A DNA stretch of 64,000 nucleotides from Streptomyces sp. WM6386. Lineage in GTDB: Bacteria; Actinomycetota; Actinomycetes; Streptomycetales; Streptomycetaceae. A program made the position numbers and the translations under genes. Under the pieces are notes generated by a model. That model was not told the DNA's origin. It saw only the letters and a program-made list of their open reading frames with translations, and searched no databases. The stretch lies in NCBI RefSeq assembly GCF_000972385.1, contig NZ_JXTE01000009.1, forward strand, positions 1 to 64,000, written 5' to 3'. Position 1 is the stretch's first letter. Each line of letters begins with the position of its first letter. Positions 1 to 64,000 of the stretch are shown here, piece by piece.

Positions 1-577
1 GGGTGACGGGGGTCTGGACGGTGGGCTGCGGCGGGGCGACGGGGGCGGCCTGCTGGGGCGGAGCCACGGGGGCCGGCTCCTCCACGCTCACGCCGAAGTC
101 GGTGGCGATGCCGGCCAGGCCGTTGGCGTAGCCCTGGCCCACGGCGCGGGCCTTCCACGCGCCGTTGCGCAGGTAGATCTCCACGATCACCAGCGCGGTC
201 TCGGTGCCGAGCTGCGGGGGCGTGAAGGTGGCGAGGACGGAGTTGTCGGCGGCGTCGCGGATCGTGGCCGTGGGTTCGATGCCCTGGAAGGACTGGCCGG
301 CGGCGTCCGGGCTGGCGGTGACGACGATCTTCTCGATGCCGGGCGGGATCGCGGCCGTGTCGACGACGATCGCGTCGGGGGCGGAGCCACCGCCCGAGCG
401 GTACGTCACGCCCGGGCCGTTGGGCTGGTTGTAGAAGATGAAGTCGTCGTCCGAGCGCACCTTGCCGTCGGCGGTGAGCAGCAGGCTCGATACGTCGAGC
501 CGCACCGGAGCGGCGACGTCCACCGTCACGCGCGCGGCGGAGAGAGGGATGTTCGAGCCGGGGGTCATAGCTGTCAT
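1..577 (-). CDS. TerD family protein (C-terminus cut by window edge)
   Basis: TerD-family proteins are Ca2+-binding beta-sandwich proteins linked to tellurite and stress resistance and, in Streptomyces, often to morphology. The gene reads leftward from an ATG at 577 (an in-frame ATG at 568 is an alternative) and runs off the window. The product begins with a typical TerD core: GSNIPL, a DVAAPVRLDVSS strand, the acidic DDDFIFYNQP segment that matches the family Ca2+ site, and the VIVEIYLRNGAWKARAVGQGY strand block. After about residue 165 it turns into a Pro/Ala/Gln/Val-rich tail (PVAPPQQAAP), so this is a TerD domain with a low-complexity extension rather than a minimal 190-residue protein. 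The family call is firm; the length and C-terminal domain are unknown. Confidence 0.85.
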   Translation of the reverse strand, partial: MTAMTPGSNIPLSAARVTVDVAAPVRLDVSSLLLTADGKVRSDDDFIFYNQPNGPGVTYRSGGGSAPDAIVVDTAAIPPGIEKIVVTASPDAAGQSFQGIEPTATIRDAADNSVLATFTPPQLGTETALVIVEIYLRNGAWKARAVGQGYANGLAGIATDFGVSVEEPAPVAPPQQAAPVAPPQPTVQTPVT

Positions 578-631
578 GCCCGGTGAACGAGCGAGCCCCC
601 TTTACCGTTCCCTTACCCGCGATCGTTCGGT

Positions 632-856
632 TCAGAGGCGGTTGCGGGGGTGGTTGCGGGCCGTGCGTTCGTTGCCGTGCTTGTAGTTTCCGGTCCAGCG
701 GGCCATGACGAGCTGGGGGTCCGGGGAGGACTCGACCTCGGCGAGGAACTGCGCGGCTCTGGGGCCGTGGAGGGTGGTGGCGGGGCGGTTGTGGTGGGTG
801 ATGTGGACGGTTCCGCCGGTGTGGGTCACGTAGTGGAATCCCTGGGGTTTTGGCAT
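632..856 (-). CDS. small conserved hypothetical protein, 74 aa
   Basis: Short basic protein starting MPKPQGFHYVTHTGG and ending in an Arg/Asn-rich tail. It has a compact core with several His and Thr residues (THTGGTVHITHHN), an ARWTGNYKHGNE segment, and no signal peptide or membrane span. It looks like one of the small single-domain proteins common in Streptomyces chromosomes, but I cannot assign a function. It stands alone between terD and the inverted repeat at 901-1134. Codon use is ordinary for the organism (G/C in third position), which supports it as a real gene over the plus-strand frames that overlap it. Confidence 0.55.
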   Translation of the reverse strand: MPKPQGFHYVTHTGGTVHITHHNRPATTLHGPRAAQFLAEVESSPDPQLVMARWTGNYKHGNERTARNHPRNRL

Positions 857-900
857 GCGGGGATGGTAGGGGCCCGGCGGGGGCGGACCCCAACGGTTTT

Positions 901-1134
901 CGCCCCCGCCGCCCCTACCCGTCCCATCCTCCAGGGGCGCTGCCCCTTCGACCCCGTTCCCAGGGGGCTCCGCCCCCTGGACCCCCGCTCCTCAAACGCC
1001 GGAGAGGCTGAAATTCACGGACCGCCCGTTTTTCATGCGCCGGTCACTGCATTTCAGCCCGTCCGGCGTTTGAGGAGCGGCAGCGGGGGTCTGGGGGCGC
1101 AGCCCCCAGGGGCGGGACGGGTAGGGGTGGCGGG
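901..1134. repeat. long imperfect inverted repeat (dispersed GC-rich element)
   Basis: The 292-base gap between the small gene and the dehydrogenase is mostly one inverted repeat. The left arm reads CCGCCGCCCCTACCCGTCCC... and the right arm ends ...GGGACGGGTAGGGGTGGCGG, its reverse complement. Inner blocks GCTCCTCAAACGCCGG and CCGGCGTTTGAGGAGC also mirror each other, as do GGGGGCTCCGCCCCC-type blocks. The centre (about 1005-1055) is unpaired. The right arm recurs near 58.93-59.05 kb. The element lies beyond the 3' end of the minus-strand operon and could act as a bidirectional transcription stop or be a nonautonomous mobile repeat. Confidence 0.8.
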
Positions 1135-1148
1135 GCCGAAAACCGCCC

Positions 1149-2138
1149 CTACGGCACCACCACGATCTTCCTGCCCACCCCCGACGCGAATTGGTCCAGC
1201 GCCTCCGGATAGCGGTCGAGGGGGATGCGGTCGCTGATGAAGATCTCGGGGTCGAGGACGCCGTTGGCGAAGAGTTCCGCCGCTCGTTCGAAGCTGTGCA
1301 GGACCGCCATCGAGCCGGTGATCGTCAGCTCCTGGTTGTAGATGCGGTACGGGTCGATCGTCACGCGCGTCGCGTAGTCGGCCACGCCGAACTGGAGAAA
1401 CGTGCCCGCCTTCGCCACCCGCTCCAGCCCGTCCTGGATCGCCGCCGCGTTGCCCGTCGCGTCGACGACCACGTCCCAGCCCTGAGGGCGCTCGAGCTCG
1501 TCCGCGTTCGCCGCCGAGGACGAGACGCCCAGTCGGCGGGCCGTCTCCAGGCGGGACGGGTTCAGATCCACCACGTCCACACTCGCCGCACCCGTCCGCT
1601 TCGCAAGCTCCAGCATCATCAGCCCCATGGTTCCGGAGCCGTAGATCAGGACGTGGGCGCCCAGCCGGGACCGCAGGACGTCGTAGCCGCGTATCGCGCA
1701 CGACAGCGGTTCCACCAGGGCCGCGTCCTGTGTGCGGACATGTTCGGGGAGCCGCACGCAGTTCGCCACCGGGGCCACCGCGTACTGCGCCGCGCCGCCG
1801 GCCGTGGTCACACCGATCGCCGCCCAGCGTTCACAGAGGTTGTTGTGGCCCGTACGGCAGTAGCGGCACTCGTAGCAGTACAGGGACGGGTCCACCGCCA
1901 CCCGGTCGCCCACCGACAGTTCCGTCACCTGCCGGCCGACCCCCACCACCTCGCCCGCGAACTCGTGCCCCGGCACGATCGGCAGCTTCGGCGCGAACTC
2001 GCCCTGGAGGATGTGCAGGTCGGTGCCGCACAGCCCGCACGCGGCGACCTCGACGACGACCTCGCGCGGACCCGGCGTCGGGTCGGGGACCTCGGCGACG
2101 ACGGCACGGCCCACGGACTCGATGACGGCGGCCTTCAT
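1149..2138 (-). CDS. zinc-dependent alcohol/polyol dehydrogenase (MDR family)
   Basis: Medium-chain zinc dehydrogenase of 329 residues, about the usual length. The start at 2138 (MKAAVIESVGRAVV) is chosen because it overlaps the upstream permease stop by 4 bases; the longer open frame upstream is the shadow of that permease. Visible motifs are the catalytic-zinc CGLCGTD (about residue 36) and GHEFAGEVVGVG, the structural-zinc cysteine cluster YCYECRYCRTGHNNLC (about 88-103), and a Rossmann segment (YGSGTMGLMML). As last gene of a DeoR / binding protein / two permease operon it most likely oxidises the imported polyol (sorbitol, mannitol, arabitol or xylitol type) with NAD(P)+. The substrate is inferred from context only. 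Confidence 0.85.
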   Translation of the reverse strand: MKAAVIESVGRAVVAEVPDPTPGPREVVVEVAACGLCGTDLHILQGEFAPKLPIVPGHEFAGEVVGVGRQVTELSVGDRVAVDPSLYCYECRYCRTGHNNLCERWAAIGVTTAGGAAQYAVAPVANCVRLPEHVRTQDAALVEPLSCAIRGYDVLRSRLGAHVLIYGSGTMGLMMLELAKRTGAASVDVVDLNPSRLETARRLGVSSSAANADELERPQGWDVVVDATGNAAAIQDGLERVAKAGTFLQFGVADYATRVTIDPYRIYNQELTITGSMAVLHSFERAAELFANGVLDPEIFISDRIPLDRYPEALDQFASGVGRKIVVVP

Positions 2139-2971
2139 TTCACGGCTCCCAACGACAGACCCTGGACCAGCTTGTCCTGGGCGGCGAACCCCGCGGCGAG
2201 CACCGGCAGGGAGATGACGAGCGACGCGGCGCACACCTTCGCCAGGAACAGGCCCTGGCTGGTGATGAAGCCGGTCAGGAAGACGGGGGCGGTCTCCGCC
2301 ACCACGCCGGTCAGGACCCTCGCGAACAACAGCTCGTTCCAGCTGAAGATGAAGCAGATCAGCGCTGTCGCGGCGATTCCCGGGAGGGCGATCGGGGCCA
2401 CCACGCGCGCCAGGATCGTCGGGAGCCGCGCCCCGTCCACCCGGGCCGCCTCGATGATCGCCACCGGCACCTCGGCCAGGAACGACTGCATCATCCACAC
2501 CGCGATCGGCAGGTTCATGGAGGTGTAGAGGATGACCAGCAGCCAGATGTTGTCGAGCATGTCCGTGTTCTTGGCGAACAGATAGATGGGCAGCAGACCC
2601 GCCACCACCGGCAGCATCTTCGTCGACAGGAAGAAGAACAGGACGTCCGTCCACTTCTTCACCGGGCGGATCGACAGCGCGTACGCCGCCGGGAGCGCCA
2701 GGAGCAGGACGAAGGCCGTCGACGCCAGCGACGCCACCGACGAGTTGATCAGTGCCGGCCAGGGGCTCGCGCCGCCGCCCGTGCCGAAGAACTCGCGGTA
2801 GCCGTCCAGGGTGAGGGCGGCCCCGAAGGACGGCGGGTTGGTCGCCGCGTCCGCCTCCGAGTGGAAGGACGTCAGCGCCATCCACGCGATGGGGAGGAAG
2901 AACGCCACTCCCAGGAGCCAGGCCAGCAGGCCCAGGCCAACGCCCTTACGGCGTACGGTCATTGCACTCAT
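2135..2971 (-). CDS. sugar/polyol ABC transporter permease, MalG type
   Basis: Inner-membrane permease of 278 residues with about six membrane segments. The first is at residues 11-33 (GLGLLAWLLGVAFFLPIAWMA). The binding-protein-dependent transport loop that contacts the ATPase is present as EAARVDGARLPTILARVVAPIALPGI (about 176-202). The gene overlaps the dehydrogenase start by 4 bases and the MalF-type permease stop by 4 bases, so the two permeases are translationally coupled. No ATPase gene lies in the operon; such Streptomyces importers are known to share MsiK encoded elsewhere. It is related to sorbitol/mannitol (SmoG/MtlG-like) permeases. Confidence 0.87.
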   Translation of the reverse strand: MSAMTVRRKGVGLGLLAWLLGVAFFLPIAWMALTSFHSEADAATNPPSFGAALTLDGYREFFGTGGGASPWPALINSSVASLASTAFVLLLALPAAYALSIRPVKKWTDVLFFFLSTKMLPVVAGLLPIYLFAKNTDMLDNIWLLVILYTSMNLPIAVWMMQSFLAEVPVAIIEAARVDGARLPTILARVVAPIALPGIAATALICFIFSWNELLFARVLTGVVAETAPVFLTGFITSQGLFLAKVCAASLVISLPVLAAGFAAQDKLVQGLSLGAVK

Positions 2972-3906
2972 GCCCGACCCGCCTCCTCACGGAACAGGGA
3001 CGACACCACGCGCAGGGCGAAGGTCGCGATGATGATCGAGCCGATGACCACCAGGACGCCGGCGGCCGAGGCGAGGCCGTTCTCGTGGGCCTGGTAGAAG
3101 CTCTGGTAGACGGTGTAGGGGAGGTTGGCGGTGCCGAGGCCGCCCGATGTGATCGTGAAGACCGCGTCGAAGTTCTGGACGATGTAGATCGAGCCCAGCA
3201 GCGCGCCCAGCTCCAGATAGCGGCGCAGATGCGGGAGCGTCAGATGCCGGAAGATCTGCCAGTCGCTCGCGCCGTCCACCCGTGCTGCCTCGATCTGCTG
3301 GGAGTCGCGGCTCTGCAGGCCCGCCAGCAGGATCAGCATCATGAACGGCGTCCACTGCCAGACCAGGGAGGCCTCCACCGCCAGCAGCGGGGTGTTGGAG
3401 ATCCAGTCCGGCTGTGGGCCGCCCACATAGTGCAACAACCCATTGAGCAGACCGTATTCGGGGTTGTAGAGCACATGCTTCCAGAGCAGCGCCGCCGCCA
3501 CGGGGACGACGAGGAAGGGGGCGATCAGAAGGGTGCGGACCACGCCGCGCCCCTTGAACCGACGGTCCAGCAGGAGCGCCAGGGCCAGGCCGAGCACCAG
3601 GCTCACCAGGACCACCGTCGCCGTCAGCAGGACCGTCGTCCACACCGAATGGCGCAGGTCCGCGTCCGTGAGGACCTGTTGGTAGTTGTCGAAGCCCGTG
3701 AAGTGCCGGGCCTTCGGGTACAGGGCGTTCCAGTCGAAGAAGGAGATCACCAGCGTGGCCACGAACGGGAGCTGGGTGACCACGATCATGAAGATCAGGG
3801 CGGGCAGGAGCGGGGCCCGGGTGGCCCAGTTGCGCAGCCGGGCCGACGGTGGGCGGGCGGTGCGTACGGGAGTCGCGGCCACGGGGGCCGTCGTTGTCGC
3901 TGTCAT
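2968..3906 (-). CDS. sugar/polyol ABC transporter permease, MalF type
   Basis: Permease of 312 residues. The start at 3906 (MTATTTAPVAATPVRT) gives a 4-base overlap with the binding-protein stop; the longer frame upstream is a shadow. It has a cytoplasmic Pro/Arg-rich N-terminus, then six membrane spans from about residue 33 (LLPALIFMIVVTQLPFVATLVISFF). The EAA loop reads EAARVDGASDWQIFRHLTLPHLRRY, and the conserved W after the second span and the QNFDAVFTITSGG periplasmic block are typical of polyol/maltose permeases. It should pair with the MalG-type permease just downstream and receive substrate from the lipoprotein just upstream. Confidence 0.87.
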   Translation of the reverse strand: MTATTTAPVAATPVRTARPPSARLRNWATRAPLLPALIFMIVVTQLPFVATLVISFFDWNALYPKARHFTGFDNYQQVLTDADLRHSVWTTVLLTATVVLVSLVLGLALALLLDRRFKGRGVVRTLLIAPFLVVPVAAALLWKHVLYNPEYGLLNGLLHYVGGPQPDWISNTPLLAVEASLVWQWTPFMMLILLAGLQSRDSQQIEAARVDGASDWQIFRHLTLPHLRRYLELGALLGSIYIVQNFDAVFTITSGGLGTANLPYTVYQSFYQAHENGLASAAGVLVVIGSIIIATFALRVVSSLFREEAGRA

Positions 3907-5273
3907 CGTCCCTCGTACTCCTCGGAGATCTTCTCGGCGAGCCGCTGGGACTTCTCCAGGGCCGACTCGACGGACTGGCGTCCGGCGATGGCCGCGCTGA
4001 TCTCCTGGGAGACCTTGGTGCCGAGATCGGTGAACTCGGGGATGCCGACGAACTGGATGCCGGGCGCGGGGCGCGGCTGCACCCCCGGGTCGTTGGGCTG
4101 CGCGCCTTCGATGGCCTCCTTGGTCATCTCCTGGAAGGCGGCGGCCTCTTTGACGTACGCCGGATTCGTGTACGTCGACGCGCGTTTGCCGGCCGGGACG
4201 TTGGACCAGCCGATCTGGTCGCCGACCAGCTGTTCGTACTGCTTGCCGGAGGCCCAGGACACGAACTTCCAGGCCTTGTCGGGGTTGTGGGAGGCGTCCT
4301 GGATGCCCCAGGCCCAGGTGTAGAGCCAGCCGGAGGACTTCGTCTCCTCGACGGGGGCGGGGGCGTAGCCGACCTTGCCCTTGACGGGGGAGTCGTCCGC
4401 CTCCAGGGAACCGGCGGCGCTCGTGGCGTCGTACCACATGGCGACCTTGCCCTGGGTCATGTTGTTCAGGCACTCGGCGAAGCCGGACTGGGGCGCTCCC
4501 GACTCACCGTGCTCACGGACGAGGTCGACATAGAACTTCGTCGCCTTCTCCCACTCGGGGGAGTCGAGCCGGGCCTTCCAGTTCTGGTCGAACCAGGTGC
4601 CGCCGAAGGTGTTCACGACGGTCGTCAGGGGTGCCATCACCTCGCCCCAGCCCGGCAGTCCGCGCAGACAGATGCCCTTCATGCCGGGCTCGGCGCCGTC
4701 CACCTTCGCGGCCAGGTCGGCCACCTGGGTCCAGGTGGGGTGGGCCGGCATCGTCAGACCCGCGTTCGCGAAGACGTCCTTGCGGTACATCAGGAAGGAG
4801 GACTCGCCGTAGAAGGGCTGGCCGTAGAGCTTGCCGTCGTCGCCGGTCAGGGACTGGCGCATGGGCCCCAGGACGTCCTGTTCGTCGTACGCCTGGTCCT
4901 TGGCGACGTAGGAGTCCATCTCGTGCAGCCAGCCGTTGCGGGCGTAGATCGGGATCTCGTAGTTGGAGAGGGTGGCCACGTCGTACTGGCCCGCCTGGTT
5001 GGCGAAGTCCTGGCTGATCTTGTCGCGGACGTCGTTCTCGGGCAGGACGGTGAAGTTGACCTTGATGCCGGTCTCTTCGGTGAAGCGGGGGGCGAGTTTC
5101 TGCAACTCGGTCATCTGGGGGTTGTTGACCATGAGGACGTTGATCGAGTCGCCGCCCGCCCCCGCCCCGCCGGCTCCGACCCAGCAGCCGGAGAGCAGCG
5201 GGGTGAGCAGCGTCCCTGCGGCGGCCAGGGCGAGCGTGGCTCGCGGTGGCCGTCGTCGGCTCTGGGTTCGCAT
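3903..5273 (-). CDS. extracellular polyol/sugar-binding lipoprotein
   Basis: Family 1 solute-binding protein of 456 residues. It has a basic N-terminus, a hydrophobic stretch and the lipobox LLSGC (Cys at about residue 30), so it should be lipid-anchored outside the membrane. The mature part shows a typical sorbitol/mannitol-binding pattern (INVLMVNNPQMTELQKLAPRFTEETGIKV..., KISQDFANQAGQYDV, GQPFYGESSFLMYRKD, W in SGWLYTWAWGI). It is the first structural gene of the polyol operon, preceded by a 77-base gap from the DeoR regulator. Ligand specificity for a hexitol or pentitol is inferred from resemblance to SmoE-like proteins and from the dehydrogenase at the operon end. Confidence 0.85.
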   Translation of the reverse strand: MRTQSRRRPPRATLALAAAGTLLTPLLSGCWVGAGGAGAGGDSINVLMVNNPQMTELQKLAPRFTEETGIKVNFTVLPENDVRDKISQDFANQAGQYDVATLSNYEIPIYARNGWLHEMDSYVAKDQAYDEQDVLGPMRQSLTGDDGKLYGQPFYGESSFLMYRKDVFANAGLTMPAHPTWTQVADLAAKVDGAEPGMKGICLRGLPGWGEVMAPLTTVVNTFGGTWFDQNWKARLDSPEWEKATKFYVDLVREHGESGAPQSGFAECLNNMTQGKVAMWYDATSAAGSLEADDSPVKGKVGYAPAPVEETKSSGWLYTWAWGIQDASHNPDKAWKFVSWASGKQYEQLVGDQIGWSNVPAGKRASTYTNPAYVKEAAAFQEMTKEAIEGAQPNDPGVQPRPAPGIQFVGIPEFTDLGTKVSQEISAAIAGRQSVESALEKSQRLAEKISEEYEGR

Positions 5274-5350
5274 GGATCGCTCCTGGACTTATGGGGAGAT
5301 AAAGGGCACGACAAGGTGTGACGTGCCGCATTAAGTGGTGGGTTGGATTT

Positions 5351-6118
5351 TCAGACGCGGATGACCTGAGGCCCGAGCAGTGAGTAGCGGTGGGCCTCGG
5401 ACGTGGGGAGCAGGGTGCTCGTGACGATCGTCTCCAGCGTGCCGATCTCCGCGAACCGGCAGAAGCTGACCGCCCCGAACTTGGTGTGGACACCCGCGAA
5501 CACCGTGCGACGCGCGGCCCGGATCGCCTGTGCCTTGACCTCGCTGACCGCGGGGTCGGGGGTGGTGAGGCCGTGTTCGCGGGAGATGCCGTTGGCGCCG
5601 ATGTAGGCGAGGTCGAGGACGAAGCCGGCGAGCATCTTCGTCGTCCAGTGGTCGACGGTGGCCAGGGTGCCGGAGCGGACCCGGCCCCCGAGCAGGAGGA
5701 CCGAGACGCCGTCCGCCTCGGCGAGGGCGCCCGCGACCGGGAGGGATGCGGTGACCACGGTCAGGGGGCGGTCCCGGGGCAGGGCCTCGGCGATGAGCTG
5801 TGGGGTGAAGCCCTCGTCGACGAAGACCGTCTCGGCGTCCCCGAGCAGCTCGGCCGCGGCGGTGGCGATGCGGCGCTTCTCGGGGACGTGGCTGGTGGCC
5901 CGGAAGGCGAGCGTCGTCTCGAAGCCGGCGCTCTCCACGGGGTAGGCGCCGCCGTGGGTGCGGCGGACCAGGCCGTGGTCCTCCAGGGCGCGGAGGTCTC
6001 GGCGGACGGTTTCTTTCGCGACGCCGAGTTGGGCGGCGAGCGTGTTGACGTCGACGGCGCCTGTGGTGCGGGCGGCGTGGACGATATGCCGCTGGCGGTC
6101 TTCCGCGGTGCCGGTCAT
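5351..6118 (-). CDS. DeoR/GlpR family transcriptional regulator
   Basis: DNA-binding regulator of 255 residues. The N-terminal winged HTH (about 5-60) contains the DeoR signature VAKETVRRDLRALEDHGLVRRTHGGAYP. The C-terminal DeoRC sensor domain has the family's effector-pocket segments (VFVDEGFTPQLIAEAL, VVTASLPVAGAL, LGGRVRSGTLATVD, IGANGISREHGLTTPD). Such domains bind phosphorylated sugars. It is the upstream gene of the polyol operon and reads in the same direction, so it is probably a local, autoregulated repressor of the transporter and dehydrogenase. The true inducer is unknown. Confidence 0.88.
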   Translation of the reverse strand: MTGTAEDRQRHIVHAARTTGAVDVNTLAAQLGVAKETVRRDLRALEDHGLVRRTHGGAYPVESAGFETTLAFRATSHVPEKRRIATAAAELLGDAETVFVDEGFTPQLIAEALPRDRPLTVVTASLPVAGALAEADGVSVLLLGGRVRSGTLATVDHWTTKMLAGFVLDLAYIGANGISREHGLTTPDPAVSEVKAQAIRAARRTVFAGVHTKFGAVSFCRFAEIGTLETIVTSTLLPTSEAHRYSLLGPQVIRV

Positions 6119-6428
6119 GTCGTCACCCGCCCTCCTGTGCTGCCGTTGCCCGTTCGGGCCGTATGCAGGAAGTTCTACAGCGGGTGGGTGGTGGTGACCA
6201 GGTCTGTTGCGTCAGTGATAGTGACCGTGTGTGCCCGTTCGGGCAGGGGGCGCCTATGGGTTGGGAGGGTGCGGTCGTGTGGCGGCTGCGGATTCGTTGT
6301 GGCTGGTCGCGCAGTTCCCCGCGCCCCTGGCAGGGCGCGGTCGCACCCGTTCCAGGGCCATGGCCGTCTGCCCGAACACCACTGCGGGCGGGCCCGTTCG
6401 GTGCCCGCCCGCCATCTTCATGGGTGTC
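6119..6428. other. 310-base intergenic gap with a dispersed-repeat copy
   Basis: No convincing gene lies between the DeoR start and the uronate dehydrogenase stop. The right part (6301-6336) carries the GGCTGGTCGCGCAGTTCCCCGCGCCCC-type repeat, also seen near 25.13, 29.69 and (reverse) 62.83 kb. The part next to deoR should hold the promoter of the minus-strand polyol operon. Reading frames that cross it have no RBS, no family likeness and unbiased codon use. Confidence 0.6.
6301..6336. repeat. dispersed short repeat (GCGCAGTTCCCCGCGCCCC core)
   Basis: Sequence GGCTGGTCGCGCAGTTCCCC followed by GCGCCCCTGG. The same core occurs at 25128-25157 and 29681-29719 and, reversed, at 62826-62852, always between genes or at gene edges. 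It is a family member, not a coding segment. Confidence 0.75.
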
Positions 6429-7238
6429 TCAGTACGGCCAGATCGGCGGATCGCTCACGAAGTGGCCGCCGAGGTGGGCGTGGGCGATGTTCTCCGGGTC
6501 CAGTTCGCCCTGCTCGGCGATGATCTTCTCGGCGTACTGCTCGGAGTCGTCCCGGGGGTCGTAGCCGATCGCCCGGGCCGTGCTGAGGTCCCACCACAGG
6601 CGGGTGTTGGCGGAGGAGCCGTAGACGACGGTGTGCTGGACGTCCTCGGCGGTCAGGGCCGCGTGGAAGAGGCGGGCGCCGTCGGCCGGGCTCATCCACA
6701 CCGACAGCATGCGGACGCTGCTGGGCTCGGGGAAGCAGGAGCCGATGCGTACCGACACGGTCTCCAGGGCGTGCTTGTCCCAGTAGAGCTGGGCAAGGTC
6801 CTCGCCGAAGGACTTGGACAGGCCGTAGAAGGTGTCCGGGCGGTGCGGGGTGTCGATCGGGATCAGGGGAGCGTCGCCCTGGGGGCGGGGGGTGAAGCCC
6901 ACCGCGTGGTTGGAGGAGGCGAAGACGATCCTCGGTACGCCCTCCTCGCGGGCGGTCTCGTACAGGTTGTAGGTGCCCTCGATGTTCGCCCTGAGGATCT
7001 TGTCGAAGGAGGCTTCCAGGGAGATGCCCGCGAGGTGGATGATCGCGTCGACACCCCGGACGGCCTCGCGCACGGCGTCCTTGTCGGCGAGGTCCGCGAC
7101 GATCGCGTCCGGTGCGCCCTCGACGGGGAGCAGGTCCAGGAGGCGCAGCTCGTAGCCGTACTCGGGGAGCAGGTCCCGCATCAGGGTGCCGAGCCCGCCG
7201 GCGGCGCCGGTGAGCAGTACGGTGCGGGGCGCTGGCAT
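6429..7238 (-). CDS. uronate dehydrogenase-like NAD-dependent epimerase/dehydratase family protein
   Basis: Short-chain (extended SDR) protein of 269 residues from the ATG at 7238 (MPAPRTVLLTGAAGG), chosen because AAGGAG lies about 10 bases upstream; a longer start at 7271 lacks an RBS. It has the Rossmann motif GAAGGLG (about 10-16), the DLAD and HLAGIS segments, and the catalytic YGLSK pair (about 137-141). Together with ASSNHAVGF and RIGSCFPEP blocks this closely resembles uronate dehydrogenase (EC 1.1.1.203), which oxidises D-galacturonate or D-glucuronate to the aldaro-lactone with NAD+. It is divergent from the KdgD-like dehydratase over 167 bases, which fits an oxidative uronate pathway fed by the pectinases downstream. 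Confidence 0.8.
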   Translation of the reverse strand: MPAPRTVLLTGAAGGLGTLMRDLLPEYGYELRLLDLLPVEGAPDAIVADLADKDAVREAVRGVDAIIHLAGISLEASFDKILRANIEGTYNLYETAREEGVPRIVFASSNHAVGFTPRPQGDAPLIPIDTPHRPDTFYGLSKSFGEDLAQLYWDKHALETVSVRIGSCFPEPSSVRMLSVWMSPADGARLFHAALTAEDVQHTVVYGSSANTRLWWDLSTARAIGYDPRDDSEQYAEKIIAEQGELDPENIAHAHLGGHFVSDPPIWPY

Positions 7239-7343
7239 CCTCGGTTCTCCTTGAGTCGACGGCCGTAACACTGCTCGGTATTCACATTCGTGGACAAGTT
7301 AAGGATCATCGGCACGCCTCGTCAAGGGTGGTGCTACGCATGT

Positions 7344-7367
7344 TCAGAAACGTAAACTCTGATCAGA
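7344..7367. promoter_or_regulatory. operator-like repeats between udh-like gene and kdgD
   Basis: The divergent 167-base region holds a perfect palindrome TCTGATCAGA (7358-7367) and another TCAGA half at 7344-7348, giving three TCAGA/TCTGA modules in 24 bases. The block ends about 38 bases before the kdgD start. It is a plausible site for a regulator controlling both genes. Which regulator binds is not shown by the sequence. Confidence 0.45.
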
Positions 7368-7405
7368 ATCCCGCACGCCTCTGTTTCTCGTTCTAGGGAG
7401 AGCCC

Positions 7406-8350
7406 GTGACGACTGCCGACCTCGCCACCCGACTCGGCATCCCCAGCGGGCCGCTGTTCTTCCCCGTCACCGCCTACGCCCCCGACGGCTCGGTCGACCT
7501 CGACGTCTACCGCGCCCATGTGCGCCGCGGGGTGGAGGCCGGGGCCGCCGCCGTCTTCGCGTGCTGCGGCACCGGGGAGTTCCACGCGCTGACGCCCGAG
7601 GAGTTCGAGGCGTGCGTGCGGGCGGCCGTGGAGGAGACGGCGGGACGTGTGCCGGTCGTCGCGGGCGCCGGGTACGGCACCGCGCTCGCCGTGCGGTACG
7701 CGAAGCTGGCCGAGGCGGCCGGCGCGGACGGGCTGCTCGCGCTGCCGCCGTACCTCGTGATCGCCGGGCAGGAGGGCCTGCTGCGGCACTACAAGGAGAT
7801 CGCGGCGGCCACCGCGCTGCCCGTCGTCGTCTACCAGCGCGACAACGCCGTGTTCACACCGCCGACCGTCGTCGAACTGGCCCGCACCGAAGGGATCGTC
7901 GGCCTCAAGGACGGGCTCGGCGACCTCGACCTCGTCCAGCGGATCGTCAGCGCCGTGCGCACCGAGGTCCCCGGCGACTTCCTCTACTTCAACGGCCTGC
8001 CGACCGCCGAACAGACCCAGCTCGCCTACCGCGCGGTCGGCGTCCCGCTCTACTCCTCCGCCGTGTTCTGCTTCGCCCCCGAGATCGCCCTCGCCTTCCA
8101 CGGGGCGCTCGAGTCGGACGACTCGCGGACGGCCGACCGTCTCCTGGACGGCTTCTACCGCCCGTTCGTCGAGCTGCGCGCCCAGGGCCGCGGCTACGCC
8201 GTCGCCCTGGTCAAGGCCGGTGTACGGCTGCGCGGGCTCGACGTGGGGGAGGTCCGGCCACCGCTGCACGAGCCCACCGAGGATCATGTGAAGCAGCTCG
8301 CCCAGATCATCGAGCGTGGATACGCGCTGCTGGAGGAGGACACCAAGTGA
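7406..8350 (+). CDS. kdgD: 5-dehydro-4-deoxyglucarate dehydratase
   Basis: DapA-superfamily TIM-barrel lyase of 314 residues that should dehydrate and decarboxylate 5-keto-4-deoxy-D-glucarate to alpha-ketoglutarate semialdehyde (EC 4.2.1.41). It has the family's N-terminal FFPVTAY and GTGEFHALTPEEF segments, the VYQRDN segment with the barrel Tyr, and the Schiff-base lysine in GIVGLKDGLGD (about residue 172). The RBS AGGGAGA precedes the ATG. It shares a divergent promoter with the uronate dehydrogenase-like gene and overlaps the next gene by 4 bases (GTGA). Length and motifs match characterised KdgD proteins better than dihydrodipicolinate synthase. Confidence 0.88.
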   Translation: MTTADLATRLGIPSGPLFFPVTAYAPDGSVDLDVYRAHVRRGVEAGAAAVFACCGTGEFHALTPEEFEACVRAAVEETAGRVPVVAGAGYGTALAVRYAKLAEAAGADGLLALPPYLVIAGQEGLLRHYKEIAAATALPVVVYQRDNAVFTPPTVVELARTEGIVGLKDGLGDLDLVQRIVSAVRTEVPGDFLYFNGLPTAEQTQLAYRAVGVPLYSSAVFCFAPEIALAFHGALESDDSRTADRLLDGFYRPFVELRAQGRGYAVALVKAGVRLRGLDVGEVRPPLHEPTEDHVKQLAQIIERGYALLEEDTK

Positions 8351-9510
8351 AGGCGTCGACATTCGTCTACCCCTGGGACGTCAACGGGGACCCAGAGGCG
8401 GCCGCGCGCATCGCCTCCCTCGGTGTGGGCCAGGTGACGCTCGCCTCCGCGTACCATTCCACGCGCGCGCTGACGCCCCGCCACCCGCGCCACCGCATCG
8501 TCACCGCCGAGCACGCGTCCGTGCTCTACCCCACCGACGACCGCTGGCAGGGACGGGAGTTGCGCCCGTACCCGGCCGGCGACTGGGCGCCCGGCGACGC
8601 GTTCGGCGAGGCGGCCACCGCGCTGACGCGGGCCGGCCTGGAGGTGCACACCTGGGTGGTCCTCGCCCACAACTCCCGCCTGGGCGCCGAACATCCGGAC
8701 ACCTCGGTCGTCAACGCCTACGGCGACCGCTACCCCTGGGCTCCCTGTATCGCCCAGCCCGCCACGCGCGCGTACCTCGTCGACCTGGCTGCCGAGGCCG
8801 CGGTGCGCCCGGGCGCGCGCGGCACCGAACTGGAGTCCCTCGGCTGGTACGGCCTCCAGCATCTGCACGCCCACGACAAGACCGGCGGGGTCGGCCTCGG
8901 GGACGCCGGGATGTATCTGATGGCGCTCTGCTTCTGTGCGGTCTGCCGGGAGGGCTACGCCGCCCAGGGCCTGGATGCCGACGAACTGGCGGCCGCGGTA
9001 CGGGACGCGCTGGAGCCGCTGTGGCAGGGGGCGCCGGACGACCGGGAGTGGGCGGGTGTCGAGAAGCTCCTGGGTGCCTCGGTGGCGGCGGCCACGCGCG
9101 CGTGGCGCGACGAGACCGCCCGCACCCTCCAGGAGGCGGCGGTCGGGGCGGTGCGCGCGGCGGCTCCCGACGGTTTCCAGATCCTGCTGCACGCCGACCC
9201 GGTGACGTATCACGTCGGCGCCAACCCGGGCGTGGACCCCGCGCACATCCTCTCCGTGGCGGACGGCGTGGTGGTGCCGTGCGCGGGCGGACCGGGCCTG
9301 CTGACGCCGTTCGCCGAGCAGGGCCGCGAGGATGCGGTGATCGCCGCCAACTTCGGCGTGGTCTCCGGGATGGGCGGCAGCCCCGGCACGCTCGCGGCGG
9401 ACGCGGCACGCGCGCGTGAGCTCGGCGCCACCGAAATGCGGCTCTATCACGCCGGATTGGCGTCGGACGGCGACCTGGCGGCGGTGCGCGCGGCTCTCGC
9501 CGGCCGCTGA
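8347..9510 (+). CDS. uncharacterised protein translationally coupled to kdgD, 387 aa
   Basis: I do not recognise a characterised family. The GTG at 8347 overlaps the kdgD stop, so it is coupled to that gene. The protein has no signal peptide or membrane span. It reads like an alpha/beta barrel: TFVYPWDVNGDPEAAARIASLGV at the start, HTWVVLAHNSRLG (about 102), LESLGWYGLQHLHAHDK (about 160), then CFCAVCREGY (about 197), a Cys-X-Cys-X-X-Cys cluster like the metal or structural cysteines of some barrel glycoside hydrolases, and ILLHADPV near the C-terminal half. An enzyme acting on a uronate, its lactone or an oligouronide is possible. The role is inferred only from its neighbours. Confidence 0.75.
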   Translation: MKASTFVYPWDVNGDPEAAARIASLGVGQVTLASAYHSTRALTPRHPRHRIVTAEHASVLYPTDDRWQGRELRPYPAGDWAPGDAFGEAATALTRAGLEVHTWVVLAHNSRLGAEHPDTSVVNAYGDRYPWAPCIAQPATRAYLVDLAAEAAVRPGARGTELESLGWYGLQHLHAHDKTGGVGLGDAGMYLMALCFCAVCREGYAAQGLDADELAAAVRDALEPLWQGAPDDREWAGVEKLLGASVAAATRAWRDETARTLQEAAVGAVRAAAPDGFQILLHADPVTYHVGANPGVDPAHILSVADGVVVPCAGGPGLLTPFAEQGREDAVIAANFGVVSGMGGSPGTLAADAARARELGATEMRLYHAGLASDGDLAAVRAALAGR

Positions 9511-9636
9511 AGCGGCGGGGCCGCGCTCGGGTTCCCTGGTCGGCGACTGGTCGGCGACGAATTTCCCGTAGGGCGATGAGTTTCGGGAGCGTGGGCGGTC
9601 CACCCTCTGAAGGGCACCCATCCCGGAGGAGCACGC

Positions 9637-10218
9637 ATGACTCTCGACCTCGGCCCCCAGACCCGCACTCTGGCGCGCCTCGCCCAGGCCGTCCGGGACG
9701 AGCGGCTGGCGGACCCGACCCCCTGTCCGGACCTGGCGCTCCGCAATCTGCTGGGCCACCTGCTGGGCCTGAGCGTCGCCTTCCGTGACGCCGCCCGCAA
9801 GGACCTCGGCCCCACGACGAACACCGACCCCTCCGCCGCCGTACCGGACATCGGTCCCGGCTGGCGCGAGGAGCTGCCGAAGGTCCTCGACGAACTCGCC
9901 GACGCCTGGCGCGACCGGTCCGCCTGGACCGGTATGACCCGCGCGGGCGGCGTCGACCTGCCCGGCGAGGTCGCGGGAGCGGTCGCGATCGACGAACTGG
10001 TCATCCACGGCTGGGACCTGGCCCGCGCCACCGGCCTCCCGTACGACCCGGACCCCGCCGCGCTCCAGGTGTCGTACGACTTCCTGCTCGCGGCCGCCAA
10101 GGAGGACGACCGGGGCGGCGGCATCTTCGGCCCCGTGGTTCCGGTGGCGGACGGCGCGCCCCTGCTCGACCGGGCGGTCGGGCTGAGCGGGCGGGATCCG
10201 GGGTGGCAGCGACCGTGA
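9637..10218 (+). CDS. TIGR03086-type DinB/maleylpyruvate-isomerase-like protein
   Basis: Cytoplasmic protein of 193 residues with the mycothiol-dependent isomerase/DinB four-helix N-terminus. Visible hallmarks are the ADPTPCPDLALRNLLGHLLG segment (about 27-47) and the second metal-ligand region AVAIDELVIHGWDLARATG (about 112-130). Members are metal-binding actinobacterial proteins, mostly of unknown substrate. A GGAGGA RBS precedes the ATG. It is separated from the upstream gene by 126 bases and appears to be its own unit, not part of the uronate pathway. Confidence 0.78.
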   Translation: MTLDLGPQTRTLARLAQAVRDERLADPTPCPDLALRNLLGHLLGLSVAFRDAARKDLGPTTNTDPSAAVPDIGPGWREELPKVLDELADAWRDRSAWTGMTRAGGVDLPGEVAGAVAIDELVIHGWDLARATGLPYDPDPAALQVSYDFLLAAAKEDDRGGGIFGPVVPVADGAPLLDRAVGLSGRDPGWQRP

Positions 10219-10278
10219 TGAGCGGCAGCGGTTCTTAATCAGAGGCGCGGGGCAGGAGCCGCGACCTACCCTCCCCGC

Positions 10279-11040
10279 ATGTCTCTCACCCTCACCGTCC
10301 TCGGCACCGCCTCCCCGCACCCCGGCCCGGGCACCCCCTGCTCCGGCTATCTGGTACGGGGCGGGGGTGCCGAGGTGTGGGTGGACGCCGGTACCGGAAC
10401 CTTCGCCGAGTTGCAGCGGCACACGGATCCGACGCGGCTGAGCGCGATCTGGATCTCGCATCTGCACGCCGATCACTACGCCGATCTGACCGCCGCCTTC
10501 TACGGCTTCGCGTACGGCGGACTCGCCCTCCCCGCGCCCGTCCCCGTGTACGCACCGCGCGACTGTGCCCAGCGCCTCGCCGGCTTCTTCGGCCGGCCGG
10601 ACACCGGGTTCCTGAGCGGTGTCTTCGACCTCCAGCCGCTGTACAACGGGCATTCCGTCCGGCACGGCGGCCTGACGCTCACCGCCCGTGCCGTCGAGCA
10701 CGATGTCGAGGCGTACGGCCTGTGGGCACAGAGCGACGGACGGGCGCTGGCGTACTCCGGGGACACCGGGCCGTGCGACGGACTGCTGCGGCTCGCCGCC
10801 GGGGCGGACCTGTTCCTCTGCGAGGCCGATGTCGACGCGCATCGCGAAGGCGAAGTCGATCCGGTGCATCTGACACCGGAGGAAGTCGGCACCGCCGCCC
10901 GCATCGCAGGCGGCGTAGGGAAGGTGCTGGTCACCCACGTCGGCCCCACGCTCGCCCCCGAAGACGCCACCGCGCGCGCCGCCTCCGTCTTCGGTGGATC
11001 CACCGCCGTGGCCCGCGTCGGGGAGACGCACACCGTCTGA
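10279..11040 (+). CDS. MBL-fold metal-dependent hydrolase (RNase Z-like)
   Basis: Metallo-beta-lactamase-fold protein of 253 residues. It opens with LTVLGTASPHPGPGTPCSGYLV and carries the metal motif HLHADHYAD (about residues 55-63, HxHxDH), SGDTGPCDGL with the bridging Asp (about 159), and a final VLVTHVGPTL His (about 221). This layout matches the ElaC/RNase Z-like branch of MBL proteins, which includes tRNA 3'-processing enzymes and many hydrolases of unknown substrate. Streptomyces carry several paralogues, so I do not call it RNase Z itself. No signal peptide. It stands in a short two-gene stretch unrelated to pectin genes. Confidence 0.82.
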   Translation: MSLTLTVLGTASPHPGPGTPCSGYLVRGGGAEVWVDAGTGTFAELQRHTDPTRLSAIWISHLHADHYADLTAAFYGFAYGGLALPAPVPVYAPRDCAQRLAGFFGRPDTGFLSGVFDLQPLYNGHSVRHGGLTLTARAVEHDVEAYGLWAQSDGRALAYSGDTGPCDGLLRLAAGADLFLCEADVDAHREGEVDPVHLTPEEVGTAARIAGGVGKVLVTHVGPTLAPEDATARAASVFGGSTAVARVGETHTV

Positions 11041-11080
11041 ACGCCCTGATCGGCAACCTCAACTTCCTTTGTCAGAAGCA

Positions 11081-11109
11081 TTGACGAAACACGAGCCCCC
11101 TCCTACCTT
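11081..11109 (+). promoter_or_regulatory. vegetative-type promoter of the GntR/sugar-acid operon
   Basis: TTGACG (11081-11086), a 17-base spacer, then TACCTT (11104-11109). This is a good fit to a HrdB-type promoter and lies 76 bases upstream of the GntR start. The spacing is exact; transcription itself is inferred. Confidence 0.6.
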
Positions 11110-11130
11110 CAACCCGTCGTACTTCGTACG

Positions 11131-11173
11131 TCATATATGAGACGCGATACGTGAGATCCGATACGCGAGATCC
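11131..11173 (+). promoter_or_regulatory. palindrome plus 14-bp tandem repeat in the GntR leader
   Basis: A perfect palindrome TCATATATGA (11131-11140) lies just after the likely transcription start. It is followed by two near-identical 14-base units, GATACGTGAGATCC (11146-11159) and GATACGCGAGATCC (11160-11173), differing at one base. The block ends 11 bases before the GntR start and is a good candidate for an autoregulatory operator of the encoded FCD-type regulator. Confidence 0.55.
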
Positions 11174-11184
11174 GAGAGGCGCGC

Positions 11185-11853
11185 ATGACCTCTGTGCCCA
11201 CGCCGATCCCCTCCCGCACGCAGTACGTGCTCGAGGAGATCAAACGCCGCATCCTCACCGGCCAGCTGACGCCGGGGCAGGCTCTGGTCGAGACCGAGCT
11301 CGCCGCGCAGTTCGGGGTGTCCAAGACCCCGGTGCGCGAGGCGCTCAAGACCCTGGCCGGCACCGGGCTCGTCGTGATGAACCAGTACAAGGGCGTCACG
11401 GTGCGCATGGTGGACGCGGACATGGCGCGCGAGGTCTACGACGTCCGGCTGCTCCTCGAACCCGAGGCCCTGAAGCGGGCCGTCAAGCGCGGCGCCTCCC
11501 TCGACGAGGCCCGTGACGCGCTGACCCGGGCCGACCAGGCCACCGACACCGCCGAACGCTCCCTCGCCAACCGGGAGTTCCACCGGTCCCTGTATCTGCC
11601 GTGCGGCAACCCGCTGCTCGGCCGGATGCTCGACGAGGTCCGGGACCAGGCGGCCCTCGTCTCCGCCGTCGCCTGGGCGGCCTCGCCCTCCTGGGAGCGG
11701 GAGGCCGGTGAGCACCGGGAGATCCTGCGGCTCGCCCTCGACGGTGACGCCGACGGCGCGGCCCGCGCCCTCCACGCGCACATCGCGTCGTTCGTGCAAC
11801 GGGCCTTCCCGGACGCGGAGTCCGAGGCCCAGGGAGAGGACGGTCAGGCATGA
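11185..11853 (+). CDS. GntR family regulator with FCD domain
   Basis: Regulator of 222 residues. The N-terminal winged HTH (about 10-75) contains YVLEEIKRRILTGQLTPGQ, ETELAAQFGVSKTPVREALKTLAG and GLVVMNQYKGVTV, typical of the GntR family. The all-helical FCD ligand domain follows, with metal-type residues in REVYDVRLLLEP, NREFHRSLY and GEHREIL (His residues at about 133 and 184). FadR/FCD members usually sense organic or sugar acids. It is first in a run with a DapA-family and an IlvD/Edd dehydratase (next start overlaps its stop by 4 bases). It therefore probably controls the sugar-acid operon and perhaps the transporter downstream. Confidence 0.87.
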   Translation: MTSVPTPIPSRTQYVLEEIKRRILTGQLTPGQALVETELAAQFGVSKTPVREALKTLAGTGLVVMNQYKGVTVRMVDADMAREVYDVRLLLEPEALKRAVKRGASLDEARDALTRADQATDTAERSLANREFHRSLYLPCGNPLLGRMLDEVRDQAALVSAVAWAASPSWEREAGEHREILRLALDGDADGAARALHAHIASFVQRAFPDAESEAQGEDGQA

Positions 11854-12758
11854 CAGCGACGTTCGAGACCCAACGGGCGGCCCTGGCCGACGTGGTGGCG
11901 ATCCCGGTGACACCGTTCGCCGAGGACGGCACCGTCGACCAGGACACCCACCGGGCCCTGCTGCGTCGTCTCCTCGACGGTGGGGTCACGACCCTCACCC
12001 CCAACGGGAACACCGGCGAGTTCTACGCCCTGACCCCCCAGGAGCGCCGGCTCGTCACCGAGCTGACGATCGACGAGGCCGGCGACCGTGCCGTGATCCT
12101 CGTCGGCGTCGGCCACGACGTGCCCACCGCCGTCGCCTCCGCACGGCACGCCCGTGAGCTGGGCGCGGCGATGGTGATGGTCCACCAGCCCGTCCATCCG
12201 TACGTCTCCCAGGGCGGCTGGGTCGACTACCACCGCGCCATCGCCGAGGCCGTGCCCGAGCTGGGCGTCGTGCCGTACATCCGTAACGCGCAGCTCAGCG
12301 GGGCTCGGCTCGCCGAACTCGCCGACGCCTGCCCGAACGTCATCGGGGTGAAGTACGCCGTCCCGGACGCGGCGAGATTCGCCGCCTTCGCCCGGGACGC
12401 GGGACTCGAACGCTTCGTGTGGGTCGCCGGCCTCGCCGAGCCCTACGCCCCCTCGTACTTCTCCGCGGGCGCCACCGGCTTCACCTCCGGACTCGTGAAC
12501 GTCGCCCCGGCCGTTTCGCTGAACATGATCGAAGCGCTGCGATCCGGTGACTACCCGGCCGCCATGAAGGTCTGGGAGCAGATCCGCCGCTTCGAGGAAC
12601 TCCGCGCCGCCAACGGCTCCGCCAACAACGTCACCATCGTCAAGGAGGCCCTCGCCTCCCTCGGACTGTGCCGCCGCGAGGTGCGTCCGCCGAGCCGGCC
12701 GCTGCCCGAGGACGAGCGGGCCGAGGTCGCCGGGATAGCCGCCGGGTGGTCGATATGA
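11850..12758 (+). CDS. dihydrodipicolinate synthase family lyase (probable 2-keto-3-deoxy-pentonate dehydratase)
   Basis: DapA-family barrel of 302 residues. It has the entry loop VAIPVTPFAEDGTVD, the phosphate/carboxylate loop GNTGEFYALT (about 50-59), a PYIRN segment holding the conserved Tyr (about 141), and the Schiff-base lysine in VIGVKYAVPD (about 168). It overlaps the GntR gene by 4 bases and the IlvD/Edd gene by 4 bases. Next to a pentonate/hexonate dehydratase, the likely reaction is dehydration of 2-keto-3-deoxy-L-arabinonate to alpha-ketoglutarate semialdehyde. An aldolase acting on a 2-keto-3-deoxy acid is the main alternative. It is clearly distinct from the KdgD at 7.4 kb. Confidence 0.8.
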   Translation: MTATFETQRAALADVVAIPVTPFAEDGTVDQDTHRALLRRLLDGGVTTLTPNGNTGEFYALTPQERRLVTELTIDEAGDRAVILVGVGHDVPTAVASARHARELGAAMVMVHQPVHPYVSQGGWVDYHRAIAEAVPELGVVPYIRNAQLSGARLAELADACPNVIGVKYAVPDAARFAAFARDAGLERFVWVAGLAEPYAPSYFSAGATGFTSGLVNVAPAVSLNMIEALRSGDYPAAMKVWEQIRRFEELRAANGSANNVTIVKEALASLGLCRREVRPPSRPLPEDERAEVAGIAAGWSI

Positions 12759-14491
12759 CCGACAGAGAACGCAAACGCCCCGAGGAGCTGCGGAGCCACC
12801 AGTGGTACGGCACCGAGGGCCAGTTGCGCACCTGGTCGCACAACGCCCGGATGCGCCAGCTGGGTTACGAGGCGGAGGAGTACCGGGGCCGCCCGGTGAT
12901 CGCCGTCCTCAACACCTGGTCCGACATCAACCCCTGCCACGTCCATCTGCGCGAGCGCGCCGAGGCGGTCAAGCGGGGCGTGTGGCAGGCCGGGGGCTTC
13001 CCACTCGAGTTCCCGGTCGCCACGCTCTCGGAGACGTACCAGAAGCCGACCCCGATGCTCTACCGCAACCTCCTCGCGATGGAGACGGAGGAGCTGCTGC
13101 GGTCGTACCCGATCGACGCGGCGGTGCTGCTCGGCGGCTGCGACAAGTCGACGCCGGCGCTGCTCATGGGCGCTGCCTCGGCCGACGTGCCGTCGCTCTT
13201 CGTGCCCGCGGGGCCGATGCTGCCGGGGCACTGGCGCGGGGAGACCCTCGGGTCCGGCACCGACATGTGGAAGTACTGGGACGAGCATCGCGCGGGCAAT
13301 CTGACGGACTGCGAACTCCGCGAGCTCCAGGGCGGGTTGGCGCGTTCACCCGGTCACTGCATGACCATGGGCACCGCGTCCACGATGACCGCTGCGGCGG
13401 AGGTCCTCGGCATGACACTGCCGGGTGCCTCCTCGATCCCGGCCGTCGAGTCCGGGCACGAGCGGATGGCCGCCGCCTCCGGGCGCCGTGCCGTGGAGCT
13501 CGCCTGGACCGCCCTCAAGCCGTCGGAGATCCTCACCCGGGAGGCCTTCGAGGACGCCGTCACCACGGTGCTCGGACTCGGCGGCTCCACCAACGCCGTG
13601 ATCCACCTGATCGCGATGGCGGGCCGGTCCGGGATCAAGCTCGCCCTCGACGACTTCGACCGCATCGCCCGTACCGTCCCGGTGCTGGCGAACGTACGGC
13701 CCGGCGGACAGACGTACCTCATGGAGGACTTCTACTTCGCCGGTGGCCTGCCCGCCTTCCTCACACGGATCACCGACCTGCTGCATCTGGACCGGCCGAC
13801 CGTCAACGGCACGCTGGGAGAGCAGCTCGAAGGTGCCGTCGTGCACAACGACGACGTCATCCGCACCCGCGAGAACCCGGTCGCCGGCGAGGGCGGTGTC
13901 GCCGTCCTGCGCGGCAACCTCTGCCCGGACGGCGCGGTCATCAAGCACATCTCCGCCGAGCCGCACCTGCTCAAGCACACCGGTCCCGCGGTCGTCTTCG
14001 ACGACTACAGGACCATGCAGCGGACCATCAACGACCCGTCGCTGAACATCACCGCCGACAGTGTGGTGGTGCTGCGCAACGCCGGGCCCAAGGGCGGTCC
14101 GGGCATGCCCGAGTACGGCATGCTGCCCATCCCCGACCACCTGCTCAAGCAGGGGGTGCGGGACATGGTCCGGATCTCCGACGCCCGGATGAGCGGCACG
14201 AGTTACGGCGCGTGTGTGCTGCACGTCGCGCCCGAGTCGTACATCGGCGGACCGCTCGCCCTCGTCCGCAGCGGTGACCGGATCACCCTGGACGTCGAGG
14301 CGCGCTCCCTCCATCTCCACGTGGACGACGAGGAGTTGGAGCGCCGCAGGGCGCAGTGGACGCCGCCGCCCGTCCGTTACGAGCGAGGCTACGGCGCGCT
14401 CTACAACGAGCAGATCACGCAGGCCGACACCGGCTGCGACTTCGAGTTCCTGGCCCGCCCGGGCAAGGGGAGCGACCCGTACGCCGGCTGA
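12755..14491 (+). CDS. IlvD/Edd family sugar-acid dehydratase (L-arabonate dehydratase type)
   Basis: Fe-S dehydratase of 578 residues, the length of pentonate/hexonate members of IlvD/Edd. The ATG at 12755 overlaps the preceding stop. Cluster-ligand cysteines are visible in INPCHVH (about 57), GGCDKSTPA (about 127) and PGHCMTMGTAST (about 199). The catalytic Ser region is RMSGTSYGACVLH (about 479-491). Motifs favour sugar-acid dehydratases (L-arabonate, D-xylonate, D-galactonate) over dihydroxy-acid dehydratase, and the neighbouring DapA-family gene supports a non-phosphorylative pentose or sugar-acid route. Dehydration of galactarate cannot be excluded and would fill a gap in the uronate route. 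Confidence 0.82.
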   Translation: MTDRERKRPEELRSHQWYGTEGQLRTWSHNARMRQLGYEAEEYRGRPVIAVLNTWSDINPCHVHLRERAEAVKRGVWQAGGFPLEFPVATLSETYQKPTPMLYRNLLAMETEELLRSYPIDAAVLLGGCDKSTPALLMGAASADVPSLFVPAGPMLPGHWRGETLGSGTDMWKYWDEHRAGNLTDCELRELQGGLARSPGHCMTMGTASTMTAAAEVLGMTLPGASSIPAVESGHERMAAASGRRAVELAWTALKPSEILTREAFEDAVTTVLGLGGSTNAVIHLIAMAGRSGIKLALDDFDRIARTVPVLANVRPGGQTYLMEDFYFAGGLPAFLTRITDLLHLDRPTVNGTLGEQLEGAVVHNDDVIRTRENPVAGEGGVAVLRGNLCPDGAVIKHISAEPHLLKHTGPAVVFDDYRTMQRTINDPSLNITADSVVVLRNAGPKGGPGMPEYGMLPIPDHLLKQGVRDMVRISDARMSGTSYGACVLHVAPESYIGGPLALVRSGDRITLDVEARSLHLHVDDEELERRRAQWTPPPVRYERGYGALYNEQITQADTGCDFEFLARPGKGSDPYAG

Positions 14492-14529
14492 GCCGCAGCA
14501 GCACCACAGCGCACCCGCATGTCCAGAGA

Positions 14530-14564
14530 GAAAGCGCTTCCCGCAAGACGTACCAAGACGTACC
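14530..14564 (+). promoter_or_regulatory. LacI-type operator-like palindrome and 10-bp tandem repeat
   Basis: GAAAGCGCTTCC (14530-14541) contains the palindromic core AAGCGCTT, the usual shape of LacI-family operators. It is followed by two exact head-to-tail copies of AAGACGTACC (14545-14554 and 14555-14564). Both lie in the 90-base gap between the dehydratase and the first permease. A second AAGCGCTT palindrome sits at 21699-21708. No LacI gene is in the window. Confidence 0.5.
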
Positions 14565-14581
14565 GAGATCGGAGAACAGTC

Positions 14582-15517
14582 ATGGCCCAAGCCGCAGCCG
14601 TGGCGAAACCGCCCGCGCCACCCCGGCGGCGCCGTGCCTCCGCCACCCCGCGCAAGCTCCCCTATCTGCTGATCGCACCGGCCGCCCTGCTCATGCTGGG
14701 CTTCATCGCCTACCCGGTGATCAGCGTCTTCTACTACAGCCTGCAGAACTACAACCCCACGAAGCCCTGGCGCAACGGATACGCGGGCTTCGACAACTTC
14801 GTCCACGCCTTCACCGAGGACCCGGTCTTCTGGAACACGCTGACCTTCAGCGCCAAGTGGGTCTTCGTCGAGGTGGGCCTCCAGCTGCTCTTCGGTCTCG
14901 CGCTGGCGCTCATCGTCAACCAGAGCTTCGTGGGCCGGGCCATGGGACGCGCCATGGTCTTCTCCCCGTGGGCCGTCTCCGGTGTGCTGACCTCCGCGAT
15001 CTGGGTCCTGCTCTACAACTCCCAGACGGGCCTCACCCGTTACCTCGCGGACATGGGCATCGGCTCCTACGGCACCAGCTGGCTCTCGGACACCTCCACC
15101 GTGTTCCCGGCGGCGATCGTCGCCGACCTGTGGCGCGGTGTCCCCTTCTTCGCGATCCTCATCCTCGCCGACCTCCAGTCCGTCTCCAAGGACCTCTACG
15201 AAGCCGCCGAGGTCGACGGGGCCAGCCGGTTCAAGCAGTTCCTGCACATCACGCTGCCGCACCTGAAGGACGCGATCATCCTGTCCACGCTGTTGCGCGC
15301 GGTCTGGGAGTTCAACAACGTCGACCTGCTCTACACCCTCACCGGCGGCGGACCCGCCGGCGAGACGACGACCCTCCCGCTCTACATCGCCAACACATCC
15401 GTCGACGCCCACAACTTCGGCTACGCATCGGCCCTGACCACGGTGGCGTTCGTGATTCTGCTCTTCTGCTCGATGGTCTATCTGCGCCTGAGCAAGTTCG
15501 GAGGCGACGACAAGTGA
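14582..15517 (+). CDS. sugar ABC transporter permease, MalF/UgpA type
   Basis: Permease of 311 residues. The ATG at 14582 is preceded by GGAGA; the longer upstream frame would run through the operator-like sequences. The N-terminus is Ala/Pro/Arg-rich, followed by six membrane spans from about residue 26 (LPYLLIAPAALLMLGFIAYPVISVFYY). The ATPase-contact loop is EAAEVDGASRFKQFLHITLPHLKDAI (about 205-230), and TLTGGGPAGETTTLPLYI is the conserved segment before the last spans. It is the first gene of the pectin-product transporter unit; the binding lipoprotein lies 8 kb downstream. No ATPase gene is present. The substrate is probably an oligouronide or side-chain oligosaccharide. Confidence 0.88.
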   Translation: MAQAAAVAKPPAPPRRRRASATPRKLPYLLIAPAALLMLGFIAYPVISVFYYSLQNYNPTKPWRNGYAGFDNFVHAFTEDPVFWNTLTFSAKWVFVEVGLQLLFGLALALIVNQSFVGRAMGRAMVFSPWAVSGVLTSAIWVLLYNSQTGLTRYLADMGIGSYGTSWLSDTSTVFPAAIVADLWRGVPFFAILILADLQSVSKDLYEAAEVDGASRFKQFLHITLPHLKDAIILSTLLRAVWEFNNVDLLYTLTGGGPAGETTTLPLYIANTSVDAHNFGYASALTTVAFVILLFCSMVYLRLSKFGGDDK

Positions 15518-16410
15518 TCACCAAGGAAGCCACCCCGGTCGCCCCGGCCCCGCAGGCCGCGGACCCCGCACCACCGCGCCCGAAGAAGCACCGGCGTGCC
15601 TGGGACGAGGTCCCCCGCTGGCACATCTACCTGCCGCTGTCGATCTATCTGCTCTTCACCCTGATCCCGTTCTACTGGATCCTGCTCTTCGCGCTCCGCC
15701 CGTCCGGCTCGACCTCGCTCGTACCGTGGCCGATGACCTTCGACCACTTCGAGAAGGTCTGGACGGAACGCTCGTTCGGCACCTACTTCGAGAACAGCGT
15801 CCTCGTCGGCGTCGCCACCCTGGTGATGACGACCCTCGTGGCGCTGGCCGGCGGCTACGCCCTCGCCCGGTTCAACTTCAAGGTCAAGCGGGCCTTCATG
15901 CTCGGCCTGCTGTGCTCGCAGTTCGTGCCGGGCGCGCTGCTCCTGGTGCCGCTGTTCGAGATCTTCGCCGAACTGCAGATGATCAACTCGCTGACCAGTG
16001 TCATCATCGCCGAGACGGTCTTCCAGCTGCCGCTGTCGATCATCCTGATCAGCAACTTCATCAAGAACGTGCCGTACTCCCTGGAGGAGGCGGCCTGGGT
16101 CGACGGCTGCAACCGCTTCACCGCGTTCCGGATCGTCGTCCTGCCACTGCTGCGGCCCGGTCTGATCGCGGTGGGTTCCTTCGCCTTCGTGCACTCCTGG
16201 AACCACTTCCTGTTCGCCCTGATGTTCCTCAACAACCAGGACAAGCAGACGATCCCGGTCGGCCTCAACACCCTGATGGGCGCGGACAGCGTCGACCTCG
16301 GCGCGTTGGCCGCCGGCGGCATCATCGCGGCGGTGCCCGTGGTGATCGTGTTCGCCTTCATCCAGAAGTGGCTGATCACCGGCTTCAGCGCGGGGGCGGT
16401 GAAGGGATGA
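15514..16410 (+). CDS. sugar ABC transporter permease, MalG/UgpE type
   Basis: Permease of 298 residues starting at a GTG that overlaps the preceding stop by 4 bases (GTGA). A Pro/Ala-rich cytoplasmic tail of about 35 residues is followed by six spans, the first LPLSIYLLFTLIPFYWILLFAL. The EAA loop reads EEAAWVDGCNRFTAFRIVVLPLLRPGL (about 190-216). The C-terminus IQKWLITGFSAGAVKG is the usual UgpE/MalG ending. It pairs with the permease just upstream. The last 14 bases at its stop, ATGAGGCTCCGTCA, recur exactly at the start of the pectate lyase gene 446 bases downstream. Confidence 0.88.
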   Translation: MITKEATPVAPAPQAADPAPPRPKKHRRAWDEVPRWHIYLPLSIYLLFTLIPFYWILLFALRPSGSTSLVPWPMTFDHFEKVWTERSFGTYFENSVLVGVATLVMTTLVALAGGYALARFNFKVKRAFMLGLLCSQFVPGALLLVPLFEIFAELQMINSLTSVIIAETVFQLPLSIILISNFIKNVPYSLEEAAWVDGCNRFTAFRIVVLPLLRPGLIAVGSFAFVHSWNHFLFALMFLNNQDKQTIPVGLNTLMGADSVDLGALAAGGIIAAVPVVIVFAFIQKWLITGFSAGAVKG

Positions 16411-16866
16411 GGCTCCGTCAGGGCGTGGAGCGAAGCGCGGGAGGGGGTCTCTTCCGGGCCGTGGGGTCAGGCGCGGGGTCGGGTCTCTTCCGGAGTGTGA
16501 GGGGAGGCGTGGGGCCGGATCTTCTCCGTCGCGCCGGCCGCGTAGACGGCCGTAGCGTCCGACGCGGCAACCCGGCGGCAGCCAACGGCCGGGCGGCCGC
16601 GAGGGAGGGTGTGGCCGACGGCGGCTCTGCGGAAGCAGCTGTCCGCCGCGGCGGCCGCGCCCGGACGCGGTTGACCTCCGGGTTCGGCGCCAAGCGCGCC
16701 AGCGGAACCACCACGACGGGCCGTCAGTCGTCCGCGGCGCAGTCATGGCTGGTCGAGCCCGGCGGCGCGGCATATCGATACAGCCCCGCTCCCCTTCAGG
16801 ACGCTGCCGAGCCGCAGCGGACTTCGCCGGACCCGCTCAGGGAGGTGTACGCATGAGGCTCCGTCA
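16407..16866. repeat. 442-base noncoding interval bracketed by a 14-bp direct repeat
   Basis: ATGAGGCTCCGTCA occurs at 16407-16420, over the permease stop, and at 16853-16866, over the pectate lyase start. The interval between them has no believable gene. It holds three imperfect ~35-base units ending in GTCTCTTCCGG-like sequence (about 16423-16528) and a dispersed-repeat copy (about 16744-16800). If the interval is removed with one repeat, the permease stop and lyase start would overlap as ATGA, the same spacing used by the next genes, so it looks like an insertion into an operon. Confidence 0.6.
16744..16800. repeat. dispersed repeat copy (GGCATATCGATACAGCCCCG type)
   Basis: GGCTGGTCGAGCCCGGCGGC then GCGGCATATCGATACAGCCC. 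It matches the elements at 43003-43093 and 47545-47636 in the same order (CTGGTCG, GCGGCG, CATATCGAT, CAGCCCCGC), with more mismatches. It is intergenic. Confidence 0.65.
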
Positions 16867-18142
16867 CATCGCCGCCTCCGCAGGTGTGTTGGGGCTCCTC
16901 TGTGTCCCCGCCCACGCCGAGGCCCGTGACATCAGCCGCGACACGCTGCCGGTGAACGACGGCTGGGCGTCCGAGGGCCCGGGCACCACCGGTGGCTCCG
17001 CCGCCGACGACGCCCATGTCCTCACGGTCACCGGCCGCGCCGAGCTCGCGGCAGCCCTCGACGGCGGCAGCGCCACCCCGAAGATCATCAAGATCGCCGG
17101 GACGATCGACGCCAACACCGACGACGACGGCGACCACCTGGACTGCGCCGACTACGCCACCGACGGCTACTCCCTGAAGAAGTACCTCGCCGCATACGAC
17201 CCCCGCACCTGGGGCCCGGCCAAGCCCAGCGGAGCGCAGGAGGAGGCCCGCCAGGCCTCCGCGGCCCGGCAGGCCGAGCGGGTCACGCTGAACGTCGGCT
17301 CCAACACCACGATCGTCGGCCTGAAGGGAGCCGTCCTCAAGGGCGCCAACCTCCAGGTCAGGAACGCCTCCAACGTCATCATCCGCAACCTCGACCTGCG
17401 CGACGCCTACGACTGCTTCCCCGTCTGGCAGCCCAACACCGGCGGCCTCGGCGACTGGAAGACGGCGTACGACAACATCTGGCTGATCGGCTCCCACCAC
17501 GTCTGGGTCGACCACGTCACCCTCAGCGACAAGGGCCACCCGGACGAGAAGGAACCGACGTACTTCGGCCGCAACTATCTGCGCCACGACGGCCTGCTGG
17601 ACATCACCAACGGCTCCGACCTGGTCACCGTCTCCTGGAGCCGGCTCGTGGGTCATGACAAGGCGATGCTCATCGGCAACAGCGACTCGGCGACCGGCGA
17701 CCGCGGCAAGCTCCGGGTGACCCTGCACCACAACGAGTTCGAGTCCGTCGTACAGCGTGCGCCCCGGGTCCGCTTCGGCCAGGTGCACGTCTACAACAAC
17801 CGCTACGTCGTCCCCGAGGACGCGGCCGACTACCGCTACTCGATCGGTGTCTCCACCGAGTCCGGCGTGTACGCCCAGAACAACGCCTTCGACACGCCCG
17901 GCCACGTAGAGGTCGCCGACCTGGTCAAGAGCTGGAACGGCACCGCCCTGCACGACGAGGGCACCCTCTTCAACGGCTTCCCGGTCGACCTGCTGCCGAT
18001 CCACAACGCCTACAACTCCGGCAGCGAGCGCGACCTCACGGCCGACGTCGGCTGGACGCCTACCCTGCACACAAAGATCGACAGCGCCGAGGAGGCCGAC
18101 CGAGAGGTGGCACGCGGCGCGGGCGCAGGGAGGATCCCATGA
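16853..18142 (+). CDS. secreted pectate lyase, PL1 family
   Basis: Polysaccharide lyase of 429 residues. The ATG at 16853 follows GGGAGG and gives a signal peptide ending near AHAEA (about residue 22). The right-handed beta-helix core has the PL1 blocks SNTTIVGLKGAVLKGANLQV, NVIIRNLDLRD, HHVWVDHVTL (about 213-222), DGLLDITNGSDLVTVSW (Ca2+ region, about 245) and QRAPRVRFGQVHVYNN (about 300-315). The first Arg of this last block corresponds to the catalytic Arg of PelC-like enzymes. It should cleave de-esterified homogalacturonan by beta-elimination outside the cell. It overlaps the Gfo/Idh gene by 4 bases, an unusual coupling of a secreted lyase with a cytoplasmic enzyme. Confidence 0.9.
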   Translation: MRLRHIAASAGVLGLLCVPAHAEARDISRDTLPVNDGWASEGPGTTGGSAADDAHVLTVTGRAELAAALDGGSATPKIIKIAGTIDANTDDDGDHLDCADYATDGYSLKKYLAAYDPRTWGPAKPSGAQEEARQASAARQAERVTLNVGSNTTIVGLKGAVLKGANLQVRNASNVIIRNLDLRDAYDCFPVWQPNTGGLGDWKTAYDNIWLIGSHHVWVDHVTLSDKGHPDEKEPTYFGRNYLRHDGLLDITNGSDLVTVSWSRLVGHDKAMLIGNSDSATGDRGKLRVTLHHNEFESVVQRAPRVRFGQVHVYNNRYVVPEDAADYRYSIGVSTESGVYAQNNAFDTPGHVEVADLVKSWNGTALHDEGTLFNGFPVDLLPIHNAYNSGSERDLTADVGWTPTLHTKIDSAEEADREVARGAGAGRIP

Positions 18143-19293
18143 GCACCGTAGACATCGTCCTGGCGGGCGCACGAGGCCACGGCCGCTGGCACCTGGAGAA
18201 CATCCGCCGGCTCCAGGACAAGGGGATCGTCCGCCTCGCGGGCATCTGCGAGCTGACCCCGCTGACCGCGGGCGAGCTCCCCGAGGGCCTCGGCACACCC
18301 GAGCAGTCCGCCGACTTCGGTGCCCTCCTGGACTCCACGGGCGCCCGGATCGCGGTGATCTGCACGCCGATCCCGACCCACACCGACCTGGCGCTCGAAG
18401 CGGCCCGCCGGGGCGTGCACATCCTGCTGGAGAAGCCCCCGGCCCCGTCGTACGCCGAGTTCCGGCGCATGGCCGACGGGGTCGCCGCGGCCGGGGTCGT
18501 CTGCCAGATCGGCTTCCAGTCGCTGGGCTCGCACGCGGTGCCCGCGATCCGGCAGCTGGTCGCCGACGGAGCCGTCGGCGAGCTGGTCGGCGTCGGTGGC
18601 GCCGGTGCCTGGGCACGCCCGGAGGCCTACTACACGCGGGCTCCCTGGGCGGGCAAGCGGCGCCTGAACGGCGTCGACGTGATCGACGGCGCGCTGACCA
18701 ACCCGCTCGCGCACGCGGTCGCCACCGGGCTCGCCCTGAACGGCTCCACGCGCGCCGAGGACGTCACCGGCATCGAGACCGAGCTGCTGCGCGCCAACGA
18801 CATCGAGTCCGACGACACCTCCTGTGTCCGGATCTCCACGGCACAGGGCCGCCCGGTCACCGTCGCCGCGACCCTGTGCGCCGAGGACCCGGACGACCCG
18901 TACGTCCTGGTGCACGGCACGCGCGGCCGGATCACCTTCTGGTACAAGCAGGACCGCGTCCTGCTCCAGCGCGCTGGCCACGGCCCGCAGGAGTACGACC
19001 ACGGCCGCACCGACCTGCTGGAGAACCTGGTCGACCACCTGACCGACGGCACCGACCTGCTGGTCCCGCCGGACGCGACCGGCGCCTTCATGAAGGTCGT
19101 CGAGGCGATCCGGACGGCCCCCGATCCGGCCCAGCTGCCCGAGAGCGCCTGGCACCTGATCCCCGGCGAGGACCGCAGGGTCGTCCCCGGCATCGACGGG
19201 CTCGTCGCGGCCTCCGCGGACACCCTCGCCCTCTACTCCGAGCTCGGCACGCCCTGGGTCGTGGATGCCCTACCGAAAGAGGTGAGTACCTGA
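18139..19293 (+). CDS. Gfo/Idh/MocA family oxidoreductase
   Basis: NAD(P)-dependent sugar oxidoreductase of 384 residues. The N-terminal Rossmann domain opens with VLAGARGHGRWHLENIRRL (GxxGxGxxH), then ICTPIPTHTDLALEAARRGVHILLEKPPAPS with the family EKP motif (about 95-100). The C-terminal alpha/beta domain has GIGFQ-like ICQIGFQSLGSHAVPAI and NPLAHAVATGLAL, the latter with a candidate catalytic His. The start overlaps the pectate lyase stop (ATGA), and the stop overlaps the PmoA-like gene start by 1 base. Such Gfo/Idh proteins act on sugars, inositols or 3-keto-glycosides. The immediate DUF6807 partner suggests a paired step in sugar catabolism, substrate unknown. Confidence 0.85.
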   Translation: MSTVDIVLAGARGHGRWHLENIRRLQDKGIVRLAGICELTPLTAGELPEGLGTPEQSADFGALLDSTGARIAVICTPIPTHTDLALEAARRGVHILLEKPPAPSYAEFRRMADGVAAAGVVCQIGFQSLGSHAVPAIRQLVADGAVGELVGVGGAGAWARPEAYYTRAPWAGKRRLNGVDVIDGALTNPLAHAVATGLALNGSTRAEDVTGIETELLRANDIESDDTSCVRISTAQGRPVTVAATLCAEDPDDPYVLVHGTRGRITFWYKQDRVLLQRAGHGPQEYDHGRTDLLENLVDHLTDGTDLLVPPDATGAFMKVVEAIRTAPDPAQLPESAWHLIPGEDRRVVPGIDGLVAASADTLALYSELGTPWVVDALPKEVST

Positions 19294-20138
19294 TGACGAC
19301 CCCGGACTCCCCGGTCCTGCGCGTCGCGGGCCGCCCGGTCGGCCGCTATGTCACCCGGCCCGAGCTGCCCGCGCGGCTCTCCCCGCGCCCCTATCTGCAC
19401 CCCGTCACCACCCTGGCCGGCACGGCGGTCACCGAACTGAGCCCCGCCGACCACCTCCATCACCTCGGCGTCGGTGTCGCCGTTCCCGACGTCGAGGGGT
19501 TCAACTTCTGGGGCGGACGCACCTACGTCCGCGACCAGGGCCCCACCGAGCTCGACAACCACGGCGCCCAGCGCCACAGCTCCTTCCAGCTCCGCGACCC
19601 GGACGGCTTCGTGGAGGAACTGCGCTGGATCGCCGCGGGAGCCGAGCTGCTGCGCGAGCGCCGTACCGTCGCGGCCAGCGAACTCACGGACGCGGCCTGG
19701 GCGTTGGACTTCACGTTCTCGCTCACCAATGTCACGCCCGACCCGCTGTCCATCGGCAGCCCGGCCACCAATGGCCGCCCCGGCGCCGCGTACGGCGGCT
19801 TCTTCTGGCGGGCCCGCAAGGAGGACCGGGCGCCGGACGTGTTCACCCCGAGCGCGGAGGGTGAGTCCGAGGTGCACGCCCGCCCCGCCCACTGGCTCGC
19901 CCTCGTCGGCTCCACCTGGACGCTGGTCTTCGCCGGGGCCACCGAGCAGACCCGCCGGGACCCGTGGTTCGTGCGCACCGGCGAATACCCGGGCGTGGGC
20001 TCGTCGTTGGCGCACGCCGAGCGCGTACCGATCGCCCCGGGCGACACCCTCGTCCGCCGTGTCGTCACGGTCGTCGCCGACGGCCGCCTCGACCGGGACG
20101 GGGCCGCGGCTCTCATACGCAAGGCGGTGAGCCTGTGA
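19293..20138 (+). CDS. PmoA-like (DUF6807) family protein
   Basis: Protein of 281 residues annotated in databases under the name 'methane oxygenase PmoA', although it is soluble and unrelated in role to methane monooxygenase. It shows the family pattern: RPYLHPVTTLAGTAVTEL, DHLHHLGVGVAVPDVEGFNFWGG (about 50-72, with the DHxHH motif), LDNHGAQRHSSF, and YGGFFWRA. No signal peptide and no membrane span. It lies between Gfo/Idh and GH43 genes with overlaps on both sides (1 and 4 bases). The His-rich DHLHH/HGAQRH set suggests a metal or sugar site. Function is not established for the family. Confidence 0.8.
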   Translation: MTTPDSPVLRVAGRPVGRYVTRPELPARLSPRPYLHPVTTLAGTAVTELSPADHLHHLGVGVAVPDVEGFNFWGGRTYVRDQGPTELDNHGAQRHSSFQLRDPDGFVEELRWIAAGAELLRERRTVAASELTDAAWALDFTFSLTNVTPDPLSIGSPATNGRPGAAYGGFFWRARKEDRAPDVFTPSAEGESEVHARPAHWLALVGSTWTLVFAGATEQTRRDPWFVRTGEYPGVGSSLAHAERVPIAPGDTLVRRVVTVVADGRLDRDGAAALIRKAVSL

Positions 20139-21646
20139 CCGCCTCCGGGACATATACGAACCCGATCCTGAACGCCGACTGGTCCGACCCGGACGTCCTG
20201 CGCGTCGGCGACGACTTCTACCTCACCGCCTCCAGCTTCGGCCGCGCCCCCGGCCTGCCGCTGCTGCACTCCCGCGACCTCGTCAGCTGGACCCTGGTCG
20301 GCCACGCACTCCAACGCCTGGAGCCCGCGGCCGAGTTCAAGGCCCCCCGGCACGACTGCGGCGTCTGGGCCCCGTCGTTGCGCCACCACGACGACCGGTT
20401 CTGGATCTTCTGGGGCGACCCCGACCAGGGCATCTTCCAGATCAACGCCCCCGAGATCAGGGGACCTTGGTCCCGCCCGCACCTCCTCAAGGCCGGCAAG
20501 GGCCTGATCGACGCCTGCCCCCTGTGGGACGACGAGAGCGGCGAGGCCTACCTGGTGCACGCCTGGGCCAAGTCCCGCTCCGGCGTCAAGAACCGGCTCA
20601 CCGGCCACCGGATGCACCCCGACGGCACCGAACTCCTCGACGACGGCAAGCTCATCGTCGACGGCGACCGGATACCCGGCTGGTTCACCCTGGAGGGCCC
20701 CAAGCTCTACCGGCACGACGGCTGGTTCTGGATCCTCGCCCCCGCCGGGGGAGTGGAGACCGGCTGGCAGGGCGCCTTCCGCTCACGCGAGTTCTTCGGG
20801 CCGTACGAGGAGCGGATCGTCCTTGAGCAGAAGGACACCGACGTCAACGGCCCCCACCAGGGCGGCTGGGTGCGCACCCCGTCCGGTGAGGACTGGTTCC
20901 TGCACTTCCAGCAGAAGGGCGCCTACGGCAGGGTCGTCCACCTCCAGCCGATGCGCTGGGGTGACGACGGCTGGCCGGTGCTCGGGGACGAAGGCTCCCC
21001 CGTCGCCGTACACACCAAGCCCGACCTGCCGCCGCAGCCGCCCGCAGCGCCCGCCACCGACGACGACTTCCCCGGCGGACGCTTCGGCCGCCAGTGGAGC
21101 TGGACCGCCAACCCGAGGGACGGCTGGGCCACCCACCACTCCGGCGACGGCCTCCGCCTCACCTGCGTCCGCTCGGCCGACGCGCACGACCTGCGCAGAC
21201 TGCCGAACGTCCTCACCCAGCGGCTGCCCGGCACGCCCTGCGCCGTCGAGGTGGAGCTGCGCCTGGACAGCGAGGATCCGGGGGCGCGGGCCGGGCTCGC
21301 GGTCCTCGGGGACGCGTTCGGCTGGATCGGGCTCCAGCGGGACGAGGACGGGACTGTGCGGGTCGTGCACCGGTTCGCCGAGGCGGTCGCCGAGCGGGAG
21401 CGCGACGCCGCCCATCCCGTGATCGCCCCCGAGGGACGGGTACGGCTGCGGATCGAGATCGGCGCCGGGGCGCGCTGCCGCTTCTTCCACGACGTCGGCG
21501 ACGGCCCGCGTCCGTCCGGTCCCGTCTTCGCGGCCACGCCGTGGCGCTGGGTCGGCGCTCTGCTCGGTCTCGTCGCCCTCGCGCCCGCCGGACAAGGTCA
21601 CGCCGGCGCGGCAACCTTCACGAAGTTCAGGATCGACCAGCTGTAG
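20135..21646 (+). CDS. GH43 family glycoside hydrolase (beta-xylosidase/arabinofuranosidase type)
   Basis: Protein of 503 residues from a GTG overlapping the upstream stop. The N-terminal five-bladed propeller (about 5-300) has the catalytic base in NADWSDPDVLRVGDDFY (about 13-30), the pKa-modulating Asp region LIDACPLWDD, and the acid in TLEGPKLY (about 189). A C-terminal beta-sandwich (about 315-503) matches the XynB-type accessory domain that shapes the active-site cleft. It lacks a signal peptide, so it probably acts inside the cell on imported oligosaccharides. Substrates could be arabino- or xylo-oligosaccharides from pectin side chains. It forms an operon with PmoA-like and Gfo/Idh genes. 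Confidence 0.87.
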   Translation: MTASGTYTNPILNADWSDPDVLRVGDDFYLTASSFGRAPGLPLLHSRDLVSWTLVGHALQRLEPAAEFKAPRHDCGVWAPSLRHHDDRFWIFWGDPDQGIFQINAPEIRGPWSRPHLLKAGKGLIDACPLWDDESGEAYLVHAWAKSRSGVKNRLTGHRMHPDGTELLDDGKLIVDGDRIPGWFTLEGPKLYRHDGWFWILAPAGGVETGWQGAFRSREFFGPYEERIVLEQKDTDVNGPHQGGWVRTPSGEDWFLHFQQKGAYGRVVHLQPMRWGDDGWPVLGDEGSPVAVHTKPDLPPQPPAAPATDDDFPGGRFGRQWSWTANPRDGWATHHSGDGLRLTCVRSADAHDLRRLPNVLTQRLPGTPCAVEVELRLDSEDPGARAGLAVLGDAFGWIGLQRDEDGTVRVVHRFAEAVAERERDAAHPVIAPEGRVRLRIEIGAGARCRFFHDVGDGPRPSGPVFAATPWRWVGALLGLVALAPAGQGHAGAATFTKFRIDQL

Positions 21647-21681
21647 CACACCTCATTCTTGTACGCCTGTTGGGAGCCGCA

Positions 21682-23664
21682 ATGACGCACCTCCATAGCA
21701 AGCGCTTGTCGGGACTCGGTCCCGGCAGAGTCCTGGCCACCGTCGTGGGCCTGCTGGCCGCCCTCGTGCTGGGGGCGAGCGGGGAAGCCGACGCCTCGGC
21801 AGGACCCTCGCCGGTGGCCGCTCCCCGCTGGACCGACCAGCCGCACGGCTTCGCCTCCCTCGCCGGCGGCACCACCGGCGGGGCGGGCGGCAAGGTCGTC
21901 ACCGTCACCGACCAGGCCTCGCTCGCCCGGTACGCGGCGGCCGAAGAGCCGTATGTCATCCGGGTGTCGGGGGCGATAGCCGTCGAGCCGTTCGGCTCGG
22001 ACATCGTCGTGGCCTCGGACAAGACGATCATCGGCGTCGGCGACACCGGCGAGATCGTCCACGGCGAGCTGCACCTCAACCCCGGCACCAGCAACGTCAT
22101 CATCCGCAACCTGACGATCCGGGACTCCTACGTCGAGGGCGACTGGGACGGCAAGACCACCGACTTCGACGCCATCCAGATGGACACCGTCGAACACGTC
22201 TGGATCGACCACAACCGCTTCACGCACATGGGCGACGGGCTGCTCGACATCCGCAAGGACAGCCGGTACATCACCGTCTCCTACAACCAGTTCACCAACC
22301 ACAACAAGGCGTTCGGGATCGGCTGGACCACCAACGTCCTCACCGAGATCACGATCGACCACAACTGGTTCACGGGGACGAAGCAGCGCAACCCCTCCGC
22401 GGACAACTGCGCCTACGCCCACCTCTACAACAACTACCTCTCGGCCCAGGTCGCCGACGGGGACCCGACGTGGACGTACGGGAACTGGTCGCGCGGCAGG
22501 ACCAGGATGGTCATCGAGAACAGCTACTACGACGGCGTCCAGCACCCCTACCAGGCCGATGCCACGGCCGAGTTGGTGCAGCGCGGATCGATCCTGAAGA
22601 ACACGGCCGGGCGAACCGACGCATGGGGCACGGCATTTGACCCCCGGGGGTTCTACGCCTACCGGCTGGACCCGGCCGCCGCCGTTCCGGCGCTGGTGAC
22701 GCGGTTCTCCGGGCCCCGGAAGCAGATCGGCGCGGTGACCCTGCACGTCCCGGCCGACTACGCGACCGTGCAGGCCGCCGTGGACGCCGTGCCGGCCGGG
22801 AACACCGAGGCGGTGAAGATCGCCGTCGCGCGGGGGACCTACCGCGAGAAGGTCCTCATCCCCGCGACCAAGCCGAACATCGTGCTGCAGGGGACTGGAC
22901 AAGATCGGTCCGACACCGTCATCGTCTACGACACGCCCGCCGCGTACGGCGGTTCGACCGGCAGTGCCACCGTGCGGATCGCCGCGAACGACGTCACGGT
23001 GCGCAACCTCACCTTCAGCAACGACTTCGACGAGGCCGCGGTCGAGCTGAACGGCGAGCAGGCGCTGGCGATGAAGACGACCGGCGACCGGATCGTCTTC
23101 GAGGACACCGCCTTCCTGGGCAACCAGGACACCCTGATGACCGACAGCCCCAAGCTGACCACCGTCAGCCGGGTCTATGTCCGCGACTCGTACATCGAGG
23201 GCGATGTCGACTTCGTCTACGGACGGGCGACGACCGTGATCGAGCGGTCGGTGATCAAGGCGCTGAGCCGGGGCTCGGACACCAACAACGGCTACATCAC
23301 GGCGGCTTCGACGTGGACCGGCAACCCGTACGGGTTCCTGATCACCGGCTCGAAGATCGTCAGCGACGCGCTGGCCGGGTCCTTCCACCTCGGCAGGCCC
23401 TGGCATCCGGGAGGGGAACCGGAGGCCGTCGCCCAGGTCCTGATCCGCAACACCGAGCTGCCGGCCGCGATCAAGGCCTCCCCGTGGACCGACATGAGCG
23501 GCTTCTCGTGGAGGGACGCCCGGTTCACCGAATACCGCAACTACGGGCCCGGCGCCGAAGTCACCGCGGACCGGCCGCAGATGAGCGAGCCGGACGCCCG
23601 CGCCCACACCGTCGCCGACTACCTCCGCGGCAGCGACGACTGGGCGCCGTACGCCCGCCACTGA
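21682..23664 (+). CDS. secreted bifunctional pectate lyase-pectinesterase (PL1-CE8)
   Basis: Two-domain secreted enzyme of 660 residues. The ATG at 21682 follows GGGAG and gives a signal peptide ending near ADASA (about residue 36). Residues about 45-340 are a PL1 beta-helix: NVIIRNLTIRDSY, HVWIDHNRFTHMGDGLLDIR (about 172-191), then TKQRNPSADNCAYAHLYNN. Only the first Arg of the usual RxPxxR block is kept there. Residues about 350-655 are a CE8 pectin methylesterase: ADYATVQAAVDAVPAGN, GNQDTLM (about 480), EGDVDFVYGR (about 507) and GRPWHPGG (about 571), holding the Gln, two Asp and Arg active-site residues. De-esterification by CE8 would generate substrate for PL1 on the same chain. Confidence 0.9.
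   Translation: MTHLHSKRLSGLGPGRVLATVVGLLAALVLGASGEADASAGPSPVAAPRWTDQPHGFASLAGGTTGGAGGKVVTVTDQASLARYAAAEEPYVIRVSGAIAVEPFGSDIVVASDKTIIGVGDTGEIVHGELHLNPGTSNVIIRNLTIRDSYVEGDWDGKTTDFDAIQMDTVEHVWIDHNRFTHMGDGLLDIRKDSRYITVSYNQFTNHNKAFGIGWTTNVLTEITIDHNWFTGTKQRNPSADNCAYAHLYNNYLSAQVADGDPTWTYGNWSRGRTRMVIENSYYDGVQHPYQADATAELVQRGSILKNTAGRTDAWGTAFDPRGFYAYRLDPAAAVPALVTRFSGPRKQIGAVTLHVPADYATVQAAVDAVPAGNTEAVKIAVARGTYREKVLIPATKPNIVLQGTGQDRSDTVIVYDTPAAYGGSTGSATVRIAANDVTVRNLTFSNDFDEAAVELNGEQALAMKTTGDRIVFEDTAFLGNQDTLMTDSPKLTTVSRVYVRDSYIEGDVDFVYGRATTVIERSVIKALSRGSDTNNGYITAASTWTGNPYGFLITGSKIVSDALAGSFHLGRPWHPGGEPEAVAQVLIRNTELPAAIKASPWTDMSGFSWRDARFTEYRNYGPGAEVTADRPQMSEPDARAHTVADYLRGSDDWAPYARH
21699..21708. promoter_or_regulatory. 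perfect CAAGCGCTTG palindrome inside the PL1-CE8 start
   Basis: Ten-base perfect palindrome at codons 6-9 of the PL1-CE8 gene, sharing the AAGCGCTT core with 14530-14541. Its placement just past the start codon would allow a LacI-type repressor to block transcription. It could also be chance codon use (AGC AAG CGC TTG). Confidence 0.4.
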
Positions 23665-23742
23665 CCCCCACAACTCCATATCTCGACACAGCAGTTCACC
23701 GCTTGATCCAGCTGAGACTGACCCAGAAGAAAGAGCCGACCA

Positions 23743-25083
23743 ATGAAGATCAGCATCCGCAGAAGCAGGCGAGCCGCCGTGGCGGTCGCCCTGGGCTCCG
23801 TCCTCGCGCTGACCGCCACCGCCTGCGGTGACGACGGCAGCAGCACGGGTGACAAGGGCGACGACGGCAGCGGCACGGGCAAGATCGTCTTCTGGGACAA
23901 CAACGGTGGTGTCCGCACCGACATCTGGAAGGAGGTCATCGCCGACTTCGAGAAGGCGAACCCGAAGATCGACGTCGAGTACGTCGGTATCCCCTCCACC
24001 GACTACCAGTCCAAGGTGGACACCGCCATCCAGGCCGACAGCCTGCCGGACGTCGGTGGCGTCGGCGCGGCGATGCTCGCGGGGTTCTCCGCCCAGGGCG
24101 CGCTGGAACCGCTGGACAACCGGCTCGCCAAGTCCTCGCTCAACGGCAAGCTCAACGAGGACATGGTCGAGTCGCTGACGGCCGCCGGCGGCGGTGACGG
24201 CCGGCTCTACTCGATCCCGACCTCCGCGAACAACGGTGTGCTCTACTACCGCACCGACCTGTTCAAGAAGGCGGGCCTGGACGAGCCGGCCACATGGGAC
24301 AAGTTCTACGAGGCGGCGGACAAGCTCACCGACGCCGGCAAGAACGAGTTCGGCTACACGATCCGCGGCGGCGCCGGGTCCATCGCGCAGGCACTGGACG
24401 CGATGTACGGGCAGTCCGGGCTCACGTCGTTCTGGAACGGCGACAAGACCACGGTCAACGACCCGAAGAACGTGGAGGCGCTGGAGAAGTACGCGGCGCT
24501 CTTCAAGAAGGACACCCCGGCCGCCGACCTCAACAACGACTTCACCAAGATGGTCGCCCAGTGGGATTCCGGCACGATCGGAATGCTGAACCACAACCTG
24601 GGGTCGTACCAGGACCATGTGAAGGCGCTCGGCGTCGAGAAGTTCCGGGGTATTCCGCAGCCGACCGGGGCCGACGGAAAGCGGGTCCAGGTCTCCAACC
24701 CCGTTGACGGCATCGGCCTGTTCAAGAGCTCCAAGAACAAGGACGCGGCCTGGAAGTTCATCGAGTTCGCGCTGTCGCACGCGGAGAACTCGAAGTTCAA
24801 CGAGTCCGCGGGGCAGGTGCCCGCGAACAACGAGGCGGCGCAGGACGCGTGGATCTCGAAGGCCGAGCCGACCAAGCTGGCCGCGGCCGCGCTGACCGAC
24901 GGTTCCACCAGCATTGTCCAGCTGCCGTACTACCTGCCCGACTGGGGCACCATCTCGAAGGCCGACAACGAGCCGAACTTCCAGAAGGTGCTGCTCGGGA
25001 AGATGAGCGCTAAGGACTTCCTCGACACGCTGGCGGACCAGCTGAACGAGGCTCAGGCCGAGTGGAAGTCGCAGAACGGCTAA
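23743..25083 (+). CDS. extracellular sugar-binding lipoprotein
   Basis: Family 1 solute-binding protein of 446 residues. The N-terminus is basic (MKISIRRSRRAAVAVALG) with lipobox TATAC (Cys at about residue 28) and a Gly/Asp/Ser linker, so it should be lipid-anchored. The mature protein has the fold's hallmarks: IVFWDNNGGVRTDIWKEVIADFEKANPKI, SLPDVGGVGAAML, YSIPTSANNGVLYYRTDLFKKAG. It is the only binding protein near the permeases at 14.6-16.4 kb and should serve them, although five genes separate it from them. Likely ligands are oligogalacturonides or arabino-oligosaccharides released by the adjacent enzymes. It begins 78 bases after the PL1-CE8 stop. Confidence 0.87.
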   Translation: MKISIRRSRRAAVAVALGSVLALTATACGDDGSSTGDKGDDGSGTGKIVFWDNNGGVRTDIWKEVIADFEKANPKIDVEYVGIPSTDYQSKVDTAIQADSLPDVGGVGAAMLAGFSAQGALEPLDNRLAKSSLNGKLNEDMVESLTAAGGGDGRLYSIPTSANNGVLYYRTDLFKKAGLDEPATWDKFYEAADKLTDAGKNEFGYTIRGGAGSIAQALDAMYGQSGLTSFWNGDKTTVNDPKNVEALEKYAALFKKDTPAADLNNDFTKMVAQWDSGTIGMLNHNLGSYQDHVKALGVEKFRGIPQPTGADGKRVQVSNPVDGIGLFKSSKNKDAAWKFIEFALSHAENSKFNESAGQVPANNEAAQDAWISKAEPTKLAAAALTDGSTSIVQLPYYLPDWGTISKADNEPNFQKVLLGKMSAKDFLDTLADQLNEAQAEWKSQNG

Positions 25084-25127
25084 GAGTTCGGGTGGTTGGG
25101 GTTGTGGGGAGCTGCCGGCCGGTTGGG

Positions 25128-25157
25128 GCTGGTCGCGCAGTTCCCCGCGCCCCTAGG
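25128..25157. repeat. dispersed short repeat (GCGCAGTTCCCCGCGCCCC core)
   Basis: GCTGGTCGCGCAGTTCCCCG then CGCCCCTAGGG, ending 22 bases before the GTG of the acetylesterase gene. It is nearly identical to 6301-6336. Confidence 0.75.
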
Positions 25158-25179
25158 GACGTCAACGAAAGGCATTCCT

Positions 25180-25977
25180 GTGTCACTTACCCGCAGACAG
25201 GTCACCACAGCGGCCCTCGCCGCCGTTCCGCTCTCCTTCGCGGCCACCGGTACCGCTTCCGCCGGAAGCCGTCGGCCCCGGACGATCTACATCGCCGGTG
25301 ATTCCACCGCCGCTCAGAAATACGCCGACGCCGCTCCCGAGACCGGGTGGGGTATGGCGCTTCCGTTCTTCCTTCACAAGGACCGGCCCGTTTCCAATCA
25401 CGCGGTGAACGGGCGGAGTTCGAAGAGTTTCGTCGATGAAGGTCGGCTCGATGTCGTTCTCGGGGCCATCCGGCCCGGGGATTTCCTGCTCATCCAGTTC
25501 GCGCACAACGACGAGAAGGTCGCCGATCCGACTCGGTACACCGAGCCCTGGACGACGTATCAGGACTGTCTGCGGCTCTATATCGACGGTGCCCGCGCCC
25601 GTGGGGCCCGGCCCGTGCTCGCGACCTCTGTGGAGCGCCGGAAGTTCGACACGGCCGGCAACGCCGTGCCGACCCACGGCGACTACCCGGCGTCGATGCG
25701 TGCGCTCGCCGAGGAGGAGCGGGTCGCGCTGCTCGACATCCAGGCACTGTCCCTCGCGCTGTGGCAGAAGCTCGGGGTCGAGGAGACGAAGACGTACTTC
25801 AACTGGACCGCGACCGAGCAGGACAACACGCACTTCAACCCGCCCGGTGCCATCGCCGTGGCGCGGCTCGTGGCGCAGGAGCTGCTGCGCACCCGGGTGC
25901 TGCGCCCGCAGGACGTGCGGCGGCTCGACCAGGAGATCCCCACGTCCTGGATCACCTGGCCCGAAGCCACCGCGTAA
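25180..25977 (+). CDS. rhamnogalacturonan acetylesterase-like SGNH hydrolase (CE12)
   Basis: Secreted GDSL-type esterase of 265 residues. The GTG at 25180 is chosen because GAAAGG lies 8 bases upstream and the product then starts with a signal (VSLTRRQVTTAALAAVPLSFAATGTASA); the longer frame would include a dispersed repeat. The catalytic Ser is in IAGDSTAAQ (about residue 42), the oxyanion Gly/Asn in NHAVNGRSSKSF, Asn in QFAHNDEK, and Asp/His in DNTHFNPPGA (about 224-229). This set matches CE12 rhamnogalacturonan acetylesterases, which remove acetyl groups from the rhamnogalacturonan I backbone. That clears the way for the PL4 lyase encoded at 37.3 kb. Confidence 0.87.
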   Translation: MSLTRRQVTTAALAAVPLSFAATGTASAGSRRPRTIYIAGDSTAAQKYADAAPETGWGMALPFFLHKDRPVSNHAVNGRSSKSFVDEGRLDVVLGAIRPGDFLLIQFAHNDEKVADPTRYTEPWTTYQDCLRLYIDGARARGARPVLATSVERRKFDTAGNAVPTHGDYPASMRALAEEERVALLDIQALSLALWQKLGVEETKTYFNWTATEQDNTHFNPPGAIAVARLVAQELLRTRVLRPQDVRRLDQEIPTSWITWPEATA

Positions 25978-26007
25978 CCCCTCTGAACCGGAAGAGAGAG
26001 CCGCACA

Positions 26008-27339
26008 ATGAGCACACAGAAATGGCATGGGCATGACATAGCGGCCAAGGTGGCGCGTGCCGCCGCCGTCGTCGGCTGCACCGCGCTCGTGCTGACCGTC
26101 ACCGGACCCGGCGCCCAGGCGAGCGGTCGTGACGTCGCCCGGCAGACCCTCCCGGCCGGTGACGGCTGGGGTTCCTACGGGACGGGGACCACCGGTGGCG
26201 CCGAGGCCGACGCCGCCCACGTCCACACCGTCTCCACCTGGGCCGAGTTCAAGGCCGCCCTGGCCGCCGGCGGAGACGCGCCGAAGATCATCAAGGTCAA
26301 GGGGACGATCGACGCCGTCTCCGAGGGCTGCGACGCCTTCGCCGCCGCCGGATACGACTTCGACGCCTACCTCGCCAAGTACGCGCCGGAGACCTGGGGG
26401 CTCGACACCGACCTCAGCGCCGAGCCCGACGACAGCCCCGAGGGGCTGCGCCGCACCTCGGCCGCCAACCAGGACAAGGCCATCAAGGCCAACGTCCCCT
26501 CCAACACCACGATCATCGGCATCGGCAAGAACGCCGGGATCAAGGGCGCCAGCCTCCAGATCAAGGCCGTCGACAACGTCATCATCCGCAACCTCGCCTT
26601 CGAGAGCCCCATCGACTGCTTCCCGCAGTGGGACCCGACCGACGGCGCCAACGGCAACTGGAACTCCGAGTACGACACCGCCGTCGTCTACGGCTCCACC
26701 CATGTGTGGATGGACCACAACACCTTTACCGACGGCGCCCACCCCGACAGCGCCGCGCCGACCTACTTCGGCATGCTCTACCAGCAGCACGACGGGGAGC
26801 TGGACATCGTCCGCGGCTCCAACTACGTCACCGCCTCCTGGAACGTCTTCACCGAGCACGACAAGACGATCCTGATCGGCAACAGCGACAGCGAGTCCAC
26901 GGCGGTGGGCGACCGGGGCAAGCTCAAGGTCACCTTCCACCACAACCAGTTCTCCGACCTCGTCGAGCGGGCCCCACGCGTGCGGTTCGGGCAGGTCGAC
27001 TCCTACAACAACCACTTCGTGGCCAACGAGGACTACGCCTACAGCTTCGGCATCGGCAAGGAGTCCCAACTCGTCGCCGAGCACAACGCGTTCACACTGC
27101 CGCAGGGGGTCAGCGCGGCCAAGGTGCTCAAGCGCTGGAACGTCTCCCCGGTCACCGCCGCCGACAACTACGTCAACGGCGAGCTCACCGACCTGATCGC
27201 CGTCCACAACGCCGAGATCCCCGCCGAGGCCCTCGAGTCCGGCGCCGGCTGGACACCGACCCTGCGCACGAAGATCGACCCGGTCAAGAAGGTCCCCGGG
27301 ATCGTCGACCGCGGCGCCGGCGCCGGCCGCATCTGCTGA
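26008..27339 (+). CDS. secreted pectate lyase, PL1 family (second copy)
   Basis: PL1 lyase of 443 residues with a long signal region ending near PGAQA (about residue 38). The core is close to the 16.85-kb enzyme: SNTTIIGIGKNAGIKGASLQI, NVIIRNLAFESPIDCFPQWDP, HVWMDHNTFTDGAHPD (about 231), HDGELDIVRGSNYVTASW, ERAPRVRFGQVDSYNN (about 319-334). Catalytic and Ca2+ residues are all present. An extra insertion (ETWGLDTDLSAEPDDSPEGL) lies before the first PL1 block, as in the paralogue. The RBS is GAGAGA. It sits between the acetylesterase and the pectinesterases and should cut polygalacturonate after CE8 demethylation. Confidence 0.9.
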   Translation: MSTQKWHGHDIAAKVARAAAVVGCTALVLTVTGPGAQASGRDVARQTLPAGDGWGSYGTGTTGGAEADAAHVHTVSTWAEFKAALAAGGDAPKIIKVKGTIDAVSEGCDAFAAAGYDFDAYLAKYAPETWGLDTDLSAEPDDSPEGLRRTSAANQDKAIKANVPSNTTIIGIGKNAGIKGASLQIKAVDNVIIRNLAFESPIDCFPQWDPTDGANGNWNSEYDTAVVYGSTHVWMDHNTFTDGAHPDSAAPTYFGMLYQQHDGELDIVRGSNYVTASWNVFTEHDKTILIGNSDSESTAVGDRGKLKVTFHHNQFSDLVERAPRVRFGQVDSYNNHFVANEDYAYSFGIGKESQLVAEHNAFTLPQGVSAAKVLKRWNVSPVTAADNYVNGELTDLIAVHNAEIPAEALESGAGWTPTLRTKIDPVKKVPGIVDRGAGAGRIC

Positions 27340-27478
27340 CACCCGCCTCCTGAACGGCCGGGGCGGCCCGCACCGCACTCACCACCTCGAGCGCGCCCGC
27401 CCGCCCCGGCCCACACCCCCCACGGCGAGGAAACACCACGCACATCCCCGAAGAGCCGCACAGCCAAGGAGCCTTTCC

Positions 27479-28609
27479 ATGCGCTCGCCCCACCGCCGAC
27501 TCCCCCTGTCCAGAAGGGGCTTCCTGACCGCGAGCGCCGGTGCGGCCGCCGCGCTCGGCCTCGCGCCCGCGCCCGCCTCCGCGGGCGGCCGGCGCCCCTT
27601 CGGCCGGTTCGGTTCCCCGGCCGCCCGGCTGACCCCGACCACGCTCTACGTCGACACTCAGGGCCGCGGCGACTTCACCACCGTCCAGGCCGCCGTCACC
27701 ACGGTCACCGCCACCGGGTACACCCTGGTCCTCGCCCCCGGTGTCTACCGGGAGACGGTCGCCGTCGCGGCCACCGCCACCGAGCTGACCTGGATCGGCG
27801 CGAGCGAGGATCCGCGTGACGTCGTCATCGTCTACGACAACGCCGCCGGCACCCCCAAGCCCGACGGCTCGGGCACCTACGGCACCACCGGATCGGCCAC
27901 CACCCTGGTCCGCCCCGACGGCTTCACCGCCCGCTGGATCACCTTCGCCAACGACTGGCTGCGCGCCGACCACCCGGGCGTGTCCGGCACCCAGGCCGTC
28001 GCCATCAAGGTGCTGGGCGACCGCTCGGCCTTCCACCACTGCCGCTTCCTGGGCCACCAGGACACCCTGTACGCGGACTCCGCCGCCCTGGCCGTCTTCG
28101 CCCGCCAGTACTTCTCGCACTGTTACGTGGAGGGCGACGTCGACTTCGTCTTCGGCCGGGGCACCTCCGTGTTCGAGCAGTGCCACTTCCGTACGCTGAC
28201 CCGCACCGACCTGGCCTCCGCCCCGTACGGCTTCGTCTTCGCGCCGTCCACGGCAGGCGCCAACCCGCTCGGCTACCTGGTCACCAGGAGCCGCATCAGC
28301 AGCGAGGCCCCCGACGCCTACTACAAGCTGGCCCGCCCCTGGGTGCCCAGCTCCGACACCACCGCCCGCCCCGGTCTCACCGTCCGGGACAGCCGGCTCG
28401 GCGCGGGCATCGACGCGGTCGCGCCCTACGCCAACATGTCGGACAGCTTCCCCTGGCAGAGCCAGCGTTTCGCCGAGTACCGCAACACAGGACCCGGCGC
28501 GGTGATCACGGTCCCCGAGAACCGGCCCCAACTCACCGACGACCAGGCCGAGTCGGCGACCCGCGCCGCCTACCTCGGCGACTGGCAGCCGTGGAAGCAG
28601 GGGTGCTGA
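27479..28609 (+). CDS. secreted pectinesterase, CE8 family (first of tandem pair)
   Basis: Pectin methylesterase of 376 residues with a Tat-type signal (RRLPLSRRGFLTASAG, cleavage near ASA at about residue 36). The beta-helix core has DTQGRGDFTTVQAAV, GHQDTLY (about 192, Gln and acid/base Asp), VEGDVDFVFGRG (about 217, nucleophile Asp) and LARPWVPS (about 283, Arg). It removes methyl esters from homogalacturonan, releasing methanol and exposing sites for PL1, PL3 and PL9. The downstream gene starts 1 base after its stop and is a paralogue with the same motif spacing, so the pair arose by tandem duplication. Confidence 0.9.
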   Translation: MRSPHRRLPLSRRGFLTASAGAAAALGLAPAPASAGGRRPFGRFGSPAARLTPTTLYVDTQGRGDFTTVQAAVTTVTATGYTLVLAPGVYRETVAVAATATELTWIGASEDPRDVVIVYDNAAGTPKPDGSGTYGTTGSATTLVRPDGFTARWITFANDWLRADHPGVSGTQAVAIKVLGDRSAFHHCRFLGHQDTLYADSAALAVFARQYFSHCYVEGDVDFVFGRGTSVFEQCHFRTLTRTDLASAPYGFVFAPSTAGANPLGYLVTRSRISSEAPDAYYKLARPWVPSSDTTARPGLTVRDSRLGAGIDAVAPYANMSDSFPWQSQRFAEYRNTGPGAVITVPENRPQLTDDQAESATRAAYLGDWQPWKQGC

Positions 28610-28610
28610 G

Positions 28611-29639
28611 ATGCGCAGACGCACCCTTCTCGCCGCGGCTACGGGCCTGTTCGCGGCGGGAGCCGCCACGCCGGCCCTCGCCACCGGTGCCCGCCGGGTC
28701 CTGCACGTCCGCCCCGGCGACTCCGTCCAGGCGGCCGTGGACGCGGTGGACGGCCCGGGCTGGACGATCGTCGTGCACCCGGGGACGTACCGCGAGGTCG
28801 TCGACGTGCCCGCCGACAAGGCCGAGTTGACCCTGCGCGGTGCCTCCTGCGACCCCCGCGACGCCGTGATCGTCCACAACAACGCCAACGGCACGCCGAA
28901 GCCCGACGGTTCGGGCACCTACGGCACCGCGGGCTCCGCCACCTTCACCTCCGCCGCCCCCGGTCTGACCGTCCGTGACCTGACCCTCGCCAACGACTGG
29001 CTGCGCGCCGACCACCCCGACTACACCGGCACCCAGGCGGTGGCCTCGTACACCTACGGCGACCGCACCCACTTCGACAACGTCCGGCTGCTCGCCCACC
29101 AGGACACCCTGTTCGTCGAGACGACCGCGCTCACCTCCTTCGACCGGCAGTACTTCCACCGCTGCTACATCGAGGGCGACGTCGACTTCGTCTTCGGCCG
29201 GGCCACCGCCGTCTTCGAGGAGTGCCACTTCCACACCCTCCAGCGGGACGTCGCCTTCACCCCGAAGGGCATGGTCTTCGCCCCGTCCACCGCCCGCGCC
29301 AACCCCTACGGCATCCTCGCTCTGCGCTCCCGCATCACCTCGGGCGCCGAGGACGCGGCGTACAAGCTGGCCCGGCCGTGGGTCCCGTCGTACGAGACGA
29401 CCGCCTGGCCGTCCCTCGTCGTGCGGGACACCCGGATCGGGCCCGGCATCGACCCCGTCGCGCCCTACACCAACATGCGGGAGGCGTATCCCTGGCAGAC
29501 CATGCGGTTTCGGGAGTACCGCAACTCCGGCCCCGGCGCGGTGATCCCGGTGCCGGAGAACAGGCCTCAACTGACCCGGGACCAGGCCGAGTCGCACACC
29601 AAGGCCACGTATCTCGGCGACTGGCGGCCCCGTGCCTGA
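28611..29639 (+). CDS. secreted pectinesterase, CE8 family (second of tandem pair)
   Basis: Pectin methylesterase of 342 residues, starting MRRRTLLAAATGLFAAGAA with a Tat-like or Sec signal that ends near ALA (about residue 24). It has AHQDTLF (about 162), IEGDVDFVFGRA (about 186) and LARPWVPS (about 251), so all active-site positions are kept. It is shorter than its upstream neighbour at the N-terminus but aligns along the whole core, including the unusual NANGTPKPDGSGTYGT segment shared with NAAGTPKPDGSGTYGT. Only one base separates the two genes, so they are cotranscribed. Confidence 0.9.
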   Translation: MRRRTLLAAATGLFAAGAATPALATGARRVLHVRPGDSVQAAVDAVDGPGWTIVVHPGTYREVVDVPADKAELTLRGASCDPRDAVIVHNNANGTPKPDGSGTYGTAGSATFTSAAPGLTVRDLTLANDWLRADHPDYTGTQAVASYTYGDRTHFDNVRLLAHQDTLFVETTALTSFDRQYFHRCYIEGDVDFVFGRATAVFEECHFHTLQRDVAFTPKGMVFAPSTARANPYGILALRSRITSGAEDAAYKLARPWVPSYETTAWPSLVVRDTRIGPGIDPVAPYTNMREAYPWQTMRFREYRNSGPGAVIPVPENRPQLTRDQAESHTKATYLGDWRPRA

Positions 29640-29680
29640 GCGCTCCGCCGGACACGCGGTTCGTTCGCCGCGGGCCGGTG

Positions 29681-29719
29681 GGGGCCGGCCGCGCAGTTCC
29701 CCGCGCCCCTTGCGGGGCA
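29681..29719. repeat. dispersed short repeat at the 5' edge of the truncated lyase
   Basis: GGGGCCGGCCGCGCAGTTCC then CCGCGCCCCTTGCGGGGCA, matching 6301-6336 and 25128-25157. It lies just upstream of the possible GTG start of the shortened pectate lyase gene and may have displaced the original 5' region. Confidence 0.7.
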
Positions 29720-29721
29720 CG

Positions 29722-30495
29722 GTGGTGCACTCGACGCTCAGGGCCGCCGCGGCCCTCCTCGCTTGCGTGTGCCTGGCCTTCGGCTGGGCACCGCAGGCCG
29801 CCGCCACCGAGCGCGGTCCCGTCGGCTGGGCCTCCACCGGCACCGGCACCACGGGCGGGGCGGGCGGCACCGTCTGGACGGTGCGCACCCGCGCCGAGCT
29901 CAAGGAGGCCCTCGCCAACGCGGGCGATCCCACCGCGCCCAAGGTGATCCGGGCCGTGGGGGACATCAACGGCCATGAGGCGGACGACGGTTCACTGCTC
30001 GGCGAGCAGGACTACGCCCCTGGATACGACCTCGCCAAGTACATGTCCTGCTTCGGCGAGGACGGCACCACCTGGTCCGACACCCGCCACGACTACTGCA
30101 AACAGCAGCGGCAGCTGCGGCAGACCGGGTCGAACAAGGAGAAGGCCCGCTTCGGACAGGTGCATGTCGTCATCAACGTCTACCGGGGCCAGGCACCTCT
30201 CTACGCCCTGGGCGTGGGTGTGGAGTCGGCGATCTACTCCGAGCGCAATGTCTTCCGGTACGACCCGATCCTCGCCTTGGCCGCCTATGGCGGCGAGCAC
30301 TTCCACGACACCGGCTCCTGGTTCAACGGCCGCCCGGCCAGGCTGAACACGGTGGCGAGCGGCCTCGGACCGACCGACGACGTCGGCGGGGACCCGGCCG
30401 GCATCTACGACTACCGGCCGCTCACGTCCCCGGCGGCGGTCGAGCACCACGTCCTGACCCACGCCGGCGCGGGGAGGCCGTATGACCACCCCTGA
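29722..30495 (+). pseudogene. internally deleted PL1 pectate lyase
   Basis: The 257-residue frame from GTG 29722 starts with a signal peptide (AAAALLACVCLAFGWAPQAAA) and a normal PL1 N-terminus (GPVGWASTGTGTTGGAGGTVW, KYMSCFGEDGTTWSDTRHDYCKQQRQL). At about residue 136, RQTGSNKEK joins directly to ARFGQVHVVINVYRG, the C-terminal block that follows the catalytic Arg in intact enzymes. About 170-200 residues with the beta-helix strands, the VWxDH block and the Ca2+ aspartates are missing, with the frame kept. The C-terminal tail (SWFNGRPARLN...HVLTHAGAGRP) is again normal. An ATG at 29632 is an alternative start but runs through a repeat. It is very likely inactive as a lyase. Confidence 0.75.
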
Positions 30496-31531
30496 CAGCC
30501 TGTACCCGGCGTTGCGGAAGGAGCTCACCTTCCCGCTCGCCTGGGGCAATTCGCCGGTCCGGAACTTCAGTGACTGGCGGCTCGTGGCCCGCGCCAAGGT
30601 CGAGCAACACCTCCTGGTGGAGCGGCAGGACGACACACCGTACGCCCCGGAGTACGGCGTGCCGTCCCGAACCGACTCCTACATTCAGGAGTTGGTGACG
30701 CTCTCCCTCACACGGTACGAGCGTGTGCGGGGCGTCCTTCTCACCCCGCGCGGCCCCGGCCCCTTCCCCGCCGTGCTCCTCTTCCACGATCACGGATCCG
30801 AGTTCGGCATCGGCAAGGAGAAACTCGTCCGGCCCTGGTACGACGAGACCCGGCTGGCCTCCGCCCAGGCGTGGGCCGACAGGTACTTCAGTGGTCGGTT
30901 CGTGGGCGACGAGCTGGCCCGGCGCGGATATGTCGTGCTGTGCCTGGACGCCCCGGGCTGGGGGGACCGCGGCCCGATCGCCTACGACCAACAGCAGGCC
31001 CTGGCCGGCAACTTCTACCATCTCGGCTCCTCGCTCGCCGGACTCATGGCCCGCGAGGACGCCCGCGCCGCCGGCTTCCTGGCCGGCCTGAAGCGCGTGC
31101 GCCGGGTCGGGGCCCTCGGCTTCTCCATGGGCGCCTACCGCGCCTGGCAGACCGCCGCGCTCAGCCACGACATCGCGGCCACCGCCGCCGTCTGCTGGAT
31201 GACCGGCCTCAGGGAAATGATGGTGCCCGGCAACAACACGCTGCGCGGGCAGTCGTCGTACTACATGCTCCACCCGGGCCTGTCCCGGTTCCTCGACTTC
31301 CCCGACGTGGCGAGCATCGCCGCCCCCAGGCCGATGCTCTTCTTCGACGGCGGGCTCGACCCGCTGTTCCCCGCCGACGGTGTCCAAGTCGCGTACGACA
31401 CGTTGCGCGCCGTCTGGCACTCGTGCCACGCCGAGGAGCGGTTGCGTCTGAAGACCTGGCCCGATCTCGGCCATGTCTTCGTCGACCGCATGCAGGACGA
31501 GGTCTTCCACTGGCTCGACCACGTCCTCTGA
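30482..31531 (+). CDS. alpha/beta hydrolase (dienelactone hydrolase/acetyl esterase-like)
   Basis: Protein of 349 residues overlapping the truncated lyase by 14 bases. It has an alpha/beta hydrolase core: PFPAVLLFHDHGSEFG (oxyanion region, about 97-112), LCLDAPGWGDRG, the nucleophile elbow GALGFSMGAYRAW (Ser at about residue 215), FFDGGLDPLFPADG with the acid Asp (about 287-291), and a C-terminal LGHVFVDRM His (about 328). No obvious signal peptide, so it is probably cytoplasmic. The long N-terminal extension resembles the Abhydrolase_7/acetyl-xylan-esterase-like group. Its place among pectinases suggests de-esterification of imported pectin oligosaccharides; the acyl group is unknown. Confidence 0.8.
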   Translation: MTTPDSLYPALRKELTFPLAWGNSPVRNFSDWRLVARAKVEQHLLVERQDDTPYAPEYGVPSRTDSYIQELVTLSLTRYERVRGVLLTPRGPGPFPAVLLFHDHGSEFGIGKEKLVRPWYDETRLASAQAWADRYFSGRFVGDELARRGYVVLCLDAPGWGDRGPIAYDQQQALAGNFYHLGSSLAGLMAREDARAAGFLAGLKRVRRVGALGFSMGAYRAWQTAALSHDIAATAAVCWMTGLREMMVPGNNTLRGQSSYYMLHPGLSRFLDFPDVASIAAPRPMLFFDGGLDPLFPADGVQVAYDTLRAVWHSCHAEERLRLKTWPDLGHVFVDRMQDEVFHWLDHVL

Positions 31532-31581
31532 CTCACCGTCCCATCCCCATCCCCGTCCGAACGAGAAAAGGACCGCACTCC

Positions 31582-32694
31582 ATGTCTCGTCGTACCGCTC
31601 TGATCGCCACTACGGCCCTCGCCCTCGGCACCGCCGTCGCCGTCCTCCCCACCCAGGCGCAGGCCGCGACCGTGGTCGTGGACACCTCGGCCGAGCTGAC
31701 CAGCGCCCTGTCCGGCGCCACCGCCGGCACGGTCATCCAGGTCCGCGGCGGCACCTACTACCCGACGGCCACTCTGCAGTCCACGGCCAACGGCACCTCG
31801 TCCTCGCCGGTCCAGCTCACCGCCTACGGCTCGGAGACCGTGAAGATCGACGGCTCGAACCTGCCCGACGGCGACTGGATCTTCAAGCTGACCGCGGACT
31901 ACTGGAACGTCTCCAACATCACCTTCCAGAACTCCCCGGACAGCGCGGTCGTCTGCCAGTCCTGCACCGGCACGGTGTGGAACAACATCAAGACCATCAA
32001 CGGCGGCGACTCCGGCTTCACGCTCACCGGCGACGGGACCGTCAACAACACGGTCAAAAACATCGACTCCTACGGCCACTACGACCCCGCCAACCACGGC
32101 GAGAACGCCGACGGCATCGCCGTGAAGTTCGGCTCCGGCACCGGCAACCTGATCACCGGTGCCCGCCTCTACAACAACTCGGACGACGGTCTGGACTTCT
32201 GGTCCTTCTCCTCGCCCGTCACCGTCGAGCACACCTGGGCCATGGGCAACGGCGTCAACCGCTGGTCCGACTCGGCCTTCGCGGGTGACGGCAACGGCTA
32301 CAAGCTGGGCGGCGACGGCGAGGTCGTCGCGCACGTCATCAACAACTCGGCGGCCTGGGGCAACGCCGGCAACGGGTTCACCGAGAACTCCAACAAGGGC
32401 GCCATCGTGATCAACCGCACCACCTCCTACGCCAACAGCAAGTGGGGCTACTACTTCGCCACCGGCGCGGCCAAGCTCGGCAAGAACCTCGCCGTCAGCA
32501 ACGGCGGCGGCTCGGTCAGCAAGGGCTCCTCGGTCACCTCGGCCGGCAACAACTGGGACTCCGGCATCGCGACGCCGTCCTTCATCTCCACGAACGCGTC
32601 GACGACATACAACGCCCGCAGCTCCAGCGGCACCCTGCCGGCCACGACCTTCCTCACCACGGGCTCGACGACCATCGGCGCCACGATGAACTGA
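31582..32694 (+). CDS. secreted pectate lyase, PL9 family (first copy)
   Basis: Right-handed beta-helix lyase of 370 residues with a signal peptide ending near AQA (about residue 29). The gene starts at ATG 31582 after GAGAAAAGGA. The PL9 signature is clear: ENADGIAVKFGSGTGN (about 173-188), YNNSDDGLDFW (about 196-206, the cluster of Asp Ca2+ ligands) and GNGYKLGG (about 237-244, the Lys known as catalytic base in Pel9A). It also has ENSNKGAIVINRT and the C-terminal TFLTTGSTTIGATMN. It should depolymerise polygalacturonate, with the Lys-based beta-elimination known for PL9. A paralogue lies at 36.0 kb. Confidence 0.9.
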   Translation: MSRRTALIATTALALGTAVAVLPTQAQAATVVVDTSAELTSALSGATAGTVIQVRGGTYYPTATLQSTANGTSSSPVQLTAYGSETVKIDGSNLPDGDWIFKLTADYWNVSNITFQNSPDSAVVCQSCTGTVWNNIKTINGGDSGFTLTGDGTVNNTVKNIDSYGHYDPANHGENADGIAVKFGSGTGNLITGARLYNNSDDGLDFWSFSSPVTVEHTWAMGNGVNRWSDSAFAGDGNGYKLGGDGEVVAHVINNSAAWGNAGNGFTENSNKGAIVINRTTSYANSKWGYYFATGAAKLGKNLAVSNGGGSVSKGSSVTSAGNNWDSGIATPSFISTNASTTYNARSSSGTLPATTFLTTGSTTIGATMN

Positions 32695-32770
32695 CCCACC
32701 GGGGCGCTTGACCCGTTTTTTGCCCGGCGGGTCTCGCGCTCACCGGGGTGACGCGCGTAGAACGTCTGTC

Positions 32771-33568
32771 ATGCATAAGTCACTGCGTATCGCGGCGATC
32801 GCCGCAGCGTGTGCCGTCACCGGCGCCGCCCTCTACGGCGCCGGTGCGGCCACGGCCGGCCAGTCCACCGCGAACAGCACCCACGAGCCCTACAACATCG
32901 GGCTCCTGGTGAAGGACATCGACACCTACTACGGCACCACGCTCGACGCCAACGGCGTCTACCAGGCGTCCACGAGCAGCCAGTACGCCAAGGACCTGGC
33001 CAAGCTCGACGCGGCCGCCAGGAAGCAGATCGACAAGGCGGCCCGCAAGGCGCCGAAGAAGGGCGACAAGCCCGCGGTCGTCTTCGACATCGACGACACA
33101 CTGCTGCTCAGCCTCGACTACGAGAAGAAGACCAACTACACGTACAACGCCACCACGTGGGCCGACTACGTGAACAGGGCCGACCGTCCGGGAGTCTTCG
33201 GCAGCGCCGAGCTCGTGCGGTACGCCGAGGCCAAGGGCGTCGAGGTCTTCTACAACTCGGGTCTGTCCGAGGCGCAGCGCTCCGCGGCCGTCGAGAACCT
33301 GAAGAAGATCGGCGCCGATGTGAACCTCGACGCCGACCACGTGTTCCTCAAGGACAAGGCCAACCCGCCGTCCTACCTCAGCGCCTGCGCCACACCGGGC
33401 ACCTGGACCTGCACGACCGTGCAGTACAAGTCCGGCACCCGCAAGCACATCGAGCAGGACCTCGGGTACGACATCGTCGCCAACTTCGGCGACCAGTACT
33501 CGGACCTGGACGGCGGCTACGCCGACAGGACGTACAAGCTCCCGAACCCGACGTACTTCGTCAGCTAG
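32771..33568 (+). CDS. secreted HAD-superfamily acid phosphatase (class B/e(P4)-like)
   Basis: Protein of 265 residues from ATG 32771 (MHKSLRIAAIAAACAVTGA) with a signal peptide ending near ATA (about residue 29). HAD motif I is VVFDIDDTLLL (about 101-111) and motif II is FYNSG (about 161-165). The motif III Lys lies near FLKDKANPP (about 195), and motif IV is ANFGDQYSDLDGGY (about 238-251). The whole matches HAD IIIB acid phosphatases such as lipoprotein e(P4), here without a lipobox. It should release phosphate from nucleotides or other monoesters outside the cell and is not clearly connected to pectin. Its stop overlaps the opposing GH43 stop by 3 bases. Confidence 0.83.
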   Translation: MHKSLRIAAIAAACAVTGAALYGAGAATAGQSTANSTHEPYNIGLLVKDIDTYYGTTLDANGVYQASTSSQYAKDLAKLDAAARKQIDKAARKAPKKGDKPAVVFDIDDTLLLSLDYEKKTNYTYNATTWADYVNRADRPGVFGSAELVRYAEAKGVEVFYNSGLSEAQRSAAVENLKKIGADVNLDADHVFLKDKANPPSYLSACATPGTWTCTTVQYKSGTRKHIEQDLGYDIVANFGDQYSDLDGGYADRTYKLPNPTYFVS

Positions 33569-35775
33569 TTCTTCCTGACCGGCTTGATCCCCTCCAGGGT
33601 CGGCACCACCGGCAGAATCGATCCGTCGGCCGCGAACTCCATGCGGTCGACGGTCGTCTCCCGGTGCATGCCGTCCCCGCCCGCCGTGCCCGGCCCGTTC
33701 AGGGCGAACCGGTGGTAGACGATGTACCAGTCGTCGGTGCCGGGCGTGTTCACCACGGAGTGATGGCCGGTGGCGAGGATGCCGTACTCGGGACGCTTGG
33801 ACAGGATCGTCCCCTTCTTGGTCCACGGGCCGAGCGGGGACGGTCCCGTCGCGTAGGCGACGTGGTAGTTCTCGCTGCGGGTGTCGTCCTCGGACCACAT
33901 GAAGTAGTACGTGCCCTTCCGCTTGATCACGAAGGATCCCTCGCGGAAGTTGTCCGGGGTGATGTCCTGAACCTTCGAGGCGTCGTACGACACCATGTCG
34001 TCGTTCAGCGGCACGACATACCCGTGGCCGTTGCCCCAGTAGAGATACGACGTCCCGTCGTCGTCCGTGAAGACGGCCGGGTCGATCATCTGGCCCTTCA
34101 GTGAACCGCCCTTGGCCACCAGCGGCTTGCCCAGCGCGTCCGCGAACGGACCGGCGGGGGAGTCGGCCACCGCGACACCGACCTGCTGCTCGGCACAGAA
34201 GTAGAAGTAGTACTTCCCGTCCCGCTCGGCGATCGCCGGCGCCCACGCGTACGTGTCCGCCCAGCTGACGTCCGGGCCGAGATCCAGGATGACGCCGTGG
34301 TCCTTCCAGTGGACCAGGTCCTTCGACGAATACGCCTTGAACTTCGTGCCGCCCCAGCCCTGGAAGCCGTCCGTCGTCGGGTAGATCCAGTACTCGCCGT
34401 TCAGATAGTGCACGTCAGGGTCGGCGTTGAGCCCTGGCAGGACGGGACTCCCCGTCCGTGCCGCCTCCACCGTCCAGGTGCGCCGGGTGCCGTCGGCCGC
34501 CGTCACGGTGTACGTCTGCGGCTTGCGGAAGTCGCGGCGCGTACCGGACCCGGGGCTGACGGAGGCGCCTTCACCGATCGCGAGCTTCGGCGCCAGACGC
34601 GAGAGGTCCGCGTCCGGCCGCATCGGCAGGACGACCTTCGAGGAGGCCTCCGTGACGATGGCGTACCCCTTCTGGTCCTTCGCCGTCACATCGACGACCG
34701 AGGCGGGACCGACCGGGTACGCCGCCAGCAGCCGGTCGTACTCGGCCTGTGTCACCGGAAGTACCGTTCCGTGCCGGGGACTTGCCGGGAGCTGGTAGTT
34801 CGTCGACGGCGTCCACCGGCCCGAGTCGAGGTCGGTCGTCTCGAAGGGGACGTACCCGCGACCGCCGTACTCGTCGATGAAGAGGTACCACTTCTCCTCG
34901 GTGTTCGACTTGAACACCGTCGGCCCCTCGCCGCGCGACATCGCGCCACTGCCGACACAGTCCGCCACGAAGTCGTACTTCGTCGAGGTCAGGGAGGTCG
35001 ACTTCTCCGCGGTGATGAACTTCGAGCAGGGACTGGAGGAACTGGGGTCCCGCTCGTCCTTGGTGTAGCGGTAGTACGTGTCCTTGTGCTTCACGACCGT
35101 CGAGTCGATGACCGAGTAGCCCGGGTCGTCCCAGACCTTGGGTTCGCTGAAGGTGCGGAAGTCCTTCGTGGTCGCGTACAGCATCTTGTTGTACGTGGAT
35201 CCCGTGTGGTCGGGGTCGTCGTCGGCGTAGAGCTTCGACGCCCAGAAGACGACGTACGCGCCGAGGGAGTCGTCCCAGTAGGCCTCCGGCGCCCAGGTGT
35301 TGCCCGCGGCGTCGGGGGAGACCTTCACCAGGCGCTGGTCGGTCCAGTGGACCAGGTCGGTGGACTCCCAGACCATGATCGACTTGCTGCCGTGCCGCTG
35401 GACGTCGTCCCAACTGCCGCTGCTGTTCCGGTACATGCGCAGGTCGGTGGCTATCAGATAGAACTTGTCGCCCTTGGGGGAGCGGATCACGAAGGGGTCG
35501 CGCAGCCCCTTCTCGCCGGTCGTCGAGGTCAGGACGGGCTTGCCGGCGTTCAGCTCACGCCAGTGCAGCGGGTCGTTGCCACGGCTGAGGGCGTAGCGGA
35601 TCTGCTCGCCGTCGGCGGTGCCCTCGCCGGTGAAGTAGGTGAAGAGATATCCGGCGTACTTGGGCTTGTTCACGGGTGGGGCTCCGGAGTTCGCGGTACT
35701 GGGCGGGGCCGACAGCAGGCCGAGCAGAAGGGCGAGGAGGGGGAGCAGGAGCGTGCGAGCGGTGCGGGGGCGCAT
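33565..35775 (-). CDS. secreted protein with two GH43-type propeller modules
   Basis: Protein of 736 residues from ATG 35775 (MRPRTARTLLLPLLALLLG) with a signal peptide ending near STA. Residues about 30-380 form one GH43-like module: AGYLFTYFTGEG, KGLRDPFVIRSPKGDKFY, NTWAPEAYWDD, VIDSTVVKH and GAMSRGEGPTVF. A linking beta domain (about 385-475, PVGPASVVDVTAKDQ... TYTVTAADGTRRTW) leads to a second GH43 module (about 480-730): VLPGLNADPDVHYLNGEYW, YAWAPAIAERDGKYYFYF, MIDPAVFTDDDG, REGSFVIKRKGTY and ATGHHSV. Both modules keep the Asp base, central Asp and Glu acid. Possible targets are arabinan or galactan side chains. A CGAAACTTTCG box lies upstream. Confidence 0.85.
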   Translation of the reverse strand: MRPRTARTLLLPLLALLLGLLSAPPSTANSGAPPVNKPKYAGYLFTYFTGEGTADGEQIRYALSRGNDPLHWRELNAGKPVLTSTTGEKGLRDPFVIRSPKGDKFYLIATDLRMYRNSSGSWDDVQRHGSKSIMVWESTDLVHWTDQRLVKVSPDAAGNTWAPEAYWDDSLGAYVVFWASKLYADDDPDHTGSTYNKMLYATTKDFRTFSEPKVWDDPGYSVIDSTVVKHKDTYYRYTKDERDPSSSSPCSKFITAEKSTSLTSTKYDFVADCVGSGAMSRGEGPTVFKSNTEEKWYLFIDEYGGRGYVPFETTDLDSGRWTPSTNYQLPASPRHGTVLPVTQAEYDRLLAAYPVGPASVVDVTAKDQKGYAIVTEASSKVVLPMRPDADLSRLAPKLAIGEGASVSPGSGTRRDFRKPQTYTVTAADGTRRTWTVEAARTGSPVLPGLNADPDVHYLNGEYWIYPTTDGFQGWGGTKFKAYSSKDLVHWKDHGVILDLGPDVSWADTYAWAPAIAERDGKYYFYFCAEQQVGVAVADSPAGPFADALGKPLVAKGGSLKGQMIDPAVFTDDDGTSYLYWGNGHGYVVPLNDDMVSYDASKVQDITPDNFREGSFVIKRKGTYYFMWSEDDTRSENYHVAYATGPSPLGPWTKKGTILSKRPEYGILATGHHSVVNTPGTDDWYIVYHRFALNGPGTAGGDGMHRETTVDRMEFAADGSILPVVPTLEGIKPVRKN

Positions 35776-35999
35776 GACACATCCTGTGTGAGTGTGGGGG
35801 TTTGAGTTCGATCGGAGTGTCATCGGTGGGGCGGGACGCGTCAATCGGTGTACGGGGGATGGGTGATACCGAAACTTTCGATCGATCTTCACGGGGCGCG
35901 GCAACCTTTTCCGGGTGCGGCGGCGACCTGGATGCAGAAACGGGCCGGGGCGGCCCCTCCGGCCCGTTTCGTCTCCATTGCCTAGGAAAGGAACGCCCC
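35776..35999. promoter_or_regulatory. divergent promoter region with CGAAACTTTCG box
   Basis: This 224-base region separates the double-GH43 gene from the PL9 gene. It contains CGAAACTTTCG (35870-35880), a CGAAA/TTTCG palindrome of the type described as a regulatory box upstream of Streptomyces xylanase genes. The box sits 95 bases from the GH43 start and 120 from the PL9 start and may serve both genes. Confidence 0.6.
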
Positions 36000-37154
36000 G
36001 TGCGTCAGAGCACCGGACGCCACCGCAGGACCCGTACGCTCTCCGTCGCCGCGGCGGTGGCCGTCGCCGCGGGGGCGGGCGGCGTCTATCTCGGCCTGTC
36101 GAACGGCGGCGCCGAGGCCGCTTCGTCGACGGTCACCGTGACCACCACCGCGCAGCTCGAAGCAGCCGTGAAGAGCGCCGCAGCGGGCACCACCATCCAG
36201 CTCCGTGCCGGCACCTACTACCCGACGGCGACCCTCAAGTCGACCGCGAACGGCACGAGTTCGGCGCGGATCACGCTTCAGGCGTACGGCAGCGAGAAGG
36301 TCAGTGTCGACGGCTCCAAGCTGGCCGACGGGTCCTGGCTGGCCGGGATCTACGGCGACTACTGGACCGTGCAGAACCTGACCTTCCAGAACTCCCCGGC
36401 CCAGGGCTTCGTTGTGACCTCGTCCGTGGGCGGCGTCTTCAAGAACCTCGTCACCGCGAAGAACGGCGACTCCGGGTTCACGCTGCGCGGCGACGGCACG
36501 ACGAACAACCTCGTGCAGAACCTGGACAGTCACGGCAACTACGACCCGGCCGGACACGGGCAGAACGCCGACGGCATCGCGGTCAAGTTCGGTTCCGGCA
36601 CCGGCAACAGGATCACCGGTGCCCGTCTCTACAACAACTCGGATGACGGTCTCGACCTCTGGCAGTTCTCCTCCCCCGTCACCATCGAGCACTCCTGGGC
36701 GTTCGGCAACGGCAAGAACCGCTGGAACGACTCGGCCTTCGAGGGCAACGGCAACGGCTACAAGCTCGGCGGCGGGGGTGTCACGGTCGCGCACGTCGTC
36801 AACAACAACACGGCCTGGGGCAACACGCTCCACGGGTTCACCGAGAACTCCAACCCGGGTGCGATCATCCTGAACCGCAACACCGCGTACGCCAACACCG
36901 AGGCGGGCTTCTACTTCGCCACCGGCAAGGCCCGGCTGGCCCGGAACCTCGCGGTGAGCAACAAGGCCGGGCTGTCCAAGCTGGGTTCGTCGACGGTGTC
37001 GGCCGCGAACAACTGGGACAGCGGGGTGTCGGCGCCGTCCTTCAAGTCGACGGACGCCACGACGGCGTACAGCGCGCGGAAGTCGGACGGTTCGCTCCCG
37101 GCCACCACCTTCCTCACCACCGGCTCGACCGCCATCGGTTCGACGATGAACTGA
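36000..37154 (+). CDS. secreted pectate lyase, PL9 family (second copy)
   Basis: PL9 lyase of 384 residues. The GTG at 36000 is preceded by GGAAAGGA and opens a signal (RRTRTLSVAAAVAVAAGAGGVY). The longer in-frame extension upstream covers the promoter box and lacks signal-peptide shape. The catalytic machinery matches the paralogue at 31.6 kb: NADGIAVKFGSGTGN (about 187), YNNSDDGLDLW (about 210) and GNGYKLGG (about 250). Differences are a longer N-terminus and changes in the outer strands (ENSNPGAIILNRN). It ends at a strong hairpin terminator. Confidence 0.9.
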   Translation: MRQSTGRHRRTRTLSVAAAVAVAAGAGGVYLGLSNGGAEAASSTVTVTTTAQLEAAVKSAAAGTTIQLRAGTYYPTATLKSTANGTSSARITLQAYGSEKVSVDGSKLADGSWLAGIYGDYWTVQNLTFQNSPAQGFVVTSSVGGVFKNLVTAKNGDSGFTLRGDGTTNNLVQNLDSHGNYDPAGHGQNADGIAVKFGSGTGNRITGARLYNNSDDGLDLWQFSSPVTIEHSWAFGNGKNRWNDSAFEGNGNGYKLGGGGVTVAHVVNNNTAWGNTLHGFTENSNPGAIILNRNTAYANTEAGFYFATGKARLARNLAVSNKAGLSKLGSSTVSAANNWDSGVSAPSFKSTDATTAYSARKSDGSLPATTFLTTGSTAIGSTMN

Positions 37155-37168
37155 ACGCGGGAAACGAA

Positions 37169-37198
37169 ACGCCCCGCCTGTCGTCACAGGCGGGGCGT
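37169..37198. terminator. strong hairpin after the PL9 gene
   Basis: ACGCCCCGCCTGT (37169-37181), loop CGTC, then ACAGGCGGGGCGT (37186-37198): a perfect 13-bp stem with a 4-base loop, 14 bases after the PL9 stop, followed by TCTCTGT. Actinobacterial terminators often lack a U tract. It can also work for the opposing PL4 gene. Confidence 0.8.
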
Positions 37199-37205
37199 TC
37201 TCTGT

Positions 37206-37262
37206 GCCGGCCGAGGGGGGCTCTGGCCGGCAACTGCTGACCGAGGGGGGCTCAGGTCAGCA
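37206..37262. repeat. two adjacent hairpins with the same loop
   Basis: GCCGGCC/GGCCGGC (37206-37231) and TGCTGACC/GGTCAGCA (37235-37262) are perfect stems of 7 and 8 bp. Both enclose GAGGGGGGCTC plus one base. The second covers the PL4 stop codon. Different stems with an identical loop suggest conserved loop function or gene-conversion history. Confidence 0.6.
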
Positions 37263-38934
37263 GGTCTATGCAGTCGAACGACGTGCCCGGGCTGAGATAG
37301 GCCGTGCCCGTCGAACCACTGACGATGTTGATCTTCAGGACGTTGTACTGGGAGGTGTCCGTCTGCCACGCACTATTAGGGACGTTGAAGGTGAACGAAT
37401 GGTTGTTCCCCCGGTATGAACCTGTGGTGAGAGAGCGGGTGTTGGGCTGAGCGGGAGCCGTGGGGACGGCCGAAACCCAGTCGTTCACGGTGACGCGCGG
37501 ACGGCCGTTGAGGAAGGCGTCCGTGACACCGACCCTGAGAGTGTGCGCGGACGCGGCTTGTGCCTTGGTCAACTTGAAGTAGACCAGGATGCCGTCGTTG
37601 ACGTCCTTCCACATGTACGCCGGGAAGGAGGCGGCCTCGCTGCCGCCGCCGATCGTGACATTGCCGGTCCACTTCGCCGCGCGGGCGTCGGACGGGTGCG
37701 CGTACGTCATCAGCCTGGCGTTCTTGAACTCCCCGGGCGTGCCGTCCCAGTCGCCGAGCCGCCAGATGGCCTTCCCCGCGCTCGGGTCACCGCTGATCGG
37801 CAGGCTGTTCAGGGACGTCGTACCGCCCGCCGTGACCTTCACCGATGCCGTGTGCACGGCGAGTTCGCCCTTGTAGACGGTCAGCGTGTACGTCCCCGGC
37901 AGCATCCCCTTGCAGGAGAACCCGCCCGTGCCCGCCGCGGCCTTCGCCCAGTACTGGGCGTCCGCGTTGGCGAAGCCCACAGTGTAGGCGTACCTGGCGT
38001 CCATCCCCTTCAGCCCGACGCCGGCCACCTTGCCGCGGCCGGCCGCGCCGACCCAGCCGGTGATGCCGAGGCCGTCCACCCATGAGGTGTCGAGCTTGGC
38101 GTGGAAGAGGGACGGCGAGGGGGTTCCGCCGTCCGTGAAGGCCAGCACGTACGGGCCCTGCAGGCCGAAGCGCTGGGCCTCCGTCTGGGCCTGGTTGTAG
38201 TGCAGGATCTCGTAGAGCCCCGCGCCCAGGTCGTTGGAGTGGCGCAGCAGCGAGCGGTAGAAGGGGCCGCCCGAGGCCTTCTCGTGGTTGGAGCGCACCA
38301 CATACAGACCGACCGAGCCGGTGGTGAAGCCGACGTGGTCGTAGTCGATGACGCGCTTGCCCGAGTAGTGCTTGGAGTGGGTCGTGCCGTCGCCGCGCTT
38401 CCAGACGTCACCGGCCTCGATGACCTTGTCGGAGGCCTCGATCCAGGAGTCCGAGCCCTCGTTGGGGAACATCCCGGGCTTGAGGCGGACGATGTAGCGG
38501 GTCGCCGTGAAGGAGGCGTCCGCCTTGTTCGTCCAGGCGTAGACGTTGTTCTGGCCGCTGCGGGCCGCGTACCACTGGGTGATCGCGCCGTGGGCGACCT
38601 TCGCCAGGATCGTCGAGCCCACCTGCTTGATCGTGACCGTGGAGGCGCCGAGGCCGGACTCGACGTGCGAGTGCCTGCCGCCGTAGCCCTCGTACTCCTT
38701 GCCCCGGTAGGCGAGGGACGTGATGTCGCCCGTCGACTTGGAGACCTTGAAGACGAGCGAGGCCCCGGTGTCGATGACGTAGTTCTTGCCGTCGTCCTGG
38801 TAGCCGAAGGTCGCGGCGGACGCCGACGACAGCATGCCGGTGCCGCCCGCGACGGCGGCGCCGGTGGCGGCGACGCCGATCGCGGAGGCCCCGAGCACCC
38901 GTCGGCGCGTGAGGTGTCTCTTGTGCGTGCTCAA
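37252..38934 (-). CDS. secreted rhamnogalacturonan lyase, PL4 family
   Basis: Lyase of 560 residues with a Tat-type signal (HLTRRRVLGASAIG, cleavage near ASA about residue 40). The N-terminal catalytic beta-sandwich (about 42-310) has FGYQDDGKNYVIDTGASLVFKV, THSKHYSGK (candidate catalytic Lys at about 187) and RSNHEKASGGPFYRSL with a candidate His nearby. A fibronectin-like middle domain (about 310-400) and a carbohydrate-binding C-terminal domain (AIWRLGDWDGTPGEF..., SFDCIDLLT) complete the three-domain PL4 layout. It should cleave the Rha-(1,4)-GalA bond of rhamnogalacturonan I. It is cotranscribed with the upstream PL3 gene 31 bases away. Confidence 0.88.
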   Translation of the reverse strand: MSTHKRHLTRRRVLGASAIGVAATGAAVAGGTGMLSSASAATFGYQDDGKNYVIDTGASLVFKVSKSTGDITSLAYRGKEYEGYGGRHSHVESGLGASTVTIKQVGSTILAKVAHGAITQWYAARSGQNNVYAWTNKADASFTATRYIVRLKPGMFPNEGSDSWIEASDKVIEAGDVWKRGDGTTHSKHYSGKRVIDYDHVGFTTGSVGLYVVRSNHEKASGGPFYRSLLRHSNDLGAGLYEILHYNQAQTEAQRFGLQGPYVLAFTDGGTPSPSLFHAKLDTSWVDGLGITGWVGAAGRGKVAGVGLKGMDARYAYTVGFANADAQYWAKAAAGTGGFSCKGMLPGTYTLTVYKGELAVHTASVKVTAGGTTSLNSLPISGDPSAGKAIWRLGDWDGTPGEFKNARLMTYAHPSDARAAKWTGNVTIGGGSEAASFPAYMWKDVNDGILVYFKLTKAQAASAHTLRVGVTDAFLNGRPRVTVNDWVSAVPTAPAQPNTRSLTTGSYRGNNHSFTFNVPNSAWQTDTSQYNVLKINIVSGSTGTAYLSPGTSFDCIDLLT

Positions 38935-38965
38935 GGGGAAGACTCCGTCATGCTTGAAGGTTCAC

Positions 38966-39796
38966 TTACTCGTACGAAATGTCAGAGGAAGAGAACCTGC
39001 AGAAGGTTCCATCGGCCCCGGTGCCGATCTGGGTCGGTTCGGCGCCGGTGTTGTTGCCCTTGAAGCGGACACAGGTCTTGATCTTCTTGCTGCTGTCGCC
39101 GTGGATACGGACCTTGCGCAGCGCGGCGGTGTCGCCGTAGTTCGTGTTGATGCCCACGATCGCGTTCATCGGCGCGGTGACGTCCACGTCGTTGAGGATG
39201 ATCGTGCGCTTGTACTGCGTGGAGCAGTTGCCGCAGCTGCGCACCAGCTTGCCGGAGTTGGCCACCTGGAACTTGCTCACGACCAGCTTGCCGGCGCCGT
39301 TGAACTGCAGGACCTTGTCCGAGCCGTTCTTCGCGCCGCCGCCGTAGACCGTGTACACCGAGGACGAGGACTTGCCCTTGAAGGTGGCCGCGTCCTCGCC
39401 GACGTCCGTCCACCAGACGTTCTGGAGCGTGCAGCTGCCGAGGCAGTGGACGCCGTCCGCGGCGGGTGTGCCGATGATCACGTTTTTGAGGACGGCACCG
39501 TCCGCCAGCTGGAAGACCGGGTCCTGGCCCTCTTCCTGGCCGTCGCCGCCGAGGGCGCCGCTGCCGTAGAACTGCTTGTAGCCGCCGTTGTAGGTGCCCG
39601 TGACCTTGATGGTGCTGCTCACGGCCTGCTTGCCGGTGGCGGTCGGCCAGGAGGACGCGGCGCTCGCGGAGGACATCATCGTCGTCGTGACGATCGCCGC
39701 ACCCGTGAGGCCGAGGGCCGAGACTCCGGCGATCACCGCCCGGCGCTTGGAAACCTGGCGGCGGTGGCGGACGCGCTGTTCAGCTCGTGCAGTCAT
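38966..39796 (-). CDS. secreted pectate lyase, PL3 family
   Basis: Small pectate lyase of 276 residues. The start at 39796 has AAGGA six bases upstream, better than the ATG at 39802, which overlaps that RBS. A Tat-like signal (RRQVSKRRAVIAGVSALG) ends near ASA (about residue 45). PL3 motifs are plain: AVLKNVIIGTPAADGVHCLGSC (Ca2+ and disulfide region, about 100-120), VWWTDVGEDAATFKG (about 124-138), KVLQFNGAGKL, RSCGNCSTQYKR (about 186-197) and TNYGDTAALRKV. It is a Ca2+-dependent endo-acting lyase on low-ester pectin. It is the first gene of a two-gene unit with PL4. Confidence 0.9.
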   Translation of the reverse strand: MTARAEQRVRHRRQVSKRRAVIAGVSALGLTGAAIVTTTMMSSASAASSWPTATGKQAVSSTIKVTGTYNGGYKQFYGSGALGGDGQEEGQDPVFQLADGAVLKNVIIGTPAADGVHCLGSCTLQNVWWTDVGEDAATFKGKSSSSVYTVYGGGAKNGSDKVLQFNGAGKLVVSKFQVANSGKLVRSCGNCSTQYKRTIILNDVDVTAPMNAIVGINTNYGDTAALRKVRIHGDSSKKIKTCVRFKGNNTGAEPTQIGTGADGTFCRFSSSDISYE

Positions 39797-39880
39797 GCCC
39801 ATTCCTTGCGTGGGAGAGGATCCTTACGGCTCCTGGTCGCCACGGGTGAAGGAAAGGGTTGCCGCCCCTCCGGATTTTCT

Positions 39881-40741
39881 TTACGAATCCCCGTCTGACG
39901 ATGCGTCGTCGCCCGAGTGGGAGGCGAAGTCGCCCTTCACCGCGAGCTGTTCGCCGGCGGCGGTGCCGGTCGCGCTGTACCCGTCGTCCGCCGCGTCGCG
40001 GCCGCCGCGCTCATGGTCGTACTGCCCCGCGAACACCCACTCGCCCTTGGCGACCTTGCGGCCCTCCTTGAGCGTCCAGGTGTAGACGAGGAAGCCGTCC
40101 TTCTCCTCGGTCGTCAGCGTGAAGTCGTCCTCGGGGAGCGAGCGCCAGGCACCGGCCGAGGTGACGCCGCCGGTCTGCGCGATCTTCAACTGCACGGTGA
40201 GCGCGGTCAGTTCCTCGGAGGTCTTCAGGGTGACGTTGCTCTGCGCCCAGAAGTCGTTGCTGTGCGGGTCGACCGAGCCGTCCGACCAGAGGGGGCCGTC
40301 CTCCTCGCCGGAGGCGGTGACCGGGGGCTGGGCGGTGGGGGTCGCGGAGGGCTGCCGCTGCGAGGGCGTGCCGCTGGGCTTCCTGGTCTCCTGGGCCTCG
40401 CCCGGCGACGGGTCGGCCGGCTTGATCGGCGCCCGGCTCGTCGCGTCCGGCGAGGGCTCGGGCGTCGCCGTGGTCGCCACGGTCTGCTGCGGAGCGTTGT
40501 CCTTCACGGCCGACGCCACCGCGTAACCGCCGACACCGAGCACACACGCGACCGCCGCCGTGGCGCTGACCACCCGCACCCAGCCGAACACCGGCGGACG
40601 GGTGGCCCGGTGGTCGGGGCGGGTCTCCTCGGCCATGCCACGCTCGATCCGCGCCAGGATGCGCGCGCGGTCGGGTTCGTGCTGTCCGGCCGCCTCGTGC
40701 AGCCGGGCGCGCAGCTCGTCGTGCACGTCCTGCTGCCTCAT
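39881..40741 (-). CDS. membrane partner (putative anti-sigma-type) of the SigE-like sigma factor
   Basis: Protein of 286 residues with a cytoplasmic N-terminus of about 50 residues (LRARLHEAAGQHEPDRARILARIERGMAEE). A single membrane span follows (about 53-77, VRVVSATAAVACVLGVGGYAVA), then a Pro/Thr/Ser/Ala-rich linker (about 85-145) and an extracytoplasmic domain (WSDGSVDPHSNDFWAQSNVTL... WVFAGQYDHERGGRD). No zinc HC2 motif is visible. The start overlaps the sigma-factor stop by 4 bases, so the pair is coupled. Topology and gene order match a signal-transducing anti-sigma or regulator of sigma activity. That role is inferred. Confidence 0.7.
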   Translation of the reverse strand: MRQQDVHDELRARLHEAAGQHEPDRARILARIERGMAEETRPDHRATRPPVFGWVRVVSATAAVACVLGVGGYAVASAVKDNAPQQTVATTATPEPSPDATSRAPIKPADPSPGEAQETRKPSGTPSQRQPSATPTAQPPVTASGEEDGPLWSDGSVDPHSNDFWAQSNVTLKTSEELTALTVQLKIAQTGGVTSAGAWRSLPEDDFTLTTEEKDGFLVYTWTLKEGRKVAKGEWVFAGQYDHERGGRDAADDGYSATGTAAGEQLAVKGDFASHSGDDASSDGDS

Positions 40742-41304
40742 CGGGTCCGTCCTCCGCTCTCGCCGCCGCGCGCCATGGCCGCCGCCATCTTCCGGGGTAC
40801 GCCCTGGGAGCCGAGCAGCCGTTGCAGTTCGGCCATCCCCTTGGACGTCTGGGACTTAACCGTACCCACGGAAACACCCAGGGCGAGAGCGGTGTCCTTT
40901 TCCGACAGGTCGAACGCGTGCCGGAGGACGACGCACGCCCGTTTGCGGAACGGCAGCCTGCGCAGCGCCTCTTGGACGTCCACGACTCCCGCTATGTCCG
41001 GGTTCTCCGTCTTCTCCTCGCGCTGCGACCAGAACAGGGCGATCCGTCGGCGCTCGCGGACCGCGCTGCGGATGCGGGTGCGGGCAAGATTGGCGACGAC
41101 ACCACGGGCGTACGCTGCCGGATGGTCGGCCGCGCGCACCCGGTCCCAGCGGTTCCAGAGCGCGAGCAGCGCGTCCGCCGCGAGATCGTCGGCGGCGTCC
41201 GACTCACCGGTCAACAGGTGGGCGAGGCGGGACAGTTCGGCGTAGTGACGCTCGAAGAAGGCATGGAACTCCACGGAGGCTGCGTCGTCGACGACCGTGC
41301 CCAC
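40738..41304 (-). CDS. SigE-family RNA polymerase sigma factor
   Basis: Sigma factor of 188 residues from GTG 41304, preceded by GGGAGG. The longer frame upstream runs through the promoter region and adds non-homologous sequence. Region 2 is at about 10-75 (FHAFFERHYAELSRLAHLLTGESDAADDLAADALLALWNRWDR) and region 4 at about 110-165 (LRRLPFRKRACVVLRHAFDLSEKDTALALGVSVGTVKSQTSKGMAEL). It belongs to the SigE70-like ECF group widespread in Streptomyces. It is the first gene of a two-gene operon with a membrane partner and is divergent from a purine permease. An inverted repeat lies 21 bases upstream. Confidence 0.87.
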   Translation of the reverse strand: MGTVVDDAASVEFHAFFERHYAELSRLAHLLTGESDAADDLAADALLALWNRWDRVRAADHPAAYARGVVANLARTRIRSAVRERRRIALFWSQREEKTENPDIAGVVDVQEALRRLPFRKRACVVLRHAFDLSEKDTALALGVSVGTVKSQTSKGMAELQRLLGSQGVPRKMAAAMARGGESGGRTR

Positions 41305-41324
41305 GGGCGAGACCTCCCTGTGCC

Positions 41325-41340
41325 TGTCATGTGAATGACA
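41325..41340. promoter_or_regulatory. TGTCAT-N4-ATGACA inverted repeat upstream of the sigma gene
   Basis: Perfect 6-bp arms with a 4-base spacer, 21 bases upstream of the GTG start. It lies where an operator or autoregulatory element would act on leftward transcription. No matching regulator was identified. Confidence 0.45.
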
Positions 41341-41539
41341 TGTGATCATCCGGAGGTGACCCGGACGAGATCCGGAAGCGTAGCAGTGATCATCGGGGTG
41401 GTTCGTACGGGGCTTCGAACGCAGTCTGGTCCACCGACCCCGATTCCGTAACACGGAGAAAACCTGAAGCGCGTTCAACGCGGGAACAATCCAGCCAGCA
41501 TCCGCACACCGATCAGCCAGGCAACAAGGAGCAACAGGC

Positions 41540-42997
41540 ATGTCCGACACACAGAAGGTGGCCGACCGGCCGAGCGTCCCGCCACCGGCGGCGAACAGCG
41601 TCGACCGGTACTTCAAGATCTCCGAACGGGGATCCACCTTCGCCAGGGAGATACGCGGCGGCTTCGCCACGTTCTTCACGATGGCCTACATCCTTGTCCT
41701 GAATCCCATCATCCTGGGCAGCGCCAAGGACAAGTTCGGCGACACCCTCGACCCGGTCCAACTCACCACCGCCACCGCCCTGGTGGCCGCGGTGATGACG
41801 ATCATCATGGGCGTCGGCGGAAACCTGCCCCTCGCGCTCGCCGCGGGCCTCGGATTGAATGCAGTCGTCGCCTTCCAGATCGCCCCGCTGATGAGCTGGG
41901 ACGACGCGATGGGTCTGGTCGTCCTCGAAGGCCTGCTGATCTGCGTCCTGGTGGTGACCGGTCTGCGCGAGGCCGTCATGCACGCCATCCCGCAGCCGCT
42001 CAAGCAGGCGATCAGTGTCGGCATCGGCCTGTTCATCGCCTTCATCGGCTTCGTCGACGCCGGCTTCGTCAGCCGGATCCCGGACATCGCGCACACCACC
42101 GTGCCGGTCCAGCTCGGCGGCACCGGCACCCTCTCCGGGTGGCCGATCCTGGTCTTCTGTCTCGGTGTGCTGCTGACGATCGGACTGCTCGCCCGCAAGG
42201 TCAAGGGCGCCATTCTGATCAGCATCGTGACCATGACGATCATTGCGATGATCATCAACTCGGCGGCCGACATCAAGAGCTGGGGTCTGACCACGCCCGC
42301 GTGGCCCGACAAGCTCGTCGACACCCCGGACTTCGGGCTGATCGGTCACTTCAGCCTCTTCGGAGCGTTCAGCGCCGCCGACGTCGGTGTCATCACCGTC
42401 GTCCTGCTGATCTTCACGCTGATCCTGTCCGACTTCTTCGACACCATGGGCACGGTCGTCGGCATCAGCGCGGAGGCGGGTCTCCTCGACGAGGAGGGCA
42501 AGGTCCCCAACCTCGGCCGGGTGCTGCTCATCGACGGTGCGGCGGCGGTCGCGGGCGGCGCGTCGTCGTCGTCCTCCGCCACGTCGTACATCGAGTCGGC
42601 GGCGGGTGTCGGCGAGGGGTCGCGCACCGGCTTCTCGAACCTGATCACCGGTGGCCTCTTCGGCCTCGCCCTGTTCCTGGGCCCGCTGCTCACCATCGTC
42701 CCGCTCCAGGCGGCCGCCCCCGCACTGGTCGCCGTCGGCTTCCTGATGATGACCCAGGTCAAGCACATCGACTGGGAGAAGTACGAGATCGCCATCCCGG
42801 CGTTCCTCACCATCGCCGTGATGCCGTTCACGTACTCGATCACCAACGGTATCGGTGCGGGGTTTCTCGCCTACGTCGTGATCAAGACGGTTCTCGGCAA
42901 GGCGAAGGAGATCCACTGGCTGCTGTGGGGGACGTCGGTGCTGTTCCTCGTGTACTTCGCCATTGACCCGATTGAGCAGATTCTCGGGGCCAAGTGA
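41540..42997 (+). CDS. NCS2 family permease (AzgA-like purine permease)
   Basis: Membrane transporter of 485 residues with about 12-14 spans. Family marks include GSTFAREIRGGFATFFTMAYILVLNPIIL at the start, LPLALAAGLGLNAVVAFQIAP (about 90-110), the IGLFIAFIGFVDAGFV region and LSDFFDTMGTVVGISAEAGL (about 295). SSSSATSYIESAAGVGEGSRTGF (about 347-369) is the second conserved substrate-region motif. These match AzgA-type hypoxanthine/guanine/adenine importers rather than the UraA group. It stands alone and divergent from the SigE-like gene. The AAGGAG RBS is close to the ATG. Confidence 0.88.
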   Translation: MSDTQKVADRPSVPPPAANSVDRYFKISERGSTFAREIRGGFATFFTMAYILVLNPIILGSAKDKFGDTLDPVQLTTATALVAAVMTIIMGVGGNLPLALAAGLGLNAVVAFQIAPLMSWDDAMGLVVLEGLLICVLVVTGLREAVMHAIPQPLKQAISVGIGLFIAFIGFVDAGFVSRIPDIAHTTVPVQLGGTGTLSGWPILVFCLGVLLTIGLLARKVKGAILISIVTMTIIAMIINSAADIKSWGLTTPAWPDKLVDTPDFGLIGHFSLFGAFSAADVGVITVVLLIFTLILSDFFDTMGTVVGISAEAGLLDEEGKVPNLGRVLLIDGAAAVAGGASSSSSATSYIESAAGVGEGSRTGFSNLITGGLFGLALFLGPLLTIVPLQAAAPALVAVGFLMMTQVKHIDWEKYEIAIPAFLTIAVMPFTYSITNGIGAGFLAYVVIKTVLGKAKEIHWLLWGTSVLFLVYFAIDPIEQILGAK

Positions 42998-43002
42998 CGG
43001 AC

Positions 43003-43093
43003 GCTGCGCGACCAGCCGCGGGTTCGTCGCGGCTGGTCGCGCCCGCGCGGCGGAGCCGCAAATTGATACAGCCCCGCGCCCCTTGGGGGCGCG
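43003..43093. repeat. dispersed repeat between two convergent genes
   Basis: GCTGCGCGACCAGCCGCGGG, then TTCGTCGCGGCTGGTCGCGC (inverted halves), then GCGGCGGAGCCGC, ATTGATACAGCCCCGCGCCC and CTTGGGGGCGC. It fills the 97-base space between the purine permease and PBP genes and closely matches 47545-47636. The GCGACCAGCCGCG/CGCGGCTGGTCGC stem could terminate both transcripts. Confidence 0.75.
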
Positions 43094-43094
43094 T

Positions 43095-44543
43095 CTACTG
43101 CAACGCTGCTTCCATCATCGCCTTGGCCACCGGCGCCGCCAGCCCGTTGCCGCTGACCTCGGAGCGCTCCGCGTTCGACTGCTCGACCAGGACCGCGACG
43201 GCGACCTCCTTGCCGTCGGCCTTGCCGTACGAGGTGAACCAGGCGTACGGCGACTTGCTGTTGTTCTCGCCGCGCTGCGCGGTACCCGTCTTGCCGCCGA
43301 CGGTCGCCCCGTCGATCTGCGCGTTGGTACCGGTGCCGTCCTTGACGACCGTCTCCATCGCGGACTGGAGCTGCTCGGCGGTCTCGGAGCTGACGACCTC
43401 GGTCGTCGACGCCTCGTCGTCGTAGTTCTCCAGCACATCGCCGCCGCTGTTCGTGATCTGCGACACCATGTGCGGAGAGACCAGCTTGCCGCCGTTGGAG
43501 ATGGCCGCGGACACCATGGCCATCTGCAGCGGCGTCGCGGTGACATCGAACTGGCCGATGCCGGTGAGCGCCGTCGACGAGTCGTCCATGTCCGAGGGGT
43601 AGACGCTGGTGTACGCCCGCACGGGCACGTCCTGCGACTCGTCGTTGAAGCCGAACTTCTCCGCCATCGCCCGCAGCTTGTCCTGGCCGAGGTTGAACGC
43701 CATCTTCGCGAACACGTTGTTGCAGGAGTACTGGAGCGCGGTGCGGATCGAGGCGTTCTCGCAGGGCGCCGACTTGTTCTCGTTCTCCAGCTTGGTGACC
43801 GTGCCCGGCAGTGTGTACGGGTCCGGGCTCTCGGTCTTCTCGTCCACCGACGAGTACAGACCGTCCTCCAGCGCGGCCGCCGCCACGACCAGCTTGAACG
43901 TCGAACCCGGCGCCACCGGCTGCCGCAGCGCGCGGTTGGTCAGCGGCTTGTCGGAGTCCGCGTTGAGCTTCTTCCAGGCCGAACCGGCCGTGTTGGCGTC
44001 GGTCAGCGAGGACGGGTCGTACGACGGGGTCGACACCACGGCCAGGATCTTGCCGGTCGTCGGATCGATCGCGACGGCCGCGCCCTGCTTGTCGCCGAGC
44101 GCCTCATAGGCCGCCTTCTGCACGTCCGGGTCGATCGTGGTGACCACGTTGCCCGGCTCGGCGCGCTGGTTGGTGACCGTGTCCATGACGGACTTCAGCC
44201 GGCTGTCCGTGCCGTTGAGAAGGTCGGTGTAGATGCCTTCCAGCTGGGTCGGAGCGTAGGCCTGCGAGGCGTAGCCCGTCACCGAGGCGTACAGCTCGCC
44301 GTCCTTGTAGGTGCGCTTGTACCTGAGGTCGCTGCCCTTCGTCTGCGCGGAACCGGTGATCGACTCTCCGGCCACGATGATGTTCCCGAGCGGCGACGAG
44401 TACGTCTCGATCGCATTCCGCCGGTTGTCGCTGTCGTCCGCGAGCGCTTGACCGTCGTAGAACTGCACCCAGGTCGCCCGCACCAGCAGAGCGAACACCA
44501 GCAGCAGCGCGAAGACCGATGCGCGCCTGATCGTCTTGTTCAT
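43095..44543 (-). CDS. penicillin-binding protein 2-like transpeptidase (PbpA type)
   Basis: Class B PBP of 482 residues with an N-terminal membrane anchor (about 10-26, VFALLLVFALLVRATWV) and a non-catalytic dimerisation domain (SDNRRNAIETYSSPLGNIIVAGESI). The transpeptidase domain follows: PVAPGSTFKLVV (SxxK, about 218), LQYSCNN (SxN, about 268), and GGKTGTAQR (KTG, about 419). It crosslinks peptidoglycan outside the membrane. It resembles Streptomyces PbpA, which normally neighbours a RodA/FtsW gene; here no SEDS partner is adjacent, so it is an isolated paralogue. Confidence 0.88.
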   Translation of the reverse strand: MNKTIRRASVFALLLVFALLVRATWVQFYDGQALADDSDNRRNAIETYSSPLGNIIVAGESITGSAQTKGSDLRYKRTYKDGELYASVTGYASQAYAPTQLEGIYTDLLNGTDSRLKSVMDTVTNQRAEPGNVVTTIDPDVQKAAYEALGDKQGAAVAIDPTTGKILAVVSTPSYDPSSLTDANTAGSAWKKLNADSDKPLTNRALRQPVAPGSTFKLVVAAAALEDGLYSSVDEKTESPDPYTLPGTVTKLENENKSAPCENASIRTALQYSCNNVFAKMAFNLGQDKLRAMAEKFGFNDESQDVPVRAYTSVYPSDMDDSSTALTGIGQFDVTATPLQMAMVSAAISNGGKLVSPHMVSQITNSGGDVLENYDDEASTTEVVSSETAEQLQSAMETVVKDGTGTNAQIDGATVGGKTGTAQRGENNSKSPYAWFTSYGKADGKEVAVAVLVEQSNAERSEVSGNGLAAPVAKAMMEAALQ

Positions 44544-44624
44544 CCCGCTCAGGTAGACGAGCAGAGCACCGCGAATCGTTCCCGTGCGTCCGCGATTCTC
44601 ATGGGACGTTCATGCGCGGCGCCG

Positions 44625-45095
44625 TCAGACGCCCAGCGTCAGGACGACCTCGTCGATCTCCTCGCCGCGGGCGTTCGCGTACCCCCGCGCATGGGCCGAC
44701 AGCCGGAAACCGCACTTCTCCAGCACACGCCGGGAACCGGCGTTGTCGGCGGCGGCACGGGCGTACAGCGGGCGCTCGGGCACCTGGGTCACCAGCTCGC
44801 GCAGGGCCGCCGAGGCGATGCCCCGGCCCCAGTACGCGCGGTCGATCCAGTACGTCACCTCGCGCTCGTTCGGTTCGCCGTACACCGACGCGCTGCCCAC
44901 CACGTCCCCGTCCGCCAGGACCGTGCGATGCACGGCGTCGGAGGCCCGGATGCGTTTCCAGTGGGCGTCGAAGGCGTCCCGGTCGGTCGGGTCCTTCGAG
45001 GTGAAGGCCGCCATGTGCAGGGCTTCGGGATCGTTCATCTGCCGGAAGAACACCGGCAGATCGCTGTCGTGGACCTCTCGGAGCGTGATCTGCAT
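44625..45095 (-). CDS. GNAT family N-acetyltransferase (RimJ-like)
   Basis: Acetyltransferase of 156 residues. It opens with MQITLREVHDSDLPVFFRQMNDPEALHMAAFT. It has VTYWIDRAYWGRGIASAALRELV, which contains the acetyl-CoA loop (R/QxxGxG/A, about 88-100), and AADNAGSRRVLEKCGFRL (about 118-135), typical of the ribosomal-protein/RimJ-like group. The acceptor is unknown. It is convergently unrelated to its neighbours; the stop of the IclR gene lies 4 bases upstream of its start, so they may be cotranscribed. Confidence 0.83.
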   Translation of the reverse strand: MQITLREVHDSDLPVFFRQMNDPEALHMAAFTSKDPTDRDAFDAHWKRIRASDAVHRTVLADGDVVGSASVYGEPNEREVTYWIDRAYWGRGIASAALRELVTQVPERPLYARAAADNAGSRRVLEKCGFRLSAHARGYANARGEEIDEVVLTLGV

Positions 45096-45098
45096 GCC

Positions 45099-45872
45099 TC
45101 AGAGCCTACGGGTGGCCAGTGTCAGCCGGTCCCGCGCGTCGAACAGCGCGTCCTTCACCATCTGTTCGTGCGCGGGCGTCAGCCGGGCCACCGGCACCGA
45201 GCAGCTGATCGCGTCCCGCGCGGGGGTCCGGTAGGGGATCGCCACACCGAAGCAGCGCAGCCCCAGCGTGTTCTCCTCACGGTCCACGGCGAAGCCCTGC
45301 TCCCGCACCAGGTGCAGCTCCTCGATGAGCTTCTCCCGGTCGGTGATCGTGTTCTCGGTGAGCGCCGGCAGCGTCTCCGGGAGCATCTTGCGGACCTGCT
45401 CGTCGGGGTAGGTGCTGAGCAGCGCCTTGCCGAGGGAGGTGGAGTGGGCCGGCAGCCGACGGCCGACCCGGGTGAAGGGGCGCAGATAGTGCTGCGACTG
45501 CCGCGTGGCCAGGTAGACGACGTTCGTCCCGTCCAGACGCGCCAGGTGGATGGTCTCGGTCGTGTCGTCCGACAGCCGGTCCAGCGTCCCACGCGCCGCC
45601 GCGACCACCTCGTCACCGTCGATGTACGACGTGCCGACCAGCAGCGCCCGCACCCCGATGCCGTACCGCGTGCCCGTCGCGTCCGTCTCCACCCAGCCCA
45701 GCTCCACCAGCGTGCGCAGCAGCATGTAGAGGCTGGACTTGGGGTAACCGACGGCCTCCTGGACCGCCGCGAGGGAGTGCATACCGGGGCGTCCGGCGAA
45801 GTATTCGAGCAGTTCAACCGTCCGTACCGCGGACTTGACCTGCGCCCCGCCGCCCGTCTCGCCTGCCGACAT
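45099..45872 (-). CDS. IclR family transcriptional regulator
   Basis: Regulator of 257 residues. The start at 45872 (MSAGETGGGAQVKSAVRTVELLEYF) matches the family N-terminus; the longer frame adds promoter sequence. The winged HTH (about 12-75) contains AVQEAVGYPKSSLYMLLRTLVELGWVETD, and the effector domain includes GTSYIDGDEVVAAARGTL, HLARLDGTNVVYLATRQSQ, LPAHSTSLGKALLS and REQGFAVDREENTLGLRCFGVAIP. IclR proteins often govern aromatic- or sugar-acid catabolism. It is divergent from the alpha-ketoglutarate-semialdehyde dehydrogenase-like gene across 131 bases and probably controls it. Confidence 0.87.
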   Translation of the reverse strand: MSAGETGGGAQVKSAVRTVELLEYFAGRPGMHSLAAVQEAVGYPKSSLYMLLRTLVELGWVETDATGTRYGIGVRALLVGTSYIDGDEVVAAARGTLDRLSDDTTETIHLARLDGTNVVYLATRQSQHYLRPFTRVGRRLPAHSTSLGKALLSTYPDEQVRKMLPETLPALTENTITDREKLIEELHLVREQGFAVDREENTLGLRCFGVAIPYRTPARDAISCSVPVARLTPAHEQMVKDALFDARDRLTLATRRL

Positions 45873-45889
45873 CGCCCTTGCACCCCTTC

Positions 45890-45922
45890 GTTGGACGAGA
45901 ATCCAGAGATATAGTCTCCAAC
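45890..45922. promoter_or_regulatory. nested inverted repeats in the IclR/dehydrogenase divergent region
   Basis: GTTGGA (45890-45895) pairs with TCCAAC (45917-45922), enclosing GAGA-TATAG-TCTC (45906-45918). IclR regulators usually bind such imperfect palindromes near divergent promoters. A good candidate operator, not proven. Confidence 0.45.
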
Positions 45923-46003
45923 AGATATTCACCATCAGAGACAGCGTTCAGCATATCGAACGAGCCTGGTGGATGACCTAGGAACTGTGTGGAGGGACCC
46001 GCG

Positions 46004-47533
46004 GTGGCAGCAGCACCAGTCTGGAGTGTCGACCCCCGAACCGGGAAGCAGCGTGAGCAGGTTGCCGTGGAGGCTACCGCCCAGGAGGTGGACGCCACCG
46101 TCCGGGCCGCGCACGACGCCCGAGGCGCCCTTGCCGACCGCACGGTCCGCGCCGCTTTCCTGCGTACCGCCGCCGACAAGCTGACGGCGGCCAAGGACCA
46201 GCTCGTCGAGGCCGCCGACGCGGAGACCGCGCTCGGTCCGGTCCGGCTCACCGGGGAACTCGCCCGCACCAGCTACCAGCTGCGGGCCTTTGCGGACATC
46301 GTCGACGAGGGCGCCTTCCTCGACGTCGTGATCAACCACCCCGACGACACCGCGACCCCGCCGATCCCGGACCTGCGCCGCTACAAGGTGCCGCTCGGTG
46401 TCGTCGGCGTCTACTCGGCCTCCAACTTCCCCTTCGCCTTCTCGGTCGCCGGCGGCGACACCGCGAGCGCGCTGGGCGCCGGCTGCCCCGTCGTCGTCAA
46501 GGCGCACCCCGACCACCCCGGCCTGTCCGAGCTGGTCGCGGCCGTCCTGCGCCGGGCCGCCGCCGAGCACGGCATCCCCGAGAGCGTGCTCGGTCTCGTG
46601 CACGGCTTCGAGGCGGGCCTCGAGCTGATCAAGCACCCGCTGGTCGCCGCCGCCGGCTTCACCGGGTCCATCCGTGGCGGGCGGGCCCTCTTCGACGCGG
46701 CCGCCGCCCGTCCGGTCCCGATCCCCTTCCACGGCGAGCTGGGCTCCCTGAACCCCGTCGTCATCACCGAGGCCGCGGCCGCCGAGCGCGCCGAGGGCAT
46801 CGGTATGGGCCTCGCGGGCTCCATGACACTGGGCGTCGGCCAGTTCTGCGTGAAGCCGGGCCTCGTGCTGGTGCCGTCGGGCGCCGCCGGTGACGGCCTG
46901 GTCAAGTCCCTCACGGACGCCGTCAGCAACACCGACGCGGGCGTGCTGCTCGACCACCGGATGCGGGACAACTTCATCGCCGGGGTCGCCGAGCGCGCCG
47001 AACTGGCCGACGTGGAGACGCCGGTGACGCCGGGCTCCGGTGGTGACCACACGGTGAGCGCGGGCTTCCTGACGGTTCCGGCGGACAAGCTGGCCGCCGA
47101 GGGTGAGCACGATCTGCTCCTGGAGGAGTGCTTCGGTCCGGTGACGGTCGTGGCGCGCTACGACGACGACGCGCAGGCGCGGGCCGTGCTGTCGCGTCTG
47201 CCGGGCAACCTCACCGCGACGGTGCATCTGTCGACCGAGGAGACCGAGGGCAAGGGACGTGGCACGGAGATCCTGGCGGAGCTGACGCCGCTGGCGGGGC
47301 GTGTGCTCGTCAATGGCTGGCCGACGGGTGTCGCCGTGGCGGCTGCTCAGCACCACGGCGGTCCGTACCCGGCGACGACGTCGACGTCGACGTCGGTCGG
47401 TGGTACGGCGATCGAGCGGTGGATGCGGCCGGTTGTGTACCAGACGACTCCGGAGGCTCTGCTGCCGGTGGAGCTGCGGGACGACAACCCGCTGGGGCTG
47501 CCGCGTCGGTTCAACGGGCAGTTGGAGCGATAG
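46004..47533 (+). CDS. alpha-ketoglutarate semialdehyde (2,5-dioxovalerate) dehydrogenase-like ALDH
   Basis: NADP-type aldehyde dehydrogenase of 509 residues. The GTG at 46004 follows GGAGGG by 7 bases; an in-frame GTG at 45989 lacks an RBS. The sequence has VPLGVVGVYSASNFPFAFSVAGGD, VVVKAHPDHPGLS, FTGSIRGGRALFD, the catalytic Glu in FHGELGSLNPVV (about 245), and the nucleophile Cys in GVGQFCVKPGLV (about 284). The FTGSxRGG and GQFCxxPG combination is that of KGSA dehydrogenases (EC 1.2.1.26). It would convert the semialdehyde made by KdgD and the pentonate dehydratase into alpha-ketoglutarate, although it lies about 38 kb from them. Regulation by the divergent IclR is likely. Confidence 0.85.
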   Translation: MAAAPVWSVDPRTGKQREQVAVEATAQEVDATVRAAHDARGALADRTVRAAFLRTAADKLTAAKDQLVEAADAETALGPVRLTGELARTSYQLRAFADIVDEGAFLDVVINHPDDTATPPIPDLRRYKVPLGVVGVYSASNFPFAFSVAGGDTASALGAGCPVVVKAHPDHPGLSELVAAVLRRAAAEHGIPESVLGLVHGFEAGLELIKHPLVAAAGFTGSIRGGRALFDAAAARPVPIPFHGELGSLNPVVITEAAAAERAEGIGMGLAGSMTLGVGQFCVKPGLVLVPSGAAGDGLVKSLTDAVSNTDAGVLLDHRMRDNFIAGVAERAELADVETPVTPGSGGDHTVSAGFLTVPADKLAAEGEHDLLLEECFGPVTVVARYDDDAQARAVLSRLPGNLTATVHLSTEETEGKGRGTEILAELTPLAGRVLVNGWPTGVAVAAAQHHGGPYPATTSTSTSVGGTAIERWMRPVVYQTTPEALLPVELRDDNPLGLPRRFNGQLER

Positions 47534-47544
47534 CGCCGTAGGGG

Positions 47545-47636
47545 TGTGGGGCTGTGTGGCGGCTGCGGGTTCGTCGTGGCTTGTCGCGCCCACGCGGCGG
47601 AGCCGCATATCGATGCAGCCCCGCGCCCCTGGGTGG
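47545..47636. repeat. dispersed repeat downstream of the aldehyde dehydrogenase
   Basis: GTGTGGGGCTGTGTGGCGGC, GCGGGTTCGTCGTGGCTTGT, GCGGCGGAGCCGCATATCGA, TGCAGCCCCGCGCCCCTGGG. Same block order as 43003-43093. It occupies the 130-base gap before the DUF1349 gene. Confidence 0.75.
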
Positions 47637-47663
47637 GTGCACTCACCCTGCGATAATCAGTCG

Positions 47664-48272
47664 ATGGACGTCTTGCTCCCCGAACTGCCCTTTCCCCTCC
47701 GCACCTACGGACCCGACGGGCACTGGTCCTACGAGGACGGTGTGCTCACCGGGTGGGCCGGGCCCCGGCAGGACCGGTTCGTGCCGCCGACCGCCGAAGG
47801 GCTCGATCCCGCTTCCGACGCGCCGCGGCTGCTCGGTGCGCCCGAAGGGGACTTTCAGCTCATCGCTCGCGTCACCGTGGGGTTCAACGCGTCCTTCGAC
47901 GCGGGTGTGCTCTACGTCCATGTCGGCGACCGGGCCTGGGCCAAGCTCTGTCTGGAGTACTCCCCGGACGTGGCCACGATCTGCACGGTGGTCACCCGGG
48001 GACACTCCGACGACGCCAACTCCTTCACCGTGGACGGCAGTTCGGTCTGGCTCAGAGTGAGCCGCACCGGCCGCGCCTTCGCCTTCCACGCCTCCCGTGA
48101 CGGCGAACACTGGATATTCGTCCGGCTGTTCAGCCTCGACGACGAGAAGAAGAGCGACGCCGCCCTCGTCGGCTTCATGACACAGTCCCCGATGGGCGAG
48201 GGCTGCGTCGTGACGTACGACCACCTGGAGTTCAGGCCCGACTGGCCGAAGGACCTGAGAGACGGAAGCTGA
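47664..48272 (+). CDS. DUF1349 family protein, 202 aa
   Basis: Protein of 202 residues with a concanavalin-like beta-sandwich pattern: HWSYEDGVLTGWAGPRQDRFV, GDFQLIARVTVGFNASFDAGVLYVHVGDRAWAKLCLEYS, and FHASRDGEHWIFVRLFSL near the C-terminus, typical of DUF1349/YesU-like proteins. Some members sit in rhamnogalacturonan-type loci in other bacteria, but function is not settled. No signal peptide, so it is intracellular. The 3' end overlaps the opposing MFS gene by 41 bases. The ATG at 47664 lacks a strong RBS. Confidence 0.75.
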   Translation: MDVLLPELPFPLRTYGPDGHWSYEDGVLTGWAGPRQDRFVPPTAEGLDPASDAPRLLGAPEGDFQLIARVTVGFNASFDAGVLYVHVGDRAWAKLCLEYSPDVATICTVVTRGHSDDANSFTVDGSSVWLRVSRTGRAFAFHASRDGEHWIFVRLFSLDDEKKSDAALVGFMTQSPMGEGCVVTYDHLEFRPDWPKDLRDGS

Positions 48273-49560
48273 ACAGCCACGTCACCGCGAACAGGGCCGC
48301 GCCGATCCCGAGACTCTCCCGCATCCCCTCGACGAACCCGTGGGAGACCAGCGTCCCGAACACGGCGATCCCCAGCCCGCCGGCCGTCTGGCGGGCGGAG
48401 TTGAGGACGCCGGCCGCCAGCCCGGCCCGCTCCGCCGGTACCGCCTCCATCATCAGGGACGTCAGTGGCGGCACCGTCAGCGCGCAGCCGACGGACAGGG
48501 GGATGAGCAGCGCCGCCACCAGGGCCGCGGGGGTCCCCTCGTCGACGCACACGAGCAGCAGCAGGAGACCGGCCGTCGCCAGGCCCTGGCCGATCAGGAT
48601 CGGCAGCCTCGGCCCGTAGCGCCCCGCCAGCCTTCCCGCGGACACGTTCGACGCCGCGATCAGCCCCGACATCGGCAGGAACAGCAGCCCGGCGTACAGC
48701 GCCGAATGTCCCTGGACCTGCTGGAAGAAGAGGGAGAAGACGAACACCACTCCGTAGAAGGCCACACTGCACGCCACCCCCGCCGCGACCGCCACGGAGA
48801 CGGCCCGGGTACGGAACAGGCCCGGCGGGACCACGGGGTGCGCCTGCCGCGCCTCGACCCGGACGAAGAGAACGCCCGACACCACGGCCACCGCCAGCGC
48901 CACCAGCCCGGTCGCCCCGCCCTCGATCACCGCGAACGTCAGCGCCGTCAGGGTCACGATCGCCGTCAGCTGTCCGGGCAGGTCGAGAGGGGCCGGACGC
49001 CGCTCCGACCGGGGGGCCCGCACCAGCAACGCCAGTGCCACGGCCCCCAGCGGCAGGTTGATGAAGAAGATGCCCCGCCAGTCCCAGGCCGTCGTCAGCG
49101 CGCCGCCCGCCACCGGCCCCAGGGCGACCGCCACCGAACCGCCCGCGGCCCACGCGGCCACGGCACGCGCCCTGCGCGCGGCGTCGGGATACGCCTGCCG
49201 TACCAGGGCCAGCGACGCCGGAAGCACCACGGCCGCCGCGACACCCTGCACCGCCCGGGCGCCGATCAGCACCGCCAGGTTCGGTGCCAGCCCGCAGGCC
49301 GCCGAGGCGAGGGTGAAGAGCAGGATGCCGATCGCGTACGCCCGGCTCGCCCCGGCCCGGTCCGCGAAGGCGCCGGTGGACAGCATGAGCGCGGCGAAGG
49401 CGAGGGTGTAGGCGTCCACGACCCACTGCAGGCCCGCCATCTCACCGCCGAGCGCCGAGCCGATGGCCGGGAGGGCCACGTTCACCACGGACGCGTCGAG
49501 GGTGATCAGCGCGAAGCCGAGAAGTGCGGCGACCAGCGTGGTGGCGGGAGAGGTCCTCAT
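48232..49560 (-). CDS. MFS drug exporter, DHA2-like family
   Basis: Membrane transporter of 442 residues from ATG 49560 (MRTSPATTLVAALLGFALITLDASVVNVALPAIG), with about 12-14 spans. GGGGAG lies upstream. It carries LDASVVNVALP (motif D1 of the family) and GARAVQGVAAAVVLPASLAL with motif C-type Gly/Pro (ALGPVAGGALTTAWDWRGIFFINLPLGA). Members export drugs, dyes or natural products by proton antiport. It is divergent from a GlxA-type regulator over about 134 bases, the usual regulator-exporter arrangement. The stop lies inside the 3' end of the opposing DUF1349 gene. Confidence 0.83.
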   Translation of the reverse strand: MRTSPATTLVAALLGFALITLDASVVNVALPAIGSALGGEMAGLQWVVDAYTLAFAALMLSTGAFADRAGASRAYAIGILLFTLASAACGLAPNLAVLIGARAVQGVAAAVVLPASLALVRQAYPDAARRARAVAAWAAGGSVAVALGPVAGGALTTAWDWRGIFFINLPLGAVALALLVRAPRSERRPAPLDLPGQLTAIVTLTALTFAVIEGGATGLVALAVAVVSGVLFVRVEARQAHPVVPPGLFRTRAVSVAVAAGVACSVAFYGVVFVFSLFFQQVQGHSALYAGLLFLPMSGLIAASNVSAGRLAGRYGPRLPILIGQGLATAGLLLLLVCVDEGTPAALVAALLIPLSVGCALTVPPLTSLMMEAVPAERAGLAAGVLNSARQTAGGLGIAVFGTLVSHGFVEGMRESLGIGAALFAVTWLFSFRLSGPSASRA

Positions 49561-49660
49561 GGACTGAGACTCCCCGGAAGGAGCGGTGAGTTGACGTTTC
49601 CTGGCCAAGTGATTACCGGACATGCCTCCCATGCTGCGGATCTCCGCCGACGTACAGTAG

Positions 49661-49670
49661 TGGCCTGAAT
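49661..49670 (+). promoter_or_regulatory. AdpA-type box TGGCCTGAAT in front of the GlxA-like regulator
   Basis: TGGCCTGAAT fits the published AdpA consensus TGGCSNGWWY at all positions. With the next four bases it forms TGGC-N6-GCCA, a palindrome 25 bases before the start of a regulator from the same AraC/DJ-1 superfamily. The consensus is degenerate and several chance hits are expected in 64 kb. Confidence 0.4.
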
Positions 49671-49694
49671 GCCATACGTCCGGAGGTTCTGGCC

Positions 49695-50684
49695 ATGCCC
49701 CGCGCCCCGCACCGCGTCGTCGTCATCGCGCCGTCACCGGTCTCGATGTTCAACCTGGCCATCCCCGAGCTGCTCTTCGGGAAGGTCGAGGTGGACGGCG
49801 GCCAGGGCTACGAGGTCGTCGTCTGCACCCCGGACCCGGGCCCCGTCGCCACCACCGGCGGCCTCGCCCTCCACATCGACCGGGGTCTGGACGCGATCGG
49901 GGGCGCCGACACGGTGGTGGTGGCCGGGACGGGCCACCGCTACGCCCCCGACCCGCGCACCATCCACGCCGTGCGCGAGGCGGCGGCGGCCGGCAGGCGC
50001 GTGACCTCCATCTGCAGCGGCGCCTTCGTACTGGCCGAGGCGGGTCTCCTGGACGGCCGCAGCGCCACCACGTACTGGCAACTGGCGGACGAACTGCGCG
50101 ACCGCTACCCGTCCCTGGACCTCCAGGGTGACGTCCTGTACGTACAGGACGGCCAGATCCTCACCTCCTCCGGCTACGCGGCCGGCATCGACATGTGCCT
50201 GCACATGATCCGCACCGACTACGGCGCCGCGGTCGCCAACGAGGTGGCCCGCCTCTCCCTGGTGGCCCCGGTACGGCCGGGCGGCCAGACCCAGTTCACC
50301 CAGACCCCGCTGCCCCCCGAACGCGGCACCGCCTGCGCCGACACCCGGGGCTGGGCCATGCGCAACCTCGACAGACCCCTCACCCTCACCGACCTCGCCC
50401 GCCACGCCGGCGTCTCGGTACGCACCCTCACCCGCCGCTTCCACGCCGAAAGCGGCGTCAGCCCCCTCCAGTGGCTCCTGCACCAGCGCGTCGAACGCGC
50501 GAAGGAACTCCTGGAAACGACCACCCTCCCCATGGACCAGGTGGCCCGTTCCTGCGGCCTCGGCACCGCCGACTCGCTCCGCGCCCATCTGGTCCGCCGC
50601 ACCGGTCTGACACCGAGCGCATACCGGGCCCAGTACAGCCGCCTGGGAACCGGTCCGACCGAGGTCACGTCCTCCGTTGCATGA
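49695..50684 (+). CDS. GlxA/AdpA-type regulator (DJ-1/PfpI plus AraC domain)
   Basis: Transcriptional regulator of 329 residues. The N-terminal DJ-1/PfpI-like domain (about 5-190) has SPVSMFNLAIPELLFGKVEV and the Cys nucleophile-elbow region RVTSICSGAFVLAEAGLLDGRSATTYW (about 96-122). The C-terminal AraC module (about 215-315) has two HTHs: LTLTDLARHAGVSVRTLTRRFHAESGVSPLQWLL and LPMDQVARSCGLGTADSLRAHLVRRTGLTPSAYR. It belongs to the superfamily of AdpA. Divergent orientation from the MFS exporter suggests local control of that gene. The stop overlaps the start of a GNAT gene. Confidence 0.87.
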   Translation: MPRAPHRVVVIAPSPVSMFNLAIPELLFGKVEVDGGQGYEVVVCTPDPGPVATTGGLALHIDRGLDAIGGADTVVVAGTGHRYAPDPRTIHAVREAAAAGRRVTSICSGAFVLAEAGLLDGRSATTYWQLADELRDRYPSLDLQGDVLYVQDGQILTSSGYAAGIDMCLHMIRTDYGAAVANEVARLSLVAPVRPGGQTQFTQTPLPPERGTACADTRGWAMRNLDRPLTLTDLARHAGVSVRTLTRRFHAESGVSPLQWLLHQRVERAKELLETTTLPMDQVARSCGLGTADSLRAHLVRRTGLTPSAYRAQYSRLGTGPTEVTSSVA

Positions 50685-51175
50685 TCCACGACAGGGCCGT
50701 GGGAGCCCGAGTGATCCGGACCGCCGTACCCGCCGAGGCGGAGGCCGTCGCCGCGCTCCACGCCCGCGCCCGGGCCACGTACTACTCCGACGGCATCCCG
50801 GACGACGGCACCGACTGGCTCGCCGCCTGGCGGGGTGCCATCGCCCGGCCGGACGGCCATGTTCTGTGCCTGGTGGACGACGGGCGCATCGTCGCGCTCG
50901 CCTCCTTCCGCACCCCCGAGGAAGCCCCGGCGCAAACGGTCAAGCTCCTCCAGTTCCACGTCGACCCCGACCGGTGGCGCTCCGGCCTCGGCACCGCCCT
51001 GCACACGGCCTGCGTCGAGCAGTGGCAGGCCGACGGCAGGCGGACCGCCGTGCTGGAGGTGCATGGGGACAACGCGCGGGCGCAGGCCTTCTACGCACGC
51101 CAGGGCTGGACCCCGCATCCCGTCGAACCGGGGCACCACCATCTGCGCATGACCCTTGCGGTGGCCGGGGAATGA
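50681..51175 (+). CDS. GNAT family N-acetyltransferase
   Basis: Acetyltransferase of up to 164 residues. The ATG at 50681 overlaps the GlxA-like stop (ATGA); a GTG at 50711 with GGGAG five bases upstream is a strong alternative and would give VIRTAVPAEAEAVAALHARARATYY. The acetyl-CoA region is FHVDPDRWRSGLGTALHTACVEQW (about 97-120), followed by AVLEVHGDNARAQAFYARQGWTP (about 126-148), the usual GNAT C-terminal motif. The acceptor is unknown. Cotranscription with the regulator is likely. Confidence 0.83.
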   Translation: MIHDRAVGARVIRTAVPAEAEAVAALHARARATYYSDGIPDDGTDWLAAWRGAIARPDGHVLCLVDDGRIVALASFRTPEEAPAQTVKLLQFHVDPDRWRSGLGTALHTACVEQWQADGRRTAVLEVHGDNARAQAFYARQGWTPHPVEPGHHHLRMTLAVAGE

Positions 51176-51250
51176 TCCCCACTCCTTGAACGTTCACCCA
51201 TTAACCGGAGGCCGTCTCCGTACCCGTGCGAGCTGGAAAGAGCCGAAGAC

Positions 51251-51970
51251 ATGCGCGTCGAGATCTGGAGCGACATCGCCTGCCCCTGGTGCTACGTGGG
51301 CAAGGCCCGCTTCGAGAAGGCGCTCGAGGCCTTCCCGCACCGTGGCCAGGTCGAGGTGGTCCACCGCTCCTTCGAGCTGGACCCGGGGCGCGACAAGGGC
51401 GACGTCCAGCCGGTGATCAAGATGCTGACCAAGAAGTACGGCATGAGCGAGGCGCAGGCCAAGGCCGGCGAGGAGAACCTCGGCACGCAGGCCGCCGCCG
51501 AGGGCCTGGAGTACCGCACCCGGGACCGTGACCACGGCAACACCTTCGACATGCACCGCCTGCTCCACCTGGCCAAGGCGCAGGGCAAGCAGGACCGGCT
51601 CATTCAGCTCTTCTACAAGGCCAACTTCGCCGAGGAGCGGTCCGTGTTCTCCGAGGGGGACGAGCGGCTCGTGGAGCTCGCCGTCGCCGCGGGCCTGGAG
51701 GCGGACGACGCCCGCAAGGTCCTCGCCGACCCGAAGGCGTACGCCGACGACGTCCGCGCCGACGAGCGCGAGGCCGCCGAACTCGGCGCGAACGGCGTGC
51801 CGTTCTTCGTCCTCGACCGCAAGTTCGGCGTCTCCGGCGCCCAGCCCGTCGAGGTCTTCACCCAGGCGCTGACCCAGGCCTGGGGCGAGCGCCCGCCGCT
51901 GACGCTGATCGAGGACGACGGCGCGGAGGCCTGCGGCCCGGACGGATGCGCGGTACCGCAGCAGCACTGA
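51251..51970 (+). CDS. DsbA family oxidoreductase (FrnE-like)
   Basis: Thioredoxin-fold protein of 239 residues. The N-terminal SDIACPWCYVGKARFEKAL (about 7-25) carries a CPWC redox site, and the helical insertion (KKYGMSEAQAKAGEENLGTQAAAEGL) is typical of FrnE/2-hydroxychromene-isomerase-related DsbA proteins. NGVPFFVLDRKFGVSGAQPVEVFTQAL (about 180-206) has the cis-Pro. A CGPDGCAVPQQH tail adds two more cysteines. No signal peptide, so it is cytoplasmic. It may deal with disulfide stress, as reported for some FrnE proteins. It is preceded by GGAAAG and is a single gene. Confidence 0.87.
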   Translation: MRVEIWSDIACPWCYVGKARFEKALEAFPHRGQVEVVHRSFELDPGRDKGDVQPVIKMLTKKYGMSEAQAKAGEENLGTQAAAEGLEYRTRDRDHGNTFDMHRLLHLAKAQGKQDRLIQLFYKANFAEERSVFSEGDERLVELAVAAGLEADDARKVLADPKAYADDVRADEREAAELGANGVPFFVLDRKFGVSGAQPVEVFTQALTQAWGERPPLTLIEDDGAEACGPDGCAVPQQH

Positions 51971-51999
51971 GACGGCGCAGGTCGGGACAGACCCATAAG

Positions 52000-52016
52000 G
52001 GTTCCTTAGGGGAACC
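52000..52016. promoter_or_regulatory. short GGTTCC/GGAACC inverted repeat upstream of a class V PLP gene
   Basis: Six-base arms (52000-52005 and 52011-52016) with a 5-base loop, 52 bases before the class V gene and followed by a short A-run. It could terminate the DsbA-like transcript poorly or serve as a leader element; I do not call a confident terminator. Confidence 0.35.
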
Positions 52017-52067
52017 ACGTAAAAAATCGCGATGGACTAATGCTTCGAGCGGCTCCACAGTGGACGC

Positions 52068-53120
52068 ATGGAGACCTTCGAGAGCCTCGTCCGTACCGAG
52101 TTCGCCCCGAAGAACACCTTTCTGAACACCGCGTCCAGCGGTCTGCTCCCCGCCCGCGCCGTGACCGCCCTGACGCAGGCCGCGAGGATCCGGGCCGAGG
52201 GCAGGCCACTGGACCCGCTGTTCGACGACGTGGAGACGGCTCGCGCGACCTTCGCCCGCCTGGCCGCCGTGCCGACGCACCGGGTGGCGGCCGGCACCTC
52301 CGTCTCCACCTACTCCGGTCTGGTCGCGGCCTCGCTTCCCGCGGGCGCCGAAGTTCTCACCGCGGAGGACGACTTCACGTCCGTCGTGAACCCCTTCCAT
52401 GCCCGAGGCGACCTCAAGGTCCGCATCGTCCCCCTGGAACGGCTCGCCGAGTCCGTCCGCCCGGAGACCGCCCTCGTCGCGGTCAGCGCCGCCCAGTCCG
52501 CCGACGGCCGTATCGCGGATCTGCCCGCGCTGCGCCAGGCCGCCCGGGCGCACGAGGCCCGGACGTACGTCGACTTCTCACAGGCCGCCGGATGGCTGGC
52601 CATGGACGCGACCGAGCACGACTACACCGTGTCGACCGGCTTCAAATGGCTGCTCGGCCCGCACGGCGCCGCCTTCCTGGTGGTCCCGGAGGACTTCGGC
52701 GCCCTGACTCCCCTGCTGGCCGGCTGGGTCGCGGGCGAGATCCCCTGGAACAGCTGCTACGGCCCGATCGCCGAACTCGCCCACTCCGCCCGCCGGTTCG
52801 ACATCAGCCCCGCCCTGTTCAGCTACGCCGGCCTGCGCGCCTCCCTCTCCCTGATCGAGGAACTCGGCGTCGCCGCCATCCACGTCCACGACCTGGCCCT
52901 TGCCGACCGCTTCCGCGCAGGACTCGCCACCCTCGGCCACGACCCCGTGCCGGCCCCCGGCTCGGCGATCGTCTCCGTCCCCGGACTCGGCGCGAAACAG
53001 CCCGCGTTGAGCGCGGCGGGCATCGAGGTCTCCGACCGCGCGGGCAATCTGCGTGCCGCCTTCCACCTCTACAACACCGCCGCGGACGTCGACCGCCTTC
53101 TGGACGCCCTGTCCATCTGA
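52068..53120 (+). CDS. class V PLP-dependent aminotransferase/cysteine desulfurase-like protein
   Basis: Fold-type I PLP protein of 350 residues. It begins METFESLVRTEFAPKNTFLNTASSGLLP, has SVSTYSGLVAASLPAGAEVLTAEDDFTSVVNPFHAR, the PLP-Asp region VSAAQSADGRIADLPALRQ / YVDFSQAAGWLAMD, and the Schiff-base Lys in YTVSTGFKWLLGPHGAAF (about residue 192). The residues around Lys and the general layout match class V enzymes, which include desulfurases and many aminotransferases; the actual reaction is unknown. It is not linked in operon distance to its neighbours (85 bases to the sigma gene). Confidence 0.8.
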   Translation: METFESLVRTEFAPKNTFLNTASSGLLPARAVTALTQAARIRAEGRPLDPLFDDVETARATFARLAAVPTHRVAAGTSVSTYSGLVAASLPAGAEVLTAEDDFTSVVNPFHARGDLKVRIVPLERLAESVRPETALVAVSAAQSADGRIADLPALRQAARAHEARTYVDFSQAAGWLAMDATEHDYTVSTGFKWLLGPHGAAFLVVPEDFGALTPLLAGWVAGEIPWNSCYGPIAELAHSARRFDISPALFSYAGLRASLSLIEELGVAAIHVHDLALADRFRAGLATLGHDPVPAPGSAIVSVPGLGAKQPALSAAGIEVSDRAGNLRAAFHLYNTAADVDRLLDALSI

Positions 53121-53205
53121 CCTACGGCGCGCGAACCATTGGCCATGGCCTGTTGTCGTGAACCGCTGGCGCGGGCCCGGCGAGAACGCTAGGAAGGCAC
53201 CAGGG

Positions 53206-53832
53206 GTGGTGGTGCCGGTGGAACAGGCGGGCGATACGTCCGTGCGGCCTCCCGTCGACACGGAGCTGCACAGGCGGCTGGTGTACGGCGACGAGTCCGC
53301 GCTGACCGAGGCGTACGAGGCGTACGGCGGCCTGGTGCGGCGGATCGCCGTCCGGGTCACCCGCAGTCCGGGCGCCGCCGAGGACGTGGCGCAGGAGGTC
53401 TTCGCCCACCTGTGGAGCAGGCCGTACGCCTTCGACGCGGGCCGCGGCACCCTGCGCACCTGGCTCTCCATGCTCGCCCACCGGCGGGCCGTGGACTGGG
53501 TGCGCAGCGAGGCCCGGCACCGCAAGGCCGCCGGCGCCGACGACTCCGCACTCCAGGCCATCCCCGAGCCCGGTCCAGGCCCCGACGAGACGGTCGTCGA
53601 CCGGGAACGCGCCCTCCTGCTCCACTCCGCCCTCGCCGAACTCCCGCAGACCCAGCGGGAGGTGGTGCATCTGGCCTACTTCGCGGGCCGCACCTACCGG
53701 CAGGCCGCGGTCGAACTCGGCATCCCCGAGGGGACGGCCAAGACACGGTTGCGCACGGCGTTACGTACCTTGGCCGCTTCTCTGGCGGATTCGACGGACC
53801 CGCCCGACCCAGCGCTCGAAAGAGGCGCATGA
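53206..53832 (+). CDS. ECF RNA polymerase sigma factor with an in-frame TTA codon
   Basis: Sigma factor of 208 residues from GTG 53206, with AGGAAGG 8 bases upstream; several GTGs follow in frame. Region 2 is at about 25-90 (LVYGDESALTEAYEAYGGLVRRIAVRVTRSPGAAEDVAQEVFAHLW, then RGTLRTWLSMLAHRRAVDWVR) and region 4 at about 140-190 (LHSALAELPQTQREVVHLAYFAGRTYRQAAVELGIPEGTAKTRLRTAL). The Leu near residue 186 is encoded by TTA (53761-53763), the codon read by the bldA tRNA, so translation should depend on bldA. It is followed after 34 bases by its likely anti-sigma factor. Confidence 0.87.
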   Translation: MVVPVEQAGDTSVRPPVDTELHRRLVYGDESALTEAYEAYGGLVRRIAVRVTRSPGAAEDVAQEVFAHLWSRPYAFDAGRGTLRTWLSMLAHRRAVDWVRSEARHRKAAGADDSALQAIPEPGPGPDETVVDRERALLLHSALAELPQTQREVVHLAYFAGRTYRQAAVELGIPEGTAKTRLRTALRTLAASLADSTDPPDPALERGA

Positions 53833-53866
53833 TGGCAGGAGACCTCGCGCGAAAGGGGGGCGCCCG

Positions 53867-54871
53867 GTGACCACCGAACACGACGGCGTACGCGACCTGC
53901 TGGCCGCCTGGGCCTTCGGGGCGCTGGACCCCGCCGACCGCAGAACGGTCGCGTTGCACCTGGCCGAGTGCGAGAGCTGCGCGGCGGAGGCGGAACGGCT
54001 GCGCGAGACGGTACGACTCCTCGACGGCCCCGCGTCGAACGGCCCGGGACGTCGCCCGGCCGCCGACATACTCTCCGGCGCCCTGCGCACCCGCCCGGCC
54101 GCACCCCGGGTCGCGGCGCACGCCGCCCCGTACGCCGCGGCGGTGGCCGGCCTCAAGGCGCTGCTGCCCGAGATCGAGGGCCGCTGGTCCACCCCGGTCG
54201 TGCACGACTGGGACGTGCACGCGACCCTCGCCCATCTCCTCGCCGCCGACGAGCACCTGGCACGGCTGCTCGGCCTGGACACCCGTCTGCCGCTCTCCCG
54301 GATCCCGCACGACACCCACTGGGGGGAGGCCTGGAACGAGCGGACCGCCGAGGTCATCGCCCACGAGTACGGCCGTACACCCGAGGAGACCGTCGCCGAC
54401 TGGGCCGCACAGGCGGACGAGCTGCTCACCGCGCCCGAGGCCCTTGATCCCGAACCGGCCGCCCGCGCGGTGATGTTGATGGGGGTACGGCTGCCGGTCG
54501 CCGACCACTACGTGGTGCGCGCCTTCGAGGCGTGGATCCACACCGACGACATCGGCCGCGCCCTCGGACTCGCCGTCCCGCCGCCGCCCGAGGCGCACCT
54601 GTGGCAGCTGGTCCGCCTGGCCGTCCGCATCCTCGGTCTGGCCCTGGGCCCGGACGCCGCGCCGGTGCTGTTCTCGGTCACCGGCGGCGAACAATGGGTA
54701 CTGGGCTCGCAGGACGAGCCCGTACAGGCCGAACTCACCCTGGGTCCGGTCGACTTCTGCCTGCTGGTGGGCGGCCGCCTCACATCCGACGCGGTGCGTA
54801 GAGGCGCCACGGGCGACGCGGCCGCCGTACGGAACGTACTGGAGCGGGCCGCGTCGCTGGCGTGGCTGTGA
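53867..54871 (+). CDS. zinc-finger anti-sigma factor fused to a maleylpyruvate-isomerase-like domain
   Basis: Protein of 334 residues from GTG 53867. The N-terminal anti-sigma domain (about 1-60) has LAAWAFGALDPADRRTVALHLAECESCAAEAE, with the HxxxCxxC part of the zinc motif. The rest (about 80-334) is an MDMPI/DinB-like fold: WSTPVVHDWDVHATLAHLLAADEHLARLLG (about 105-135) and AFEAWIHTDDIGRALG (about 221-236), with metal-type His residues, then a C-terminal SCP2-like region (PVLFSVTGGEQWVLGS). There is no membrane span, so it should sense a cytoplasmic signal. It is the likely partner of the upstream ECF sigma factor. Its stop is 3 bases from the opposing ectD stop. Confidence 0.82.
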   Translation: MTTEHDGVRDLLAAWAFGALDPADRRTVALHLAECESCAAEAERLRETVRLLDGPASNGPGRRPAADILSGALRTRPAAPRVAAHAAPYAAAVAGLKALLPEIEGRWSTPVVHDWDVHATLAHLLAADEHLARLLGLDTRLPLSRIPHDTHWGEAWNERTAEVIAHEYGRTPEETVADWAAQADELLTAPEALDPEPAARAVMLMGVRLPVADHYVVRAFEAWIHTDDIGRALGLAVPPPPEAHLWQLVRLAVRILGLALGPDAAPVLFSVTGGEQWVLGSQDEPVQAELTLGPVDFCLLVGGRLTSDAVRRGATGDAAAVRNVLERAASLAWL

Positions 54872-54874
54872 AGG

Positions 54875-55762
54875 TCACCTCACGGGGGTGAAGTCCCGCG
54901 CGCCGATGAACTCGGGCCGGCGTATCGGTGCCGCGAACGGCTCCATGGCCGCGTTCTCCACGCTGTTGAACACGATGAAGACGTTGCTGCGCGGGAACGG
55001 CGTGATGTTGTCGCCGGACCCGTGCATGCAGTTGCAGTCGAACCAGGTCGCCGAACCGGCCTTGCCGGTGAACAGCTTGATGCCGTACTCACCGGCCATC
55101 GCGGTCAGGGCCTCGTCCGAGGGCGTGCCCGCGTCCTGCATCTGTAGCGACTGCTTGTAGTTGTCCTTCGGCGTGGCCCCCGCACAGCCGAGGAACGTAC
55201 GGTGCGAGCCCGGCATGATCATGAGGCCGCCGTTGGTGTCGTAGTTCTCCGTCAGGGCGATGGAGACGGACACCGTCCGCATGTTCGGCAGCCCGTCCTC
55301 GGCGTGCCAGGTCTCGAAGTCCGAGTGCCAGTAGAAGCCGGAGGCACCGAACCCGGGCTTGACGTTGATCCGCGACTGGTGGACGTACACGTCCGAGCCG
55401 AGGATCTGCCGGGCCCGCCCGACGACGCGCTCGTCCCGCACGAGGCGCGCGAACACCTCGCTGATCCGGTGCACCTCGAAGACGGACCGGATCTCCTTGG
55501 ACTTCGGCTCGATGATCGACCGATCGTCCGCGCGGATCGCGGGGTCGGTGACGAGCCGCTCCAACTCCTGCCGGTAGACGGCCACTTCGTCATCGCCGAT
55601 GATCTGGTCGACGGCGAGGAAGCCGTCGCGCTCGAACGACTCCAGCTCGCCCGTTTCGATCGGTCCCGGCGTGCCGGGCGCCGACCAGACGACCGGGTCC
55701 TTGCGCGGGAGGGCCACCTCGGTGGCGCCGCGACTGGGGTAGAGATCGGTGACGGTGGTCAT
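54875..55762 (-). CDS. ectD: ectoine hydroxylase
   Basis: Fe(II)/2-oxoglutarate dioxygenase of 295 residues that converts ectoine to 5-hydroxyectoine. The iron-binding triad is seen in YWHSDFETWHAEDG (HxD, about 145-158) and CMHGSGDNITPF (His, about 246), and RRPEFIGARDF forms the C-terminus. The EctD signature F-x-W-HSDFETWH-x-EDG is intact. It is last in the order ectA-ectB-ectC-ectD, reading leftward, with its ATG about 5 bases from the ectC stop. It acts in the cytoplasm under osmotic or heat stress. Confidence 0.95.
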   Translation of the reverse strand: MTTVTDLYPSRGATEVALPRKDPVVWSAPGTPGPIETGELESFERDGFLAVDQIIGDDEVAVYRQELERLVTDPAIRADDRSIIEPKSKEIRSVFEVHRISEVFARLVRDERVVGRARQILGSDVYVHQSRINVKPGFGASGFYWHSDFETWHAEDGLPNMRTVSVSIALTENYDTNGGLMIMPGSHRTFLGCAGATPKDNYKQSLQMQDAGTPSDEALTAMAGEYGIKLFTGKAGSATWFDCNCMHGSGDNITPFPRSNVFIVFNSVENAAMEPFAAPIRRPEFIGARDFTPVR

Positions 55763-55766
55763 GCGG

Positions 55767-56171
55767 TCACACCTCCTCGGGTTCGGTGAGCAGCGGGTAG
55801 ACGCCGTTGTCGTCGTGGTCCTCCCGGCCGGTCACGGGCGGGTTGAACACACAGATGCAGCGGAAGTCCTCCTTGACCCGCAGCGTGTGCCGCTCGTGCC
55901 CGTCCAGGAGGTACATGGTCCCGGGCGTGATCGAGTGGGTCAGCCCGCTCTCGTGGTCGGTCAGCTCGGCCTCGCCCTCGACGCAGACGACGGCCTCGAT
56001 GTGGTTCGCGTACCACATCGACGTCTCCGTACCCGCGTACAGGATCGTCTCGTGCAGCGAGAAGCCGACCCGCTCCTTGGCGAGGACGATGCGTTTGCTC
56101 TCCCAGGTGCCGGACGCGGCCCTCACATGCCGGTCGGTGCCTTCGATCTCCTTGAACGAACGGACGATCAC
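55767..56171 (-). CDS. ectC: ectoine synthase
   Basis: Cupin-fold enzyme of 134 residues, the normal length, closing N-gamma-acetyl-diaminobutyrate to ectoine. [16 protein letters not shown] opens the protein. The cupin metal-binding segments are [22 protein letters not shown] and [36 protein letters not shown]. All core residues known for EctC appear intact. It lies 45 bases downstream of ectB and directly upstream of ectD. Confidence 0.95.
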
Positions 56172-56216
56172 GGTGCTGCGATGCCTCCTATGTAGACGGT
56201 TTGTGCAGGGGGTGGT

Positions 56217-57488
56217 TCAGACGGTTTCCCGTACGGAGCGGGCCAGGACGCTGAGTCCCTCGTCCAGCTCCTCGGGGGTGATCGTGAGCGCCGGAAGCAG
56301 CTTCACGACCTCGCTCTCCGGGCCCGACGTCTCGATGAGCAGCCCGAGCTCGAAGGCCCGGTGCGCCACCCGGCCGGCGCGCTCCTTGTCGTGGAACTCC
56401 AGGCCCCACACCAGCCCGCGCCCCCGGTACTCCTTCACATCGGCGAGGTTCTCCTCGGTGATGGAGATGAGGGCCTGCTCGATCTGCTCACCGCGCTTGC
56501 GGGTCTGCTTCTCCATCGCGGAACCGTCCGCCCAGTACGTCTCCAGGGCGGCGGTGGCGGTGACGAAGGCGGGGTTGTTGCCGCGGAAGGTGCCGTTGTG
56601 CTCGCCCGGCTCCCAGATGTCCAGCTCCGGCTTGAACAGGCAGAGGGACATGGGAAGGCCGTAGCCGCTGATCGACTTGGACACGGTGACGATGTCGGGC
56701 GTGATGCCGGCCTCCTCGAACGAGAAGAAGGCCCCCGTACGTCCGCACCCCATCTGGATGTCGTCGACGATGAGCAGCATGTCCTGCCGCTCGCACAGCT
56801 CGGCGAGCGCCTGCAGCCACTCCTTGCGGGCCACGTTGATGCCGCCCTCGCCCTGCACGGTCTCGACGATCACGGCGGCCGGCTTGTTGAGTCCGGAGCC
56901 CTGGTCCTCCAGGAGCCGCTCGAACCACAGGAAGTCCGCGACCGTGCCGTCGAAGTAGTTGTCGAACGGCATCGGCGTGCCGTGCACGAGCGGTATCCCG
57001 GCGCCGGCCCGCTTGAAGGCGTTGCCGGTGACGGCGAGCGACCCGAGCGACATCCCGTGGAAGGCGTTGGTGAACGAGACGATGGCCTCGCGTCCCTTGA
57101 CCTTCCGCGCGAGCTTGAGCGCGGACTCGACGGCGTTGGTGCCGGTCGGGCCGGGGAACATGACCTTGTACGGCAGGTCGCGCGGCCGCAGGACGACGTC
57201 CTGGAAGGTCTGCAGGAAGGCCCGCTTCGCGGTGGTGGACATGTCGAGCCCGTGCGTGACGCCGTCCCGCTCCAGGTAGTCGATCAACGCCCGTTTCAGG
57301 ACGGGGTTGTTGTGCCCGTAGTTCAGGGATCCGGCGCCCGCGAAGAAGTCCAGGTACTCGTGGCCGTCCTCGTCGTACATGCGGCTGCCCTGCGCGCGGT
57401 CGAAGACGGTGGGCCAGCCGCGGCAGTAGCTGCGCACCTCGGACTCGAGAGTCTCGAAGACACTGAGGTCGGGCTGGGTGATGGTCAC
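56217..57488 (-). CDS. ectB: diaminobutyrate-2-oxoglutarate transaminase
   Basis: Class III PLP aminotransferase of 423 residues that makes L-2,4-diaminobutyrate from aspartate semialdehyde. The GTG at 57488 ([18 protein letters not shown]) follows GAGGAG; the longer upstream frame would overlap ectA and is not the gene. It has [42 protein letters not shown] (PLP phosphate region, about 110-130), [19 protein letters not shown] (Asp, about 231) and [16 protein letters not shown] with the Schiff-base Lys (about 257). It is the second gene of the ect operon, 52 bases after ectA. Confidence 0.95.
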
Positions 57489-57540
57489 GAAGAATCGCTC
57501 CTCGATGCGTGGGGGAGTGCGTTCGGGTCGTCTCGGGTCG

Positions 57541-58059
57541 TCAGAGGGAGAGGGGGCCGATGCGGTACAGGACTTCGGGTTCGTGCGGCCCGTCGGGGAA
57601 CAGAGCGGCATCGAAGAGCACTTCACGCTCCAGGTCGGCGTCATGACGCTCGGCGAAGGCGCCGAACAGCCGCTCGGAGGCGGTGTTGCCGGGCGTGATG
57701 GTGGTCTCGACGGCGGTGATCCGCTGCTCGGCCGAGGCCCGCACGGCGAGTGCGTCCAGCAGCGCCCCGGCGAGCCCGCGCCCGCGGTGCGCCTCGTCCA
57801 CCGCCACCTGCCAGACGAGCAGGGTGCGCGGACGGTCCGGCCGCAGGTAACCGGTGACGAAGCCGACCGGCTCCCCGCGCTCGTCCCGCGCGACGGCCGA
57901 CGTCGCGGCGAAGTCGCGACACCACAGCAGATAGCTGTACGACGAGTTCAGGTCGAGGACCTTGGAGTCCCTCGCAATCCGCCACAACGCGGCACCGTCC
58001 GCGATGGACGGACGGTCGATTTGCAGTTCTGCTGTCGTGTCTGCTTGTGCGGCAGTCAT
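57541..58059 (-). CDS. ectA: diaminobutyrate acetyltransferase
   Basis: GNAT-fold acetyltransferase of 172 residues that makes N-gamma-acetyl-L-2,4-diaminobutyrate, the first committed ectoine step. [44 protein letters not shown] is characteristic of EctA. The acetyl-CoA loop is [19 protein letters not shown] (about 92-110), and [20 protein letters not shown] (about 122) is the conserved substrate segment. It is the first gene of the operon, transcribed from the AT-richer region 58060-58358. Confidence 0.95.
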
Positions 58060-58358
58060 GCGAATTGAATTTACCCAGGGAAATTAAAAATTGCATCGCC
58101 GAGAGGGGTTACGGGTCGGCGGTGCATGTGTTATCACGCGGGCGGACGCGTGAAAGGTGCGAGGTATGGGTGCTTTTATCCCCGCCAAAAGGCACAAACA
58201 ACCCACGATGTGTAACGCGTCACAGCCATGTAATCCCCATGAGATCTGCCCGAATTCATCCGGTTGGCGTTCGCAGAATCTTTGCGTTTAGGATGGGAGA
58301 AAGCGGGCAGGAGAAGACGGGAAACTGCTCTGGAATGAATTCCAGAATTGCCCCTGAA
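58060..58358. promoter_or_regulatory. AT-richer upstream region of the ectoine operon
   Basis: About 300 bases with no gene. The base composition is clearly lower in GC than the window average (for example GAATTGAATTTACCC and GAAATTAAAAATTGC just before ectA). The left end should hold the ectA promoter. A perfect palindrome CTGGAAT-GA-ATTCCAG lies at 58330-58345, nearer the DinB gene's stop. I see no clear -10/-35 pair I would defend. Confidence 0.5.
58330..58345. promoter_or_regulatory. perfect 7-bp-arm palindrome downstream of the DinB gene
   Basis: CTGGAAT GA ATTCCAG, 14 bases beyond the DinB stop and about 270 bases upstream of ectA. It may be a regulator-binding site for the ect operon or part of a stop signal for the DinB transcript. 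Confidence 0.4.
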
Positions 58359-58886
58359 TTAGGCTCCGGTCACCCCGTCGATTCGTTCCCGCAAGATGTC
58401 GGCATGCCCGTTGTGCCGGGCGTACTCCTCAATCATGTGGATGAACACCCACCGCAGACTCACCTCCATCCCGGGAGCGGGCCCCTCCATGACCCGCCCG
58501 GTGTCGTCGAGCGACCGCCCGGCGACGATCTCGCGTCCCCGGGCGATCTCCCGCCGCCAGACATCGAGCGCGTCCTCGAGCGTGCGGGCGGGATCGAGGC
58601 GGTACCCGGTCGCCTCACCGAACACGGGCGGCACATCAAGCCCCGCGACCACCCGCTGGAACCAGTTCCGCTCGACCTCGGCAAGATGCTGCACCAGCCC
58701 GAGCAGCGTGAGCCCGGACGGCTCGGCAGAAGGGCGCCGCACCTGCTCATCGTCCAGCCCCGCGCACTTCAACTCCAACGTGGCCCGATGAAAGGCCAAC
58801 CAGCTCTCCAGCATGGGGAGTTCACCGCCGGTGAGGAGGGGGACGGGGCGGCCGTCGGGCAGGGTGAGGGATGTGTTGGTGGTCAT
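58359..58886 (-). CDS. DinB family protein (DUF664)
   Basis: Four-helix-bundle protein of 175 residues. The metal-site residues appear in [23 protein letters not shown] (about 61-83) and [30 protein letters not shown] (about 142-171), the pattern of DUF664 proteins in Streptomyces. Members are possible thiol-dependent transferases or metal-binding proteins without known substrate. The start at 58886 gives [18 protein letters not shown]. Its stop is TAA, rare in this DNA, and its final bases merge into the AT-richer ect upstream region. Confidence 0.83.
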
Positions 58887-58919
58887 GGGGGGAGCATGGC
58901 ACGGGGGTACGACAGTCGG

Positions 58920-59066
58920 TACGTGCCTTCCAGCCCGTCCGGCGTTCGAGGACGAGGCCCTTTCGGGGCCGATCGGGGTCTGGGGCGGAGCCCCGGTGGG
59001 GTCGAAGGGGCGGAGCCCCTGGGGATGGGACGGGTAGGGGCGGCGGGGGGGAGGAAACCCGGCCCC
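58920..59066. repeat. second copy of the right arm of the long inverted repeat
   Basis: CCAGCCCGTCCGGCGTTCGA, GGGGTCTGGGGCGGAGCCCC and GGGACGGGTAGGGGCGGCGG occur here in the same order as in the right arm of 901-1134 (CAGCCCGTCCGGCGTTTGAG, GGGTCTGGGGGCGCAGCCCC, GGGACGGGTAGGGGTGGCGG). The left arm is absent. The copy fills the 191-base gap between the DinB start and the aminotransferase stop. Confidence 0.75.
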
Positions 59067-59077
59067 CGCCCGAACAG

Positions 59078-60199
59078 CTACGGCCAACTGTCCCCCACAG
59101 CCCGCAGTGCCCCCTCCACCTCCACATCCAGCCCCTGCTCGCTCAACGCGGCCCCCAGCGCCGCAAGGCTCGCCCGCACGGCCCCCGGCGTCGCATCCGC
59201 CCCGTAGTGGTTGACCCGGATCATCTCCTTGGCCAGCGCGCCCCCACCCGCGGCCAGCGGCAGCGCCGGATCCGATGCCAGCGCCCGAGACACCAGCTCC
59301 GACGCCACCACCCCCGCCGGCGCCCGCAGGGTCGTGGCGACCGGCGCCGCGTCCCGGGCCTCGTACACGTACGGCTCCAGCCCGCCCCCCAGGGCCACGA
59401 CCCCCGCCCGGGTCGCCGCGGCCGCCGACGCGTGGCGAGCCATCACCGTGTCGAGCCCGACCGACTCGATCCGCTCGACGCAGGCCTGAAGCGCCAGCAT
59501 CTCCAGCTGGGCCGGCGCGTGCAGCAACGCCTTGCGTCCGCCGTCGACCCACCGCTCCTTCCAGTCCAGCAGCGAGAGGTACGACCGTCGCGGCGCCTGC
59601 GGGTTCGCCGCCATCCGGGCCCACGCCCGGGAGCTCACCGAAACCGCCGAAACACCCGCGGGCCCGCCCATCGCCTTCTGCGCCCCGATCACACACAGGT
59701 CGACACCCCACGCGTCCGGCAGCACCGGCTCCGCCCCGATCGAGGCGACGGCGTCCAGATAGAACAGCGCACCGTGCGACCGCACCACCTCCCCGATCTC
59801 CGCGACCGGGTTGGTGTTGCCCGTCGCCGCCTCCGCATGCACCAGCGAGACGAAGTCGATCGACGGATGCTCGGCGAAGGCCTCCCGGATCTGCTCCGCG
59901 GTCACCGCCGTGTGGAACGGCACCGCCAGATCGATCACGGTGGCCCCGCAGTCCCGCAGCCAGTCCCCGAAGGTCTGCCCGTACGGCCCGGTGATCACGT
60001 TCAGCGCCACGGTGCCGGGACCCGCGGTCGCGCGGATCGCCCCCTCCAGCGGCAGCAACGCCTCTCCCTGCATGATCACGACATCCTGCGAGGTGCTCAG
60101 CAGCCGCGCCACGCGGTCCTCGATCGACGCGAAGTGCGCCGCGCTGAGCGGGGCCAGGTCCAGGAAGGGGTGCGTCACAGTGGTGCTCTCTTCACTCAC
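59078..60199 (-). CDS. class V PLP-dependent aminotransferase (alanine-glyoxylate type)
   Basis: PLP enzyme of 373 residues from GTG 60199 ([15 protein letters not shown]). It has [72 protein letters not shown] (the PLP-Asp area, about 122-165), and the Schiff-base Lys in [20 protein letters not shown] (about 181). GDWL... and the [11 protein letters not shown]-terminal Arg/His region resemble alanine-glyoxylate and serine-pyruvate transaminases. It is divergent from the amino-acid ABC operon over about 170 bases that carry a strong promoter and palindrome, which hints at amino-acid use as a shared theme. Confidence 0.82.
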
Positions 60200-60290
60200 G
60201 GGATCAACGAATCGAGGGTAACCGGCACCCTGGACACCCCGCCCCGCCACCGACTTCTTAGGTCAGACGGCCCTATAACCATCAGTTTGA

Positions 60291-60319
60291 TTTGAGGGTC
60301 TCAAACTTCTCCTTATAAT
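60291..60319 (+). promoter_or_regulatory. strong promoter with overlapping operator before the amino-acid ABC operon
   Basis: TTGAGG (60292-60297), a 16-base spacer, and a perfect TATAAT (60314-60319) form a good HrdB-type promoter 48 bases upstream of the GTG start. The palindrome TTTGAG-GGT-CTCAAA (60291-60305) covers the -35 box, so a repressor bound there would block RNA polymerase. Confidence 0.7.
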
Positions 60320-60367
60320 CGGAACCCGATATCCGGAACAGACAGTTCCCTCACAGGAGGCTTCCCC

Positions 60368-61225
60368 GTGCAGACGATCCTCGGGCGTCGGGCCCGCATC
60401 CTGGCCGCCACCACCGCGACGGCCGGGCTCGTGCTCGTGGCCGGCTGCTCCTCGGACGACGACGGCGGCAGCGGCACCAAGACCGCCGCCGGCGGTGTCG
60501 AGCTCGTCAAGGCGGGGCAGCTCACCACCTGCACCCACCTTCCGTACCCGCCCTTCCAGTCGGAGATCGACGGCAAGGTGCAGGGCTTCGACGTGTCGCT
60601 GATCGACCTCGCCGCCAAGAACCTCGGCGTGAAGCAGGAGATCCTCGACACGCCGTTCGAGAACTTCAAGACCGGTGCGTTCCTCAACTCCGGCGAGTGC
60701 GACCTCGCGGCCGCCGGCATGACCATCACCGAGGAGCGCAAGAAGAACGTCGACTTCTCGGACCCGTACTTCGAAGCCACCCAGGCCCTCCTCGTCGACA
60801 AGGGAAGCGGCATCACGTCGCTCGCCGACGCCAAGTCCGAGAAGGTCGCGATCGGCGCCCAGGCGCAGACCACCGGCGAGGACTACGCCAAGAGCCAGGG
60901 CCTGGACCCGGTCTCCTTCGAGTCCTCCGACGCCGTCCTCAACGGTCTGCGCTCCGGCCAGGTCAAGGCCGTCGTCATCGACTACCCGGTCGTCCAGGGC
61001 TGGCTGAAGACCAAGGCCAACGCCGACGCCTTCCAGGTCGCCGAGCAGATCAACACCGGTGAGGAGTACGGCTTCACGGTCAAGAAGGGCAACACCAAGC
61101 TGCTCGCCGCCATCAACAAGGCCCTCGCCGAGGCCAAGTCCGACGGCACGTACAAGACGCTGTACGAGAAGTGGATCGGCCCCTACGACGAGTCCGCGGC
61201 CTCCGCGTCCCCGTCCGCCTCATGA
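60368..61225 (+). CDS. amino-acid ABC transporter substrate-binding lipoprotein
   Basis: Family 3 binding protein of 285 residues, GTG start with CAGGAGG 10 bases upstream. The signal has lipobox VLVAGC (Cys about residue 28), followed by an Asp/Gly/Ser linker. HLPYPPFQSEIDGKVQGFDVSLIDLAAKNLGVK, GECDLAAAGMTITEERKKNVDFSDPYFEATQALLVDKGS and a C-terminal KTLYEKWIGPYDE are typical of polar amino-acid receptors. The ASPSAS tail is short. The ligand is not identified; glutamate, glutamine, arginine or a related amino acid are usual. The next gene overlaps its stop. Confidence 0.87.
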   Translation: MQTILGRRARILAATTATAGLVLVAGCSSDDDGGSGTKTAAGGVELVKAGQLTTCTHLPYPPFQSEIDGKVQGFDVSLIDLAAKNLGVKQEILDTPFENFKTGAFLNSGECDLAAAGMTITEERKKNVDFSDPYFEATQALLVDKGSGITSLADAKSEKVAIGAQAQTTGEDYAKSQGLDPVSFESSDAVLNGLRSGQVKAVVIDYPVVQGWLKTKANADAFQVAEQINTGEEYGFTVKKGNTKLLAAINKALAEAKSDGTYKTLYEKWIGPYDESAASASPSAS

Positions 61226-62055
61226 CGAGCCCCGACGCACAACTCCAGCCTCGCAAAAAGGGCCTGACCCGCAGTCAGAAGCGCAGTCTGTCGCGCGGCG
61301 CCCAGTACGTCGTGTTCGTCGCGGCCGTCGTCGCCTTCGCGGCGTCGGCCGACTGGGGCCGGCTCAAGAACCAGTTCGCGCAGTGGGACATCGCCGAGCA
61401 GATGTTCCCGGACGTCATCACGCTCGCGCTGAAGAACACCGTGCTCTACACGCTGTCCGGCTTCGCGTTCGGGCTCGTCCTCGGCATGGTCATAGCGTTG
61501 ATGCGGCTGTCGTCGGTGGGCCCGTACCGCTGGTTCGCCGGCGTGTACATCGAGATCTTCCGCGGCCTGCCCGCCCTGCTGATCTTCATCTTCATCGGCG
61601 TGGCGGTACCACTGGCCTTCCCGGGGACCGAGATCCCCGGCGGCACCTACGGCAAGGTCGCCCTCGCGCTCGGCCTGGTGGCGGCCGCGTACATGGCGGA
61701 GACGATCCGCGCGGGCATCCAGGCGGTGCCCAAGGGGCAGATGGAGGCGGCCCGTTCACTGGGCTTCTCGCCCGCGCGGGCCATGATCTCGATCATCATC
61801 CCGCAGGCGTTCCGGATCATCCTTCCGCCGCTGACCAACGAACTCGTCCTGCTCTTCAAGGACTCCTCGCTGGTCCTCTTCCTCGGCGTCACCCTGGAGG
61901 AGCGCGAACTGTCCAAGTACGGCCGTGATCTGGCCAGTACGACCGCCAACTCCACGCCGATCCTCGTCGCCGGCCTGTGCTATCTGCTGGTGACGATCCC
62001 GCTCGGCTTCGTCGTGCGCCGTATGGAGGCGAAGGCCCAGGAGGCCGTGAAATGA
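61222..62055 (+). CDS. amino-acid ABC transporter permease
   Basis: Permease of 277 residues from ATG 61222, overlapping the preceding stop by 4 bases. An Arg/Lys-rich N-terminus leads to about five membrane spans. The HisM/GlnP-type segments are [77 protein letters not shown] (ATPase-contact EAA loop, about 170-195) and [13 protein letters not shown]. It builds the channel for the ligand bound by the lipoprotein. The stop overlaps the ATPase start. Confidence 0.88.
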
Positions 62056-62828
62056 GCCGACCGGAAATCGAAGTCCGCGGCCTGCACAAGTCGTTCGGCG
62101 ACAACGAGGTCCTCAGGGGTATCGACCTGGAGATCGGCCAGGGCGACGTCGTCTGCGTCATCGGCCCCTCCGGCTCCGGCAAGTCCACGCTGCTGCGGTG
62201 CGTGAACCTCCTGGAACAGCCCACCAAGGGCCAGGTCTTCGTCGGCGGCACCGAACTCACCGACCCCGATGTCGACATCGACGCCGTACGCCGCCGTATC
62301 GGCATGGTCTTCCAGCAGTTCAACCTCTTCCCGCACCTCACCGTCACCGAGAACCTCACGCTGCCCCAGCGCAGGGTGCTCAGGCGGGACAAGGCGCAGG
62401 CGGCGAAGGTGGCCGCCGAGAACCTGGAGCGGGTGGGCCTGTCCGAGAAGGCGAACGCCTACCCGGCCTCCCTCTCCGGCGGCCAGCAGCAGCGGGTCGC
62501 GATCGCCCGTTCGCTGTCGATGGGCCCCGAGGTGATGCTCTTCGACGAGCCGACGTCGGCACTGGACCCGGAGCTGGTGGGGGACGTGCTCGCGGTGATG
62601 CGGATGCTGGCCCAGGAGGGCATGACGATGATGGTCGTCACGCACGAGATGACGTTCGCGAAGGAGGTCGCGGACAGGGTGGTCTTCATGGACGGCGGGG
62701 TGATCGTGGAGGACGGCACCCCGGCCCAGGTCATCAGCAGTCCCAGCCATGAGCGGACGCGGCATTTCCTGTCGCGGCTACTGGACCCGGCGATGGCTGA
62801 TGTCGAGGAGGAGGACAGCGCCCCGTAA
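62052..62828 (+). CDS. amino-acid ABC transporter ATP-binding protein
   Basis: ABC ATPase of 258 residues, starting at ATG 62052 that overlaps the permease stop. Walker A is [13 protein letters not shown] (about 39-51), the Q-loop [12 protein letters not shown], the signature [16 protein letters not shown] (about 141-156), Walker [15 protein letters not shown] (about 161-174) and the H-loop VVTHEM (about 197). It is a GlnQ/HisP-type subunit of the polar amino-acid uptake family. The three-gene order SBP-permease-ATPase is complete. A reverse copy of the dispersed repeat follows right after the stop. Confidence 0.93.
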
Positions 62829-62852
62829 GGGGCGCGGGGAACTGCGCGACAA
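62826..62852. repeat. reverse copy of the dispersed short repeat
   Basis: TAAGGGGCGCGGGGAACTGC then GCGACAA, the reverse complement of the GCGCAGTTCCCCGCGCCCC core at 6301-6336. It begins at the stop codon of the ABC ATPase gene. Confidence 0.75.
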
Positions 62853-62913
62853 GCCCCCCACCGGGCCGCAGTCCAAGAACAACCCGTCGAGCCAAGCGCA
62901 TATCGTGCGGTAC

Positions 62914-64000
62914 ATGAGTGATCAGGTGGTGCTGCACGTAAAGGGCCGAGTTCTCGTAGGCCCAGAGGACGTCCGAGACGAACTCTGGATCATCGACGGC
63001 CGCATCACCTACGACCGCCCCCTCGGCGCCCAGGACATCCGCACCGTCGAGGGCTGGACCCTCCCCGGCCTGGTGGACGCGCACTGCCACGTGGGCCTGG
63101 GCCCGCACGGCCCGGTCGACACCGACGTAGCCGAAGCGCAGGCCCTCACCGACCGGGACGCCGGCACCCTGCTGATCCGCGACGCCGGCTCCCCCTCGGA
63201 CACCCGCTGGACGGACGCCCGCGAAGACCTGCCAAAGATCATCCGCGCCGGCCGCCACATCGCCCGCACCCGCCGCTACATCCGCGGCTACGCCCACGAG
63301 ATCGAACCGGACGACCTGGTCGCGTACGTCGCCCAGGAGGCCCGCCGGGGCGACGGCTGGGTCAAACTCGTCGGTGACTGGATCGACCGCGAAGTCGGCG
63401 ACCTGGCCCCCAGCTGGCCGCGCGACGCGGCGCAGGCGGCGATCGCCGAGGCCCACCGCCTGGGTGCGAGGGTGACGGCCCACTGCTTCGCGGAGTCATC
63501 GCTGCGAGACCTGGTCGAGTCGGGCATCGACTGCATCGAACACGCCACGGGCCTCACCGACGACCTGATCCCCCTCTTCGCCGACCGCGGCGTGGCGATC
63601 GTCCCGACACTGGTCAACATCGCCACGTTCCCGAGACTGGCCGAGGGCGGCGAGTCCAGGTTCCCCCGCTGGTCGGCCCACATCCGCCGCCTCCACGAAC
63701 GCCGCTACGACACGGTCCGCAGCGCTTACGACGCCGGCATCCCGGTCTACGTCGGCACCGACGCCGGCGGCACCCTGCCCCACGGCCTGGTCGCGGCCGA
63801 GGTCGCGGAACTGACCAAGGCGGGCATCCCCCCGACCGAGGCCCTCGCGGCGACGACCTGGGCTGCCCGCGAGTGGCTGGGACGCCCGGGCCTGGAGGAG
63901 GGAGCCGCGGCCGACCTCGTGGTGTACGACGAGGACCCGCGGGTCGATGTACGCGTACTGGCGGCGCCGCGACGGGTCGTGCTGAACGGGCGCGTCGTTG
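62914..64000 (+). CDS. amidohydrolase family protein (C-terminus cut by window edge)
   Basis: Metal-dependent amidohydrolase of at least 362 residues; the frame is open at the window end. From ATG 62914, MSDQVVLHVKGRVLVGPEDV leads into a small beta-sandwich. The barrel starts at TLPGLVDAHCHVGLGP (HxH metal motif, about 54), then VKLVGDWIDR with a candidate Lys ligand, RVTAHCFAESSLRDLVESGIDCIEHATGL (two His, about 190-209) and VYVGTDAGGTLPHGLV (Asp, about 285). The end AADLVVYDEDPRVDVRVLAAPRRVVLNGRV is the usual C-terminal sandwich, so few residues are missing. Imidazolonepropionase/dipeptidase-like members hydrolyse cyclic or peptide amides. Its place after an amino-acid importer suggests a linked substrate. 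Confidence 0.85.
   Translation, partial: MSDQVVLHVKGRVLVGPEDVRDELWIIDGRITYDRPLGAQDIRTVEGWTLPGLVDAHCHVGLGPHGPVDTDVAEAQALTDRDAGTLLIRDAGSPSDTRWTDAREDLPKIIRAGRHIARTRRYIRGYAHEIEPDDLVAYVAQEARRGDGWVKLVGDWIDREVGDLAPSWPRDAAQAAIAEAHRLGARVTAHCFAESSLRDLVESGIDCIEHATGLTDDLIPLFADRGVAIVPTLVNIATFPRLAEGGESRFPRWSAHIRRLHERRYDTVRSAYDAGIPVYVGTDAGGTLPHGLVAAEVAELTKAGIPPTEALAATTWAAREWLGRPGLEEGAAADLVVYDEDPRVDVRVLAAPRRVVLNGRVV

What the first reader, a model, noticed from the sequence alone, without database searches (positions are those of the whole stretch)
8347..9510. Uncharacterised 387-residue protein coupled to kdgD, with a C-x-C-x-x-C cluster
The GTG overlaps the kdgD stop, so it is tied to the uronate-to-semialdehyde route, yet the family is unknown to me. 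The barrel-like pattern and CFCAVC cluster recall barrel glycosidases with metal-binding cysteines. The known pathway has an unfilled step between the uronate dehydrogenase lactone product and the KdgD substrate; this protein is one candidate, another being a hydrolase that frees uronic acid from oligomers.
Basis: partly seen in the sequence, partly recalled or inferred. Interest (0 to 1): 0.72.

Follow-up and report, generated by a model that had tools for sequence, protein, structure and literature searches.

The report
Unnamed barrel enzyme beside uronate dehydrogenase
A soil bacterium's pectin-eating gene cluster carries an uncharacterised sugar-enzyme-shaped protein that sits, in nearly all sampled Streptomyces that carry it, next to the enzyme that oxidises pectin's acidic sugar, so it is probably a missing part of that pathway, although its exact reaction is not known.

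Summary
Window 8347-9510 (+) encodes a 387-aa protein (X) whose GTG overlaps the kdgD stop by 4 nt. No Pfam, NCBIfam or PDB sequence match was found. X is a predicted (β/α)8 barrel (pLDDT 83.6) closest to Cwp19 (GHL10), PgaB and GH42. Its CxCxxC plus an upstream Cys repeats the order of the GH42 zinc site.

The linkage is real but wider than kdgD. In 150 Streptomyces genomes X lies within 4 kb of udh in 110 of the 114 that have X, and of kdgD in 106. Six keep X (one a remnant) beside udh with no kdgD nearby.

First-reader idea 1 (X makes the KdgD substrate from the lactone) is weakened. In three loci X shares the cluster with a glucarate-dehydratase-like gene. Five of five genomes checked that lack that type encode another glucarate dehydratase. 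The galactarate branch stays open. Idea 2 (uronide hydrolase) survives, but both canonical GH-A catalytic carboxylates seem absent.

My best guess is an enzyme that opens or isomerises the aldarolactone made by UDH (0.36), closely rivalled by a cytoplasmic uronide glycosidase (0.32). The family also occurs in rhizobia, haloarchaea and Alicyclobacillus.

The parts
8347..9510 (+). X: 387-aa unnamed TIM-barrel protein (GTG start), downstream gene of the kdgD-X pair
8746..8748 (+). codon of Cys134, first cysteine of the putative Cys4 metal site
   Evidence: 37 of 38 relatives (the other has a gap)
8929..8946 (+). C195-F-C197-A-V-C200, the CxCxxC of the putative Cys4 metal site
   Evidence: each Cys 38 of 38; same order as the GH42 zinc site (PMC8573354 passages)
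8833..8835 (+). codon of Glu163, the only carboxylate of those tabulated that is invariant in 38 of 38 relatives, at the end of predicted strand 4
8668..8670 (+). codon of His108, invariant; W103-x4-H108 has the spacing of Trp127-x4-Arg132 of Cwp19
7406..8350 (+). kdgD, 5-dehydro-4-deoxyglucarate dehydratase (NF002958 438.6 bits, cut-off 278; below the TIGR03249 cut-off; nearest PDB 4ur7)
6429..7271 (-). udh, uronate dehydrogenase, divergent from kdgD (PDB 6mfh, 3ay3 and 3rft, E down to 1.9e-73)
5351..6118 (-). DeoR-family regulator
   Evidence: found in 73 of 80 loci (some loci end early)
3903..5273 (-). ABC sugar solute-binding protein
   Evidence: found in 70 of 80 loci (some loci end early)
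2135..3900 (-). two ABC permease genes, named from translation and neighbours (no family search run on them); start of the second approximate
1149..2147 (-). zinc-binding alcohol dehydrogenase of the same cluster
11185..14491 (+). GntR regulator, DHDPS/KdgD-like enzyme and L-arabinonate-dehydratase-type IlvD; nearby, probably the arabinose arm
   Evidence: GntR and IlvD in 75 of 80 loci

Best explanation
X is a cytoplasmic (no hydrophobic N-terminus), probably zinc-stabilised (β/α)8-barrel enzyme. It is a fixed third part of the Streptomyces uronate-oxidation module (udh, kdgD, X). I think it most likely acts on the product of UDH: it opens, or moves, the aldaro-lactone so that the free aldarate reaches a glucarate-type dehydratase (in the same locus in a few species, elsewhere in the genome in others), after which KdgD makes 2-oxoglutarate semialdehyde. 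Shown: gene, conserved linkage, family, conserved residues. Predicted: fold. Inferred: cytoplasmic place, zinc, the reaction and the roles of Glu163, His37, His108 and His176.
For: X and udh occur together: 113 genomes have both, 1 has X only, 14 have udh only (two of these with weak udh matches), 22 have neither, of 150. X starts within 4 kb of udh in 110 of 114; of the 107 genomes with udh and KdgD within 4 kb, 105 have X (or a remnant) nearby. X persists beside udh where no KdgD-family gene was found genome-wide at E<=1e-50 (G468, and diverged X' in G440 and G466). X coexists with a GlucD-like gene in one locus (G441 L140, G405 L186; truncated call in G494 L188), as expected for a step between dehydrogenase and dehydratase. 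A dehydratase is available in the own genome and in five of five genomes chosen for lacking the other candidates. In G441 and G494 the operon's transporter is a sodium:solute symporter, which (recalled) usually carries small molecules, so a cytoplasmic oligosaccharide hydrolase is less needed there. Distant homologues also sit with an SDR dehydrogenase and an MR_MLE gene in Haloarcula and Haladaptatus. A lactone isomerase (Gli) and lactonases (UxuL, UxuF) are known for this step in other bacteria (PMC6353982 passages).
Against: No activity data. The top fold matches are glycosidase-type barrels, with old-yellow-enzyme reductases further down (ranks 32, 41, 43, 50); no lactonase is among the rows shown. 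In G405 X' lies with KdgD and GlucD but not near udh. In G440 and G466 a DHDPS2-type gene stands beside udh and could replace KdgD. A paralogue lies with two 2-hydroxyacid dehydrogenases and an MR_MLE gene (L190), and rhizobial relatives lie in an amino-acid-like context with no gene annotated as uronate dehydrogenase in the stretch. The usual Streptomyces locus also has an ABC importer, which suits oligomers. Aldarolactones can open without enzyme (recalled). His176 and Lys178 lie in the one segment of pLDDT<50 (175-180).
Confidence: 0.36

Rival explanations
1. X is a cytoplasmic glycosidase-type enzyme that frees uronic acid (saturated or 4,5-unsaturated) from small imported uronides before UDH oxidises it.
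For: Closest folds are Cwp19, PgaB, fucosidase 6tvk and GH42 barrels, with GH156 lower. An ABC importer lies in the locus (binding protein found in 70 of 80). Uronide-producing lyases lie close: PF00544, PF03211 and rhamnogalacturonan-lyase genes in the window, PL8 beside G441 and G494, heparinase II/III genes beside the Halomontanus relative. Haloarchaeal relatives lie near DUF1343 with NagZ and GH18 or with anhydro-MurNAc kinase.
Against: By a weak sequence alignment the acid position of Cwp19 (Asp196) is Ser, Ala, Thr or Gly in X (S31 A5 T1 G1 of 38), and no conserved carboxylate is seen in the strand-7 region. G441 and G494 use a symporter. G405 has X' with KdgD and GlucD but not near udh.
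Confidence: 0.32
2. One reading: X converts the UDH lactone (or galactarate) directly into the KdgD substrate, as Gci does in Agrobacterium.
For: The udh / kdgD-X module of the usual locus has no Gci or GarD gene; the own genome has no PF04295 (GarD-type) match. GlucD-type enzymes would not cover galactarate (recalled), the main pectin product.
Against: X stands beside a GlucD-like gene in three loci, one a truncated call. X is kept with udh where no KdgD-family gene was found (G440, G466, G468). All five genomes tested have a TIGR03247-type GlucD. No enolase-superfamily Pfam match for X.
Confidence: 0.12
3. X acts on unsaturated uronate or dehydrates galacturonate, giving 5-keto-4-deoxy-uronate, which UDH then oxidises straight to the KdgD substrate (a dehydratase-free shortcut).
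For: Chemically this would give the KdgD substrate with only udh, X and kdgD. Lyase genes surround the locus. Galacturonate dehydratases have been reported elsewhere (PMC6353982 passage).
Against: UDH enzymes, including one from S. viridochromogenes, are described as oxidising uronic acids to lactones (PMC4476818 abstract and passages); use of the keto-deoxy sugar is untested. A GlucD-like gene in the G441 operon would then be superfluous.
Confidence: 0.1
4. X has another role (a different sugar-acid reaction shared with paralogues, or binding or regulation).
For: Distant relatives sit in unrelated sugar-acid, amino-acid-like and murein-like clusters, and one haloarchaeal copy (L103) in none of these.
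Against: Nine of the tabulated residues are invariant in 38 of 38 relatives, which suggests one shared chemistry; linkage to udh is strong.
Confidence: 0.1

Closest known systems
GHL10 family (PF02638), Cwp19 of Clostridioides difficile (PDB 5oq2, 5oq3)
   Different: X gives no GHL10 hit at E<=1. His108 lies where GHL10 has Arg132, and Ser164 where Cwp19 has Asp196. Cwp19 has a signal peptide and acts on peptidoglycan (PMC5765458 passages; title of PMC6016235); X has no hydrophobic N-terminus.
GH42 beta-galactosidases (1kwg) and the GH42 arabinopyranosidase 5xb7
   Different: No NE motif, no strand-7 Glu seen, no room for the trimer and C domains (387 aa).
GH156 exosialidase (6s04) and PgaB C-terminal domain (4p7l)
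   Different: Residue equivalence not established; GH156's Asp14 has no invariant counterpart (Asp11 of X is Asp in 31 of 38).
Galactarolactone enzymes: Gci (enolase superfamily), Gli (amidohydrolase), UxuL and UxuF lactonases
   Same: Same place in the pathway proposed here.
   Different: X matches no enolase-superfamily or amidohydrolase Pfam model at E<=1; UxuL and UxuF sequences were not at hand.

Membership tests
GHL10 (PF02638) | score above Pfam's gathering cut-off | tested here: not met
   X: 0 families at E<=1. 24 of 63 members of A3 match at E<=0.1, best 1.1e-5. One distant relative (P0269) carries PF02638 in the database.
GHL10 (PF02638) | TIM barrel of the Cwp19 type | tested here: met
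GHL10 (PF02638) | conserved Arg132 and Asp196 (Cwp19 numbers) | tested here: not met
   by the HMMER alignment and spacing these are His108 and Ser164; the alignment is weak and could be off by one at the strand end
GH42 | catalytic Glu pair (NE at strand 4, Glu at strand 7) | tested here: inconclusive
   no conserved Glu at those positions in the MAFFT alignments; no residue-level structural superposition was available
GH42 | Cys4 zinc cluster (not universal in GH42) | tested here: met
   C134 37 of 38; C195, C197 and C200 38 of 38, same order as PMC8573354; metal not shown
Galactarolactone cycloisomerase (Gci) | enolase-superfamily domains (MR_MLE) | tested here: not met
   no such Pfam hit; that Gci is an enolase-superfamily enzyme is recalled
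Galactaro-delta-lactone isomerase (Gli) | amidohydrolase-superfamily domain | tested here: not met
   no amidohydrolase Pfam hit; that Gli is an amidohydrolase is from a reference title seen
UxuL / UxuF lactonases | their fold and metal site | not tested
   sequences not fetched; the paper is not held
Functional udh-kdgD module | genomic linkage with udh and kdgD | tested here: met
   110 of 114 and 106 of 114

The most novel reading that the evidence does not exclude
X founds a new enzyme family: a glycosidase-shaped, Cys4-metal barrel that has lost both classical catalytic carboxylates and uses Glu163 with a histidine cluster to open or rearrange sugar-acid lactones. It would be a further, non-homologous solution to the step after uronate dehydrogenase, fixed in Streptomyces and used on other sugar acids in rhizobia, haloarchaea and Bacilli.
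Probability: 0.27. Interest if true: 0.7.

Novelty: new variant of a known kind. Interest (0 to 1): 0.55.

Why it matters
The oxidative uronate pathway is of interest for turning pectin waste into aldaric acids and 2-oxoglutarate, and Streptomyces are major plant-litter degraders (recalled). A previously unnamed protein found beside udh and kdgD in 105 of the 107 genomes of the sample in which those two are neighbours is likely a real pathway enzyme, and one growth test (monomer versus oligomer) would separate its main readings. The family also occurs in archaea and several bacterial phyla with no function assigned in the records seen, apart from a few 'glycoside hydrolase' labels on haloarchaeal copies.

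Tried and rejected
Chance ORF or wrong start: rejected.

X as the only possible dehydratase: rejected as the general answer by loci holding both X and a GlucD-like gene, and by the five-genome test. That test used 5 of the 6 genomes with X, udh and KdgD but neither the C767-type GlucD (E<=1e-90) nor IlvD (E<=1e-200); G461 was left out because its X copy contains a stop. Two of the five also carry PF00920 genes beyond one (G454 three, G403 two), so another dehydratase of that kind is possible there.

IlvD as the universal missing dehydratase: IlvD (E<=1e-200) is in 93 of 114 X genomes, so it is not universal.

X linked only to kdgD: rejected. Places were typed for 110 of the 116 KdgD-bearing genomes; the other six have no X.

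Among the 114 X genomes some copies are broken or remnants as printed (G480 and G502 fragments; G450 and G461 one TAG; G430, G474 and G507 split), and G405, G440 and G466 have only diverged copies (42-44%); all were counted as X present.

The fold rows shown name no lactonase; that absence is not evidence, since only Foldseek's top chains were re-aligned. A GH88/GH105 or KduI/KduD route in the own genome was not tested; none appeared among the part of the window's ORFs that was scanned.

Literature: no listed title or abstract opening in searches points to this protein (open-access library only; most listed papers were not opened). Bouvier 2018 is not held.

Full report
WHAT IS THERE. The ORF at 8347-9510 (+) starts with GTG, overlaps the kdgD stop by 4 nt and encodes 387 aa with CFCAVC at residues 195-200. 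kdgD (7406-8350) matches NF002958 at 438.6 bits (cut-off 278) and PDB 4ur7 at E 6.9e-66, though it is below the TIGR03249 KdgD cut-off. The divergent gene at 6429-7271 (-) is a uronate dehydrogenase by its PDB matches (6mfh, 3ay3, 3rft). A uronate dehydrogenase of S. viridochromogenes DSM 40736 has been assayed (PMC4476818, abstract and passages). I did not compare its sequence, but the locus L004 from another S. viridochromogenes strain has a UDH 88% identical to the window's.

SURROUNDINGS. Behind udh lie a DeoR regulator, an ABC binding protein, two permease genes and a zinc-type alcohol dehydrogenase. Downstream are GntR, a DHDPS-like gene and an L-arabinonate-dehydratase-type IlvD. Further along are pectate lyases (PF00544 at 16745, within 21094-23664, and at 26008; PF03211 at 38966), pectinesterases, GH43 enzymes and a rhamnogalacturonan lyase. 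The window holds a pectin-use locus. X has no hydrophobic N-terminus, so it is probably cytoplasmic.

FAMILY. X has no Pfam or NCBIfam hit at E<=1 and no PDB sequence hit at E<=10. It has 2700 relatives at E<=1e-3 among 7999 scored; the 120 listed carry no Pfam domain, and those with a name are 'hypothetical' or 'Alanine-rich'. Tblastn on plasmids found 151 records with relatives, each best place below 60% identity: 113 Rhizobium, the rest haloarchaea, Shinella, Aureimonas, Alicyclobacillus and others. In 38 diverse members Y36, H37, W103, H108, E163, H176, C195, C197 and C200 are invariant; C134 and Y367 are in 37. Twelve Streptomyces rows, X included, form a 100/100 clade inside a 100/100 clade with the G466, G440 and G405 copies and the Streptomyces paralogues (the G405 and Haloarcula rows are long and their placement is unsure; genomic neighbours of the four P rows in that clade were not looked at).

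LINKAGE. In the 80 best loci (79 titled Streptomyces, one Actinobacteria bacterium; ranked by similarity, so a biased set) kdgD is upstream in 80, udh is found in 78, the exact 4-nt overlap is kept in 65 and the start position is GTG in 75 (one search found udh in 79 at its looser coverage rule). No constant gene follows X. In an even sample of 150 Streptomyces genomes X is in 114, udh in 127 at E<=1e-40, KdgD-family in 116 at E<=1e-50, IlvD in 94 at E<=1e-200 and the C767-type GlucD in 98 at E<=1e-90. X versus udh: 113 both, 1 X only (contig edge, G422), 14 udh only (G425 and G479 with weak udh matches), 22 neither. X versus KdgD-family: 109, 5, 7, 29 (the Fisher p values there ignore shared ancestry). 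X starts within 4 kb of udh in 110 of 114 and of KdgD in 106 of 114; udh and KdgD are within 4 kb in 107 genomes, and only two of these (G437, G457) lack X nearby. Broken and diverged copies are counted as X.

WHAT THE EXCEPTIONS SAY. Of the 14 genomes with udh and no X, 12 neighbourhoods were fetched; 11 show no kdgD near udh and G457 has both. G398, G440, G466, G468 and G478 keep X or X' beside udh without kdgD nearby; in G440 and G466 a DHDPS2-type gene follows udh. G441 has X divergent from udh-KdgD-GlucD-like-symporter-PL8 lyase; G494 has the same layout with a truncated GlucD-like call; G405 has KdgD, a GlucD-like gene and X' side by side without udh nearby. So X is not simply a replacement for the dehydratase.

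IS THE DEHYDRATASE STEP REALLY UNFILLED? The own genome has a second KdgD (52%) next to a GlucD-like enzyme on contig C767 and no GarD-type gene. Nineteen genomes with X, udh and KdgD lack that GlucD type, and six of these also lack IlvD. Five of the six were searched (G461 left out, broken X): all have several MR_MLE genes (6 to 14 matches) and no GarD type, and each carries a TIGR03247-type glucarate dehydratase (L156 at 777 bits, below the 828.7 cut-off on an N-terminally cut sequence; the other four 69-84% identical to it). Glucarate can therefore be dehydrated without X. Galactarate, the pectin product, is not known (recalled) to be a GlucD substrate, so that gap stays open.

MECHANISM. 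UDH makes a lactone (PMC4476818, PMC6353982 passages). A gene that follows udh somewhat more closely than kdgD, coexists with a dehydratase and recurs beside SDR and MR_MLE genes in two haloarchaea fits an enzyme between dehydrogenase and dehydratase, that is lactone opening or isomerisation. The fold, the ABC importer and the surrounding lyases fit a uronide-releasing enzyme. I put the first slightly ahead (0.36 to 0.32). The reaction is inference in both cases.

OTHER CONTEXTS. Rhizobial and Aureimonas copies lie near an amino acid deaminase or alanine racemase, an amidohydrolase and ABC transporters, the two Rhizobium ones also near RidA. Three haloarchaeal copies lie near creatininase, with anhydro-MurNAc kinase, DUF1343, NagZ, GH18, MR_MLE or SDR genes in varying sets; a fourth lies near heparinase II/III and GH20 genes and a fifth among unrelated genes. 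The Alicyclobacillus copy lies near KDGP aldolase, xylulokinase and creatininase. A Streptomyces paralogue lies with an ABC importer, two 2-hydroxyacid dehydrogenases and an MR_MLE gene (G510); G410 looks alike by eye from gene starts only. These suggest small acid-sugar substrates in general rather than pectin alone.

Noticed in passing
window 16745-39802: Large pectin-degradation set: PF00544 pectate lyases, a PF03211 pectate lyase, pectinesterases, GH43 enzymes, a rhamnogalacturonan lyase and a GDSL esterase.
   Followed up: partly
window 29632-31531: Two neighbouring predicted proteins (287 and 349 aa) inside the pectin set gave no Pfam or NCBIfam hit at the limits used.
   Followed up: no
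window 45989-47533: Aldehyde dehydrogenase beside an IclR-like gene, a candidate for 2-oxoglutarate semialdehyde oxidation; all named-family scores are far below their cut-offs.
   Followed up: partly
L121 (own genome C767) 6583-8820: A second KdgD and a glucarate-dehydratase-like enzyme, probably a separate glucarate pathway.
   Followed up: yes
L100, L102 (Halorussus, Haladaptatus plasmids): Relatives of X in haloarchaeal clusters with anhydro-MurNAc kinase and DUF1343 (and NagZ and GH18 in L100): a murein-scavenging look in archaea, which lack murein (recalled).
   Followed up: no
L140 and L188 (G441, G494): udh-KdgD-GlucD-like-symporter clusters ending in a PL8 lyase, suggesting use of a uronate polysaccharide other than pectin.
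   Followed up: partly
L138, L139 (G502, G480): Decayed copies of X beside udh (internal deletion; C-terminal remnant with kdgD gone), so the module is being lost in some lineages.
   Followed up: no
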